This document shows, piece by piece, positions 1-38,525 of a stretch of DNA of 38,525 bases. The notes below the pieces were generated by a model. It was not told the origin of the DNA. It saw nothing but the letters and a program-made list of their open reading frames with translations, and ran no database searches. This DNA is from an uncultured Bacteroidota bacterium (GTDB lineage: Bacteria; Bacteroidota; Bacteroidia; Flavobacteriales; Flavobacteriaceae): NCBI GenBank assembly GCA_902606525.1, contig CACLGW010000010.1, positions 1-38,525 on the forward strand, read 5' to 3'. The translations under genes and the position numbers were made by a program. Within the stretch, counting starts at the first letter, position 1. Every line of letters begins with the position of its first letter.

Positions 1-2119
1 CCGATAGAGAATCTTTAACATATTTGTTTTTAATGGTGGAAGTAATGTTTTCTTTTATTATCAAAGCAGAGTTTGAAAAATCAGTATTTTTAAGTTCTTG
101 AATTAGTATGTCAGCGGTATTAACTTCTTTTAAGTTTGAAACAAACCATACAGGGCCTAGAGCATTTGGATTTTGCAATGGTTTCAAACTTCCACTTTCT
201 TTATCTGATAAAAGAATATACTTTACATTTAAAAAATTTAGAATTCCTGCATTTTGTTGAATGTTATAGGCTTCAAAAAGTTCTTCAAACCTTCTAGGTT
301 TTGCACCATGATATCCACCAATTGCATTATGGAAATAGGAAGTTCTCGACCCTGTCAGGCCTAATTGAGGTTCAAAAACACGAAAACGACTATTATCTTC
401 TTGGATTGCTTGATCAGCTGCAGTTTTTTGAAATGGAGTTTCTGCAAGGCGTTGCGAGACAAAACCATCCCTGTTAATATATCTACTTGCAATTCCTAAT
501 AAATCTATTAACATAACAAATAGCACAATTATTAATGCAAATTTCTTTTTAATTTTTTTTATATGGTATAAATAAATTAATATAATTAAGACAAAGCAAA
601 AAATAATTGCTCTTAAAATATCATTCTGAAAAATAGTAACTCGAGCCTCTTTAATTTTGGAAAGTAATTCTTCTCCATAGATTTCCCCTAAGTAAGAATC
701 ATTTAATCCAGAGAAAGAAAGGAATCCTTGGGAAAAATAAACTATACCTAAAAGGACAATTGGTATTGCGGCAATTTTTATAAATCGATTAAAAGTGAAT
801 CTTTTATTTTCATAGAAAATATTGTAAATCCCTATAGAAGATAGGATTGGAATGCATAATTCTAATATTACCTGAATAGAAGAAACTGCACGAAACTTAT
901 TATATATTGGAAAATAATCTATAAAGAAATTGGTTAAGAAAGGCAGGTTTTTACCCCAAGAAAGAAATAGGGAAAAGAGAGTACCCACTATTAAAGCAAT
1001 TCTTAAAGGCCCATAGCTAAAAAAAAAGCCAAATAAGGCAAAAAAGAATACTGTAATCCCTATATAGGCAGGAGCTTCCAGAATAGGTTGATCACCCCAA
1101 TACGTTGGAACATTTTTTGAAAATTGAGTAGCTTGGTTAGGACTCACTCCATTTTCAATTAAAAAATCATAAACCCCATGCTCAGATTTTAAATTTTCAC
1201 TTGATCCACCTCCTTGTATTCGAGGTGCTATCAAATTTAAACTTTCAAAAATTCCATAACTATATTCTGTAATATAATTATAATCAAGACCCGTAGATTG
1301 CTCCTTGGGACTTCCGTCAGCATTTAGTTTTAATTCACTTGCCCCTCGAGTACTGAATTTTGAATATTCTAATGTGGCCAAAAGTGGTGTAGCATTTAAC
1401 CCTAATGCTAAGATCAGAGAAGTAAAAACAATTGAAAGTGGTTTTAAAAAATTTTTAATCTCTTCTTTTTTTAAAAAATCATAACCATAAACGAATATGA
1501 AAATCATCATTAAAATTAATAGGTAATAAGTCATTTGATAATGATTAGAGCGAATTTGCATTGCTAGAGCTAATGTGCTTAAAATAAAGCCCAAAAACCA
1601 TCTTTTTTCAAATAGAAGAAGCATACCTGCAATGACAAAAGGGAAAAAACTAATTGCTAAAGCCTTAGTATTATGACCTACCTGAAGAATGATTAGTAGA
1701 TACGTAGAAAAACCAAAGGCTAAAGACCCAAATAATGCCACTGGAAATGGCATTCTTATTAAGATTAAAAGTAAGTAAGATCCTAAAAAATAAAGAAATA
1801 ATATATGTGCAGGCCTAGGTAAGATTCTAAAAAAATTATAAATAGGGCTTAAAAAATCTTTGGGATATTTAGCACCTAATTGATATGTTGGCATGCCTCC
1901 ATATGCATTATCAATCCAAAAAGTCTCATTCCCTGTATTAATTCTGAACTCTTTTAGCTGGCGCGACATCCCCTCATATTGTCGAATATCTGACTGTAAA
2001 AAAAATTTTCCAGAAAGCAAGGGGTAGTAAAATAAAAGAGCTATTAATGCTAAACCAAACGTTGCTATAGCATGCAGAACGAAAGAGGAAGATAATGCGG
2101 TGCTAATCCACTTCTTCAT
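1..2119 (-). CDS. YfhO family multi-spanning membrane protein (3' end outside window)
   Basis: I read this frame directly on the minus strand. It opens with ATG at 2119 (MKKWISTALSSS) and stays open for about 706 codons to the window edge, so the C-terminus is missing. Long hydrophobic helices alternate with loops carrying aromatic motifs such as YGGMPTYQLGAKYP and TYWGDQPILEAPAYIG, which are typical of Bacteroidota YfhO proteins of roughly 800 residues. YfhO is a GT-C-fold membrane protein family; in Bacillus it is linked to glycosylation of cell-envelope polymers, and the flavobacterial substrate is unknown. The start overlaps the end of the DUF4834 gene by 17 bp in another frame, so the two are probably co-transcribed and translationally coupled. 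Family assignment is fairly secure; the biochemical role is inference. Confidence 0.8.
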   Translation of the reverse strand, partial: MKKWISTALSSSFVLHAIATFGLALIALLFYYPLLSGKFFLQSDIRQYEGMSRQLKEFRINTGNETFWIDNAYGGMPTYQLGAKYPKDFLSPIYNFFRILPRPAHILFLYFLGSYLLLILIRMPFPVALFGSLAFGFSTYLLIILQVGHNTKALAISFFPFVIAGMLLLFEKRWFLGFILSTLALAMQIRSNHYQMTYYLLILMMIFIFVYGYDFLKKEEIKNFLKPLSIVFTSLILALGLNATPLLATLEYSKFSTRGASELKLNADGSPKEQSTGLDYNYITEYSYGIFESLNLIAPRIQGGGSSENLKSEHGVYDFLIENGVSPNQATQFSKNVPTYWGDQPILEAPAYIGITVFFFALFGFFFSYGPLRIALIVGTLFSLFLSWGKNLPFLTNFFIDYFPIYNKFRAVSSIQVILELCIPILSSIGIYNIFYENKRFTFNRFIKIAAIPIVLLGIVYFSQGFLSFSGLNDSYLGEIYGEELLSKIKEARVTIFQNDILRAIIFCFVLIILIYLYHIKKIKKKFALIIVLFVMLIDLLGIASRYINRDGFVSQRLAETPFQKTAADQAIQEDNSRFRVFEPQLGLTGSRTSYFHNAIGGYHGAKPRRFEELFEAYNIQQNAGILNFLNVKYILLSDKESGSLKPLQNPNALGPVWFVSNLKEVNTADILIQELKNTDFSNSALIIKENITSTIKNKYVKDSLS

Positions 2120-2309
2120 AATCAATATATTCGCCTAGTGTATCAGAAGTAGTTTTTTTCTTAGTATCAGTTTTAGTCTTATTTTGTGGGTTATTATTAT
2201 ATTTTTTCAATAAACTAGAAATCAATAGTTTAAATAAAAAAGGGGAGATTATTCGAATAAGATAAACCACACCAAAAACAATAAGTAAAAACTTTAAAAT
2301 CATTCCCAA
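2103..2309 (-). CDS. DUF4834 small membrane-anchored protein
   Basis: This 68-residue protein has one N-terminal hydrophobic segment (about residues 4-33), a Lys/Asn/Thr-rich linker, and a short conserved acidic tail ending GEYIDYEEVD. That layout matches the flavobacterial DUF4834 family, which commonly sits directly upstream of a YfhO gene, as here. Its last 17 bases overlap the YfhO start. A TACTTTTG box lies about 18 bases upstream of the ATG and probably drives the pair. No enzymatic motif is visible. It may be an accessory subunit of the YfhO protein, but that rests only on neighbourhood. Confidence 0.75.
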   Translation of the reverse strand: MGMILKFLLIVFGVVYLIRIISPFLFKLLISSLLKKYNNNPQNKTKTDTKKKTTSDTLGEYIDYEEVD

Positions 2310-2326
2310 ATGACTGTATTTAAATT

Positions 2327-2334
2327 CAAAAGTA
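2327..2334 (-). promoter_or_regulatory. Bacteroidota -7 box (TACTTTTG) for DUF4834-yfhO
   Basis: On the minus strand the bases read TACTTTTG, an exact match to TAnnTTTG. It lies 17 bases before the ATG at 2309, giving a predicted leader of about 10 nt. No clear TTG -33 element is visible at the usual spacing, so the call rests on the box and its position. Confidence 0.45.
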
Positions 2335-2411
2335 ACTATTTAGTGTTGAATGTGCAGAATTTTATTAAGCATTAACAAGCTGTAGCTCTAAAAATTCCTG
2401 GATTCTTATCA

Positions 2412-2419
2412 TATATTTG
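2412..2419 (+). promoter_or_regulatory. -7 box (TATATTTG) abutting the start codon at 2424
   Basis: TATATTTG is an exact TAnnTTTG match, and its G lies only four bases before the ATG at 2424. A start site a few bases downstream would make the transcript essentially leaderless. There is no alternative in-frame start before the signal peptide, so the ATG itself is unlikely to be wrong. Confidence 0.45.
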
Positions 2420-2423
2420 TGTA

Positions 2424-3470
2424 ATGGTTTCTTATAAATTCAAGCTACTTTTAATCCTTTTTACTATTGCTATTAAAGCACAATATACTGATCAAATTAA
2501 TTCTAATCGACCTGGTTCGTCTTTAGGTGCTTTTGCTGTAGGTAAAAGTATTGTTCAGGCTGAGTTTGGTCTTGCATTTAATCATTACTCCCATGATGGT
2601 TACAATAATTCTACTTTTGCTGGAGGAATTGGATTTATGACATTAAGATGGGGGTTTTTATTTGAAGCTCTAGAATTGACAATTGGAAGTAAATATTTGT
2701 TAGGGAGTTTAAACTCTAGAACTGGACCTGTTCCACTTATTTCAACTAAAAAAGGATTCCTACAAAATTTCATAGGTTTAAAGTATTTAATTTATGATCC
2801 ATATAAAAAACAAAGAGAACTGAACGTTTACAGTTGGAAGGCTAATAATGGTTTCAAATTAAGAGACTTAATTCCTGCAGTATCTCTAACTCTCGGACCA
2901 AATATAAGTTTTGAGAAAAAAAATCCCTTCCCTTTTAACAATGTATTTGGAAATTTATACCGTCCTATTTTTTTCCAAAATCTCGGAATACCTCCTGATG
3001 AAGAACCCTTTTTGCATTTAAGAGGTGTACTTGCCACCCAATCTCACTTTTTAGGTACATGGGTATTTGTTACAAATTTTTCTTATGATCGTTATTTTTC
3101 GATAGATCCTGAAATTGGTTATATTCTTACATTAACACATACTCTTAACCCATATTGGTCGGTATATGTTGAACATCAAATGAGTAAAAGTAAATTATAC
3201 AGCGATTACTTATTTCGCTTTGGATTTGCTTACTTATATTCTGATAATATTCAAGTTGAAGCAACCCTTGGCGGATCAACAAAAAGTACCCCAAGTAGAA
3301 TTTTAGCAAATCTTGGAGTATCTTACAGACTTGATTTTCACGAGGATTTTGTTTCAGCAGAAGAAATTCAATCCAAATCAATAAAAAAAGAAGAGAAAAA
3401 ACTAAAGAAAACACTTAAGAAAAATAGTAAAACCGAACGTAAAAGAAACCGTAAAGCAAAGCAAAATTGA
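2424..3470 (+). CDS. Outer-membrane transporter-like beta-barrel protein
   Basis: This 348-residue protein starts with a signal peptide (about residues 1-19, cleavage near IKAQ). The mature N-terminus, INSNRPGSSLGAFAVGKS, followed by alternating aromatic strands such as QAEFGLAFNHY and YWSVYVEHQM, resembles flavobacterial outer-membrane proteins usually annotated as transporter (phenol_MetA_deg-like beta-barrels). After the last barrel strand (VSYRLDFHEDF) there is an unusual tail of about 40 residues rich in Lys, Arg and Glu, probably periplasmic or surface-exposed. It is the first gene of a packed plus-strand set: the GNAT-like gene starts 5 bases after its stop. The transport substrate is unknown. 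Confidence 0.7.
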   Translation: MVSYKFKLLLILFTIAIKAQYTDQINSNRPGSSLGAFAVGKSIVQAEFGLAFNHYSHDGYNNSTFAGGIGFMTLRWGFLFEALELTIGSKYLLGSLNSRTGPVPLISTKKGFLQNFIGLKYLIYDPYKKQRELNVYSWKANNGFKLRDLIPAVSLTLGPNISFEKKNPFPFNNVFGNLYRPIFFQNLGIPPDEEPFLHLRGVLATQSHFLGTWVFVTNFSYDRYFSIDPEIGYILTLTHTLNPYWSVYVEHQMSKSKLYSDYLFRFGFAYLYSDNIQVEATLGGSTKSTPSRILANLGVSYRLDFHEDFVSAEEIQSKSIKKEEKKLKKTLKKNSKTERKRNRKAKQN

Positions 3471-3475
3471 GGAGT

Positions 3476-4609
3476 ATGATAAAAGAAATTATCATAAAAG
3501 AAGCCAAGACAAAGGAAGATTATCTTGCTTTTGTGAAGTTTCCTTTTACCTTAAATAAAGATAATACTTACTGGGTCCCTCCTTTAATTAAAGACGAAAT
3601 TGAAACTATAGATCCTGATTTGAATCCTGTTTATCAAAATGCAAATGCAAGATTTTATCTTGCATTTAGAAATGGTAAAATTGTAGGTCGAATTGCAGCT
3701 ATAATTAACTGGATAGAAATTAAAGAAATTAAAAAAAGTAAGGTTCGGTTTGGTTGGTTTGATGTAATTGATGATTTAAAAGTCACAAAACTCTTAATAG
3801 ACTCAGTAATAGAATTCGGAAAAGAGTACGATCTTAAAATTATAGAAGGTCCCGTTGGTTTCTCAAATTTGGATAAAGCAGGTTTATTAATCGAAGGTTT
3901 TAAAGAACGAAATACAATGATAACTCTTTACAATGAGCCTTATTATTCTAAACACATGAAACAACTTGGATTTGACATAGCTGCTAAATGGGTCGAATAT
4001 GAAATAAAAATTGATGATTTTGATTCATCACCTGAAAAAGTTAAGCGTTTTTCTAAACTTATTATGGAACGCTATAATCTTACATTATTAAATTTTAAAA
4101 AACGTAGAGAAATAATTCCATATGTAGACGAAATGTTTGATTTACTTGACAAAACCTATAATCGTTTACAAACTTATATTCCAATTCAAGATTATCAGAT
4201 AGAAAATTATAAAAAACGATTTTTAAAATTCATAAATCCTGATTTTATAAAATGTATCATTGATCAAGAAGGCAAATTAATTTGTTTTTCTATTACCATG
4301 CCATCTTTTACAGAAGCTCTTAAAAAAATAGACGGAAAATTGACGTTTTTTAATTCTTATCATTTAATAAGAGCAATGTATTTTAATAAGCGTGCCTCCT
4401 TCTATTTAATCGGGGTTCATCCAGATTATCAAAATAAAGGAATTACAGCCATAATTTTTAATGAGATGCAAAAACTCTTTAACAGACGTAATATCACAAT
4501 TGTTGAAACCAACCCAGAATTAGAGGAAAATACTGCTATTCAAAAATTGTGGAAAAATTATGAACATAGACTCCATAAACGCAGAGCTACTTTCAACAAA
4601 AAAATATAG
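3476..4609 (+). CDS. GNAT-superfamily acyltransferase-like protein
   Basis: I chose the ATG at 3476 over an upstream in-frame TTG at 3467, because the TTG overlaps the previous stop and the ATG gives the natural N-terminus MIKEIIIKEAKTK. The 377-residue product matches a Bacteroidota family of large N-acetyltransferase-like proteins. Visible features are the N-terminal FPFTLNKDNTYWVPPL region, a central KIIEGPVGFSNLDKAG segment, and near the C-terminus the segment GVHPDYQNKGITAIIF. That segment resembles the Q-x-x-G-x acetyl-CoA pyrophosphate loop of GNAT enzymes. The substrate is unknown. The stop codon is followed directly by the ATG of mnmE, so the two are probably one transcript. Confidence 0.6.
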   Translation: MIKEIIIKEAKTKEDYLAFVKFPFTLNKDNTYWVPPLIKDEIETIDPDLNPVYQNANARFYLAFRNGKIVGRIAAIINWIEIKEIKKSKVRFGWFDVIDDLKVTKLLIDSVIEFGKEYDLKIIEGPVGFSNLDKAGLLIEGFKERNTMITLYNEPYYSKHMKQLGFDIAAKWVEYEIKIDDFDSSPEKVKRFSKLIMERYNLTLLNFKKRREIIPYVDEMFDLLDKTYNRLQTYIPIQDYQIENYKKRFLKFINPDFIKCIIDQEGKLICFSITMPSFTEALKKIDGKLTFFNSYHLIRAMYFNKRASFYLIGVHPDYQNKGITAIIFNEMQKLFNRRNITIVETNPELEENTAIQKLWKNYEHRLHKRRATFNKKI

Positions 4610-6010
4610 ATGCTAAGCGATGGAACTATAATAGCTTTAGCCACACCCTCGGGTATTGGAGCAATAGGAATAATTCGTCTTTCAGGCCCAGAAGCATTTG
4701 AATTAACAAAAATAAATTTTCGTTCTAAATCAAAAAAGTCCTGGGATAAAATATCTTACAAAACTTCTGTTCTTGGTGATTTTATAATAAAAAACGAATT
4801 CATTGATGAAATTTTAATTACTAAATTTAAAGGGCCATACTCTTATACTGGTGAGGATGTTATAGAAATTTCTTGTCATGGCTCTTCTTATATTCAACAA
4901 AGAATAATAACTAGATATCTGGACCAAGGAGTGAAAGCTGCTAAAGCTGGTGAATTTACTTTAAGAGCATATCTCAATAAAAAGATGGATTTGAGTCATG
5001 CTGAGGCAGTAGCTGATTTAATAGCCTCAGAAACTGCATCAGCACATCAACTTGCTATTCAGCAAATACGAGGTGGATTTTCAAAAAAAATGAAGGGATT
5101 GCGTAAAGAGCTTATCAATTTTAAAGCCTTAATTGAACTTGAACTTGACTTTAGTGAAGAAGAAGTTGAATTTGCAAATATTGATAAGTTAAAGTCTTTA
5201 CTTAATGAACTTTACAAAAACATCAATAATTTAAAAGAGTCTTTTTCCTATGGAAATGTAATAAAAAATGGAATTCCAATTGCAATAGCTGGGAAACCTA
5301 ATGTAGGAAAGTCATCTTTATTAAATGCATTATTCGATGAGGAAAAAGCAATAGTTTCAAATATTCCCGGAACTACTAGAGACGCTATTGAAGATACATT
5401 AGTAATTAAGGGGATATTATTTAGATTCATTGACACAGCTGGGTTGAGGGAAACAAAAGATTTAGTTGAAGCTATCGGAGTAAAAAAGTCATTTGAAAAA
5501 GTAAGTAAGGCTTCTATTCTCATTTATCTTTATCAACGTGACAGTAACCCAAAAGAAATTGCAAATGAGATACGGAAATTAAAACATAAAAGCTTGAAGG
5601 TTTTTGTGGTTGAGAACAAAATTGACAATTTTAATTATAATTTTAGTTTTTCATTAGCAAAAAAGATTAGTTCAGAACTTAATAAGGAAATAGATATTAC
5701 CCAATTAGGAATTTCTTCTAAAAATCCAGAAAGTTTAATTTCACTTCAAGAACATCTGGTAAATGAGGTAAATAATATTAAGTCTAATGCTGGAATTATA
5801 ATCCATAATATTCGTCATTATAATGCTTTAAAATCTGCTTTAGAAGCAATTGTATTGATTCAAGAAGGAATAGATAAAAATTTACCTGGAGATTTATTGT
5901 CGATCGAACTAAAAGAGGCTATTTATCATATTGCATCTATTACTGGAAATATCGATAATGATCAAGATATTTTAGGTGCCATATTCAGCCAATTCTGTAT
6001 CGGTAAATAA
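4610..6010 (+). CDS. mnmE: tRNA uridine-5-carboxymethylaminomethyl GTPase MnmE
   Basis: MnmE acts with MnmG to install the (carboxymethyl)aminomethyl group on U34 of certain tRNAs. The 466-residue length is normal. The N-terminal formyl-THF-binding domain begins IIALATPSGIGAIGIIRLSG and includes GPYSYTGEDVIEISCHG. The GTPase domain has G1 GKPNVGKS (about 228-235), G2 around GTTRD, G3 DTAG, and a G4-like NKID. The protein ends FCIGK, with the conserved C-terminal cysteine at 463. It follows the GNAT-like gene with no gap. No terminator is obvious in the 118 bases downstream. Confidence 0.96.
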   Translation: MLSDGTIIALATPSGIGAIGIIRLSGPEAFELTKINFRSKSKKSWDKISYKTSVLGDFIIKNEFIDEILITKFKGPYSYTGEDVIEISCHGSSYIQQRIITRYLDQGVKAAKAGEFTLRAYLNKKMDLSHAEAVADLIASETASAHQLAIQQIRGGFSKKMKGLRKELINFKALIELELDFSEEEVEFANIDKLKSLLNELYKNINNLKESFSYGNVIKNGIPIAIAGKPNVGKSSLLNALFDEEKAIVSNIPGTTRDAIEDTLVIKGILFRFIDTAGLRETKDLVEAIGVKKSFEKVSKASILIYLYQRDSNPKEIANEIRKLKHKSLKVFVVENKIDNFNYNFSFSLAKKISSELNKEIDITQLGISSKNPESLISLQEHLVNEVNNIKSNAGIIIHNIRHYNALKSALEAIVLIQEGIDKNLPGDLLSIELKEAIYHIASITGNIDNDQDILGAIFSQFCIGK

Positions 6011-6128
6011 ATTAAGCCACTCCCCTATGCTACTCCTAAATACAGCTCAAGAATCTACCAAACAGATGTTACTGAGGATTGGGGGTTTTAATAAAGGTTT
6101 TTTATAATCTTTAATCATCTCTTTCTTG

Positions 6129-6617
6129 TTATCCTTTTTTTGGCCTTTGATTTTCATACACAATGATTCTACTAACTAAACCATCTTCTAGTTGAAAATC
6201 TCCCATATGCAATATTACATTTTCTTCTCCATCTACATTAGATGTTAATGCAAAACCTGCAATTACCCACGTTTCTTGAGCTTTGACAGAGTTGTATGGT
6301 AATATCCAATATGGTTTCCAAGTCACATTATTAGCAAAAAATGATTCAAGAACTTTAGAATGTTCATCTTGACCATTAATCACTGTTCCATCTGGAAGCT
6401 CTATCTTAATATCAGTTTTTTCCATGGATAAAATTGACTCCATATCTCTTTCATTATGTGCATCAGCCCATTTTCTTATAAAATCTGTGGTTTCATCTGA
6501 ACCAATCATATAAGATTCCTCTTCACCTCTAATAGAGTAACCTGCAGTTTGTGGCTCTTGTTTTTGCTCTGCACAAGATGCAAATATGATTACAATTAAC
6601 AATATATATTTTTTCAT
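6129..6617 (-). CDS. NTF2/SnoaL-like lipoprotein
   Basis: I placed the start at the ATG at 6617 because it gives MKKYILLIVIIFASCAEQ, a clean lipoprotein signal with lipobox FASC. An in-frame ATG 24 bases upstream would put charged and polar residues before the signal. The mature protein (about 145 residues) contains FIRKWADAHNERDMESILS, followed by alternating strands (DIKIELPDGTVINGQDE, ILPYNSVKAQETWVIAGFAL). This is the pattern of NTF2-like/SnoaL-like folds, which range from binding proteins to isomerases. No catalytic residues can be assigned. The bases just before the start match the leader of the secreted paralogue family further along. Confidence 0.6.
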   Translation of the reverse strand: MKKYILLIVIIFASCAEQKQEPQTAGYSIRGEEESYMIGSDETTDFIRKWADAHNERDMESILSMEKTDIKIELPDGTVINGQDEHSKVLESFFANNVTWKPYWILPYNSVKAQETWVIAGFALTSNVDGEENVILHMGDFQLEDGLVSRIIVYENQRPKKG

Positions 6618-6637
6618 TATGTATGATTTATAATTAA
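6618..6637 (-). promoter_or_regulatory. Conserved 5' leader core before the NTF2-like lipoprotein
   Basis: The minus strand reads TTAATTATAAATCATACATA directly before the ATG. Its first 14 bases differ at one position from TTAATCATAAATCA, the leader core of the secreted paralogues at 12432, 13842 and 24243. It supports the start at 6617 and hints at shared regulation. Confidence 0.45.
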
Positions 6638-6720
6638 GCATCTAATTTAATAAAATACAAATGCAGAATTATTAGTTGATAGAGTTCTTTGAAGAAATTT
6701 TAAAGGTTAAATTTTCGCTA

Positions 6721-7941
6721 TTATAGTCTTGTATTGACAATATTATTGAATATTGACCCAAATGTATAGCTTAACCCGAGTGAAATAGTGTTTTTAAAAT
6801 CAGTTGCAATTTGACGTTGTCTAAGTAATAAATCCTCAATAGAAACTTCACCTTTTGGTAAATTGATTTGATCTCTAATAAGTTGAAACCTGCCTGTTAC
6901 TCTCAGGGCAAGTCCCTGTATAATTCTTAAATTAATAAAATTGTTAAAGGTTAATCTGTTTTGGTTCTGACCATTTAAAAATTGAGATGCAGATAAATAA
7001 GAATAAATACCACCCCAATTTTTTCGGTATCTTAAATTTAAGGTTAGAGATTGTACAAATAGTTTTTCGTTTAAATATCCGTAAATGGTTTCCTCTATAT
7101 AATCATAATTACTGAAACCTATTTTATATGCAAAAGTAATTTCTCGATTCAAAACTTCACGATATGGGAAAATATTATACTCCAAGGCAGGTGAAAAGTT
7201 CAAAAAAGATTTAAAATTGTTGAAGGTATCTTTCTGAAAACTACCAAAAATACCTGTAGAAAAGTGTTCTGAAATACTTTTTACAACACTTCCAGAAAAA
7301 TAGATTCGGTCTCTCACACTATTATAGTTGTCTTCCTCACCCAAAAATGTTTTCACATTATTTTGAAATCCAAAATCAGAACGTACACGCCATATGTCAG
7401 TAACTCGATCTATCTCAAAATCAAGTCTGTATTCTTTTTCATTGATGCTTTTTTCGTCTTCATAATCAAATGAACCCGAAATTTCAAACACCCAGTTTCT
7501 CCACTTATCAAATGTTTTAGTGGATAGGACATTTTCGGGTATATTGTAACTAACCTCAAAATTTTTCTCATATTTTGTGTTTTGGAGCATAAAAGCAAGC
7601 CCCAACATATAGGTCTTTAAGAGCTTTTCTCTTCTTTCATTTGATGTAAGGATGGGGTCAAGAAAAACGGCTACACTTTCCTCTCTGTTATTTAATTTTT
7701 TCTTCCCATAAAAATTAAAAGTATATTCTATACCACCACTTCCATTACCTATCTCAAAAACAAATACGTCAAGGTCTGAAAGATTCTGATCTCTTACATA
7801 GTCAATAAATAAGGTTTTTTGTTGAATATAACGTGCATCACAGCTACATTTCAAAAAAGTTTTAATCTTATCCTCCTGTGAAAAGACGCAAACTGAAAAT
7901 AAAATGCAACAAACAAAACCTTTAGTTATGTAAGTTTTCAT
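6721..7941 (-). CDS. Outer-membrane beta-barrel protein with N-terminal periplasmic domain
   Basis: The start is set at the ATG at 7941 (MKTYITKGFVCC), which opens a signal peptide cleaved near VFSQ; an ATG five codons upstream is less likely. The 406-residue product has an N-terminal domain of about 110 residues (KCSCDARYIQQKTLFIDYV, then EIGNGSGGIEYTFNFYG). Then come many amphipathic strands ending GLSYTFGSIFNNIVNTRL, so it reads as a periplasmic domain plus an outer-membrane barrel. Bacteroidota have many such uncharacterised proteins. A repeated intergenic element lies 109 bases upstream (8051-8076). Confidence 0.6.
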   Translation of the reverse strand: MKTYITKGFVCCILFSVCVFSQEDKIKTFLKCSCDARYIQQKTLFIDYVRDQNLSDLDVFVFEIGNGSGGIEYTFNFYGKKKLNNREESVAVFLDPILTSNERREKLLKTYMLGLAFMLQNTKYEKNFEVSYNIPENVLSTKTFDKWRNWVFEISGSFDYEDEKSINEKEYRLDFEIDRVTDIWRVRSDFGFQNNVKTFLGEEDNYNSVRDRIYFSGSVVKSISEHFSTGIFGSFQKDTFNNFKSFLNFSPALEYNIFPYREVLNREITFAYKIGFSNYDYIEETIYGYLNEKLFVQSLTLNLRYRKNWGGIYSYLSASQFLNGQNQNRLTFNNFINLRIIQGLALRVTGRFQLIRDQINLPKGEVSIEDLLLRQRQIATDFKNTISLGLSYTFGSIFNNIVNTRL

Positions 7942-8050
7942 AAAACACACCAACAAAATTTAAAATGCAATAATAAACAAGCGTTATTAATTATTCCTCA
8001 TTTTGAACAATATTTTTTTAACATATATAGAGTAAAAACTAAAAGTTATT

Positions 8051-8076
8051 TTTCCCTTATTTTCATTTATTTGCAA
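8051..8076 (-). repeat. Intergenic element, copy 1 of 3
   Basis: The plus strand core is TTATTTTCATTTATTTGCAA, preceded by TTTCCC. Closely matching copies lie at 9362-9388 and 11545-11570. Each sits 99-142 bases upstream of a minus-strand gene encoding an exported protein, and 122-128 bases beyond the stop of the preceding minus-strand gene. Orientation is uncertain: on the plus strand TTTATTTG is one mismatch from the -7 box. Confidence 0.45.
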
Positions 8077-8198
8077 TTAATAGGTGAGATTTTATTCTTG
8101 AACCCAAAACATGAAAAATACGGCTTTTGTATGTAAAAAAATTAAATCAAAAACAAAAATGTATTGAGCAGAGAAAAAAAAGAAAAATCTAAAAAGGA

Positions 8199-8849
8199 TT
8201 AAACTCCTATTTTTTCTTCAATTGAAAAAAAAACTTCTTTAATTTCATTGTTAAGCTGCTCTGAAACCTTAATCATTCGTTTGATATAGACTCCTTTTTT
8301 AATCTCTTTTTCAACATATTTAATTGCTTTCTTTTTCATAACATCTCCTTCAGCCCCTTGTTTTCCTATAGAATACCTGCTAAATTGTTTAACATTCATA
8401 AATCCTCTTGTCAATAAATTTCTGATAAATGTTTCATCAACTTGGCTGCTTATTATTTCCCAATTTGTTTTTGGCTCTCCTTTTTTGCCATCAAAAGAAT
8501 AAATATCATTTAAACGCATTTCCAGCAGTAACCTGTTTTCAGAAATAAAAAAATTTAAAGAGCTAGAGACTTTATAATTTGATGTTGTGTTTTGAGCTGT
8601 TTGAATAAGTTTGGGACTCATTTTAAAATTTCTTTCTACAATGATTTTGCTATCATCATCAAATTTAGTTGCATCAAGTGGATATTCAAGATTTTGACCA
8701 ATCCATTCCTTGACTAGGGAGTAGATTTGATTTTTTGATAAACTTTCAAGTGTATACGATTTAGTGAACCCATATAGATTTTTTGAAAGTTCCTGAGAAA
8801 TAGATGAAAATGAATTAAAAAAGATGATAAACAAAAACAATAATCTCAT
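8199..8849 (-). CDS. Secreted protein, possibly DUF4468 (TBP-like fold)
   Basis: This 216-residue protein begins with a signal peptide (MRLLFLFIIFFNSFSS, cleavage near SISQ). The mature part has SLSKNQIYSLVKEWIGQN, then FDDDSKIIVERNF, resembling the start of Bacteroidota DUF4468 proteins, which have a predicted TBP-like fold. The C-terminal third is rich in Lys and Glu and probably helical. The upstream gene at 9219 ends 25 bases before this start, so the two form a likely operon of small exported proteins. The family call is tentative and the function unknown. Confidence 0.5.
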   Translation of the reverse strand: MRLLFLFIIFFNSFSSISQELSKNLYGFTKSYTLESLSKNQIYSLVKEWIGQNLEYPLDATKFDDDSKIIVERNFKMSPKLIQTAQNTTSNYKVSSSLNFFISENRLLLEMRLNDIYSFDGKKGEPKTNWEIISSQVDETFIRNLLTRGFMNVKQFSRYSIGKQGAEGDVMKKKAIKYVEKEIKKGVYIKRMIKVSEQLNNEIKEVFFSIEEKIGV

Positions 8850-8874
8850 GACATGGTTATTTTAAAATTAAAAT

Positions 8875-9219
8875 TTATTTAACTTTTTCCATGATATAGT
8901 TTACAGAATCGTCTTCTTCATTGTAAATAAAAGCTATTCTATAACCATTAGTAACTAGTAGATTTACGACACCCATTATGCCATTAAAAGTAAATTTCTC
9001 TCCATCATCATCGAGAACAAATCCTTTTTTTATATCCTTTATTCTTGATATTTGACCATAATCTAAGAAAACTTTTATTTGAAATGGTTTTAATATTTTT
9101 CTTGTAAAATTAATTCTAACGTATTTTGCATCTAGCTCGGAAACTGGAATACCATTGACGGATTGTGCATATGTACTTATTGTAAATAAAAAAATAAGGG
9201 TATAAATAATTTGTTTCAT
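8875..9219 (-). CDS. Small secreted hypothetical protein
   Basis: The 114-residue product has a signal peptide (about residues 1-18, ending STYAQ) and a mature N-terminus SVNGIPVSELDAKYVRI. That resembles a widespread but uncharacterised flavobacterial secreted family. The rest is a compact alpha/beta sequence with KVFLDYGQISRI and GVVNLLVTNGYRIAFIY. No cysteines or catalytic motifs are visible. It is the first gene of a two-gene set with the one ending at 8199. Repeat element copy 2 (9362-9388) lies 142 bases upstream. Confidence 0.55.
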   Translation of the reverse strand: MKQIIYTLIFLFTISTYAQSVNGIPVSELDAKYVRINFTRKILKPFQIKVFLDYGQISRIKDIKKGFVLDDDGEKFTFNGIMGVVNLLVTNGYRIAFIYNEEDDSVNYIMEKVK

Positions 9220-9361
9220 AATATCTGTTTTTCTAAATTTAATAAAAAAGATTCGATAAGCTCATTATTTAATCATCTTTCTCAATTCAGCCATCTCAAT
9301 ACCTCCCTAATAATCAAAGTTTTTAATACTTAAAAACTAATTATTTAGATCTACTAATTAA

Positions 9362-9388
9362 TTTTCCATTATTTTCATTTATTTCCAA
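9362..9388 (-). repeat. Intergenic element, copy 2 of 3
   Basis: The core TTATTTTCATTTATTTCCAA differs from copy 1 at one base. It lies in the 297-base gap 9220-9516, which holds no gene I can support; the rest of the gap is plain AT-rich sequence. The nearest downstream minus-strand gene starts at 9219. Confidence 0.45.
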
Positions 9389-9516
9389 TGAAGGTATAAG
9401 AAAGGGTGTAAAAAAAGTCGAGTCACTATAAACAGTGAACACATTAAATTTTTATTGATAAAGAAAATAATTAACCTTACTAGATTGAGGTAAAAAAATA
9501 AATTAATTAAAAAATG

Positions 9517-11445
9517 TTAATCATTAATAGTGATTATTCCCACCATTCCTTGGTGAAAACGACACTGATAATAAAATGTCCCTTTTACGGTTGGTACCCA
9601 ACTAATTGTTTTTAGTGTTGCTCCATTATTAGAAATACCATTTATGTTAAAACCAATTCCTATTCCTGCAACTGTTTTAAGATAAAATGGGTGATCTGGG
9701 GCATTTACAATAAAATCAATTTTATCTCCTACACTAAAAATTAGGTTAGGATCATTACCAGAAATATTACCATTTCTATCTGTACCGTTTAATGTGAAGT
9801 CCTCATTGTTTGTCGCAGTAACATTAAGGGTAAATGAGGTTGGACAAAAATCCCAAAAAGGTTTATTTATATTTATAAGTGAAGAATTAGTTGAAAAATT
9901 ATTTGGTTCATTACTTATATTTGAAACACACCATCTTGATAAATCTTGATTAAAAACTTTTGCGTTTCGAAACATTTCATCCATATCAGTGACATTAGAA
10001 GTATTCCAATCACTAATATCTTGATTAAATGCTGAGGAGTTAAAAAACATTGTGTTCATTTCTGTTACATTAGAAGTGTTCCAACTACCAATATCTTGAT
10101 TAAATACCGATGCTTGAAAAAACATCGCTGACATATTAGTAACACTTGATGTGTCCCAATCACCTATATTTTGGTTAAAAGATGTTGCTAAATAAAACAT
10201 ATTAAACATGTTTTCAACTTTAGAAGTATTCCAATTTCCAATATTCTGATTGAAAACTGATGCATTGTAAAACATCCATCGCATATCTATAACACTTGAT
10301 GTATTCCAATCACCTATATCTTGATTAAATTCCGATGCATTTGCAAACATAGTTTTCATGGTAGTAACATTCGATGTGTCCCAACTACCAATCTCCTTAT
10401 TAAAAACTAACGCATCATAAAACATTCCTTCCATACTTTGAACACTTACCGTGTTCCAATTTCCGATGTATTGATTAAATGCAGAAGTATTATTAAACAT
10501 ACTTGTCATGTTAGTGACATTAGACGTATTCCAATTCCCAATATTTTGATTAAATACAGTAGCACTATTGAACATGAATCCCATGTCTGTGACATTTGAA
10601 GTATCCCAACTACCTATATTTTGATTGAATTTAGATGCTATTTCGAACATCCCGTTCATGTTAGTAACATTTGAGGTGTCCCAATTACCAATATCCTGAT
10701 TAAATGCGGTATTTTTATAAAAGAGACCTTCCATATTTGTGACTTTAGAAGTTACCACTTTAGTTAGATCAAGTTTTTTTCTAACCATTATTCTTAATAA
10801 ATCATTATCAACAATAGTATAATCAGTGCCATTAAAGTTATATACCTTTCCAATTTTAACAAAATCATTTGCTTTTATTGTAATTCCATTTTCATCTAAA
10901 TAAATAGGATCCAATTTTTCAAAAGTTGCTGTAATATTTTTTGCCTCAGTAAGCTCTATCTCAATTGGATTTTCTAAACCCTCATAGTCTCCACTCCAGC
11001 TAATAAAACTCCATTCTGTTGATGGGAAGGCAGTTAATCTAATAACACTCCCAGAATCATATTCTTTTGATTTTCCAGTACTAACAATTTCTTCTTTTAT
11101 AGTTCCTTCACCTTCTTTATTTATCGTGAGGGGGTACTTTCGCTTTTCGAAATTTGCAGTAATTGTAAGATTAGAATTAACCTTGATCGTTAGAGGATTC
11201 TCAAGCGAGGATATTCCTGTCCACCCAATGAAAATATATTCTGCTTCAGGTATAGCAGTAATTGTGAGTGAAGTTTCAGATGCTATAGAACCACCGCTAT
11301 TATCAACTGAACCACCTTGTGAGGTAGAGACTTCAACATTAAAGAAAATAGTTGGTATTGGTGTTACTGTTTCTTCTTCAAATGAGTCATTATCACATGT
11401 TGTAAGAAGAAATAAAGAAAATAAAAAGATTGATAATTTTTTCAG
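9517..11445 (-). CDS. Modular surface lipoprotein: InlB-type repeats, DUF285 repeats, cupredoxin domain
   Basis: The frame is open for 642 codons, but no ATG, GTG or TTG gives a signal peptide. CTG at 11445 gives (M)[19 protein letters not shown], a textbook lipoprotein signal (lipobox LTTC), so I take CTG as the start; ATT at 11448 is the alternative. A caller restricted to normal starts would begin at TTG 10914 and lose 177 residues. Domains in order: two bacterial Ig/InlB-B-like repeats (about 35-175, marked IFIGWTG and SFISWSG); ten 25-residue DUF285/BspA-like repeats (about 248-497, consensus [20 protein letters not shown]); and a C-terminal cupredoxin domain with DHPF and [10 protein letters not shown], a full His-Cys-His-Met type-1 copper set. 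Such repeats are usually surface-binding. The copper domain is paralogous to the gene at 17915. Confidence 0.75.
9956..10705 (-). repeat. Ten tandem 75-bp repeats encoding DUF285 units
   Basis: Each unit encodes 25 residues of the form FNQ-x-IG-x-W-(N/D)-TSNVT-x-M-xx-MF followed by a variable pair. The spacing is exactly 75 bp throughout, with a partial eleventh unit (FNQDLSRW) after it. Units differ mainly at hydrophilic positions, so selection has kept the solenoid scaffold. The array is prone to recombination and copy-number change. Confidence 0.85.
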
Positions 11446-11544
11446 AATGTAAAATTTATGACCGTAATAAATTTAATAAAAAGAATCGACACCTAAACAC
11501 CATGTTTTTTCTTTTCATCCTATGAGTAAATACTTGTGAAATGC

Positions 11545-11570
11545 TTTCCCATAATTTTATTTATTTGCAA
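11545..11570 (-). repeat. Intergenic element, copy 3 of 3
   Basis: The plus strand has TTTCCCATAATTTTATTTAT followed by TTGCAA, matching copies 1 and 2 with a few changes. It lies 99 bases upstream of the CTG start of the modular lipoprotein. No gene is visible in the surrounding 11446-11695. Confidence 0.4.
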
Positions 11571-11695
11571 CGGATAGTTAAATTTAATCTAAAATCAAAT
11601 AAATACTTTGAATGGTGAATTCTGAATCGGAAAGTAACTCATTTTTCTTTTGATTTATTTTATTTAATTGAAAACATTCAAAAAATATGGACTAT

Positions 11696-12346
11696 TTATC
11701 TATAACTAGTCTCCATTACCTTTTTATTATATCCATCAATTTTAAAATAATATTTTGATCCACTATGAGATATTTCAGCTTCCACAGGATTAGGGTCAGT
11801 TATAGCCATATATACTTTGGCAGAATCGGAGTTTTTTTTTCCAAAAAATGTCCAATACCTAATGGTAGAAAGTTTTATATCATCTACCCAATAAATTTCT
11901 GTACCATCAATTAATTTTAGTGTTATCATTGTTCTATTTAATGAGTTAAATGTTATAGCTCTATTAAGGTTATCATAGATAGTAAACCATAATTGCCCCA
12001 GCCTGTTTTCATAAAGAAGTTTCTGCTTTTCGTAATCTCGTTTTAAAAATTTATTGTTTAAAATTTTATTTCTTTGTGAAGGGTCATTTGCCATAATCAA
12101 ACTGTCAGTCCAAAAATAATAAGACTCATAGCTTTTGTATTTATCTCCATTATCATCGTTTTTAGAAAGCCTTAATTTAATAGTCATTGGATAGTTGATA
12201 TTTTCAATATTTTTAAAAGTCCCTTTGCCCTCAAATATTTCTCTTTTCTCTCCTGTTTTTTTGCCAAAATCATCAAGAATATTGACTATTTTCCATTGAG
12301 AATAAGATATTTCAGATATTAGTAATAAGAGAATGAAATACTTCAT
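11696..12346 (-). CDS. Secreted hypothetical protein
   Basis: The ATG at 12346 gives MKYFILLLLISEISYSQ, a good signal peptide. A longer frame from 12382 would begin upstream of the TAGATTTG promoter box and is rejected. The mature protein of about 199 residues has GKGTFKNIENINYPMTIKL, a charged helix (NKFLKRDYEKQKLLYENR), LKLIDGTEIYWVDDIKLS, and a C-terminal strand pair (YYFKIDGYNKKVME). It looks like a small beta-rich periplasmic protein and I do not recognise the family. It is divergent from the first secreted paralogue at 12432; the 85-base gap serves both. Confidence 0.5.
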   Translation of the reverse strand: MKYFILLLLISEISYSQWKIVNILDDFGKKTGEKREIFEGKGTFKNIENINYPMTIKLRLSKNDDNGDKYKSYESYYFWTDSLIMANDPSQRNKILNNKFLKRDYEKQKLLYENRLGQLWFTIYDNLNRAITFNSLNRTMITLKLIDGTEIYWVDDIKLSTIRYWTFFGKKNSDSAKVYMAITDPNPVEAEISHSGSKYYFKIDGYNKKVMETSYR

Positions 12347-12349
12347 ACC

Positions 12350-12357
12350 CAAATCTA
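12350..12357 (-). promoter_or_regulatory. -7 box (TAGATTTG) three bases before the ATG at 12346
   Basis: The minus strand reads TAGATTTG, then GGT, then ATG. This is an exact TAnnTTTG match and predicts a leaderless or near-leaderless transcript, as for the gene at 2424. Confidence 0.45.
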
Positions 12358-12396
12358 AGAAAATATAGTGAGCATATAACAAATGCGGATTTTTTG

Positions 12397-12431
12397 TAGA
12401 TTTATAGCTTATTAATCATAAATCAATTAAA
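12397..12431 (+). promoter_or_regulatory. Conserved 5' leader of secreted paralogue 1
   Basis: The core TTAATCATAAATCAATTAAA occupies 12412-12431 immediately before the ATG. Upstream is TTTTTTG, a degenerate -7 box, then TAGATTTATAGC. GATTTAT and ATAAATC around the centre form a 7-base inverted repeat, so the leader could fold weakly in RNA or bind a dimeric protein. Related leaders precede the genes at 13842, 19890, 21127 and 24243. Confidence 0.5.
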
Positions 12432-13226
12432 ATGAAAAAACTATTTTTTATAATATTACTTATACCAATTACAATATCAGCACAATATGCAGTCGCAGAC
12501 TTTATCCAAATAAATGATGGGATGGAAAACGATTATGAAAAATTAGAAAAAGCTTGGTCTATTTGGAGACAAAATCAAATTGACAAAGGGCAGAAAATGA
12601 ATTGGGCTGTGTGGAAGAGAACACATAAATCAGGAGACCCTGAAAGAGCAGCAGATTATGTTGTTTTTAATAATTTTCAAACAAAAGAAGAGATGAACAG
12701 TTATCTTAAAGGAGATTCAAATTTTTCTTTAAAATCTGTTGCATCAGTCATGCGCAAAGGAATGAAAGGTATGTCAACAAGTTCAATTATAAAACTGATA
12801 ACACCAACTAAAAATAATATAAAAAAACAAGCAAGGCGATATTGTATTCAAATAATGGATGCAACACCATTTACAGGAGGTGACGTAAAGATCGGAGATA
12901 AGATATTGATGGATCCTATGGTTCAAAAAAGTGAAGAATACGAACAAATGGAATCAAACGTTTGGAAACCATATGTTCTTGAACAAGTGAAAAACGGTCT
13001 TCACAGGGGATGGGCTTTAACAAAAATTATTGAAAGAAGTGAAAATGCAAATAATGAGGTAACTCATTTCACATTTAATATACCAATAGAAGGTGCTAAA
13101 TGGCCCAATTATTATGTTGAAAATGAATTTATAACAAAAAAGTTATCTGAATTGATGACTAGTTCAAGAGAAAGACCTTATGGAAGTAGTGAACTTACTT
13201 TAGTAATGCAAAAGAAAAGTAATTAA
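12432..13226 (+). CDS. Secreted paralogue 1: duplicated alpha/beta-barrel-like protein
   Basis: This 264-residue protein has a signal peptide (MKKLFFIILLIPITISAQ). The mature part looks like two copies of one unit: a strand, a long amphipathic helix containing W, then a G/N-W-A strand ending in a basic residue, and a further strand. In the first copy the helix YEKLEKAWSIWRQNQ leads to NWAVWKR (57-63); in the second, YEQMESNVWKPYVLEQ leads to GWALTKI (193-199). The same arrangement occurs in the proteins at 21127 and 24243. The pattern suggests ferredoxin-like dimeric alpha/beta-barrel (ABM/EthD/NIPSNAP-like) domains, but that is a fold inference. No catalytic residues are apparent. It has its own leader and terminator, so it is probably monocistronic. 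Confidence 0.6.
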   Translation: MKKLFFIILLIPITISAQYAVADFIQINDGMENDYEKLEKAWSIWRQNQIDKGQKMNWAVWKRTHKSGDPERAADYVVFNNFQTKEEMNSYLKGDSNFSLKSVASVMRKGMKGMSTSSIIKLITPTKNNIKKQARRYCIQIMDATPFTGGDVKIGDKILMDPMVQKSEEYEQMESNVWKPYVLEQVKNGLHRGWALTKIIERSENANNEVTHFTFNIPIEGAKWPNYYVENEFITKKLSELMTSSRERPYGSSELTLVMQKKSN

Positions 13227-13269
13227 TTAGTTTACTGAGTATAAAAACATATCTTTAAATAAATACTAG

Positions 13270-13296
13270 CCCCTCCTAAACGAGGGGTTTTTTTTT
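13270..13296 (+). terminator. Rho-independent terminator after secreted paralogue 1
   Basis: CCCCTC pairs with GAGGGG across a 6-base loop (CTAAAC), followed by nine T. It lies 44 bases after the stop at 13226. Confidence 0.85.
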
Positions 13297-13309
13297 AATT
13301 TGAAATCCA

Positions 13310-13329
13310 TTAATTATAAATCAATCAAG
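13310..13329 (+). promoter_or_regulatory. Paralogue-type leader before the decayed gene
   Basis: TTAATTATAAATCAATCAAG directly precedes the ATG at 13330 and matches the leader core of the secreted paralogues at most positions. It shows that the decayed gene was wired like its neighbours, although its protein is not a member of that family. Confidence 0.45.
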
Positions 13330-13740
13330 ATGAAAACCAAATTAATTTTACAATTATTTGATGTATTCTTCATATTGATAGGTACTTTTTTATGGACCTA
13401 GAAGAAATCATTGAGAAGGCAAGGATCCTCACAGAACAAGAAAAAAATAAGTACCTAGCAAAAATAAAAGGATGGATTAATTAAGTTCTTGCAATTACAG
13501 TAAATACTGTTGAGGCCTTCAATATTGGAATTTTATTGATGCTCGTATCCATAAGCAATCTCGTAGATTTATAATTAACAAAAAAAATAAGAGGACATAC
13601 ATTCCTTTGCATATGGATTATTACTTTCAGCATTATTTAATACAATTTTCCTAGAAGGTGGTCCTCCACTCCCAGTATTTATTCCTTTTATCACAGTAGA
13701 CAACCAAGCTGCTTATGATTCAAGAAAAGGCACTATTTAA
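13330..13740 (+). pseudogene. Decayed small membrane-protein gene
   Basis: This stretch holds protein-like pieces in several frames. ATG 13330 gives MKTKLILQLFDVFFILIGTF, then TAG at 13399. A shifted frame from 13392 gives MDLEEIIEKARILTEQEKNK and on to GWIN, a TAA at 13482, then in the same frame VLAITVNTVEAFNIGILLML, closed by TAA at 13572. A third frame (13591-13740) gives AYGLLLSALFNTIFLEGGPP, then PVFIPFITVDNQAAYDSR. Read together they resemble a membrane protein of about 130 residues broken by two frameshifts and two stops. I do not recognise the family. The intact leader upstream and the lack of any competing gene in this 615-base gap support recent decay. Confidence 0.55.
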
Positions 13741-13821
13741 ATCATTAATATATCCGCTTGATTAAGTTTGATAAGAAAAACACGGAGTAGAGATTTTAAG
13801 ATTTTCTATATTAGCAGCTTA

Positions 13822-13841
13822 TTAATCATAAATCAATAAAA
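13822..13841 (+). promoter_or_regulatory. Conserved 5' leader of secreted paralogue 2
   Basis: TTAATCATAAATCAATAAAA directly precedes the ATG. Including the bases before it (AGCTTATTAATCATAAATCA), it is identical to the leader of paralogue 1 over about 20 bases, although the two proteins are far diverged. Confidence 0.5.
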
Positions 13842-14540
13842 ATGAAATTTAAATTATATTTATTAATATTTGCATTTAATTTCTACTGTATACTTGATGC
13901 ACAAGTTACAGAGGGAGGTAATTCTTGGATCGATTACGAAATAATAGTTGAGAATAACAATGCTCCAACTGTTTTAAATCTTTTAGACTCGTTTTTTTCA
14001 AAACCTGAAAATAAAATAGATGGTTTAACTTACAACTTAACACAGTTTAATTATAAGGACAAAGACTTTAAAGCCACACATTTATTTCAAGTGGTTGGAC
14101 CTGCTGATGCATTAAGCAAATGGCACCACAACCCTCCAAGTATTGAAGGGCAATTAACCGGCACAATGGTCAATCAATTTATAAAACCATACTCTGCATT
14201 TTTTGGGAAAAATATTATTTCTTTTGGAACGCCAAGCAATGATAAACTTGAATTTACTTTTTCTTTAAAAGTAAATGATGAAGAAAAATTTTCAACTGCT
14301 TGGATAAAGGCAATTAAAGCTTTAAAGCCAAATAATGTTGTTGGTCTAGGATCTGTAATAGCTGGAGGATCTGATGGGCAAACACACTACATATACACTC
14401 AAAGAGATAATATGGAAGCAGTTTTTAACCCGAAAACAATTAAAGGGAGCGATAAAATTTGGAAAACATTTCGTCAAGAGGCTGGTGAATTTGAAGTAAT
14501 TAGGAAAATTGTTAGAACTAGGCTCAAAATTTGGGAATAG
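13842..14540 (+). CDS. Secreted paralogue 2: duplicated alpha/beta-barrel-like protein
   Basis: The 232-residue protein has a signal peptide cleaved near LDAQ. Its C-terminal half shares a block with the protein at 19890: here FSTAWIKAIKAL, then VVGLGSVIAGG, then DGQTHYIYT (about residues 150-186); there YAAAWVKFAKAI, MMGLGSISMGD, DGATHYTVF. The N-terminal half (YEIIVENNNAPTVLNLLD, then HLFQVVGPADALSKWH) looks like a second strand-helix-strand unit. This places it in a subgroup with 19890, distinct from 12432, 21127 and 24243. Function is unknown. It lies between its own leader and a strong terminator, so it is a single-gene unit. Confidence 0.6.
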   Translation: MKFKLYLLIFAFNFYCILDAQVTEGGNSWIDYEIIVENNNAPTVLNLLDSFFSKPENKIDGLTYNLTQFNYKDKDFKATHLFQVVGPADALSKWHHNPPSIEGQLTGTMVNQFIKPYSAFFGKNIISFGTPSNDKLEFTFSLKVNDEEKFSTAWIKAIKALKPNNVVGLGSVIAGGSDGQTHYIYTQRDNMEAVFNPKTIKGSDKIWKTFRQEAGEFEVIRKIVRTRLKIWE

Positions 14541-14564
14541 TTACGCTATTTTTTTATAAAAATT

Positions 14565-14591
14565 AAACCCTCATAAGTGAGGGTTTTTTTT
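14565..14591 (+). terminator. Rho-independent terminator after secreted paralogue 2
   Basis: AAACCCTCA pairs perfectly with TGAGGGTTT across the loop TAAG, and the T tract continues. On the minus strand the stem is preceded by A and followed by TTTAATTT, so it may also serve the convergent gene at 14628. Confidence 0.9.
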
Positions 14592-14627
14592 GTAACATAT
14601 AAAAAAGTAAAAACTATAGATTAAATT

Positions 14628-15716
14628 TTATAATCTTACTTTACAATTTTGTTCAGCAGACTTATAAATAGCCTCTACTATATGAATATCTTTCAATCCT
14701 TCTTCCCCGGGAACAATCAGATCTTTATTTTTTATAATTGAATCTGCATCTTCATCCATTTGTCTTGCCTGTTGGTTTTCTATTGGAAAGTTAATTATGC
14801 TACCGTTTGACATACTCCCTTTATTACCAGTATACGACGAATGAGGTTTCATTTTGAGCCATCCTCTTTCATAATTTATGTGTAGATAATTCATTTGAAT
14901 ACCAAAACTTGTTTGGCATGCAGCAAGTGCACCACTAGGAAACTCCAACTGAAACATCATAGTTTCATCTACTTCATGATAAACTTTAGGTCGTGTTGTG
15001 GAAGATTGTGCCATAACAGAGATAGGCTCTTCACCTGTTGCTAATCTAGCTCCTTGGAGAGCATAAACACCCATATCTCCCATCGCTCCACCTCCCATAA
15101 TCTTCTTTTGCTTCCAATGTTCACTTCTTCCATCAAAGTAGCCAGCAGCAGAACTAATCATCCTTACTTTGCCAAAAAGTTTCTGCTTTCCAACATTAAT
15201 GTAAGATTGAATATTAGGATCATGTTGACATCTATAACCAATTGCAAGTTTCACTTTATTATCTGCACATGCTTTTATCATTGATTGACATTCTTTTACT
15301 GAAGGAGCCATAGGTTTTTCACACCACACGTGTTTTCCTGCTTTTGCCGCCCTTATCGTATATTCAGCATGCATAGATGGTGGTAGTACCACATAAATCA
15401 CATCAATGTCTGGATTATTTGCTATTCCATTAAAATTTTGATAGTTGTAAATATTTTTTTCTTTTATTTTATATTTCTTCTGCCACTTTGGAATTTTATC
15501 AGGGCTTCCAGTTACAATACCTTTAAGTTCACAGTTTTTTGTCAATTGCAAAGCAGGTGCAAGTAAATTAGTACTATAGTAACCAAGGCCAACAAGTGCA
15601 ACTCCTAATTTTTTTTTTTTTATTCTGGAAGCTGATACAATAATGTTAGGAGAAAAAGCGGTTGTTGCGGTTATAATTCCTGCGTTTTGACAAAATTTAC
15701 GTCTATCTTTATTCAT
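14628..15716 (-). CDS. Tat-exported Gfo/Idh/MocA family oxidoreductase
   Basis: This 362-residue NAD(P)-dependent oxidoreductase starts MNKDRRKFCQNAGIITATTA, a twin-arginine signal, so it is probably folded with its cofactor and exported to the periplasm. The Rossmann domain has GVALVGLGYYSTNLLAPAL (about 38-56), the middle VIYVVLPPSMHAEYTIRAAK, and the family signature CEKPMA with the conserved lysine. The C-terminal alpha/beta domain carries GGGAMGDMGVYALQGARLATG, as in glucose-fructose oxidoreductase-like members. Substrates of exported Bacteroidota members are mostly unknown; several act on sugars or glycosides. It is convergent with paralogue 2 and divergent from the TetR gene. Confidence 0.85.
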   Translation of the reverse strand: MNKDRRKFCQNAGIITATTAFSPNIIVSASRIKKKKLGVALVGLGYYSTNLLAPALQLTKNCELKGIVTGSPDKIPKWQKKYKIKEKNIYNYQNFNGIANNPDIDVIYVVLPPSMHAEYTIRAAKAGKHVWCEKPMAPSVKECQSMIKACADNKVKLAIGYRCQHDPNIQSYINVGKQKLFGKVRMISSAAGYFDGRSEHWKQKKIMGGGAMGDMGVYALQGARLATGEEPISVMAQSSTTRPKVYHEVDETMMFQLEFPSGALAACQTSFGIQMNYLHINYERGWLKMKPHSSYTGNKGSMSNGSIINFPIENQQARQMDEDADSIIKNKDLIVPGEEGLKDIHIVEAIYKSAEQNCKVRL

Positions 15717-15793
15717 CTTTACTCTATATTAATATCTATTTGATTATTACTTTTATTCATACTCTAAATCTAATAATATTTGTTAAATTAACT

Positions 15794-15820
15794 AAACCCC
15801 TTTAATGGAGGGGTTTTTTA
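15794..15820 (+). terminator. Orphan terminator-like hairpin between divergent genes
   Basis: AAACCCCT pairs with AGGGGTTT across 7 bases and is followed by a T tract. It lies between the divergent starts at 15716 and 15896, where no gene ends. It may be a relic of a lost gene, or an attenuator-like element upstream of the promoter at 15853. Confidence 0.6.
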
Positions 15821-15852
15821 GATTCAAGGATAAGAATAAACCATAAACAGTT

Positions 15853-15860
15853 TATATTTG
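15853..15860 (+). promoter_or_regulatory. -7 box (TATATTTG) for tetR-ABC1 kinase
   Basis: TATATTTG is an exact TAnnTTTG match 35 bases before the ATG at 15896, giving a leader of about 30 nt. No TTG at the usual -33 spacing is visible. Confidence 0.5.
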
Positions 15861-15895
15861 TATTGATTCTTATAAATTTTAATATAAAATAGGTG

Positions 15896-16531
15896 ATGAA
15901 ACAAAATATCTTCAAATATTATATCAAATCGGTTTTAGAAAATGATAAAGAGCCTACCTCAGTGTATAGGTTTTGTAATGAACTCAAAATTAAAGAATCT
16001 GAATTTTATAATCATTTTGCATCTCTCGATTATCTTAAAAGTCAAATTTTTCTCCAGTTTTACAATAATACAATCTCTTTAATTCAAAAAGAAAAAGGAT
16101 ATATTTCTAAATCGCCAAAAGAAAAACTTCTTTCATATTACTTTACTTTCTTCGAAGTCTTATTACTTAACCGAAGCTATGTCCTATTTAGCTTAAACAG
16201 TGGGAAAAATTCATTAGATAAGATGGTTACTTTAAAATCTCTTAAGTTGGCATTCAAAAAATTTGCAGCAGATTTGATTCAGGATGGAAACAACCACAAA
16301 AACTCATTAATTAATAAAAGACCTGAAGGTATTTTTTCAGAAGGTGCTTGGATTCAGTTAATGTTTTTGTTAAAGTTTTGGATGGATGATGTTTCATCTG
16401 ATTTTGAAAAAACTGATATCGCTATTGAAAAGTCTGTACGTACAGTTTTTGATTTATTTGATAGCTCTCCCTTCGACAGTGTGATTGATTTTGGTAAGTT
16501 TCTTTGGAAAGAAAAATTCAGTATCATATAA
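15896..16531 (+). CDS. TetR family transcriptional regulator
   Basis: I take the ATG at 15896 rather than the preceding in-frame GTG. The 211-residue protein starts with a TetR-type DNA-binding domain (about residues 1-55): a first helix ending YIKSVLEND, then VYRFCNELKIKESEFYNHFA, then LDYLKSQIFLQFY. The remainder is an all-helical ligand/dimer domain. It ends exactly one base before the TTG start of the ABC1 kinase gene, and this TetR/ABC1 pairing recurs in flavobacteria, so it probably autoregulates the two-gene operon. The ligand is unknown. Confidence 0.75.
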   Translation: MKQNIFKYYIKSVLENDKEPTSVYRFCNELKIKESEFYNHFASLDYLKSQIFLQFYNNTISLIQKEKGYISKSPKEKLLSYYFTFFEVLLLNRSYVLFSLNSGKNSLDKMVTLKSLKLAFKKFAADLIQDGNNHKNSLINKRPEGIFSEGAWIQLMFLLKFWMDDVSSDFEKTDIAIEKSVRTVFDLFDSSPFDSVIDFGKFLWKEKFSII

Positions 16532-17842
16532 TTGAAAACATTAAACTCAATACCTACCAAAAAAATTGAACGCGCCACCAAACTCTTATCTACTGGCCTT
16601 AAAATTGGCGGAAATTACATTCGATATTACAGTGAAAAGCTGATAAATAGAGAGGACAATAAAAATAAATTAGACCAGAATAATGCAAAAGATATTTATG
16701 ATGGTCTTAAAATATTAAAGGGAAGCCCTTTAAAAATTGTTCAAATGCTGAGCATGGAGAAAAACTTACTTCCGCAGGCATATGTTGAACAATTTGGCTT
16801 AGCTCAATTTTCAGTACCACCTCTATCAGGGTCTTTGGTAAAAAAAATATTTCGTAAATATTTGGGAGAGGACCCTGAAATTATTTTTGATTCATTTTCA
16901 TACAAATCCAAAAATGCTGCAAGTATCGGTCAAGTTCATAAGGCAAAAAAAGGTGGAAAAGAGTTTGCTATAAAAATTCAATATCCTGGTGTTTCAAATA
17001 GTATAAGTTCAGATCTAGCAATAGTAAAACCTCTAGCACTAAAAATGTTTAATTTGAAATTAAGAGATAGTGAACATTACTTCAATGAAGTTGAAGAAAA
17101 ATTATTAGAAGAAACAGACTATTTACTAGAACTAAAAAATAGTCAATTTATTTCAGATGCAGCAAAGAAAATACCTCAATTGATTTTTCCTAAATATTAC
17201 TCTAAAATGACAACTTCAAGAATCTTAACTATGGATTGGATCAGTGGTGTTCATCTTTCAGAATTTGTCTTAAAGGAGCACTCCCAAGGTGTTCGAGACA
17301 AACTAGGTCAAACACTATGGGATTTCTATATGTTTCAAATTCATGGATTAAAAAAAGTTCAGGCTGATCCACATCCAGGCAATTTTCTTGTAAATAACAA
17401 TAACGAACTTATTGCTATTGACTTCGGTTGTGTGAAAAAAATTCCAAATGAATTTTATATTCCTTACTTTAAATTATCTAAAAAGGAAAACTTAGATAAT
17501 GAGGTAATTTTTGTTGATTTGCTAAATGAACTTGAAATTCTTCTTCCCTCTGATACTAATCAACAAAAAACCTATTTTAAAAAACTCTTTTATAAAATGA
17601 TGTGTTTATTTACACTTCCTTTTCATAACAAATCTTTTGATTTTCAGAATGAAAAATTTTGGCAAAATATCACCAACCTCTCAAAAATACTATCAAATGA
17701 TGAGCAACTTCGCAAAATGAATGGAAACAGAGGTTCAAAACATTTTATTTACATGAATCGAACTTTTTTTGGGTTATATCACCTACTACACGATTTAAGA
17801 GCCAATATTCAGACAGAAAATTTTAAAAGATACTTAAATTAA
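16532..17842 (+). CDS. ABC1/AarF/UbiB family atypical kinase
   Basis: The start is TTG at 16532, directly after the TetR stop; the next in-frame Met lies inside the conserved domain. The 436-residue product has the ABC1 hallmarks in order: LKGSPLKIVQMLSMEKNLLP (62-81, corresponding to the KxGQ region, here K-I-V-Q), NAASIGQVHKA (128-138, the alanine-rich loop), the ATP-binding lysine in FAIKIQYPG (K148), EETDYLLEL, ADPHPGNFLV (catalytic loop) and AIDFGCVKKIP (DFG). ABC1 proteins are atypical kinases or ATPases linked to quinone biosynthesis and lipid handling. This subfamily, encoded with TetR, is not UbiB itself. No transmembrane helices at the C-terminus are evident. Confidence 0.85.
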   Translation: MKTLNSIPTKKIERATKLLSTGLKIGGNYIRYYSEKLINREDNKNKLDQNNAKDIYDGLKILKGSPLKIVQMLSMEKNLLPQAYVEQFGLAQFSVPPLSGSLVKKIFRKYLGEDPEIIFDSFSYKSKNAASIGQVHKAKKGGKEFAIKIQYPGVSNSISSDLAIVKPLALKMFNLKLRDSEHYFNEVEEKLLEETDYLLELKNSQFISDAAKKIPQLIFPKYYSKMTTSRILTMDWISGVHLSEFVLKEHSQGVRDKLGQTLWDFYMFQIHGLKKVQADPHPGNFLVNNNNELIAIDFGCVKKIPNEFYIPYFKLSKKENLDNEVIFVDLLNELEILLPSDTNQQKTYFKKLFYKMMCLFTLPFHNKSFDFQNEKFWQNITNLSKILSNDEQLRKMNGNRGSKHFIYMNRTFFGLYHLLHDLRANIQTENFKRYLN

Positions 17843-17914
17843 TTTTTTTTAGATTTTGAGTATTGTAATCGATTAAATAAGAAATCTATTGAGACTTTTT
17901 TGTAATTTTAATAA

Positions 17915-18307
17915 ATGAAAAAAACTTTTTTAATATTATTTTTTCTTGGTTTTAATTTTTTACTAGCTAACAAAAATACTACTGAGAATCATTCAATGAA
18001 TGTAACTGCTGAAAGCAGAAATAATTATGTCTTATCTGGAACTGATAACAATGGAACTGTCAAAGGGAGTGATCCAGAATTAATCTTTAAAATAGGGTCT
18101 AAAGTAGACTTTATTATTGATTCACCTGGTCATCCTTTTCTTCTAAAATTAAAAGCTGGCATTGGCAAAAAAAATAAGATTGAAGGGATAAAAAATAATG
18201 GCACCACAAAAGGTGTAATTACCTGGAAACCCTTAAAACCAGGTATTTATTATTACCAATGTGCAAAGCATAAAAATATGGTTGGAGTAATTAAAATAAT
18301 TGAATGA
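17915..18307 (+). CDS. Secreted plastocyanin-like (type-1 copper) protein
   Basis: A signal peptide (about residues 1-19, ending LLAN) precedes a single cupredoxin domain. The type-1 copper ligands are all visible: His73 in SPGHPF, Cys116 and His119 in YYYQCAKHKNM, and Met122. The C-x2-H-x2-M spacing is typical of short plastocyanin/azurin-like loops. The domain is clearly paralogous to the C-terminus of the lipoprotein at 9517 (shared NVTA, LSGTD-NNG, GSDPELIF, GIKNNG). It probably carries electrons in the periplasm. The stop overlaps the ATG of the M20 peptidase gene by 4 bases (ATGA), so the two are translated together. Confidence 0.82.
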   Translation: MKKTFLILFFLGFNFLLANKNTTENHSMNVTAESRNNYVLSGTDNNGTVKGSDPELIFKIGSKVDFIIDSPGHPFLLKLKAGIGKKNKIEGIKNNGTTKGVITWKPLKPGIYYYQCAKHKNMVGVIKIIE

Positions 18308-19803
18308 AAAAAATTATAATTTGTATTTTAATCTCAAGTTTCGGGTTTAGCCAATCTTCTCAAGAGTTAGATGTTTGGGCAAAGGATGCTACAATCAAAT
18401 CATTTGAAATGTTTCGAGAAATCTTAAGTATTCCAAATGATGCAAATCAATTGGATGATATTGAATTAAATGTCAGATGGTGTGAAGAAAAATTTATCGA
18501 TAGAGGTTTTATTACTAAAAGAATAAAAACTCCAAAAGCTCCATTATTGCTAGCAGAGAAAGTATTTTCCAAAGCCAATGAAACTGTATTAATTTACTTA
18601 CAAATTGACGGTCAACCTGTCGATCCATCTAGATGGTTTCAAGAAAATCCGTATGAACCAGTTTTAAAAAAACAAAATACTCAGGGACATTGGGAAATTA
18701 TAGACTGGAATAATATAATAAACTACGAGGACGACTGGCGAATTTTTGCTCGATCTACAAGTGATGCAAAAGGTCCAGTTGTCATGTTTTTAAATGCAAT
18801 GGATATTTTAGAAGAAAAAAAATTGTTTCCTAATTTTAATATAAAGGTTATAATGGATTTTGAAGAAGAGTTAGGATCTCCCAACTTACCAAATGCAGTA
18901 AATTCAAACAGGAGAATATTGTCTGCTGATCATTTAATTATCTTTGACGGTCCGAAGCACAGATCAGGAAAACCCACTTTAACTTTTGGTGCAAGAGGAA
19001 TTTCGACAATAAAATTAACAATTCACGGGCCATTGACAGCTCAACACAGTGGGCATTTTGGAAACTATGTACCTAATCCAGCTTTGAGAATGGCTAAGCT
19101 ACTTTCATCTATGAAGGATGACGAAGGAGTAGTGACAATACCTGGTTTCTACGATGGGATTTCAATTGATTCAAAGACAAAACAAATATTAGATAGATTC
19201 CCTCACGATCAAGAAGAGTTTATGAAAACCTTGCAAATTGGTGAACTTGACAAAGTAGGAGATAATTATCAGGAATCAATCCAGTTCCCATCACTAAATA
19301 TACGAGGTATGCAGTCTGGTTGGATAGATGAAAAAGTTAGAACAATAATACCGGCCTGGGCTAGAGCTGAAATTGACATCCGCTTAGTTCTGGAGTCTGA
19401 CCCTGTACGTTTAATAAATCTTGTTAAAAAACATATTGAAAAAAATGGATATCTTGTTGTTGATAGAGAGCCCACAGCAGAAGAACGTATTGGAAATCCT
19501 AAAGTAGCTACTTTTACACATAAAATTTCATATCAATCTTTTAGAACAGATTTGGAAACAAAAGTTGGAAAATGGCTACGTAGGGCTATTATAAAAGGCT
19601 TCAAAACAGATCCAATTAGAATTAGAATGAGCGGGGGTTCAATACCTATATCACCCTTTGTAAATACTTTAGATATTCCTGCTGTGACTGTACCAACTGT
19701 TAACCGAGATAATAATCAACATAGTCCAAATGAAAACATAAGGCTAGGAGACTATCGAAATGGAATCAAGACAATTTTAGCAATACTAACTGAACCTCTA
19801 TAG
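18304..19803 (+). CDS. Secreted M20 family metallopeptidase-like protein
   Basis: The 499-residue protein has a signal peptide cleaved near FGFSQ and the two-domain layout of M20 peptidases. The catalytic parts are YLQIDGQPVDPSRW (98-111), ARSTSDAKGP (149-158, metal-bridging Asp154), MDFEEELGSP (184-193, catalytic and ligand Glu), IFDGP (213-217, Asp ligand), and the C-terminal GGSIPISPF with QHSPNEN (His ligand). The first ligand, normally His in H-x-D, is Gln100 here, so the metal site is altered or this belongs to a Gln-bearing subfamily. The lid domain starts near GARGISTIKLTIHG. It is encoded with the cupredoxin by a 4-base overlap, but a functional link is not obvious. The substrate is probably a dipeptide or N-acyl amino acid. 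Confidence 0.78.
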   Translation: MKKIIICILISSFGFSQSSQELDVWAKDATIKSFEMFREILSIPNDANQLDDIELNVRWCEEKFIDRGFITKRIKTPKAPLLLAEKVFSKANETVLIYLQIDGQPVDPSRWFQENPYEPVLKKQNTQGHWEIIDWNNIINYEDDWRIFARSTSDAKGPVVMFLNAMDILEEKKLFPNFNIKVIMDFEEELGSPNLPNAVNSNRRILSADHLIIFDGPKHRSGKPTLTFGARGISTIKLTIHGPLTAQHSGHFGNYVPNPALRMAKLLSSMKDDEGVVTIPGFYDGISIDSKTKQILDRFPHDQEEFMKTLQIGELDKVGDNYQESIQFPSLNIRGMQSGWIDEKVRTIIPAWARAEIDIRLVLESDPVRLINLVKKHIEKNGYLVVDREPTAEERIGNPKVATFTHKISYQSFRTDLETKVGKWLRRAIIKGFKTDPIRIRMSGGSIPISPFVNTLDIPAVTVPTVNRDNNQHSPNENIRLGDYRNGIKTILAILTEPL

Positions 19804-19854
19804 AGTTTTTAACATTTTATACCATTTGGAAACCACTTCTAACAAAAGTTTTTT

Positions 19855-19889
19855 TGTAGATTGGTTCACTAATCATAAATCAAATTAAA
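19855..19889 (+). promoter_or_regulatory. Conserved 5' leader of secreted paralogue 3
   Basis: CTAATCATAAATCAAATTAAA directly before the ATG matches the leader core with one changed base and one inserted base. TTTTTTTGTAGATT upstream matches the promoter-proximal part of the leaders at 12432 and 24243. GATT and AATC flank a short loop here as well. Confidence 0.5.
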
Positions 19890-20561
19890 ATGAAAAAAAT
19901 AATATATCTAATTTTATTTACTCTGACAACTACTATATCTGCTCAAAGCATTAGAGTTTATAATTTAAATGTTGCCCCTGAAAATGCATCATCTGTTGCA
20001 GATTTATTTAAGGAATATCATGAAAATGGTAAAAGAAAATCTGGAAATGTAATTCTCCAAAGGGTTCGTTTCCAAAATCATGTTACTCATCGAGTAATAA
20101 TAACAGGCGATCCAAATAATTGGGGCAGTGCCATAGACAGATCTGAATCAGATTGGAAAGCATATTATAGGGGTACAAGGACATTTAGAAGACCATCTGA
20201 AGGTTCTTATACAGCCAGATCTGCATATTGGAAAAATGGTAATAGAGAAAAATATCATGTAGGCCAACAGTGGCTTATTAGAGTTGAAGATCCAGTTAAA
20301 TATGCTGCAGCATGGGTTAAATTTGCTAAAGCAATTGAGTCTATGATTGGTGATCGAATGATGGGATTAGGATCTATTTCAATGGGAGATTTAGATGGTG
20401 CAACTCATTATACAGTATTTTACGGTGAAAGCATGAATGATTTAGAAATTACGCTTAACAAAATAAGAAATTCCAAGGCATATGAAGAGTTTTCTAAAGC
20501 TAGAGGCCAAAACGAAATAATAAAATCTTTTGCTGTAGAGGATCTTTTATCATATAATTGA
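19890..20561 (+). CDS. Secreted paralogue 3: duplicated alpha/beta-barrel-like protein
   Basis: The 223-residue protein has a signal peptide (MKKIIYLILFTLTTTISAQ). The first unit starts with strand SIRVYNLNVAPEN, helix SVADLFKEYHENG and strand VILQRVRFQ. The second starts VGQQWLIRVEDP, then helix YAAAWVKFAKAIESM, then MMGLGSISMGD and DGATHYTVFYGE, shared closely with the protein at 13842. The middle (EGSYTARSAYWKNGNREKYH) is rich in Tyr, Arg and Lys. It looks like two fused ferredoxin-like alpha/beta units, exported. No catalytic motif or cofactor site is visible and no experimentally known homologue comes to mind. Confidence 0.6.
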   Translation: MKKIIYLILFTLTTTISAQSIRVYNLNVAPENASSVADLFKEYHENGKRKSGNVILQRVRFQNHVTHRVIITGDPNNWGSAIDRSESDWKAYYRGTRTFRRPSEGSYTARSAYWKNGNREKYHVGQQWLIRVEDPVKYAAAWVKFAKAIESMIGDRMMGLGSISMGDLDGATHYTVFYGESMNDLEITLNKIRNSKAYEEFSKARGQNEIIKSFAVEDLLSYN

Positions 20562-20586
20562 TTTAGAATTTCCTTTTCTAATACAC

Positions 20587-20613
20587 CCCCATGTTGGACT
20601 CTGGGGTTTTTTT
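20587..20613 (+). terminator. Terminator after secreted paralogue 3
   Basis: CCCCA pairs with TGGGG across a 10-base loop, followed by seven T. It lies 25 bases after the stop at 20561 and ends just before the DUF423 gene start. Confidence 0.65.
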
Positions 20614-20624
20614 AATTTTATATT

Positions 20625-20999
20625 GTGAAAAAAGCTGTTTTTTTTGGAGCACTGTTTGGATTATTATCTGTCATTATTGGTGCTTTCAACAGCCACGCTT
20701 TAAAAAAATTGCTTCCAGAAATAGCTGTAGAATCAATTGATGTTGCCCTCAAGTATATGATGTATCATGGACTTGCATTATTAATCTTGTCTATTTTACC
20801 ATTAAAAGAAAAAAAATATGTAATTAATCTTTTTATTTATGGGACTATACTTTTTTCTTTTAGTATTTTACTATTATCGTTCCAGTCAATGATCAACTTT
20901 AATGTTAGTTGGTTAGGTCCTATAACTCCAATAGGTGGTTTTTTATTAATTATTGGCTGGATTTACCTTATGTATAAATTTACAAGGGGAAAAGAATAG
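20625..20999 (+). CDS. DUF423 family membrane protein
   Basis: The 124-residue protein starts with GTG at 20625 and is almost entirely hydrophobic, with four predicted membrane helices. It has the family features FFGALFGLLSVIIGAFNSHA near the N-terminus, ALKYMMYHGLALLIL in the middle and WLGPITPIGGFLLIIGW near the C-terminus, and a normal family length. DUF423 proteins (YgdD/YwdK type) are inner-membrane proteins of unknown function. TATATTG lies directly before the GTG and may be a -7 box giving a leaderless transcript. Confidence 0.85.
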   Translation: MKKAVFFGALFGLLSVIIGAFNSHALKKLLPEIAVESIDVALKYMMYHGLALLILSILPLKEKKYVINLFIYGTILFSFSILLLSFQSMINFNVSWLGPITPIGGFLLIIGWIYLMYKFTRGKE

Positions 21000-21050
21000 A
21001 TGTTGAGATTATTTTAAAGTAGTTAGCTACCATTCTAAAATGATAATCCC

Positions 21051-21068
21051 ATAATCATAAATTAAAAA
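21051..21068 (+). other. Orphan copy of the paralogue leader
   Basis: ATAATCATAAATTAAAAA matches the leader core seen before the secreted paralogues, but no start codon or reading frame follows it. The real leader of the gene at 21127 lies 37 bases further on. It is either a partial duplication or a relic of a lost gene. Confidence 0.3.
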
Positions 21069-21090
21069 CTTCTGATTAGGAACTTTTTGT

Positions 21091-21126
21091 AATTTAGATT
21101 CATATTAACCATAAATTAATTTAAAA
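21091..21126 (+). promoter_or_regulatory. Conserved 5' leader of secreted paralogue 4
   Basis: TTAACCATAAATTAATTTAAAA directly before the ATG is the most diverged copy of the leader core. CTTTTTGTAATTTAGATT upstream keeps the TTTTTGTA and AGATT elements. Confidence 0.45.
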
Positions 21127-21924
21127 ATGAAAAAACTAATTACAACTGTATTTATATTATTTATTTCTTTTTCGTATTCACAAGACTATTTTTATCATGA
21201 CTACAGGGTGATTCCGCAAAGTGATTTACAACATCATATAACTATTGAAAAGAATTTTTGGAGCAAAGTTGCTCAGCTTTTAATAAAAGAAGGTAAACTC
21301 AACGGTTGGGCCATGCTTCAAAGGGAAGGTGGATCTTCAAATGAACCCAACATTTATTTTTATATAGGTATTGGTGATAAGAAAAACCTTGATAATTTAA
21401 TGGATAATTATGCAGATGCTCAATCAAGGGTTCTACAACAAATGGGGCCAGATACTTCAGAATTAGCTAAAATAGCTATTACAGTGGAGCCTACAAGTGT
21501 TTTTAATGCTACAATGCAAAGAACTAATAGCACAATTGCAAAGAATAGTTCAAAATTTAATTATGTGAAGATTAATTATGCGAAAGTAAAGGGAGAAGTA
21601 AATCAATTCTCTAGTATGCAAAAGTCTATATGGGGAAACTTTATAAAAAAGGAAATGGATAAAGGAAATGGCAGTCAAGTAATGTGGACTACAGCCAGAA
21701 AAGTTTCTCCGAATGGGAATGGATATAATTGGAATTATATGACAATTGATGGATATTTAAGCAGTTCTGATTTAATTGCACCCTCTTGGAATCCCAACAC
21801 AAAATTTCCTAAAGGATTAGATGAAATAAATTCGATGATGGAAGGTGGTACTTTTTATAAACAAGTTGTTTGGAAAATTTTAATGTCAGTTGATAATGAA
21901 GGGAATTTACACATCCATGATTAA
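21127..21924 (+). CDS. Secreted paralogue 4: duplicated alpha/beta-barrel-like protein
   Basis: The 265-residue protein has a signal peptide (MKKLITTVFILFISFSYSQ). The two units can be matched: helix HITIEKNFWSKVAQLLIKEG with strand GWAMLQR (60-66), and helix FSSMQKSIWGNFIKKEMDKG with strand VMWTTAR (185-191). The W in the helix and the G-x-x-x-W-A strand motif match the proteins at 12432 and 24243. Strands YFYIGIGD and NWNYMTIDGY fit the third strand of each unit. The C-terminus ends NEGNLHIHD, an extension not seen in the others. Function is unknown. It has its own leader and terminator. Confidence 0.6.
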   Translation: MKKLITTVFILFISFSYSQDYFYHDYRVIPQSDLQHHITIEKNFWSKVAQLLIKEGKLNGWAMLQREGGSSNEPNIYFYIGIGDKKNLDNLMDNYADAQSRVLQQMGPDTSELAKIAITVEPTSVFNATMQRTNSTIAKNSSKFNYVKINYAKVKGEVNQFSSMQKSIWGNFIKKEMDKGNGSQVMWTTARKVSPNGNGYNWNYMTIDGYLSSSDLIAPSWNPNTKFPKGLDEINSMMEGGTFYKQVVWKILMSVDNEGNLHIHD

Positions 21925-21947
21925 TAAATAAAATTTTAGTCACTGAA

Positions 21948-21981
21948 AACCCCCTTCTTCTGTGAAAGGGGGTTATTTTTT
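21948..21981 (+). terminator. Terminator shared by paralogue 4 and the converging methyltransferase
   Basis: AACCCCCTT pairs with AAGGGGGTT across a 9-base loop, followed by ATTTTTT. The 3' arm overlaps the original stop codon of the minus-strand methyltransferase frame (21973-21975). The preceding ACTGAAAA gives a short T run on the minus strand. Confidence 0.85.
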
Positions 21982-22070
21982 CATAAAAATCATACAATGC
22001 TGCCAAGGAAGATTCTCTATATTTTCTCTGAATTTAAAACCAGCGGCCTCCATTTCTTTTACAGCCTGTT
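21973..22070 (-). pseudogene. Detached C-terminus of the exported methyltransferase
   Basis: After the frame of the methyltransferase at 22691 stops at 22059, a frame shifted by one base continues with QAVKEMEAAGFKFRENIENL and ends PWQHCMIFMKK before a TAA at 21973. This is a typical C-terminal helix-strand finish of class I methyltransferases. The break lies at a run of four T (plus strand, 22069-22072); one additional T would restore MTEKQAVKEMEAAGF. It is a true single-base loss or a homopolymer sequencing error. Confidence 0.7.
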
Positions 22071-22691
22071 TTCAGTCATCTTGTGTATCTTTTTAATAGG
22101 AACTTTTAAGTCTTCACCTTTATATTCAATTAAGAATAACTCTCCATCAGGCTTTAAGGCTTTTTTAATTGAAGCCATCATCTCAATCGGAAAACTAAAC
22201 TCATGATATACGTCAACCATTAAAATTTTGTCAACTGAATTTTTAGGTAAATGAATACTCTTTTCAGTTCCAAGGATTGTTTCAATATTTTTGGTTTTAA
22301 TGATCTTTTTGGTCTTTTCAATCTCACTTAACATTTCAACCTGAATATCTACCGCATACACCATACCGTTTTTGACTAAAGGCGCCATTCTGAATGCATG
22401 ATAACCAGAACCAGCTCCAATATCTGCAATAGTGTCATCAGGATTAATTGACATATTTTGAATCAGTTTTGAAACATTTTCTTCTTTTTCTCGATCTGAC
22501 CTTTCTAGCCAATTAATTCCTTGAAATCCCATTACATATGCTATTTCTCTTCCCATATACCACTTACCTATTCCATTGATATCTCCTCTTTTAAAAATGT
22601 ATTTTTTATCAGTACTCAAGTTTTGACCTGTACTAATATTGGATGTTAATAGAGAAAATAATATTAGTAGTAAAAGATTAAACTTTATCAT
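22059..22691 (-). CDS. Exported class I SAM-dependent methyltransferase (C-terminus frameshifted)
   Basis: The 210-residue product has a signal peptide (MIKFNLLLLILFSLLTSNIS, cleavage near STGQ), unusual for a SAM-dependent enzyme but known in Bacteroidota and Planctomycetes families. The SAM motif I is TIADIGAGSGYHAFRMAP. Motif II follows as VYAVDIQVEML, then ILMVDVYHEF and LKPDGELFLIEYKGED. A conserved WLERSDREKEENVSKLI segment precedes the fold, as in that exported family. The last about 30 residues are in another frame (21973-22070) because of a single-base shift, so the enzyme is intact up to strand 5 or 6 but lacks its final strand if the shift is real. The substrate is unknown. Confidence 0.75.
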   Translation of the reverse strand: MIKFNLLLLILFSLLTSNISTGQNLSTDKKYIFKRGDINGIGKWYMGREIAYVMGFQGINWLERSDREKEENVSKLIQNMSINPDDTIADIGAGSGYHAFRMAPLVKNGMVYAVDIQVEMLSEIEKTKKIIKTKNIETILGTEKSIHLPKNSVDKILMVDVYHEFSFPIEMMASIKKALKPDGELFLIEYKGEDLKVPIKKIHKMTENRL

Positions 22692-22761
22692 AAGACTTAA
22701 ATGATTGATATTATGTGATTAAATAAAAATTACACCGACAGAAAAATCGATTGGATAAATT

Positions 22762-23547
22762 CTAAAAAGATTTAAGCAAACCTCCATCAATAGGTATGTT
22801 AGTTCCAGTAATATAGCTTGCTTGCTCTGATGCTAGAAAACAAACTAAGTTAGCATATTCTTCAGGACGACCAATACGTTTTGCAGGAACAGAGTCCTCC
22901 ATTGCAGCACGCACTTCAGTTTCAGGTATTCCCATTTTTTTTGCCTTTTGAGCGTTAAGTTGGGTAATGCGTTCAGTATCAAAATATCCTGTTAATGTAT
23001 TGTTGATGGTAATATTATCCTTAGCAATATCTAGGGATATACTTTTCGCCCAAGTTACCAAGGCTGCTCGTAAACTGTTAGAAAGAGACAAATAATTCAA
23101 TGGCTCTCGAACAGATATAGATGCTACGTTTATTATTCGCCCCCATTTTTCTTTTTGCATGTAGGGTAAAGCAAGACTTGTAGTTAAAACTGCACATTTG
23201 AACAATAAATCAAATGCAGCTTGGTAGTCCTCAATATCTTTTTCTAATGCTCCCCCAGCACTAGGCCCTTGAGTATTATTTATTAATATATCAACAGTAT
23301 TATTTTTAAAATATGTCTCTATTTTTTCTTTAAAATCAGAAAAATCAGAAAAATCTACAACCAAATATTGATGATTTTGACCTGTTTTTGTATTTAATAG
23401 ATTTACAGCCTGTTTTAAAACTATTTCGCTTCTTGCCATTAAAGTGACATTAGCTCCTGAAATTGCAAGTTGTTCAGCTATTGCACGACCAATTCCTTTA
23501 CTACTTCCACCTACCAAAGCATTTTTACCCCTTAAGTCTATATTCAT
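22762..23547 (-). CDS. SDR family oxidoreductase with atypical active site
   Basis: The 261-residue protein has the Rossmann nucleotide motif GGSSKGIG (13-20), the strand-4 motif as NNTQGPSAGG (90-99) instead of NNAG, and the C-terminal IDGG. The catalytic Ser is kept (S143 in NVASIS). The Tyr and Lys of the YxxxK motif are replaced: the aligned residues are S156 and R160 in LSLSNSLRAA. This L-S-N-x-x-R pattern with NNTxGP is a recognisable SDR subgroup often annotated as beta-ketoacyl-ACP reductase-like. Its reaction is therefore uncertain. It starts 3 bases after the cupin stop, in an HTH-cupin-SDR operon. Confidence 0.85.
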   Translation of the reverse strand: MNIDLRGKNALVGGSSKGIGRAIAEQLAISGANVTLMARSEIVLKQAVNLLNTKTGQNHQYLVVDFSDFSDFKEKIETYFKNNTVDILINNTQGPSAGGALEKDIEDYQAAFDLLFKCAVLTTSLALPYMQKEKWGRIINVASISVREPLNYLSLSNSLRAALVTWAKSISLDIAKDNITINNTLTGYFDTERITQLNAQKAKKMGIPETEVRAAMEDSVPAKRIGRPEEYANLVCFLASEQASYITGTNIPIDGGLLKSF

Positions 23548-23550
23548 TAT

Positions 23551-23862
23551 CTATAGGTATTCTTTTCGAACTGGACTAAAAACATCCATTATTTTACATG
23601 GGGTTAATGCCTTACCCTTGTGAGAAATATTAGAATCAATATGAACAAAATCACCAGAATTGTAAATTTGAGTATTTCCGTTGACAGTAAACTCAAATTT
23701 ACCATCAACTATATGCATAATTTGCTCGTGATGATGACTATGTTCAGGAATTACTGATCCCTTTTCAACATCCCAAAACGCCCAAGTAAGTTTTTCTCCA
23801 TGGACCATTTTTCCATGACAACCAGGCATAAACTCCTTACTTTGTATTTTAGCTATATTCAA
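23551..23862 (-). CDS. Small single-domain cupin
   Basis: The 103-residue protein is one cupin barrel. Cupin motif 1 is PEHSHHHEQIMHIVDGKFEF (about 39-58), supplying the His/His/Glu metal ligands, and motif 2 is SGDFVHIDSNISHKG with the later His. Small cupins of this kind are metal-dependent enzymes or sensors. It lies 6 bases after the HTH protein and 3 before the SDR gene, so the three are one transcript. Cupin/SDR pairs are common in flavobacteria, where a role in small-molecule turnover is assumed but unproven. It could also act as the ligand-sensing partner of the HTH protein. Confidence 0.8.
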   Translation of the reverse strand: MNIAKIQSKEFMPGCHGKMVHGEKLTWAFWDVEKGSVIPEHSHHHEQIMHIVDGKFEFTVNGNTQIYNSGDFVHIDSNISHKGKALTPCKIMDVFSPVRKEYL

Positions 23863-23868
23863 AATTAG

Positions 23869-24102
23869 TTAACATTTACAATTATGCTTATCTCTACAAT
23901 ATTGATAAATATCGACTCCATAATATTTCTTTAATAATATATCAAATTTCGTTTTTGAAAGTCCACTTATTTTATGTAAATCAGATAATTGTTTTTTGGT
24001 TTTAGTTTCATTTTCTGATGATTTTATTATGGGATCAGCTATAGATAAACAATAATTTAACCTTGATTTAGCTTTTAATATTTTAGGAGTTATATCTGAC
24101 AT
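23869..24102 (-). CDS. Mini AraC-like helix-turn-helix protein
   Basis: This 77-residue protein has a charged N-terminal helix (about 1-40) followed by DLHKISGLSKTKFDILLKKY and YGVDIYQYCRD. The second half reads like one HTH of an AraC/XylS DNA-binding domain: L-x-x-x-x-G-L-S-x-x-K-F, then the (F/L)-K-x-Y-x-G-x-x-x-x-x-Y recognition-helix signature. Only one of the usual two HTH units is present and there is no ligand domain. Three cysteines at the C-terminus (YCRDKHNCKC) could bind metal. It is the first gene of the HTH-cupin-SDR operon and may control it, or may be a fragment of a larger regulator. Confidence 0.55.
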   Translation of the reverse strand: MSDITPKILKAKSRLNYCLSIADPIIKSSENETKTKKQLSDLHKISGLSKTKFDILLKKYYGVDIYQYCRDKHNCKC

Positions 24103-24211
24103 ATCAGAATTTTATTAAATTATTGGAATTATAGCAATATATGAAAATACTTTTATTATTTGAATTTTATTGTTTTCTATTCTATTGATTGTTCTATGCG
24201 TTTTTTTATAT

Positions 24212-24242
24212 TGTAGATTATTAATCATAAATCTTTTTTAAA
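24212..24242 (+). promoter_or_regulatory. Conserved 5' leader of secreted paralogue 5
   Basis: TTAATCATAAATC occupies 24221-24233, followed by a T-rich stretch to the ATG. TATATTGTAGATT upstream resembles the promoter-proximal part of the leaders at 12432 and 19890. GATT and AATC flank a 3-base loop here. Confidence 0.5.
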
Positions 24243-24986
24243 ATGAAAAAACTATTATTTATAAGTTTTCTATTAACAAGTTTTTGTATTCTAGCACAAC
24301 AAACCTTTGTTTTGAATCCAGCTATGGTAGATCCAGAAGATGCAGAAAATTTTGAAATGCTAATAGAAAAGTATGGGAAAGGAATGGCAAAAGATGCAGT
24401 TGATGAGGGTATTATTCAGGGTTGGGCAGTCTTGAAGAGAGTTCAAGGAATGGGAAAAGTTGAGGATGAAAAAATTAACTATCTATGGGTGACAATTTAT
24501 GAAAGTCCAAAAAAATATGTAAATAGAAAAAGTTGGTTTAACACAGAAAAAAAATATGGTATTCCTGGTGATGTTTTATGGGGTGGTATTGATATAGATC
24601 GTTACGGCAGCTTTATTTACAAGACAGAAAAAAGATATGATACAGACCTAGAAGGTAAGTTTATTATTTTTAACTGGGCTTTTCCAAAAAATCTTAATGA
24701 TACCATGACATTAGCAGATAAAATATCAACTAGCTTTAAAAAAGATATGGAAAAAGCTGGAATGGCTTCTTGGGGTATGGCTACTAGGATTATTCCTCAG
24801 GATTCAGATTTAGCTCCATTATTTTTTTGGGATTCATATGAAAATATGGAACAAATTTTAGATCATTTAATGTATAAAGCTGTAATTAAAAATGTTGACC
24901 AAAAGCTATTAGATCAATTACAAGAGCAATTACCAGATGGTTGGGAGAATAGAGTGGTCTGGGAGTTTGTCTCCAGGTCTAACTAA
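24243..24986 (+). CDS. Secreted paralogue 5: duplicated alpha/beta-barrel-like protein
   Basis: The 247-residue protein has a signal peptide (MKKLLFISFLLTSFCILAQ). Unit one runs strand TFVLNPAMVDPED, helix FEMLIEKYGKGMAKDAVDEG, strand GWAVLKR (60-66), then NYLWVTIYESP. Unit two runs strand FIIFNWAFPKN, helix LADKISTSFKKDMEKAG, strand SWGMATR (176-182), then PLFFWDSYENMEQIL. The parallel order makes an internal duplication clear and ties it to the proteins at 12432 and 21127. The sequence SYENMEQIL resembles the end of an ABM/EthD-like unit, supporting a dimeric alpha/beta-barrel fold. Function is unknown. Confidence 0.62.
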   Translation: MKKLLFISFLLTSFCILAQQTFVLNPAMVDPEDAENFEMLIEKYGKGMAKDAVDEGIIQGWAVLKRVQGMGKVEDEKINYLWVTIYESPKKYVNRKSWFNTEKKYGIPGDVLWGGIDIDRYGSFIYKTEKRYDTDLEGKFIIFNWAFPKNLNDTMTLADKISTSFKKDMEKAGMASWGMATRIIPQDSDLAPLFFWDSYENMEQILDHLMYKAVIKNVDQKLLDQLQEQLPDGWENRVVWEFVSRSN

Positions 24987-25006
24987 TTTTCAAATTGTTA
25001 GGTATT

Positions 25007-25035
25007 ATAACCCTCCCCTTGGGAGGGTTATTTTT
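25007..25035 (+). terminator. Terminator after secreted paralogue 5
   Basis: ATAACCCTCCC pairs perfectly with GGGAGGGTTAT (11 bp) around CTT, followed by a T tract. The 3' end of the hairpin and the T tract overlap the -7 box of the next gene. Confidence 0.9.
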
Positions 25036-25036
25036 G
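25029..25036 (+). promoter_or_regulatory. -7 box (TATTTTTG) for the GH29 gene, inside the terminator tail
   Basis: TATTTTTG is an exact TAnnTTTG match, followed by TAGATT and the ATG at 25049. It uses the T tract of the preceding terminator, so termination and initiation sit on the same bases. The predicted leader is only about 8 nt. Confidence 0.5.
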
Positions 25037-25048
25037 TAGATTAGTGAT

Positions 25049-26860
25049 ATGATAAAAAGATTCTTAATAATTTTTATACTTTTTCTTTCAAAGATAAACT
25101 CTCAGAGCATTGTGAATGAAAGAGCTAAATGGTTTATTGGTGATCGTTTCGGCATGTTTATCCATTGGGGATTATATAGTGGAGCAGAAGGAATATGGAA
25201 AGGAGAAAAAGTTCGATATAATAATGACTATGCTGAATGGATTCAATATAGAAATCAAATAGAAAAAAGTGAATATTTAGAACTTTCAAAAAGATTTGAT
25301 TGGGAAAATATAGATCCTGAAAAATGGGTATTACTTGCTAAAAAAGCAGGAATGAAATATATTACTATTACAGCAAAACATCACGACGGTTTTGCCCTAT
25401 GGAATAGTGAATCAAATGATTACAACATATACAATTACAGTAATCCTAAACGGGATATAATTAAAGAACTGTCATTAGCTTGTAAAAAGCATGGCATGAA
25501 ATTAGGATTCTACTATTCCCATTGGACAGATTGGGAGCATCCATTTTCTTGGGATAATTCAAAAGAGATTTACTGGCTAGATAAAGAAAATTATAATATA
25601 TATTGGCAGGAAAAAGTTATACCTCAAATGAAGGAGCTTTTATCAAACTATGGTGAAATAAGTTTAATATGGTTTGATATGTGGCTGCATCATCAGGAAA
25701 CAATAGTTTCGAAAGAACAATTATTTCAGTTAAAAAATTTGATTCGTGAGATGCAACCAAATTGTTTGATTAATTCTCGTTTAGGACTGTCAATTGATGA
25801 GGATAAAGATGTTGATTTTAGAACTTTAGGGGACAACCAACTAGGTAAATACAAATATGAATATCCTTGGCAAACTCCTGCTACTGTTGCCCACTCTTGG
25901 GGATATAATAAAAACGAAAATGAATGGAAGTCAACTACATCAATTTTGAGATCCTTAATAGGAAATGTAAGTCTTAATGGAAACCTTATGTTAAATATTG
26001 GTCCAACTTCAAATGGATCTGTACCATATGAAATAGAAAAAAGATTTGATGAAATTGGTAATTGGTTGTCTTATTATGGAAAATCGGTTTATAATGCTGG
26101 AGCTTTTGATTTGAGAAATGATCTTCATGATTGGGGTCTTACTACTTACAAAAAAAGTAAAAATGGCAAAAAATATGTTTTCCTCAATATTTTTGATAAT
26201 CAACCAGGTGATATTATAAAATTTACTGGTATCACTGAAAGTCCAATTAAAATAAAACTACTTTCAAAAAATTCAAAAATTGATTTAAAATTTAATTTCA
26301 ACACTGCAGTTACATCAATTAAAATTCCAAAAAAACTTCCCAACCCTTATGTGAATGTAGTAGAAATGGAATTTAATGAAAAACCAAAAGTTGACTTGAA
26401 TTTAGTTGCAAAAACAAAAAATGGAGGATATGCTCTAAATTATTCAAATGCAATGACTAAAAAAGGTAAAAGTATAATTAATACATCGAAAAGGTTTGGT
26501 TCTATTCCATTTAATATTGAAGTTAAAGATTCCTTAATATTAAAATGGAAAGTTTTTGTCGAGAAACCTTCCTGTTACAGTATTGATACATCATACAATT
26601 TTCAGAAAAAAATAACAAATGGGTATTTATCCCTAGAAGTAAATAATGAAGAATTTAAACACAAATTAGAATATTCAGGGAAGACAGTTGGGGAGCCTAA
26701 CCAAGATTGGATGATAGACAGGTTCGATTCTTTTAGGTTAGGACAAATTAAATTTGATTCTCCAGGTTTTTATTTTATTGAATTAAAAATAAAAACTAAT
26801 CCTCAAAACCCTATCCAATGGCAGTGGTTATGGCTTGATGAGGTGGTTGACAAAATTTAA
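25049..26860 (+). CDS. GH29 alpha-L-fucosidase, secreted
   Basis: The 603-residue protein has a signal peptide (MIKRFLIIFILFLSKINSQ). It then has the GH29 (beta/alpha)8 domain: FGMFIHWGLYSG, YITITAKHHDGFALWNS, GFYYSHWTDWEHP and IWFDMW, where Asp210 is the nucleophile, then SLNGNLMLNIGPTSNGSVP. The GH29 core ends near residue 345. It is followed by a beta-rich C-terminal region of about 250 residues without a clear signature, so it is longer than minimal fucosidases. It probably removes terminal L-fucose from algal or host glycans in the periplasm or outside the cell. No SusC/D pair lies nearby, so it is not in a standard polysaccharide locus. Confidence 0.9.
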   Translation: MIKRFLIIFILFLSKINSQSIVNERAKWFIGDRFGMFIHWGLYSGAEGIWKGEKVRYNNDYAEWIQYRNQIEKSEYLELSKRFDWENIDPEKWVLLAKKAGMKYITITAKHHDGFALWNSESNDYNIYNYSNPKRDIIKELSLACKKHGMKLGFYYSHWTDWEHPFSWDNSKEIYWLDKENYNIYWQEKVIPQMKELLSNYGEISLIWFDMWLHHQETIVSKEQLFQLKNLIREMQPNCLINSRLGLSIDEDKDVDFRTLGDNQLGKYKYEYPWQTPATVAHSWGYNKNENEWKSTTSILRSLIGNVSLNGNLMLNIGPTSNGSVPYEIEKRFDEIGNWLSYYGKSVYNAGAFDLRNDLHDWGLTTYKKSKNGKKYVFLNIFDNQPGDIIKFTGITESPIKIKLLSKNSKIDLKFNFNTAVTSIKIPKKLPNPYVNVVEMEFNEKPKVDLNLVAKTKNGGYALNYSNAMTKKGKSIINTSKRFGSIPFNIEVKDSLILKWKVFVEKPSCYSIDTSYNFQKKITNGYLSLEVNNEEFKHKLEYSGKTVGEPNQDWMIDRFDSFRLGQIKFDSPGFYFIELKIKTNPQNPIQWQWLWLDEVVDKI

Positions 26861-26872
26861 AATTCTTATTTA

Positions 26873-26965
26873 TTAAGCAAAATATTCATTCAATAGTGTA
26901 GCCCCAATTCCAATTGTTAAAATAATAATTAATATAATCCACCTCTGTTTTTCTTCTTTATCCAT
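26873..26965 (-). CDS. 30-residue single-pass membrane microprotein
   Basis: A short minus-strand frame begins with ATG at 26965 and encodes MDKEEKQRWIILIIILTIGI followed by GATLLNEYFA. It has a charged N-terminus, one hydrophobic helix of about 17 residues, and a polar end, a classic type of small membrane protein. It lies between the fucosidase and OsmC genes, where nothing else is encoded, and is oriented with osmC 36 bases downstream of that gene's start side. It is too short to assign by motif; conservation across relatives would decide. Confidence 0.4.
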   Translation of the reverse strand: MDKEEKQRWIILIIILTIGIGATLLNEYFA

Positions 26966-27001
26966 TTTTAAATTGAATGATAATTAATGAAAATCAGAGA
27001 T

Positions 27002-27421
27002 TTAAATTAAAGATGCATTTAGAATAATATCACAATTCAATACCCCCGAAATAGGACAGCCATTTTTTGCTTCCTCTGCAAATTCAATGAACTTTTCTTC
27101 ATTAATTCCAGACACTTTTCCTTTTAGTTTTAATTCAATAGAAAGTATTTTTCCATCCTCAAATATCAATAAAGCATCAGTATTTAATTCTTCAGGATTA
27201 TGACTAGCTTCATTTAAAACAAAACTTAGCTTCATATTAAAACAGCCCGCAAGAGCAGCAGCTATAAGTTCTTCTGGATTAGTTCCAAGATCACCATCAT
27301 CATTTTTAAACCTTGTCTTAAAACTGTATGGCATATTTTCAAATGCACCACTTTGAGCATTTAAAAGTCCGTTTCCATCAACACCATTTCCTGTCCAAAC
27401 TGCATTTACTTTTCTTTTCAT
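27002..27421 (-). CDS. OsmC family peroxiredoxin-like protein
   Basis: The 139-residue protein has the OsmC fold and both redox cysteines: Cys60 in ALAGCFNM and Cys122 in KNGCPIS. GTNPEELIAAALAGC is the family signature around the first. OsmC reduces organic hydroperoxides, using dihydrolipoamide or another thiol donor; with bshA in this window, bacillithiol is a possible donor in this organism (inference). Length is normal. A 193-base AT-rich gap with no visible feature lies upstream. Confidence 0.93.
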   Translation of the reverse strand: MKRKVNAVWTGNGVDGNGLLNAQSGAFENMPYSFKTRFKNDDGDLGTNPEELIAAALAGCFNMKLSFVLNEASHNPEELNTDALLIFEDGKILSIELKLKGKVSGINEEKFIEFAEEAKNGCPISGVLNCDIILNASLI

Positions 27422-27614
27422 ATTTCCTTTATGTTAATTCTAAACGTAATAAAGTTGATAAAGTATTTTATCTTCATTCAAGATAACATTATTAATCGAT
27501 AGGTTTTATATTTATATTTATTTTTAATATCCTTGATTATGTATCTTATTTTTTTATTTTAATTTTTTTTACAGATTTCGATAAATCAACATTAAATAGT
27601 TTTGTTGTGATGAT

Positions 27615-27845
27615 TTAAAGCATTAATTCGTCTATGCAGTAAATGTCTCCAACTTTATATTGATTGAAAATTCCTTCACTTACCATTCCTACATTTGGTA
27701 TTATTTCGTTATTTCCAAAGCCATTAATCCATTCAAAATAGTAGCTTCCATTATCACCATATTTATTTGAAATTTCAATACATTCAGTTTGTTTAGGCGC
27801 GCAGGATGTACATATAATGATTATAAAAATTAGTAAATTTTTCAT
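27615..27845 (-). CDS. Small lipoprotein, unknown function
   Basis: The 76-residue protein starts MKNLLIFIIIICTSCAPK, a lipoprotein signal with lipobox CTSC. The mature 62 residues contain GSYYFEWINGFGNNEIIPN and end YKVGDIYCIDELML. Two more cysteines (TECIE and IYCID) could pair. I do not recognise the family. It is divergent from the aminotransferase at 27952. Confidence 0.5.
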   Translation of the reverse strand: MKNLLIFIIIICTSCAPKQTECIEISNKYGDNGSYYFEWINGFGNNEIIPNVGMVSEGIFNQYKVGDIYCIDELML

Positions 27846-27951
27846 CAGAGACTTCTTTATTATTACATTATGTAAATTAATTTCATAGTTAAATAAAAAA
27901 ATGTAAGTAGTAATAAGAAGAATGGTAAATATTTTTCATTAAATTAACTTT

Positions 27952-29214
27952 ATGAAAAAAAGAGACTTCATAAAAAACTTAGGTGCTTTTGGTCTTCTAC
28001 CATTTAGCGGAGATCTTTCTTTAAATAACGAAAACTTATTAAAAAATTTAAGGGATACAAAGTTGAATCCTGAAAATGACTTTTGGGCATTAATTCGTAG
28101 TCATTACAAATTACATCCAGATTTTATAAACCTTGAAAGTGGTTATTATAATATTATCCCTAAACCGACTTTAGAAAAACACTTTGATCATATTAAAAAA
28201 GTGAATTTAGAGGGATCTTATTATATGCGACAACATCGTTTCAAAGATAAAGATAGGATAACTAAAGAATTGGCTTCTTTTGTTGGATGTAATTCAAAAA
28301 ATTTAATTGTAACACGCAACACTACTGAATCTTTAGATTTAGTGATCAGTGGATTCCCATGGGAATCTGGTGACGAAGCGATTTACGCTGATCAAGATTA
28401 TGGGGCTATGCAAGATATGTTTGAACAAATCGGAAGAAGGCATTCTGTAAATTTAAGAAAAGTCTCAGTTCCAAATCATCCTAAAAATGATGATGAACTT
28501 ATAGCTTTATATGAAGGTCAGATCACATCTAAAACAAAGCTAATAATGGTTAGTCATATGATAAATATTACAGGTCACATTTTACCTGTTAAAAAAATAT
28601 GTCAGATGGCTCACAAACATGGAGTAAAGGTTTTAGTTGATGGAGCACATTGTGTTGGGCATTTTGATTTCAAAATAGATGATTTAGATTGCGATTACTA
28701 TGGCTCTAGCCTTCATAAATGGCTAGCTGCTCCTTTAGGAGCAGGATTATTATATGTAAAATCTGATCAAATTTCAAAAATATGGCCTCTTATGGCTGAC
28801 GAAGAAAAAGATCCCACAAAAATTAAACATCTGAGTCATACTGGCACCCATCCTGTTCATACTGACCTAGCAATAATTGATGCTATAGAATACTTAAATT
28901 GGATAGGTCTTAAGAAAAAAGAAAATCGTTTGAGATATTTAAAAACTTATTGGCAAAATGCGTTAAAAGATATTCCTAACATAATAATCAACACCTCTTT
29001 TGATCCCAAACGAAGTTGTGGAATTGGCAATGTAGGGATTAAAAATGTGAAACCTTCAACGTTGGCAAAGAGTCTTTATGACGAATTTAAAATTTTTACC
29101 GTTGCAATTGACTACGCTAATGTAAAAGGGTGCAGGATTAGCCCAAATATCTTTACTAATATTAAAGAATTAGATACTTTCATAACAGCAATGAAGACCT
29201 TGGCTCTTTCGTAA
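27952..29214 (+). CDS. Aminotransferase class V family PLP enzyme (isopenicillin N epimerase-like)
   Basis: The 420-residue protein begins MKKRDFIKNLGAFGLLPF, a twin-Arg-like N-terminus with Lys-Arg instead of Arg-Arg, so export is possible but not certain. The PLP fold is clear: TRNTTESLDLVISG (phosphate-binding region), KVLVDGAHCVGHFDF (Asp for the pyridine nitrogen), and the Schiff-base Lys256 in SSLHKWLAAPLGAG. The family includes isopenicillin-N-epimerase-like and cysteine desulfurase-like enzymes; the lack of a desulfurase cysteine loop favours the former group. The Kazal gene starts 9 bases after its stop, so they may be co-transcribed. Confidence 0.85.
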   Translation: MKKRDFIKNLGAFGLLPFSGDLSLNNENLLKNLRDTKLNPENDFWALIRSHYKLHPDFINLESGYYNIIPKPTLEKHFDHIKKVNLEGSYYMRQHRFKDKDRITKELASFVGCNSKNLIVTRNTTESLDLVISGFPWESGDEAIYADQDYGAMQDMFEQIGRRHSVNLRKVSVPNHPKNDDELIALYEGQITSKTKLIMVSHMINITGHILPVKKICQMAHKHGVKVLVDGAHCVGHFDFKIDDLDCDYYGSSLHKWLAAPLGAGLLYVKSDQISKIWPLMADEEKDPTKIKHLSHTGTHPVHTDLAIIDAIEYLNWIGLKKKENRLRYLKTYWQNALKDIPNIIINTSFDPKRSCGIGNVGIKNVKPSTLAKSLYDEFKIFTVAIDYANVKGCRISPNIFTNIKELDTFITAMKTLALS

Positions 29215-29223
29215 AATATTATA

Positions 29224-29463
29224 GTGAGAAAATTAATTAGCTATTCTGTATTATGCTCATTTTTTTTCTCATCTTGTAACCAAGATGATGAAATTATTTC
29301 AGAAGAAGAACCTTGTATCGATAAAGAGTTAATTAATGAATCTGCAGTTTGTTATCTTATTTATGCTCCAGTATGTGGGTGTGACAATAAAACTTATTCT
29401 AATGATTGTATTGCAAAAAATAATGGTATTTTAAATTATAAAAATGGAACTTGTGATGATTGA
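29224..29463 (+). CDS. Kazal-type protease inhibitor lipoprotein
   Basis: A GTG start gives a lipoprotein signal (RKLISYSVLCSFFFSSCNQD, lipobox FSSC). The mature 62 residues contain one Kazal-like domain: CIDKELINESAVCY, then YAPVCGCDNKTYSNDCIAKN and a final Cys. Six cysteines make three predicted disulfides, with the bacterial VCGCD-x-x-TYSNxC signature. Such lipoproteins may inhibit serine proteases of hosts, grazers or competitors at the cell surface. It follows the PLP enzyme gene by 9 bases. The domain call is strong; the target is unknown. Confidence 0.82.
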   Translation: MRKLISYSVLCSFFFSSCNQDDEIISEEEPCIDKELINESAVCYLIYAPVCGCDNKTYSNDCIAKNNGILNYKNGTCDD

Positions 29464-29499
29464 GATTTAATATCATTAATATTTAAAAATTAAAAAAAA

Positions 29500-29781
29500 A
29501 TGAAATCGCTATCAATAATAGAAATTGAAAAACTATTAAGAAAATTTCCTAATTGGGAATATCAAAATGAATTCATTCAAAGAAATTTAAAATTTTCTAG
29601 TTTTAAAAAAACTATTGACTTTTTGAATGAAGTTGCTGATATTGCAGAGCTAAAAAATCATCATCCGAAACTTATAAATAATTATAATAGTTTGATTATT
29701 CAATTATCCACACATGATGTAAATGGTATTTCTGAAAAAGATTTTGATCTAGCCGAAGCCATAGATAAACTGAGTCTATAA
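29500..29781 (+). CDS. Pterin-4-alpha-carbinolamine dehydratase
   Basis: The 93-residue protein matches the PCD/DCoH family. It has FPNWEY near the N-terminus, KFSSFKKTIDFLNEVADIAE, then the catalytic motif LKNHHPKL (His54, His55, Pro56), and LSTHDVNGISEKDFDLAEAID. The enzyme dehydrates the carbinolamine formed by pterin-dependent hydroxylases to recycle tetrahydropterin. No aromatic amino acid hydroxylase gene is in the window. Its end overlaps the convergent gene at 29776 by 6 bases. Confidence 0.92.
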   Translation: MKSLSIIEIEKLLRKFPNWEYQNEFIQRNLKFSSFKKTIDFLNEVADIAELKNHHPKLINNYNSLIIQLSTHDVNGISEKDFDLAEAIDKLSL

Positions 29782-30369
29782 AGCTTTAACAAACAAATTC
29801 TTCCAACGAACTTTTATTCCTCCTCCATCGTGAATTTGCAAAGCAATAGATCCTTGTCCTTTGCCAATTTTTTCGTCTTTTAAACTTATCATTGAAGTCC
29901 CATTCAACCAGCTTTCTATCTGATCTCCAACAACACGAATCCGCATAGTATTCCATTCTCCCATTTTTAAAGCACTGTCTTTTTCTTTTTCAGGCTTAAT
30001 TAACCAACCCCTACCATAGGATTCGTAAACACCACCTGTATCGTTTCCAGGAGGAGCTACCTCAACCTGCCAACCACTCACTTTCGTTCCATCTACTGTA
30101 GAGCGAATGAATACACCACTATTCCCATTTGATTCTTGTTTAAATTCAAGTGTCAAATCAAAATCATCGTAATATTTTGTAGTTGATAAATAACCATAAG
30201 CTTCTTCTGGTCCGCTTTCACATACTAATTGTCCCTGATCGACATACCATAACTCAGTACCATGAATATTCCAACCCTCAAGATTTTTACCATTAAATAA
30301 TGACTCCTGGCCAAATATTAAAAAAGAATATAAAACGCAAATAAGATTTAGAAAGAAGATTTTCATCAT
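29776..30369 (-). CDS. DUF1080 / 3-keto-disaccharide hydrolase-like secreted protein
   Basis: I set the start at ATG 30369 (MMKIFFLNLICVLYSFLIFG), which gives a good signal peptide; a TTG five codons upstream is less likely. The mature part (about 178 residues) is one DUF1080 beta-sandwich. It starts SLFNGKNLEGWNIHG, then YGYLSTTKYYDDFDLTLEF, GNSGVFIRS, WQVEVAPPGNDTGGVYESYG and a final IALQIHDGGGIKVRWKNLFV. The family is named for 3-keto-glycoside hydrolases, and Gfo/Idh/MocA enzymes (like the one at 14628) can supply 3-keto sugars. A pathway link here is only a possibility because the genes are 14 kb apart. Confidence 0.88.
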   Translation of the reverse strand: MMKIFFLNLICVLYSFLIFGQESLFNGKNLEGWNIHGTELWYVDQGQLVCESGPEEAYGYLSTTKYYDDFDLTLEFKQESNGNSGVFIRSTVDGTKVSGWQVEVAPPGNDTGGVYESYGRGWLIKPEKEKDSALKMGEWNTMRIRVVGDQIESWLNGTSMISLKDEKIGKGQGSIALQIHDGGGIKVRWKNLFVKAL

Positions 30370-30412
30370 TAATTTTTTATTCAATATATAGCTTTTTCTT
30401 AAAGTTCAAATT

Positions 30413-30420
30413 TATTTTTG
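30413..30420 (+). promoter_or_regulatory. -7 box (TATTTTTG) for the acylase gene
   Basis: TATTTTTG is an exact TAnnTTTG match 33 bases before the ATG at 30454. It lies in the divergent gap between the DUF1080 and acylase genes. Confidence 0.45.
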
Positions 30421-30453
30421 ATTTAAAAACAATATCTTCAAAGAAAAAAATAG

Positions 30454-32514
30454 ATGCGGATACTTATTTTTCTATTTATTAATAATCTCCTATTTCAATC
30501 TCTGCTTTCACAAATCGATCCAACCAATATAGATATTGTAAGAGATGATTATGGTGTTCCACATATTTTTGCTAAAACAGACGCAGAAGTAGCTTACGGA
30601 CTAGCATGGGCGCATGCAGAGGATGATTTTAAAACCATCCAAATTGGTTATTTAGCTGGAAATAATCTCTTATCAAGACATATAGGTAATTTAGGTTTAG
30701 GTGCTGATTTTATATCACAGTTTATTGGTTCAGATTCTTTATTTGATCAGAAATACAAATCTGAAATAAGCTCTGAATACAAGCTTATTGTTAAAGCATA
30801 TGCAGCAGGTTTAAACAGTTATGCCGCTAAAAATCCTAAAGAAGTTTTTGTAAAAGATCTTTTTCCTATCACCGAAAAGAAAATGATGCGTTATGCTCAA
30901 TTACAACTTTTTATTTCTTCAAATGGAGATAAATGGGTTACAAGAATAATAAATAATAATCTTTCTTACAATTTAACAAAAGAAGAAAACCAAAAAGGAT
31001 CTAATACATTTGCTTTTAATAGTTCAAAAACCAAGGATGGGAATACCTATCTAGCTATTAATACGCATCAGCCTTTAGATGGACCTGTTTCATGGTATGA
31101 AGCTCATCTATGCAGCGAAGAAGGAACTAATATTTTGGGGGCATTATTTGCAGGAAGTCCCAATATTTTGATTGGTGCCAATGAAAATTTAGCTTGGGCT
31201 CATACAGTTAATCAACCTGATAAGACAGATGTCTTTGCACTAGAAATGCATCCAGAAAAAAAACTAGAATATCGTGTAGATAGCGCATATTTTACTCTTA
31301 AGAAGCGAAATGCTAAACTTCGATTTAAACTTTTGGGAATACCGATTTCTATTAAAAAAAAGTTCTACAATAGTATATACGGTCCAACATTAAAGAATAA
31401 ATCTGGATTTTATGCTATTCGAACTCCAGCATTATTTGAAATAAGAGCTTTGGAGCAGTGGTGGAGAATGAATAAAGCAAATAACTTTAGTGAATTCTAC
31501 GAAATATTAAAAATGAAAGCGCATCCAGGCTATAATATCGGATATGCAGATAAAAATGATACTATTTTTTACATATCTAACGGCCTTATTCCAAAAAGGT
31601 CTAATAATTATAATTGGAAATCGGTTGTGCCAGGTAATACGCTAGAAACACTCTGGACAGAAAATTATAATATTGAGGAACTACCTCAAGTTCTCCAACC
31701 AAAATCTGGATATTTTTATAACGCAAATCATACTCCTTTTCGATCCTCAGGTAAAGAAGATAATCCAGATCAATCAAATTTCAATCAAAATATGGGCTTT
31801 GAAACATACGATAATAATCGTTCTACACGTCTGAAAGAACTTATTGAAGGTTACGAAAAGCTAGATTACGACGATTTTAAACGTATAAAATATGACAACC
31901 AATATCCAAAACCCTATAATTTTAATTGGATGGATATATCTTATTTAGATAAATTAGAAAAAAATAAATATCCAGAAATTCGATTTTTAATAGAACGAAT
32001 TCAGACTTGGGATCGTAAAGCAGATATAAATTCACTTGGGGCAGGTTCTTTTGCTGTTCTTTATGATCAATTACGCCCTTATTATCGTAAACTACCAGAA
32101 CCAAAAATATTTCCTGCCTCATTTATTATTGAGGCATTAAGAAAAACTAAAAAATATTTATTAAAATATTTTAATACAACTGAAGTAACTCTTGGAGATT
32201 ATCAAAAATTAGTACGAGGAGCTAATGAGATTCCTATTTTTGGTCTTCCTGATGTAATTACTGCAATGTCCTCTAGGCCATACAAAGACGGAAAAGTAAA
32301 GGTAGTAAGTGGAGAATCATATATTGAACTTGTTAAGTTTACCGAAAAAGGTCCAGAGATTGAGTCAGTTATCTCTTATGGTAGTTCCGACCATCCTGAT
32401 TCTCCACATTTCAATGATCAAATGAATTTGTATGCAAACTTTAAAACAAAGAAAATGACTTTAGATAAACGGAGTATTTATGAAAATGCTAAAAGTATTT
32501 ATCATCCGAAATAA
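30454..32514 (+). CDS. Penicillin acylase family Ntn-hydrolase, secreted
   Basis: The 686-residue precursor has a signal peptide (MRILIFLFINNLLFQSLLSQ), an alpha segment opening DIVRDDYGVPHIFAKTDAEV and AYGLAWAHAEDDF, and a spacer. The self-cleavage site and nucleophile are at Ser183 (KGSNTFAFN). After that come TYLAINTHQPLDGPVSWYEA, ILIGANENLAWAHTVNQPD and YIELVKFTEKG. The GSN-x-(F/W)-A motif and the downstream HP/QP element mark the acylase family, which hydrolyses amides such as penicillins, aculeacin or acyl-homoserine lactones. This subgroup resembles the AHL/aculeacin acylases, but the substrate cannot be told from sequence. Confidence 0.88.
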   Translation: MRILIFLFINNLLFQSLLSQIDPTNIDIVRDDYGVPHIFAKTDAEVAYGLAWAHAEDDFKTIQIGYLAGNNLLSRHIGNLGLGADFISQFIGSDSLFDQKYKSEISSEYKLIVKAYAAGLNSYAAKNPKEVFVKDLFPITEKKMMRYAQLQLFISSNGDKWVTRIINNNLSYNLTKEENQKGSNTFAFNSSKTKDGNTYLAINTHQPLDGPVSWYEAHLCSEEGTNILGALFAGSPNILIGANENLAWAHTVNQPDKTDVFALEMHPEKKLEYRVDSAYFTLKKRNAKLRFKLLGIPISIKKKFYNSIYGPTLKNKSGFYAIRTPALFEIRALEQWWRMNKANNFSEFYEILKMKAHPGYNIGYADKNDTIFYISNGLIPKRSNNYNWKSVVPGNTLETLWTENYNIEELPQVLQPKSGYFYNANHTPFRSSGKEDNPDQSNFNQNMGFETYDNNRSTRLKELIEGYEKLDYDDFKRIKYDNQYPKPYNFNWMDISYLDKLEKNKYPEIRFLIERIQTWDRKADINSLGAGSFAVLYDQLRPYYRKLPEPKIFPASFIIEALRKTKKYLLKYFNTTEVTLGDYQKLVRGANEIPIFGLPDVITAMSSRPYKDGKVKVVSGESYIELVKFTEKGPEIESVISYGSSDHPDSPHFNDQMNLYANFKTKKMTLDKRSIYENAKSIYHPK

Positions 32515-32525
32515 CTATGTGATTT

Positions 32526-33662
32526 TTAATATTTGATGACTTGCATAGCATCTACATAAATATTTTCATATATGTCTACAACAGATTTTATATTAAACTT
32601 CTCAGCTTGAGCTTTTGCTTGCTTTTTAAATTGCAAAAGTCGACTTTCATTTTCTAATAAGTTTAACGAATTTGATACCATACTTTCAATATCACCAATT
32701 TTTGACAAATATCCAGTACTTCCATGTTTATTTACCTCCGGAATTCCTCCTGCATCAGACGAAATTATTGGAACCCCATGAGCCATAGCTTCTAATGCAG
32801 AAAGACCAAAACTTTCTTTTTCAGATGGTAAAAGAAAAAGATCTGAATAGCATAAAATTTTGTCAATTTCATTGCTATTCCCAAGAAAAAATATCTGATT
32901 ATCCAAGCCTTTTTCTTTTACATATTGTATCGCTCTAGCTTTTTCTGGTCCTTCTCCAACCATCATTAATTTGGATTTCACTTTTGACTGAACACCCTCA
33001 AAAATTAAAATAACATCTAAAATTCGTTTTAGAGGCCTAAAATTACTTATGTGCGTTAATATTTTTTCTCCTTTCGCAGCTAAAAGAGTACGTTCACAAG
33101 GCTTTTCTTTTGATTTAATTCTTTCAAAATCAATGAAATTAGGTACAACATCAATCTTCTTCCTTATATCAAACAATCTAAGAGTGTCTTGCTTTAAGCT
33201 TTCAGATACAGTTGTAATTCTATCCGAATGATTTATACTGAAAGTAACGGCAGGTCTATAAAAAGGGTGACTACCAACTAAAGTGATATCTGTACCATGA
33301 AGAGTAGTTACGATTGGTATTTGAATACCCACATCCAAAAGCATTTTTTTTGCCATATATGCTGCATAAGCGTGAGGGATGGCATAATGAACATGAAGTA
33401 CATCAATCTCATTTGCCTTAATCACGTCAACTAGCCTACTTGAGAGAGCCAATTCATAGGGTTGATATTTAAACAAAGGATAGTCAGGGACATTAACCTC
33501 ATGGAAATGGACATTGGGATCATTTAAAGCTTCTAAACGTACAGGAAGACTGTAGGTTATAAAATGAATATGGTGCCCACGTTTTGAGAGTGCTAATCCT
33601 AACTCAGTAGCTACAACTCCACTTCCTCCAAAGGTTGGATAACATACGATTGCTACATTCAA
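32526..33662 (-). CDS. bshA: N-acetyl-alpha-D-glucosaminyl L-malate synthase BshA
   Basis: BshA is the first enzyme of bacillithiol synthesis: it joins UDP-GlcNAc and L-malate. The 378-residue GT4 glycosyltransferase has the BshA-specific N-terminus IVCYPTFGGSGVVATELGLA, followed by FHEVNVPDYPLFKYQPYELA, LHVHYAIPHAYAAY and TTLHGTDITLVG. The nucleotide-sugar domain has RPLKRILDVI and the E-x7-E motif in EKESFGLSALEAMAHG. It lies 12 bases after the GH3 fusion gene, a neighbourhood common in flavobacteria. Other bsh genes are not in the window. Confidence 0.95.
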   Translation of the reverse strand: MNVAIVCYPTFGGSGVVATELGLALSKRGHHIHFITYSLPVRLEALNDPNVHFHEVNVPDYPLFKYQPYELALSSRLVDVIKANEIDVLHVHYAIPHAYAAYMAKKMLLDVGIQIPIVTTLHGTDITLVGSHPFYRPAVTFSINHSDRITTVSESLKQDTLRLFDIRKKIDVVPNFIDFERIKSKEKPCERTLLAAKGEKILTHISNFRPLKRILDVILIFEGVQSKVKSKLMMVGEGPEKARAIQYVKEKGLDNQIFFLGNSNEIDKILCYSDLFLLPSEKESFGLSALEAMAHGVPIISSDAGGIPEVNKHGSTGYLSKIGDIESMVSNSLNLLENESRLLQFKKQAKAQAEKFNIKSVVDIYENIYVDAMQVIKY

Positions 33663-33674
33663 TTTATAGTAATT

Positions 33675-36575
33675 TTAATTTATTAAGGCTTCATATACAT
33701 ATTCTTGCAAACGAGTACGTATATTGTTTTTACTGAACGTAAAATTGTCATAAGGATACGTTCTATTAGCTAAAATAATGATTATTATTTCTTTTTCGGG
33801 ATCTGCCCAAGCATAAGTTCCTGTATACCCTGAATGCCCAAAACTTTTTTTAGATACACAACCACATGTAGATTCATGTTTTCCATTGAGTTGAGGTTTA
33901 TCAAACCCTACACCTCTTCTACTTCCTAAATCATTATAATAATATTGATTAAAACTGTCAATCACTTCTCTTTTAATTAAATCTACACCATTAAAACTTC
34001 CCCCTTGCAGATACATTTGCATTATAGAAGCAACAGAATAAGCATCACCAAACAAACCGGCATGCCCACCTACTCCATCTTGCATAGCAGCTCCCATGTC
34101 ATGAACATAACCATGAAGCTTAGTATGCCTAAAATATGTATCAATTTCTGAAGGTATAATCTCTTTTTTTGAAAAGCGTTTTAATGGTTTATACGATATT
34201 CTCTCTAGTCCCAAAGGATTAAAAATTGATTCTTGAACTAATTTATCATAAGATAAAGAGCTTTTATTTTCGAAATATTTTTTTAATATGTAGTAGGGCA
34301 AATCTGAATATTTTGAGCTTCCCTTTTCAAGTAAAACACTTTCTTTTATTTGATTATACATATCTTTTTCGAAGTCTGATTTTAAATATAATTCTGAAGT
34401 TACTGGAAGTGAAAAGAATTTTGAAGATCTACTCTTATAGATAGAATTTTTTGGATAGCCTTTAGAGTTCAAAGTTTCCTTATAAAAAGGGATCCAAGGA
34501 TAAAGTCGAGCTTGATGAGAAAGCATTTGTTTTAAACTTATTTTATCTTTATCAGTCCCAATCCATTCAGGAATCAAATCACCTATTGTAGTTTCAAAAT
34601 TTATTTTTTTTTCACCTACAGCTTTCATAACTAAAGGAAGTGTTCCTAATATTTTTGTTAAAGAGGCTAAATCATAAAGATCGTGTTTATTTACTCTACG
34701 CTCTTTTTTATAAGTGTGAAAACCAAAACTTTTATCATAAAAGATTTTACCTTTCCGTGATACCAATACTCTCATTCCAGGGGTCATCAGTGAATCAATA
34801 GCAAGTTGAGCTAGACGATCTAGAGCTTCTAGTTTAGATGTATCAAATCCTAATGTGCTTCCTGAGGCATACCCCATTCGATACAATTTATCTTGATCTA
34901 TACCATCCCCTTCTTGATATAATTCTGAAATATTTACAGGCAATCTTCCTCTTATTTTCTGAGCTCCAAAAATTGCATCAGCACTAAGTATTTGTGAAGC
35001 TTTACTATTTTGATAACTCAATAATAAACCATCAATTCCATCAATTGAGTCTAGCGCAGAAAGAGCATAGGGTTTAACAAATACATCAATAATTAATATC
35101 TTATTTTTTGCCAATTTAGAGATGACATTTAATTCCTGTTGTGAAAAATCTGAGGCTTTCCAAGGGGTTTTATTTGATCTATGAAAACTTACGATAAGAG
35201 TATCTATATTCTTGGTTTTTTCTTCAACATTTAAGGGGGTTACGTCGTTAATTGTTTTTATTGACTGGTATTTTTCAAGTTGCTCTTCAAAAAAATCGCT
35301 CGAATCGTCACCTAAAGCAATATGACCAATTAATCTATTAGTTTTAAGAGGTAGGATATTGTCTTCATTTTTTAATAATGTTAAAGCCTCTCCAATCGCC
35401 TCATAATGAATCACTTGATCCTCAATAGTATTCAAATCCTTGTTAAGATTTATCAAATTAATATCTCTATACTTATTTAGCCCAACTTTATATTTTGCTT
35501 TTAAAATTTTTTTAACAGAATGAGAAAGTCTTTTTTCTGAAATTATTCCCTTTTTGTAAGCTTTAGTAATAGCCTGAATTCCTTCAGGAATATTGTTGGA
35601 AATTATCAAAATATCATGCCCAGCTAAAAAAGCAATCAAATCAATATTTTTATTCTTCGAATATTGAGTTACTCCTTTCATATTTAATGCATCGGTCACT
35701 ATTAACCCTTTGAAGCCGAGCTCTTTTTTTAAAATTCCTTGGATGACCTCTTTAGATAACGAAGTGGGTAATCCCTCCTCGGAAATACTTGGAATATTTA
35801 AGTGCGCTACCATAACAGAAGAAAGTCCCTTTTTAATAAGTTTTCTATAAGGTGATAATTCAATTTTATTAATGCGGTCAGCACTAAATTCGACAGTAGG
35901 AAGAGTCTTATGAGAGTCTTGAGACGTATCGCCATGACCAGGAAAATGTTTCCCAGAGGTTAAAACACCAGCTTGGTGGTGACCCTCCATAATTGCCAAA
36001 GCTTGTCTTGTAACTCTAAATGAAGAAGAACCATATGAACGATTTCCAATAATAGGATTTTTGGGATTTGTGTTTATATCTAAAACAGGACTAAAACTAT
36101 AATGAATACCAAGACGTTTTTCTTGTTCCCCCATTCTTCTACCAATTTTTCTAAGGAGTGTAGTGTCTTTAACTGCTCCTAACGTCATAGGCCACGGAAA
36201 TGGTTTTACTGAATCTAAACGCATAGCGACTCCCCATTCAGCGTCCATTGATATTAAAAGTGGAATCTTTGAGACTTTCTGAAAGCTATTAAGCCACTGA
36301 GATTGAATAACTGGGCCTCCGAGAGAAAAAACTAATCCCCCTATTTTGTATTCCTTAATCAAATTTAAATTAAGTCTGTAATGAGAACTATCCCTTTCTG
36401 TGAATACCATAGGCATAAATAATTGCCCAACTTTTTCTTTTAGGCTAAAACTATTGTATATACTATCCACCCATTTATTCTGATTGTACTGGTCGTCAAT
36501 TGCTAATAATGGATCTGGAGTTTGTCCAAAAGTTAATAATGGAAGAAATAAAAAAAGGACATAAATTTTCTTCAT
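33675..36575 (-). CDS. GH3 beta-N-acetylhexosaminidase / beta-lactamase-fold fusion protein
   Basis: This 966-residue exported protein (signal MKKIYVLFLFLPLLTFGQ) joins two enzymes. The GH3 N-terminal barrel (about 35-370) has the NagZ-type catalytic loop GKHFPGHGDTSQDSH (about 207-221) and the nucleophile Asp in IVTDALNMKG (about 293). A GH3 C-terminal-like domain follows (about 390-560). The C-terminal part (about 580-966) is a class C beta-lactamase/DD-peptidase fold with the S-x-x-K motif SLTK (about 637), a YSDLPYY second motif and HSGYTG (about 914). Together they suggest removal of GlcNAc and peptide trimming in peptidoglycan recycling. This bifunctional fusion is widespread in Bacteroidota. 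Confidence 0.92.
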   Translation of the reverse strand: MKKIYVLFLFLPLLTFGQTPDPLLAIDDQYNQNKWVDSIYNSFSLKEKVGQLFMPMVFTERDSSHYRLNLNLIKEYKIGGLVFSLGGPVIQSQWLNSFQKVSKIPLLISMDAEWGVAMRLDSVKPFPWPMTLGAVKDTTLLRKIGRRMGEQEKRLGIHYSFSPVLDINTNPKNPIIGNRSYGSSSFRVTRQALAIMEGHHQAGVLTSGKHFPGHGDTSQDSHKTLPTVEFSADRINKIELSPYRKLIKKGLSSVMVAHLNIPSISEEGLPTSLSKEVIQGILKKELGFKGLIVTDALNMKGVTQYSKNKNIDLIAFLAGHDILIISNNIPEGIQAITKAYKKGIISEKRLSHSVKKILKAKYKVGLNKYRDINLINLNKDLNTIEDQVIHYEAIGEALTLLKNEDNILPLKTNRLIGHIALGDDSSDFFEEQLEKYQSIKTINDVTPLNVEEKTKNIDTLIVSFHRSNKTPWKASDFSQQELNVISKLAKNKILIIDVFVKPYALSALDSIDGIDGLLLSYQNSKASQILSADAIFGAQKIRGRLPVNISELYQEGDGIDQDKLYRMGYASGSTLGFDTSKLEALDRLAQLAIDSLMTPGMRVLVSRKGKIFYDKSFGFHTYKKERRVNKHDLYDLASLTKILGTLPLVMKAVGEKKINFETTIGDLIPEWIGTDKDKISLKQMLSHQARLYPWIPFYKETLNSKGYPKNSIYKSRSSKFFSLPVTSELYLKSDFEKDMYNQIKESVLLEKGSSKYSDLPYYILKKYFENKSSLSYDKLVQESIFNPLGLERISYKPLKRFSKKEIIPSEIDTYFRHTKLHGYVHDMGAAMQDGVGGHAGLFGDAYSVASIMQMYLQGGSFNGVDLIKREVIDSFNQYYYNDLGSRRGVGFDKPQLNGKHESTCGCVSKKSFGHSGYTGTYAWADPEKEIIIIILANRTYPYDNFTFSKNNIRTRLQEYVYEALIN

Positions 36576-36615
36576 AAAGGAAATCTTAAATTAAAACTAA
36601 TTTTACCAGAATAGT

Positions 36616-37101
36616 CTATTTTAAATATCGGCTATGCCAACTCTCTCCAACTGGAACTTCCCAAAACCTCTTATAATCTGATATAGTATCAACTAAATTA
36701 TTAAAAACTACTGTCTCTTTTGAAACTGATTTTGCTTTTGCCATTTTGATAAATTCATCAAGTGGCTTATGAGATAAAAAAGCTCCTTGCTTAAAAGTAA
36801 CGTTCATTTTATCTAATAAAATAATATTATATTTTATTTCTAACTTTTTAATAAATCGAACAGATGCATCAATCGAACATCCACTTGCTTCCGTTATTTG
36901 TTGGTTAATTCCGATAACAATAAATCTATTATAAGGTATATCGAAACTAGCTTCTAATGTCTCATTATGTGCTGTCCAATTAACCAAAAAATTAGATAGG
37001 TCAGTTTTAATCATTTCTAATTCAATATCAGAAAATACACGATTTGATGGATAAATCCATATTCGAGAGTCATCTGGCAAAAAGTCAAAACTTATATTCA
37101 T
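36616..37101 (-). CDS. Conserved flavobacterial protein of unknown function
   Basis: The 161-residue cytoplasmic protein has DDSRIWIYPSNRVFSDIELE near the N-terminus, then FLVNWTAHNETLEASFDI and the signature QQITEASGCSIDASVRFIKK, and ends VGESWHSRYLK. This family is conserved next to the CCG Fe-S protein in flavobacteria and is often labelled ABC transporter ATPase. There is no Walker A, Walker B or ABC signature here, so that label is wrong on sequence grounds. The start follows the Fe-S protein stop by 3 bases, so it is in the same operon. Confidence 0.75.
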   Translation of the reverse strand: MNISFDFLPDDSRIWIYPSNRVFSDIELEMIKTDLSNFLVNWTAHNETLEASFDIPYNRFIVIGINQQITEASGCSIDASVRFIKKLEIKYNIILLDKMNVTFKQGAFLSHKPLDEFIKMAKAKSVSKETVVFNNLVDTISDYKRFWEVPVGESWHSRYLK

Positions 37102-37104
37102 AAT

Positions 37105-37887
37105 TTAAAGATCATTTGCATTAGCAATCAGCTCGGCAATATCCATCACCTTAATTTCTTCTTTTGATTTATTTTTTATTCCATCAGTCATCATAGTGTT
37201 ACAAAATGGACAAGCAGCTGCAATAATGTCTGGTTGAGTATCTAATGCCTGTTCAGTCCTTTCTATATTTACTTCTTTGTTCCCTTTTTCAGAATCCTTG
37301 AACATTTGTGCCCCCCCTGCTCCACAACACAATCCTTTTGATTTACAAGATTTCATTTCTAGTAATTCAGCATCTAATTTTTTAATAAGATCACGTGGAG
37401 CATTATATACCTGATTTGCACGACCCAAATAACAAGGGTCATGATATGTAATCCTTTTGCCTTTATATATCCCTCCTTCAATAGTTAAAACACCCTTGTT
37501 GATTAAATCATTTAAAAATTGAGTATGATGAATCACCTGATAATTACCTCCAAGTTCAGGATATTCATTTTTTAGAGTATTAAAACAATGTGGACAAGTA
37601 GTAACAATTTTTTTTACAGCATATTTATTTAGGTTGTCTATATTCTGCATAGCCTGCATCTGAAAAATAAATTCATTTCCTGCTCTTTTAGCTGGGTCAC
37701 CAGTACAAGTTTCTTCAGTTCCTAGAACTGCGAAATTAATTTTAATTTTATTTAAAATTTTTACAAAGGCCTTGGTAATTTTTTTTGCACGGTCATCGAA
37801 GCTCCCAGAACAACCTACCCAAAAAACAACTTCTGGGTCTTTACCCTCAGATTTTAAATCAGATAAAGTAGGTACATTTAAATTCAT
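37105..37887 (-). CDS. CCG-domain (Fe-S)-binding redox protein, HdrB/LutA-like
   Basis: The 260-residue protein has two cysteine-rich CCG domains. The first has VGCSG (C26), EETCTGDP (C61) and TTCPHCFNTL (C98, C101). The second has YHDPCYLGR (C152), GLCCGAGGAQMF (C187, C188) and AACPFCNTMM (C226, C229). The pattern matches HdrB, GlpC and LutA-type proteins that bind noncubane Fe-S clusters and take part in electron bifurcation or lactate/quinone redox. Its probable partner is the 4Fe-4S protein cut by the window edge (38351-38525). The HAD protein gene lies between them. The reaction is not known. Confidence 0.85.
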   Translation of the reverse strand: MNLNVPTLSDLKSEGKDPEVVFWVGCSGSFDDRAKKITKAFVKILNKIKINFAVLGTEETCTGDPAKRAGNEFIFQMQAMQNIDNLNKYAVKKIVTTCPHCFNTLKNEYPELGGNYQVIHHTQFLNDLINKGVLTIEGGIYKGKRITYHDPCYLGRANQVYNAPRDLIKKLDAELLEMKSCKSKGLCCGAGGAQMFKDSEKGNKEVNIERTEQALDTQPDIIAAACPFCNTMMTDGIKNKSKEEIKVMDIAELIANANDL

Positions 37888-37889
37888 AA

Positions 37890-38333
37890 CTAATTATCAG
37901 ATTGATCGTCATCAAAAACTTCAATAGTAACTTCTTTTTCAATTAAATCAGTAAACTTCCCGTTATATTTTGTTGCTTTAACTAGATGATTATCAATCCA
38001 ATGGTAATTGCCACCTCTAGGTTTTCCCATTAGTAAGCTATGATATTTAAAACCATTATCATTTAACCATTTTTCAGTAACGGTCCTATGTGCTTCGACT
38101 CTTGCTGTAAAATAACAAATCTTGTGTCCTTCATTGAACCACCTATTTAAAGTTTCTAATGCATCAGGATAATATTTCGCTGTAGCCATTCGCTCAGGCT
38201 CTTCATTTGGTATATCATCACAAATAGTTCCGTCAATATCAACCAAATAATTTTTTACTCCTTCAGGAAGGACTGGGCTAATTGATTTGCCATCTTCTGA
38301 TTTTTCATGTAAATAATTTTCTGCCTGTTGCAT
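37890..38333 (-). CDS. HAD-superfamily hydrolase-like protein
   Basis: The 147-residue protein has the HAD motif I DIDGTICDD with Asp32 and Asp34, a motif II-like region YFTARVEAHRT (Thr in the phosphate pocket), and GNYHWIDNHLVKATKYNGKF near the end, where motif III/IV residues would fall. Flavobacterial homologues are often called phosphoheptose isomerase, which the HAD motif contradicts. Its size suggests a minimal HAD without a cap domain. It sits 2 bases before the CCG protein gene and 17 bases after the 4Fe-4S gene, so it is in the same operon. Confidence 0.8.
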   Translation of the reverse strand: MQQAENYLHEKSEDGKSISPVLPEGVKNYLVDIDGTICDDIPNEEPERMATAKYYPDALETLNRWFNEGHKICYFTARVEAHRTVTEKWLNDNGFKYHSLLMGKPRGGNYHWIDNHLVKATKYNGKFTDLIEKEVTIEVFDDDQSDN

Positions 38334-38350
38334 AGTATTTCATTATTATG

Positions 38351-38525
38351 TTATTCATTTACCCACCCCAACCGATCTTGGTTACTAAAAGGCCAAGGGG
38401 CCCCGTTGTTTTCAATATTAGTCATCATGGAATTTAATTCAGCAGATGCTGCCGATTTTTCTAAAATTAGATATTGTCTCATATCCATAATTATTGAAAG
38501 AGGATCAATTTCAATGGGACATTCC
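38351..38525 (-). CDS. 4Fe-4S dicluster protein, C-terminal fragment
   Basis: Only the last 57 residues are in the window. The frame begins ECPIEIDPLSIIMDMRQYL, continues LEKSAASAELNSMMTNIEN and NNGAPWPFSNQDRLGW, and stops at 38351. The CP-x-x-IDP-x-x-I-I-x-x-M-R segment follows the second cluster of HdrC-like 4Fe-4S ferredoxin domains. The ASAELNSMMTNIENNGAPW stretch is characteristic of the flavobacterial (Fe-S) oxidoreductase that pairs with a CCG protein. Its N-terminus lies beyond the window edge. Confidence 0.85.
   Translation of the reverse strand, partial: ECPIEIDPLSIIMDMRQYLILEKSAASAELNSMMTNIENNGAPWPFSNQDRLGWVNE

Follow-up and report, generated by a model that had tools for sequence, protein, structure and literature searches.

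The closest structural match of the two proteins modelled here is the marine metagenome protein 2PGC (Joint Center for Structural Genomics), itself a fused dimeric alpha/beta barrel. It is one of five structures from families termed novel in ocean metagenome data, and the part of that report used here states no function for it (PMC2557142). Apart from that paper and one on marine flavobacterial single-cell genomes (PMC2668756), literature searches gave nothing on point among the matches listed, judged by titles and abstract openings.

We analysed a window of 38,525 nt from an uncultured member of the Flavobacteriaceae (contig CACLGW010000010.1), in which an earlier note had picked out five open reading frames (ORFs) as exported paralogues with an internal duplication. 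The five are named below by their start positions and are listed, with the other features of the window, in Table 1.

Table 1. Features of the window, with the closest relative of each family A and B ORF (given as locus:coordinates and genome) and its amino acid identity
Feature	Positions	Strand	Evidence	Closest relative
SnoaL/NTF2-like ORF, 170 aa, lipobox-like signal	6132-6641	-	SnoaL_2 E 0.0049, 17.9 bits, cut-off 27	
Family A ORF, 264 aa	12432-13226	+	A HMM E 9e-52 (24243-seeded search, round 3)	L141:5552-6340 of G010, 78%
Terminator-like hairpin after 12432	13268-13289	+	Pattern scan	
Family B ORF, 232 aa	13842-14540	+	B HMM E 9e-54 (iterative search)	L145:8527-9222 of G031, 89%
Terminator-like hairpin after 13842	14565-14586	+	Pattern scan	
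Family B ORF, 223 aa, modelled B member	19890-20561	+	AlphaFold	L087:9213-9881 of G008, 88%
Family A ORF, 265 aa	21127-21924	+	A HMM E 5e-60 (24243-seeded search, round 3)	L081:8304-9098 of G015, 74%
Weaker terminator-like hairpin after 21127	21953-21972	+	Pattern scan	
Family A ORF, 247 aa, modelled A member	24243-24986	+	AlphaFold	L064:34-774 of G019, 82%
Terminator-like hairpin after 24243, 11 pairs	25007-25031	+	Pattern scan	

Two families of tandem proteins

Iterative HMM searches, run with each of the five proteins as seed and with the first 21 residues cut off, converge on two separate sets: family A (12432, 21127 and 24243) and family B (13842 and 19890). This is the division into subgroups that the earlier note had drawn. 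Searches with the signal peptides retained fused the two families, and were discarded because signal peptides in common can cause such merging. A FeoB-like GTPase (L003:970-3057; by profile also L079:5326-7419), which had drifted into A during the iterative search, was removed from later alignments. The profile kinship between A and B is weak, with a probability of 65% (P 6e-5) for the larger alignments and of 9% with fewer sequences. The view that no described family fits holds, in that no Pfam or NCBIfam model scores above its cut-off on any of the five; NCBIfam gave a single weak and irrelevant match. Rfam and tRNA scans gave nothing of use.

The internal duplication is clear in both families. 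Profiles of the N- and C-terminal halves match each other in hhalign with P 7.6e-10 for A and 3.5e-6 for B, against 0.63 and 0.19, respectively, for controls with a reversed half. The motifs by which the repeats had been described fared less well. A GWAxxxR motif in both A halves proved too strict, the constant feature being one tryptophan per half (W61 in 67 of 68 alignment rows, W177 in all 68). The AWxK, GLGS and DGxTHY motifs are indeed common to 13842 and 19890, but all lie in the C-terminal half; the mark of the B repeat is one histidine per half (H67 and H173, each in 34 of 38 rows). A GWA strand and a Trp-bearing helix in all five could not be upheld: 13842 and 19890 are without the GWA motif, and the helix is not general. 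In the half-to-half alignments W61 aligns with W177, and likewise H67 with H173; a signature residue in either half suggests two quasi-equivalent pockets.

Export and transcription signals

All five proteins have a hydrophobic N-terminus, beginning MKK in four cases and MKF in 13842, as had been described. The same is true of nearly all island proteins longer than 200 residues (A, 78 of 79; B, 25 of 25), by a lax measure that 276 of 441 further ORFs in these loci satisfy as well. Judged by these signal-peptide-like N-termini, export of the A and B proteins looks right, and their location would be periplasmic. Redox, cupin and peptidase genes are interspersed as stated, the neighbours of the five in the window including Gfo/Idh/MocA, SDR, cupin and M20 peptidase genes.

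A separate transcription unit for each gene finds only partial support. The scan places terminator-like hairpins after 12432, 13842 and 24243, and a weaker one after 21127, but none after 19890. Gaps of 86 bp and 63 bp separate this ORF from the M20 peptidase ORF upstream and a DUF423 ORF downstream, respectively, so that it may be cotranscribed. The pattern scan found 15 terminator-like sites in 14 kb where 5.5 were expected. Sigma-70-like sites were not enriched (82 found, 76.4 expected), nor was the promoter pattern TANNTTTG (51 found, 68.7 expected).

Predicted fold

The AlphaFold models of 24243 (pLDDT 89.1, pTM 0.84) and 19890 (pLDDT 84.8, pTM 0.80) support the fused dimeric alpha/beta barrel proposed earlier, a single chain with two tandem beta-alpha-beta-beta units, both having 2PGC as their top Foldseek match, with E values of 3.5e-11 and 1.4e-8, respectively. 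The alignments span 216-230 columns on a target of 203-206 residues, and a TM-score of 0.63-0.77 at 14-15% identity shows the fold, not the function. That all five share this predicted fold looks right, with 12432, 13842 and 21127 placed by sequence family. Sequence searches against solved structures gave no credible match for the queries A1, A2, A6, A7 and 24243, and 2PGC itself was absent from their matches at E values up to 10.

Next below 2PGC among the Foldseek matches come 3mcs and 3f44, both putative monooxygenases, and the anthrone oxidase-like 5f9p. Chlorite dismutase and coproheme decarboxylase fill much of both lists at TM-scores of ∼0.43–0.56, and chlorite dismutase and HemQ have the fused dimeric barrel of the A and B models. 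The A and B proteins might thus handle haem or porphyrin as these enzymes do, a reading with which the one conserved histidine per B half would agree. However, the enzymes rank below 2PGC, 3mcs and 3f44, and A has no histidine among its 16 most conserved positions, and we regard a haem function as very unlikely.

Origin, copy number and clustering

The five genes had been taken to be the product of expansion at one locus by duplication. We reject this origin on the cross-genome matches: the five are 74-89% identical to genes elsewhere, but only 22-31% identical to the best copy compared in their own genome. With all known assignments of loci to genomes applied, the best match falls in a different genome for 103 of the 104 A and B copies tested; one copy is without a match and none pairs best within its own genome, although identical recent duplicates would be missed, as same-genome copies with identical or contained sequence were merged as one. 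There is, then, no sign of recent local duplication among the copies. A and B are two old families of exported proteins, and their copies are old paralogues in variable islands.

Copy number can be high for the size of the genomes. The genus genomes examined are of 1.0-2.2 Mb, many of them incomplete, and in one of them, G031, A accounts for 15 matches and B for 8, 23 copies in all, alongside nine matches to a SnoaL profile. Other flavobacterial genomes often have one or two copies; the family- and phylum-level searches scored no more than 7-10 candidates in each genome, so that counts outside the genus are lower bounds. By eye, the listed surroundings of single A copies in other flavobacteria and Bacteroidota show no evident common partner.

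Clustering of the paralogues is real, but not universal. Within the genus, 116 of 272 listed copies lie within 5 kb of another and 156 do not. Of 158 A matches, 150 enter this total, and of 125 B rows 122, three fragments being left out; ten of the 122 rows are single-domain or partial. Contig ends contribute to the 156 copies without a neighbour. On ten contigs of at least 250 kb, mostly ones from which A and B copies had been taken, 32 of 51 copies are clustered, compared with 5.9 by random placement. The expectations given below for a distance of 5 kb presuppose uniform placement, and the genomes, being related, are not independent of one another. Copy numbers that reach 23 with a genome size of ∼1.9 Mb, together with the non-random islands, argue for selection.

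Island content varies at a syntenic site: the window and L087 have mnmE and other flanking genes in common, and the A and B genes between them differ. Such variation would suit conflict islands, arrays of diverged small exported proteins acting as immunity or decoy proteins against toxins or phages, and NTF2-like immunity families do exist. In contrast, the 74-89% identity of the window copies to relatives in other genomes indicates that they are not fast-diverging, and no toxin or secretion gene was found among the neighbours scanned. With query A3, moreover, none of 30 candidate stretches in viral contigs proved to be an A or B relative, on which ground viral carriage was rejected. A role in conflict is therefore highly improbable.

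SnoaL/NTF2-like proteins in the islands

The islands are enriched in a second kind of exported protein, SnoaL/NTF2-like, which the earlier note had missed. With the independent Pfam model PF07366, 12 of 34 genus matches lie within 5 kb of an A or B gene where 1.7 were expected; 18 of the 34 are below the cut-off of the model, and of those above it 6 of 16 are so placed. These matches overlap in part with those of a second profile, S, which gave 51 of 100 in the genus and 25 of 33 on contigs of at least 250 kb, counts that are biased upward because S was built from proteins beside A and B genes. An A or B gene is the direct neighbour, on the same strand and within 250 bp, of only 10 of 27 S genes. 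In another genus, L096 has the gene order A-A-NTF2-like with gaps of ∼10–20 nt, the last gene being assigned by eye.

Some island members score above a Pfam SnoaL cut-off, with PF07366 matching L144:12470-13000 at E 6e-22, L143:15694-16065 likewise passing a cut-off, and L141:9079-9546 just passing that of SnoaL_3 (22.9, cut-off 22). Several others miss the SnoaL cut-offs, namely the protein at 6132-6641 of the window, three S members scanned and the fusion L147:8260-9120, in which a SnoaL-like domain is joined to a 125-residue domain that also occurs alone in the islands. The S profile has weak matches to NTF2 designs and to SgcJ. The protein at 6132-6641 belongs to a neighbour family (fam15) that recurs near A and B copies, and may be a partner of the five.

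A DUF1330 protein (L145:3892-4209, above the cut-off) and a weak ABM match (L145:5361-5756, below it) also lie close to A and B copies.

A possible periplasmic repertoire

The explanation that we favour, tentatively, is that the A and B proteins and their SnoaL-like neighbours form a periplasmic repertoire of enzymes or binding proteins for small molecules in small-genome flavobacteria. Each A or B protein would be a fusion of two ferredoxin-like halves, with a signature residue in each and two quasi-equivalent pockets, and the repertoire would be carried in part in variable islands alongside the exported SnoaL/NTF2-like proteins. Once exported to the periplasm, barrels and SnoaL-like proteins alike may bind varied hydrophobic or aromatic small molecules, which would probably be converted without a cofactor, by oxidation, isomerisation, cyclisation or hydrolysis. 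Separate paralogues would serve separate substrates, and turnover of the islands would alter the set. The small-molecule ligands, the catalysis and the cooperation between the two folds are each put forward as what such an arrangement could entail.

Alternatively, the barrels could be non-catalytic periplasmic binders that scavenge or buffer pigments, lipids, or aromatic or haem-like molecules. As a signature residue, the near-invariant tryptophan of A would point more readily to binding than to acid-base catalysis, and many diverged paralogues are what one would expect of a binding repertoire. However, of the structures matched next after 2PGC, two are labelled as putative monooxygenases and one as anthrone oxidase-like, many SnoaL-type proteins are enzymes, and a histidine is retained in each B half; purely binding proteins are thus a rather doubtful reading, though one to be taken seriously.

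A bolder form of the favoured repertoire, which we offer as speculation with limited expectation that it is right, is that streamlined ocean flavobacteria keep, on exchangeable islands, a hidden and highly diverged periplasmic toolkit of A, B and SnoaL/NTF2-like proteins, which would oxidise and cyclise dissolved compounds of aromatic or polyketide-like type without a cofactor, the two folds cooperating on one substrate. More generally, the islands with their second kind of small exported protein hint at an unstudied extracytoplasmic toolset for small molecules. If the set acts on dissolved organics, part of the periplasmic activity of uncultured ocean bacteria would gain a genetic basis open to test, and a fold whose structure was solved in 2007, in a family then regarded as novel, would gain a role.

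Paralogues are reported to be very few, when counted at >30% similarity, in two single-cell genomes of marine flavobacteria, of this genus or another (PMC2668756). The A and B copies are so diverged that they would mostly escape such a count.

Comparison with known systems

The earlier note had described the fold as ABM/EthD/NIPSNAP-like, and a kinship with NIPSNAP holds for the fold at most. NIPSNAP (PF07978) gives no row for any of the five at E values up to 5, and weakly matches 9 of 31 B members (best E 0.006); in a genus-wide search it reached two B genes below its cut-off (E 0.005-0.006). The genus does have an exported tandem NIPSNAP, present in 23 of 38 genomes as one protein per genome, which resembles A and B in its length of ∼250 aa, its exported-type start and its two similar halves. 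It differs from them in lacking a profile link (P 0.18 to A, 0.14 to B) and in its placement, with 0 of 23 within 5 kb of an A or B gene where 1.1 were expected. Membership of A and B in NIPSNAP was accordingly rejected.

The weak B matches, together with that of 19890 to DUF6854 (PF21614; 19.5 bits, E 0.0012, cut-off 27; no row for the other four), would suit divergent NIPSNAP/ABM superfamily members that served in housekeeping or general stress and whose copy number meant little. The separateness of the true tandem NIPSNAP, the copy number of up to 23 and the non-random islands speak against such a role, which we consider unlikely. ABM (PF03992) gives no row for any of the five. The ABM, DUF6854 and DUF1330 proteins, which B approaches through its weak DUF6854 and NIPSNAP matches, are single barrels, whereas the five, none of which scores above a cut-off, are tandem and exported.

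Two families with duplicated halves

The window is contig C10 of a 1.24 Mb genome (57% complete), and the five ORFs reported in the earlier note (12432, 13842, 19890, 21127 and 24243, named by their starts) are present as described. HMM searches were seeded with each protein after trimming the first 21 residues, using a target set that included reversed and shuffled decoys. The searches converged on the two subgroups already suspected, here family A (12432, 21127 and 24243) and family B (13842 and 19890); a FeoB-like row that slipped into A was removed. All five score below the cut-offs of every Pfam and NCBIfam model, and the sole fitting match is that of 19890 to DUF6854 (19.5 bits, below the cut-off of 27).

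The proposed internal duplication is borne out by comparison of N-half and C-half profiles, which gives P values of 7.6e-10 for A and 3.5e-6 for B, against 0.63 and 0.19 in controls with one half reversed (0.02–0.7 across all reversed pairs). W61 (67 of 68 A rows) and W177 (all 68) are superposed in the half–half alignment, as are H67 and H173 in B (34 of 38 rows each). Since both halves keep the same marker residue, both are probably still functional.

Predicted fold

AlphaFold models were made for 24243 (A) and 19890 (B), from alignments of 49 and 11 proteins respectively, with pLDDT values of 89.1 and 84.8 and pTM values of 0.84 and 0.80. Both show two tandem beta-alpha-beta-beta units with extra helices and strands, in agreement with the fused alpha/beta barrel envisaged from the sequence. 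The top PDB match in Foldseek was in each case 2PGC (E 3.5e-11, TM 0.64/0.76 for 24243; E 1.4e-8, TM 0.64/0.68 for 19890), followed in both lists by 3mcs, 3f44, 5f9p and then mostly chlorite dismutase and coproheme decarboxylase entries. None of the sequence searches reached 2PGC, which PMC2557142 places among five structures from families termed novel in ocean metagenome data.

The enlarged A and B profiles align over most of their length with a probability of 65% (P 6e-5, against 0.49 and 0.18 in reversed-side controls), a probability that was 9% with fewer sequences. Because this link is weak, the kinship of A and B rests mainly on the predicted fold.

Old paralogues and their distribution

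The earlier note had also envisaged expansion by duplication at one locus, and this is not supported: all five window proteins have their closest relative outside their own genome, with best identities of 89% (13842), 88% (19890), 82% (24243), 78% (12432) and 74% (21127), whereas the best values among the own-genome copies compared are 22–31%. For 103 of 104 A/B proteins longer than 200 aa from 46 loci, the best match came from another genome; the remaining protein had no match. In a quick tree, which has long branches, each of the three window A copies falls in a well-supported group of its own. In genome G015, the counterparts of 13842, 21127 and 24243 are spread over three contigs (C2, C7 and C8). 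The grouping of A/B genes is partly old, since relatives of 24243 and 12432 adjoin both on C8 of G015 and on C4 of genome G031. The window and locus L087 of genome G008 share flanks (the mnmE side, the exported methyltransferase and another exported protein), between which their A/B genes are unlike.

Within the genus, A occurs in 36 and B in 35 of 38 genomes; the window genome holds 5 A and 6 B, and the highest count is that of G031 (15 A and 8 B, one B row being a short single-domain protein). In wider samples, where per-genome counts are lower bounds, A was found in 59 and B in 38 of 299 genomes of the family, and A in 46 and B in 3 of 392 genomes of the phylum, one of the three being a weak partial match. 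The eight family genomes with at least four A rows are all ≤2.1 Mb, and those above 2.2 Mb have three at most among the matches listed. Small size is not a rule beyond the family, because the 5.3 Mb genome G534, from another class, has at least four. The 25 named loci with A, almost all from metagenome or single-cell assemblies, are labelled as Flavobacteriaceae (10), Bacteroidetes (10), Flavobacteriales (2), Bacteroidia, Marinoscillum and Saprospiraceae (1 each).

Islands and putative SnoaL/NTF2-like partners

Of the 84 A/B copies on 18 long contigs, 59 have another ≤5 kb away, where random placement gives 17.2; on the 10 contigs of ≥250 kb the figures are 32 of 51 and 5.9. Clustering of ORFs from the 46 loci gave a single large non-A/B family, of 27 distinct SnoaL/NTF2-like proteins after removal of seven rows (six from a single-domain family, one fusion). 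A hydrophobic N-terminus is present in 26 of them, and their profile (S) weakly matches NTF2 designs and SgcJ. Several smaller ORF families also have SnoaL matches. As an independent check, 12 of 34 Pfam SnoaL matches lie ≤5 kb from A/B (1.7 expected), including 6 of the 16 above cut-off, against 0 of 23 for an exported NIPSNAP control (1.1 expected). In L096, from another genus, two A genes and a gene judged NTF2-like by eye are closely consecutive.

The second domain of the L147 fusion also occurs alone as a small island protein and gave no match to the profiles of A and B; only our own reading of its sequence suggests an alpha/beta barrel. The L065 and L066 proteins are possibly half-size forms of B.

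Features in the window and at related loci
Locus	Position	Strand	Feature	Remark
Window	6132-6641		SnoaL_2-like gene with lipobox	~5.8 kb from nearest of the five
Window	9520-10914	-	DUF285 repeat protein (E 1.4e-110)	Close to cluster
Window	15893-17842	+	TetR-type regulator, then immediately ABC1 atypical kinase gene	
Window	22059-22691	-	Methyltransferase-fold protein	Signal-peptide-like start, unusual for SAM-dependent fold; homologue at corresponding position in L087
Window	25049-26860	+	Alpha-L-fucosidase gene	Starts just 3' of hairpin downstream of 24243
Window	33678-36575	-	966-aa protein	Glycoside hydrolase family 3 domains and beta-lactamase-fold domain
L147	8260-9120	-	287-aa exported-type fusion	SnoaL-like domain (S profile E 9e-29) and 125-residue domain
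L065	8731-9102	-	124-aa single-unit B relative	E about 1e-8
L066	11409-11780	-	124-aa single-unit B relative	E about 1e-8
L074	1089-1820		Third exported family, ~245 aa	By eye resembles another tandem barrel; no match in Pfam scan
L149	9111-9839		Third exported family, ~245 aa	By eye resembles another tandem barrel

Possible function

Cofactor-free enzymes that act on aromatic compounds (oxygenases, cyclases and isomerases) occur among SnoaL proteins and alpha/beta barrels of this type. We take as established the export-type N-termini, the predicted fold of two members, the two marked halves, the diversity, the islands and the SnoaL association. The A/B and SnoaL-like proteins may act in the periplasm as a set of enzymes or binders for varied small molecules. 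Among the neighbouring island genes are those for a PQQ dehydrogenase that carries a cytochrome c domain, for a putative cyclase, and for esterases or alpha/beta hydrolases, which fit secreted chemistry but prove nothing. We hold a small-molecule function with moderate confidence, and catalysis on any named substrate with low confidence. The A and B families, their copy numbers and the SnoaL-like association were not found in the literature searched, mostly outside subscription journals; the fold itself is already known.
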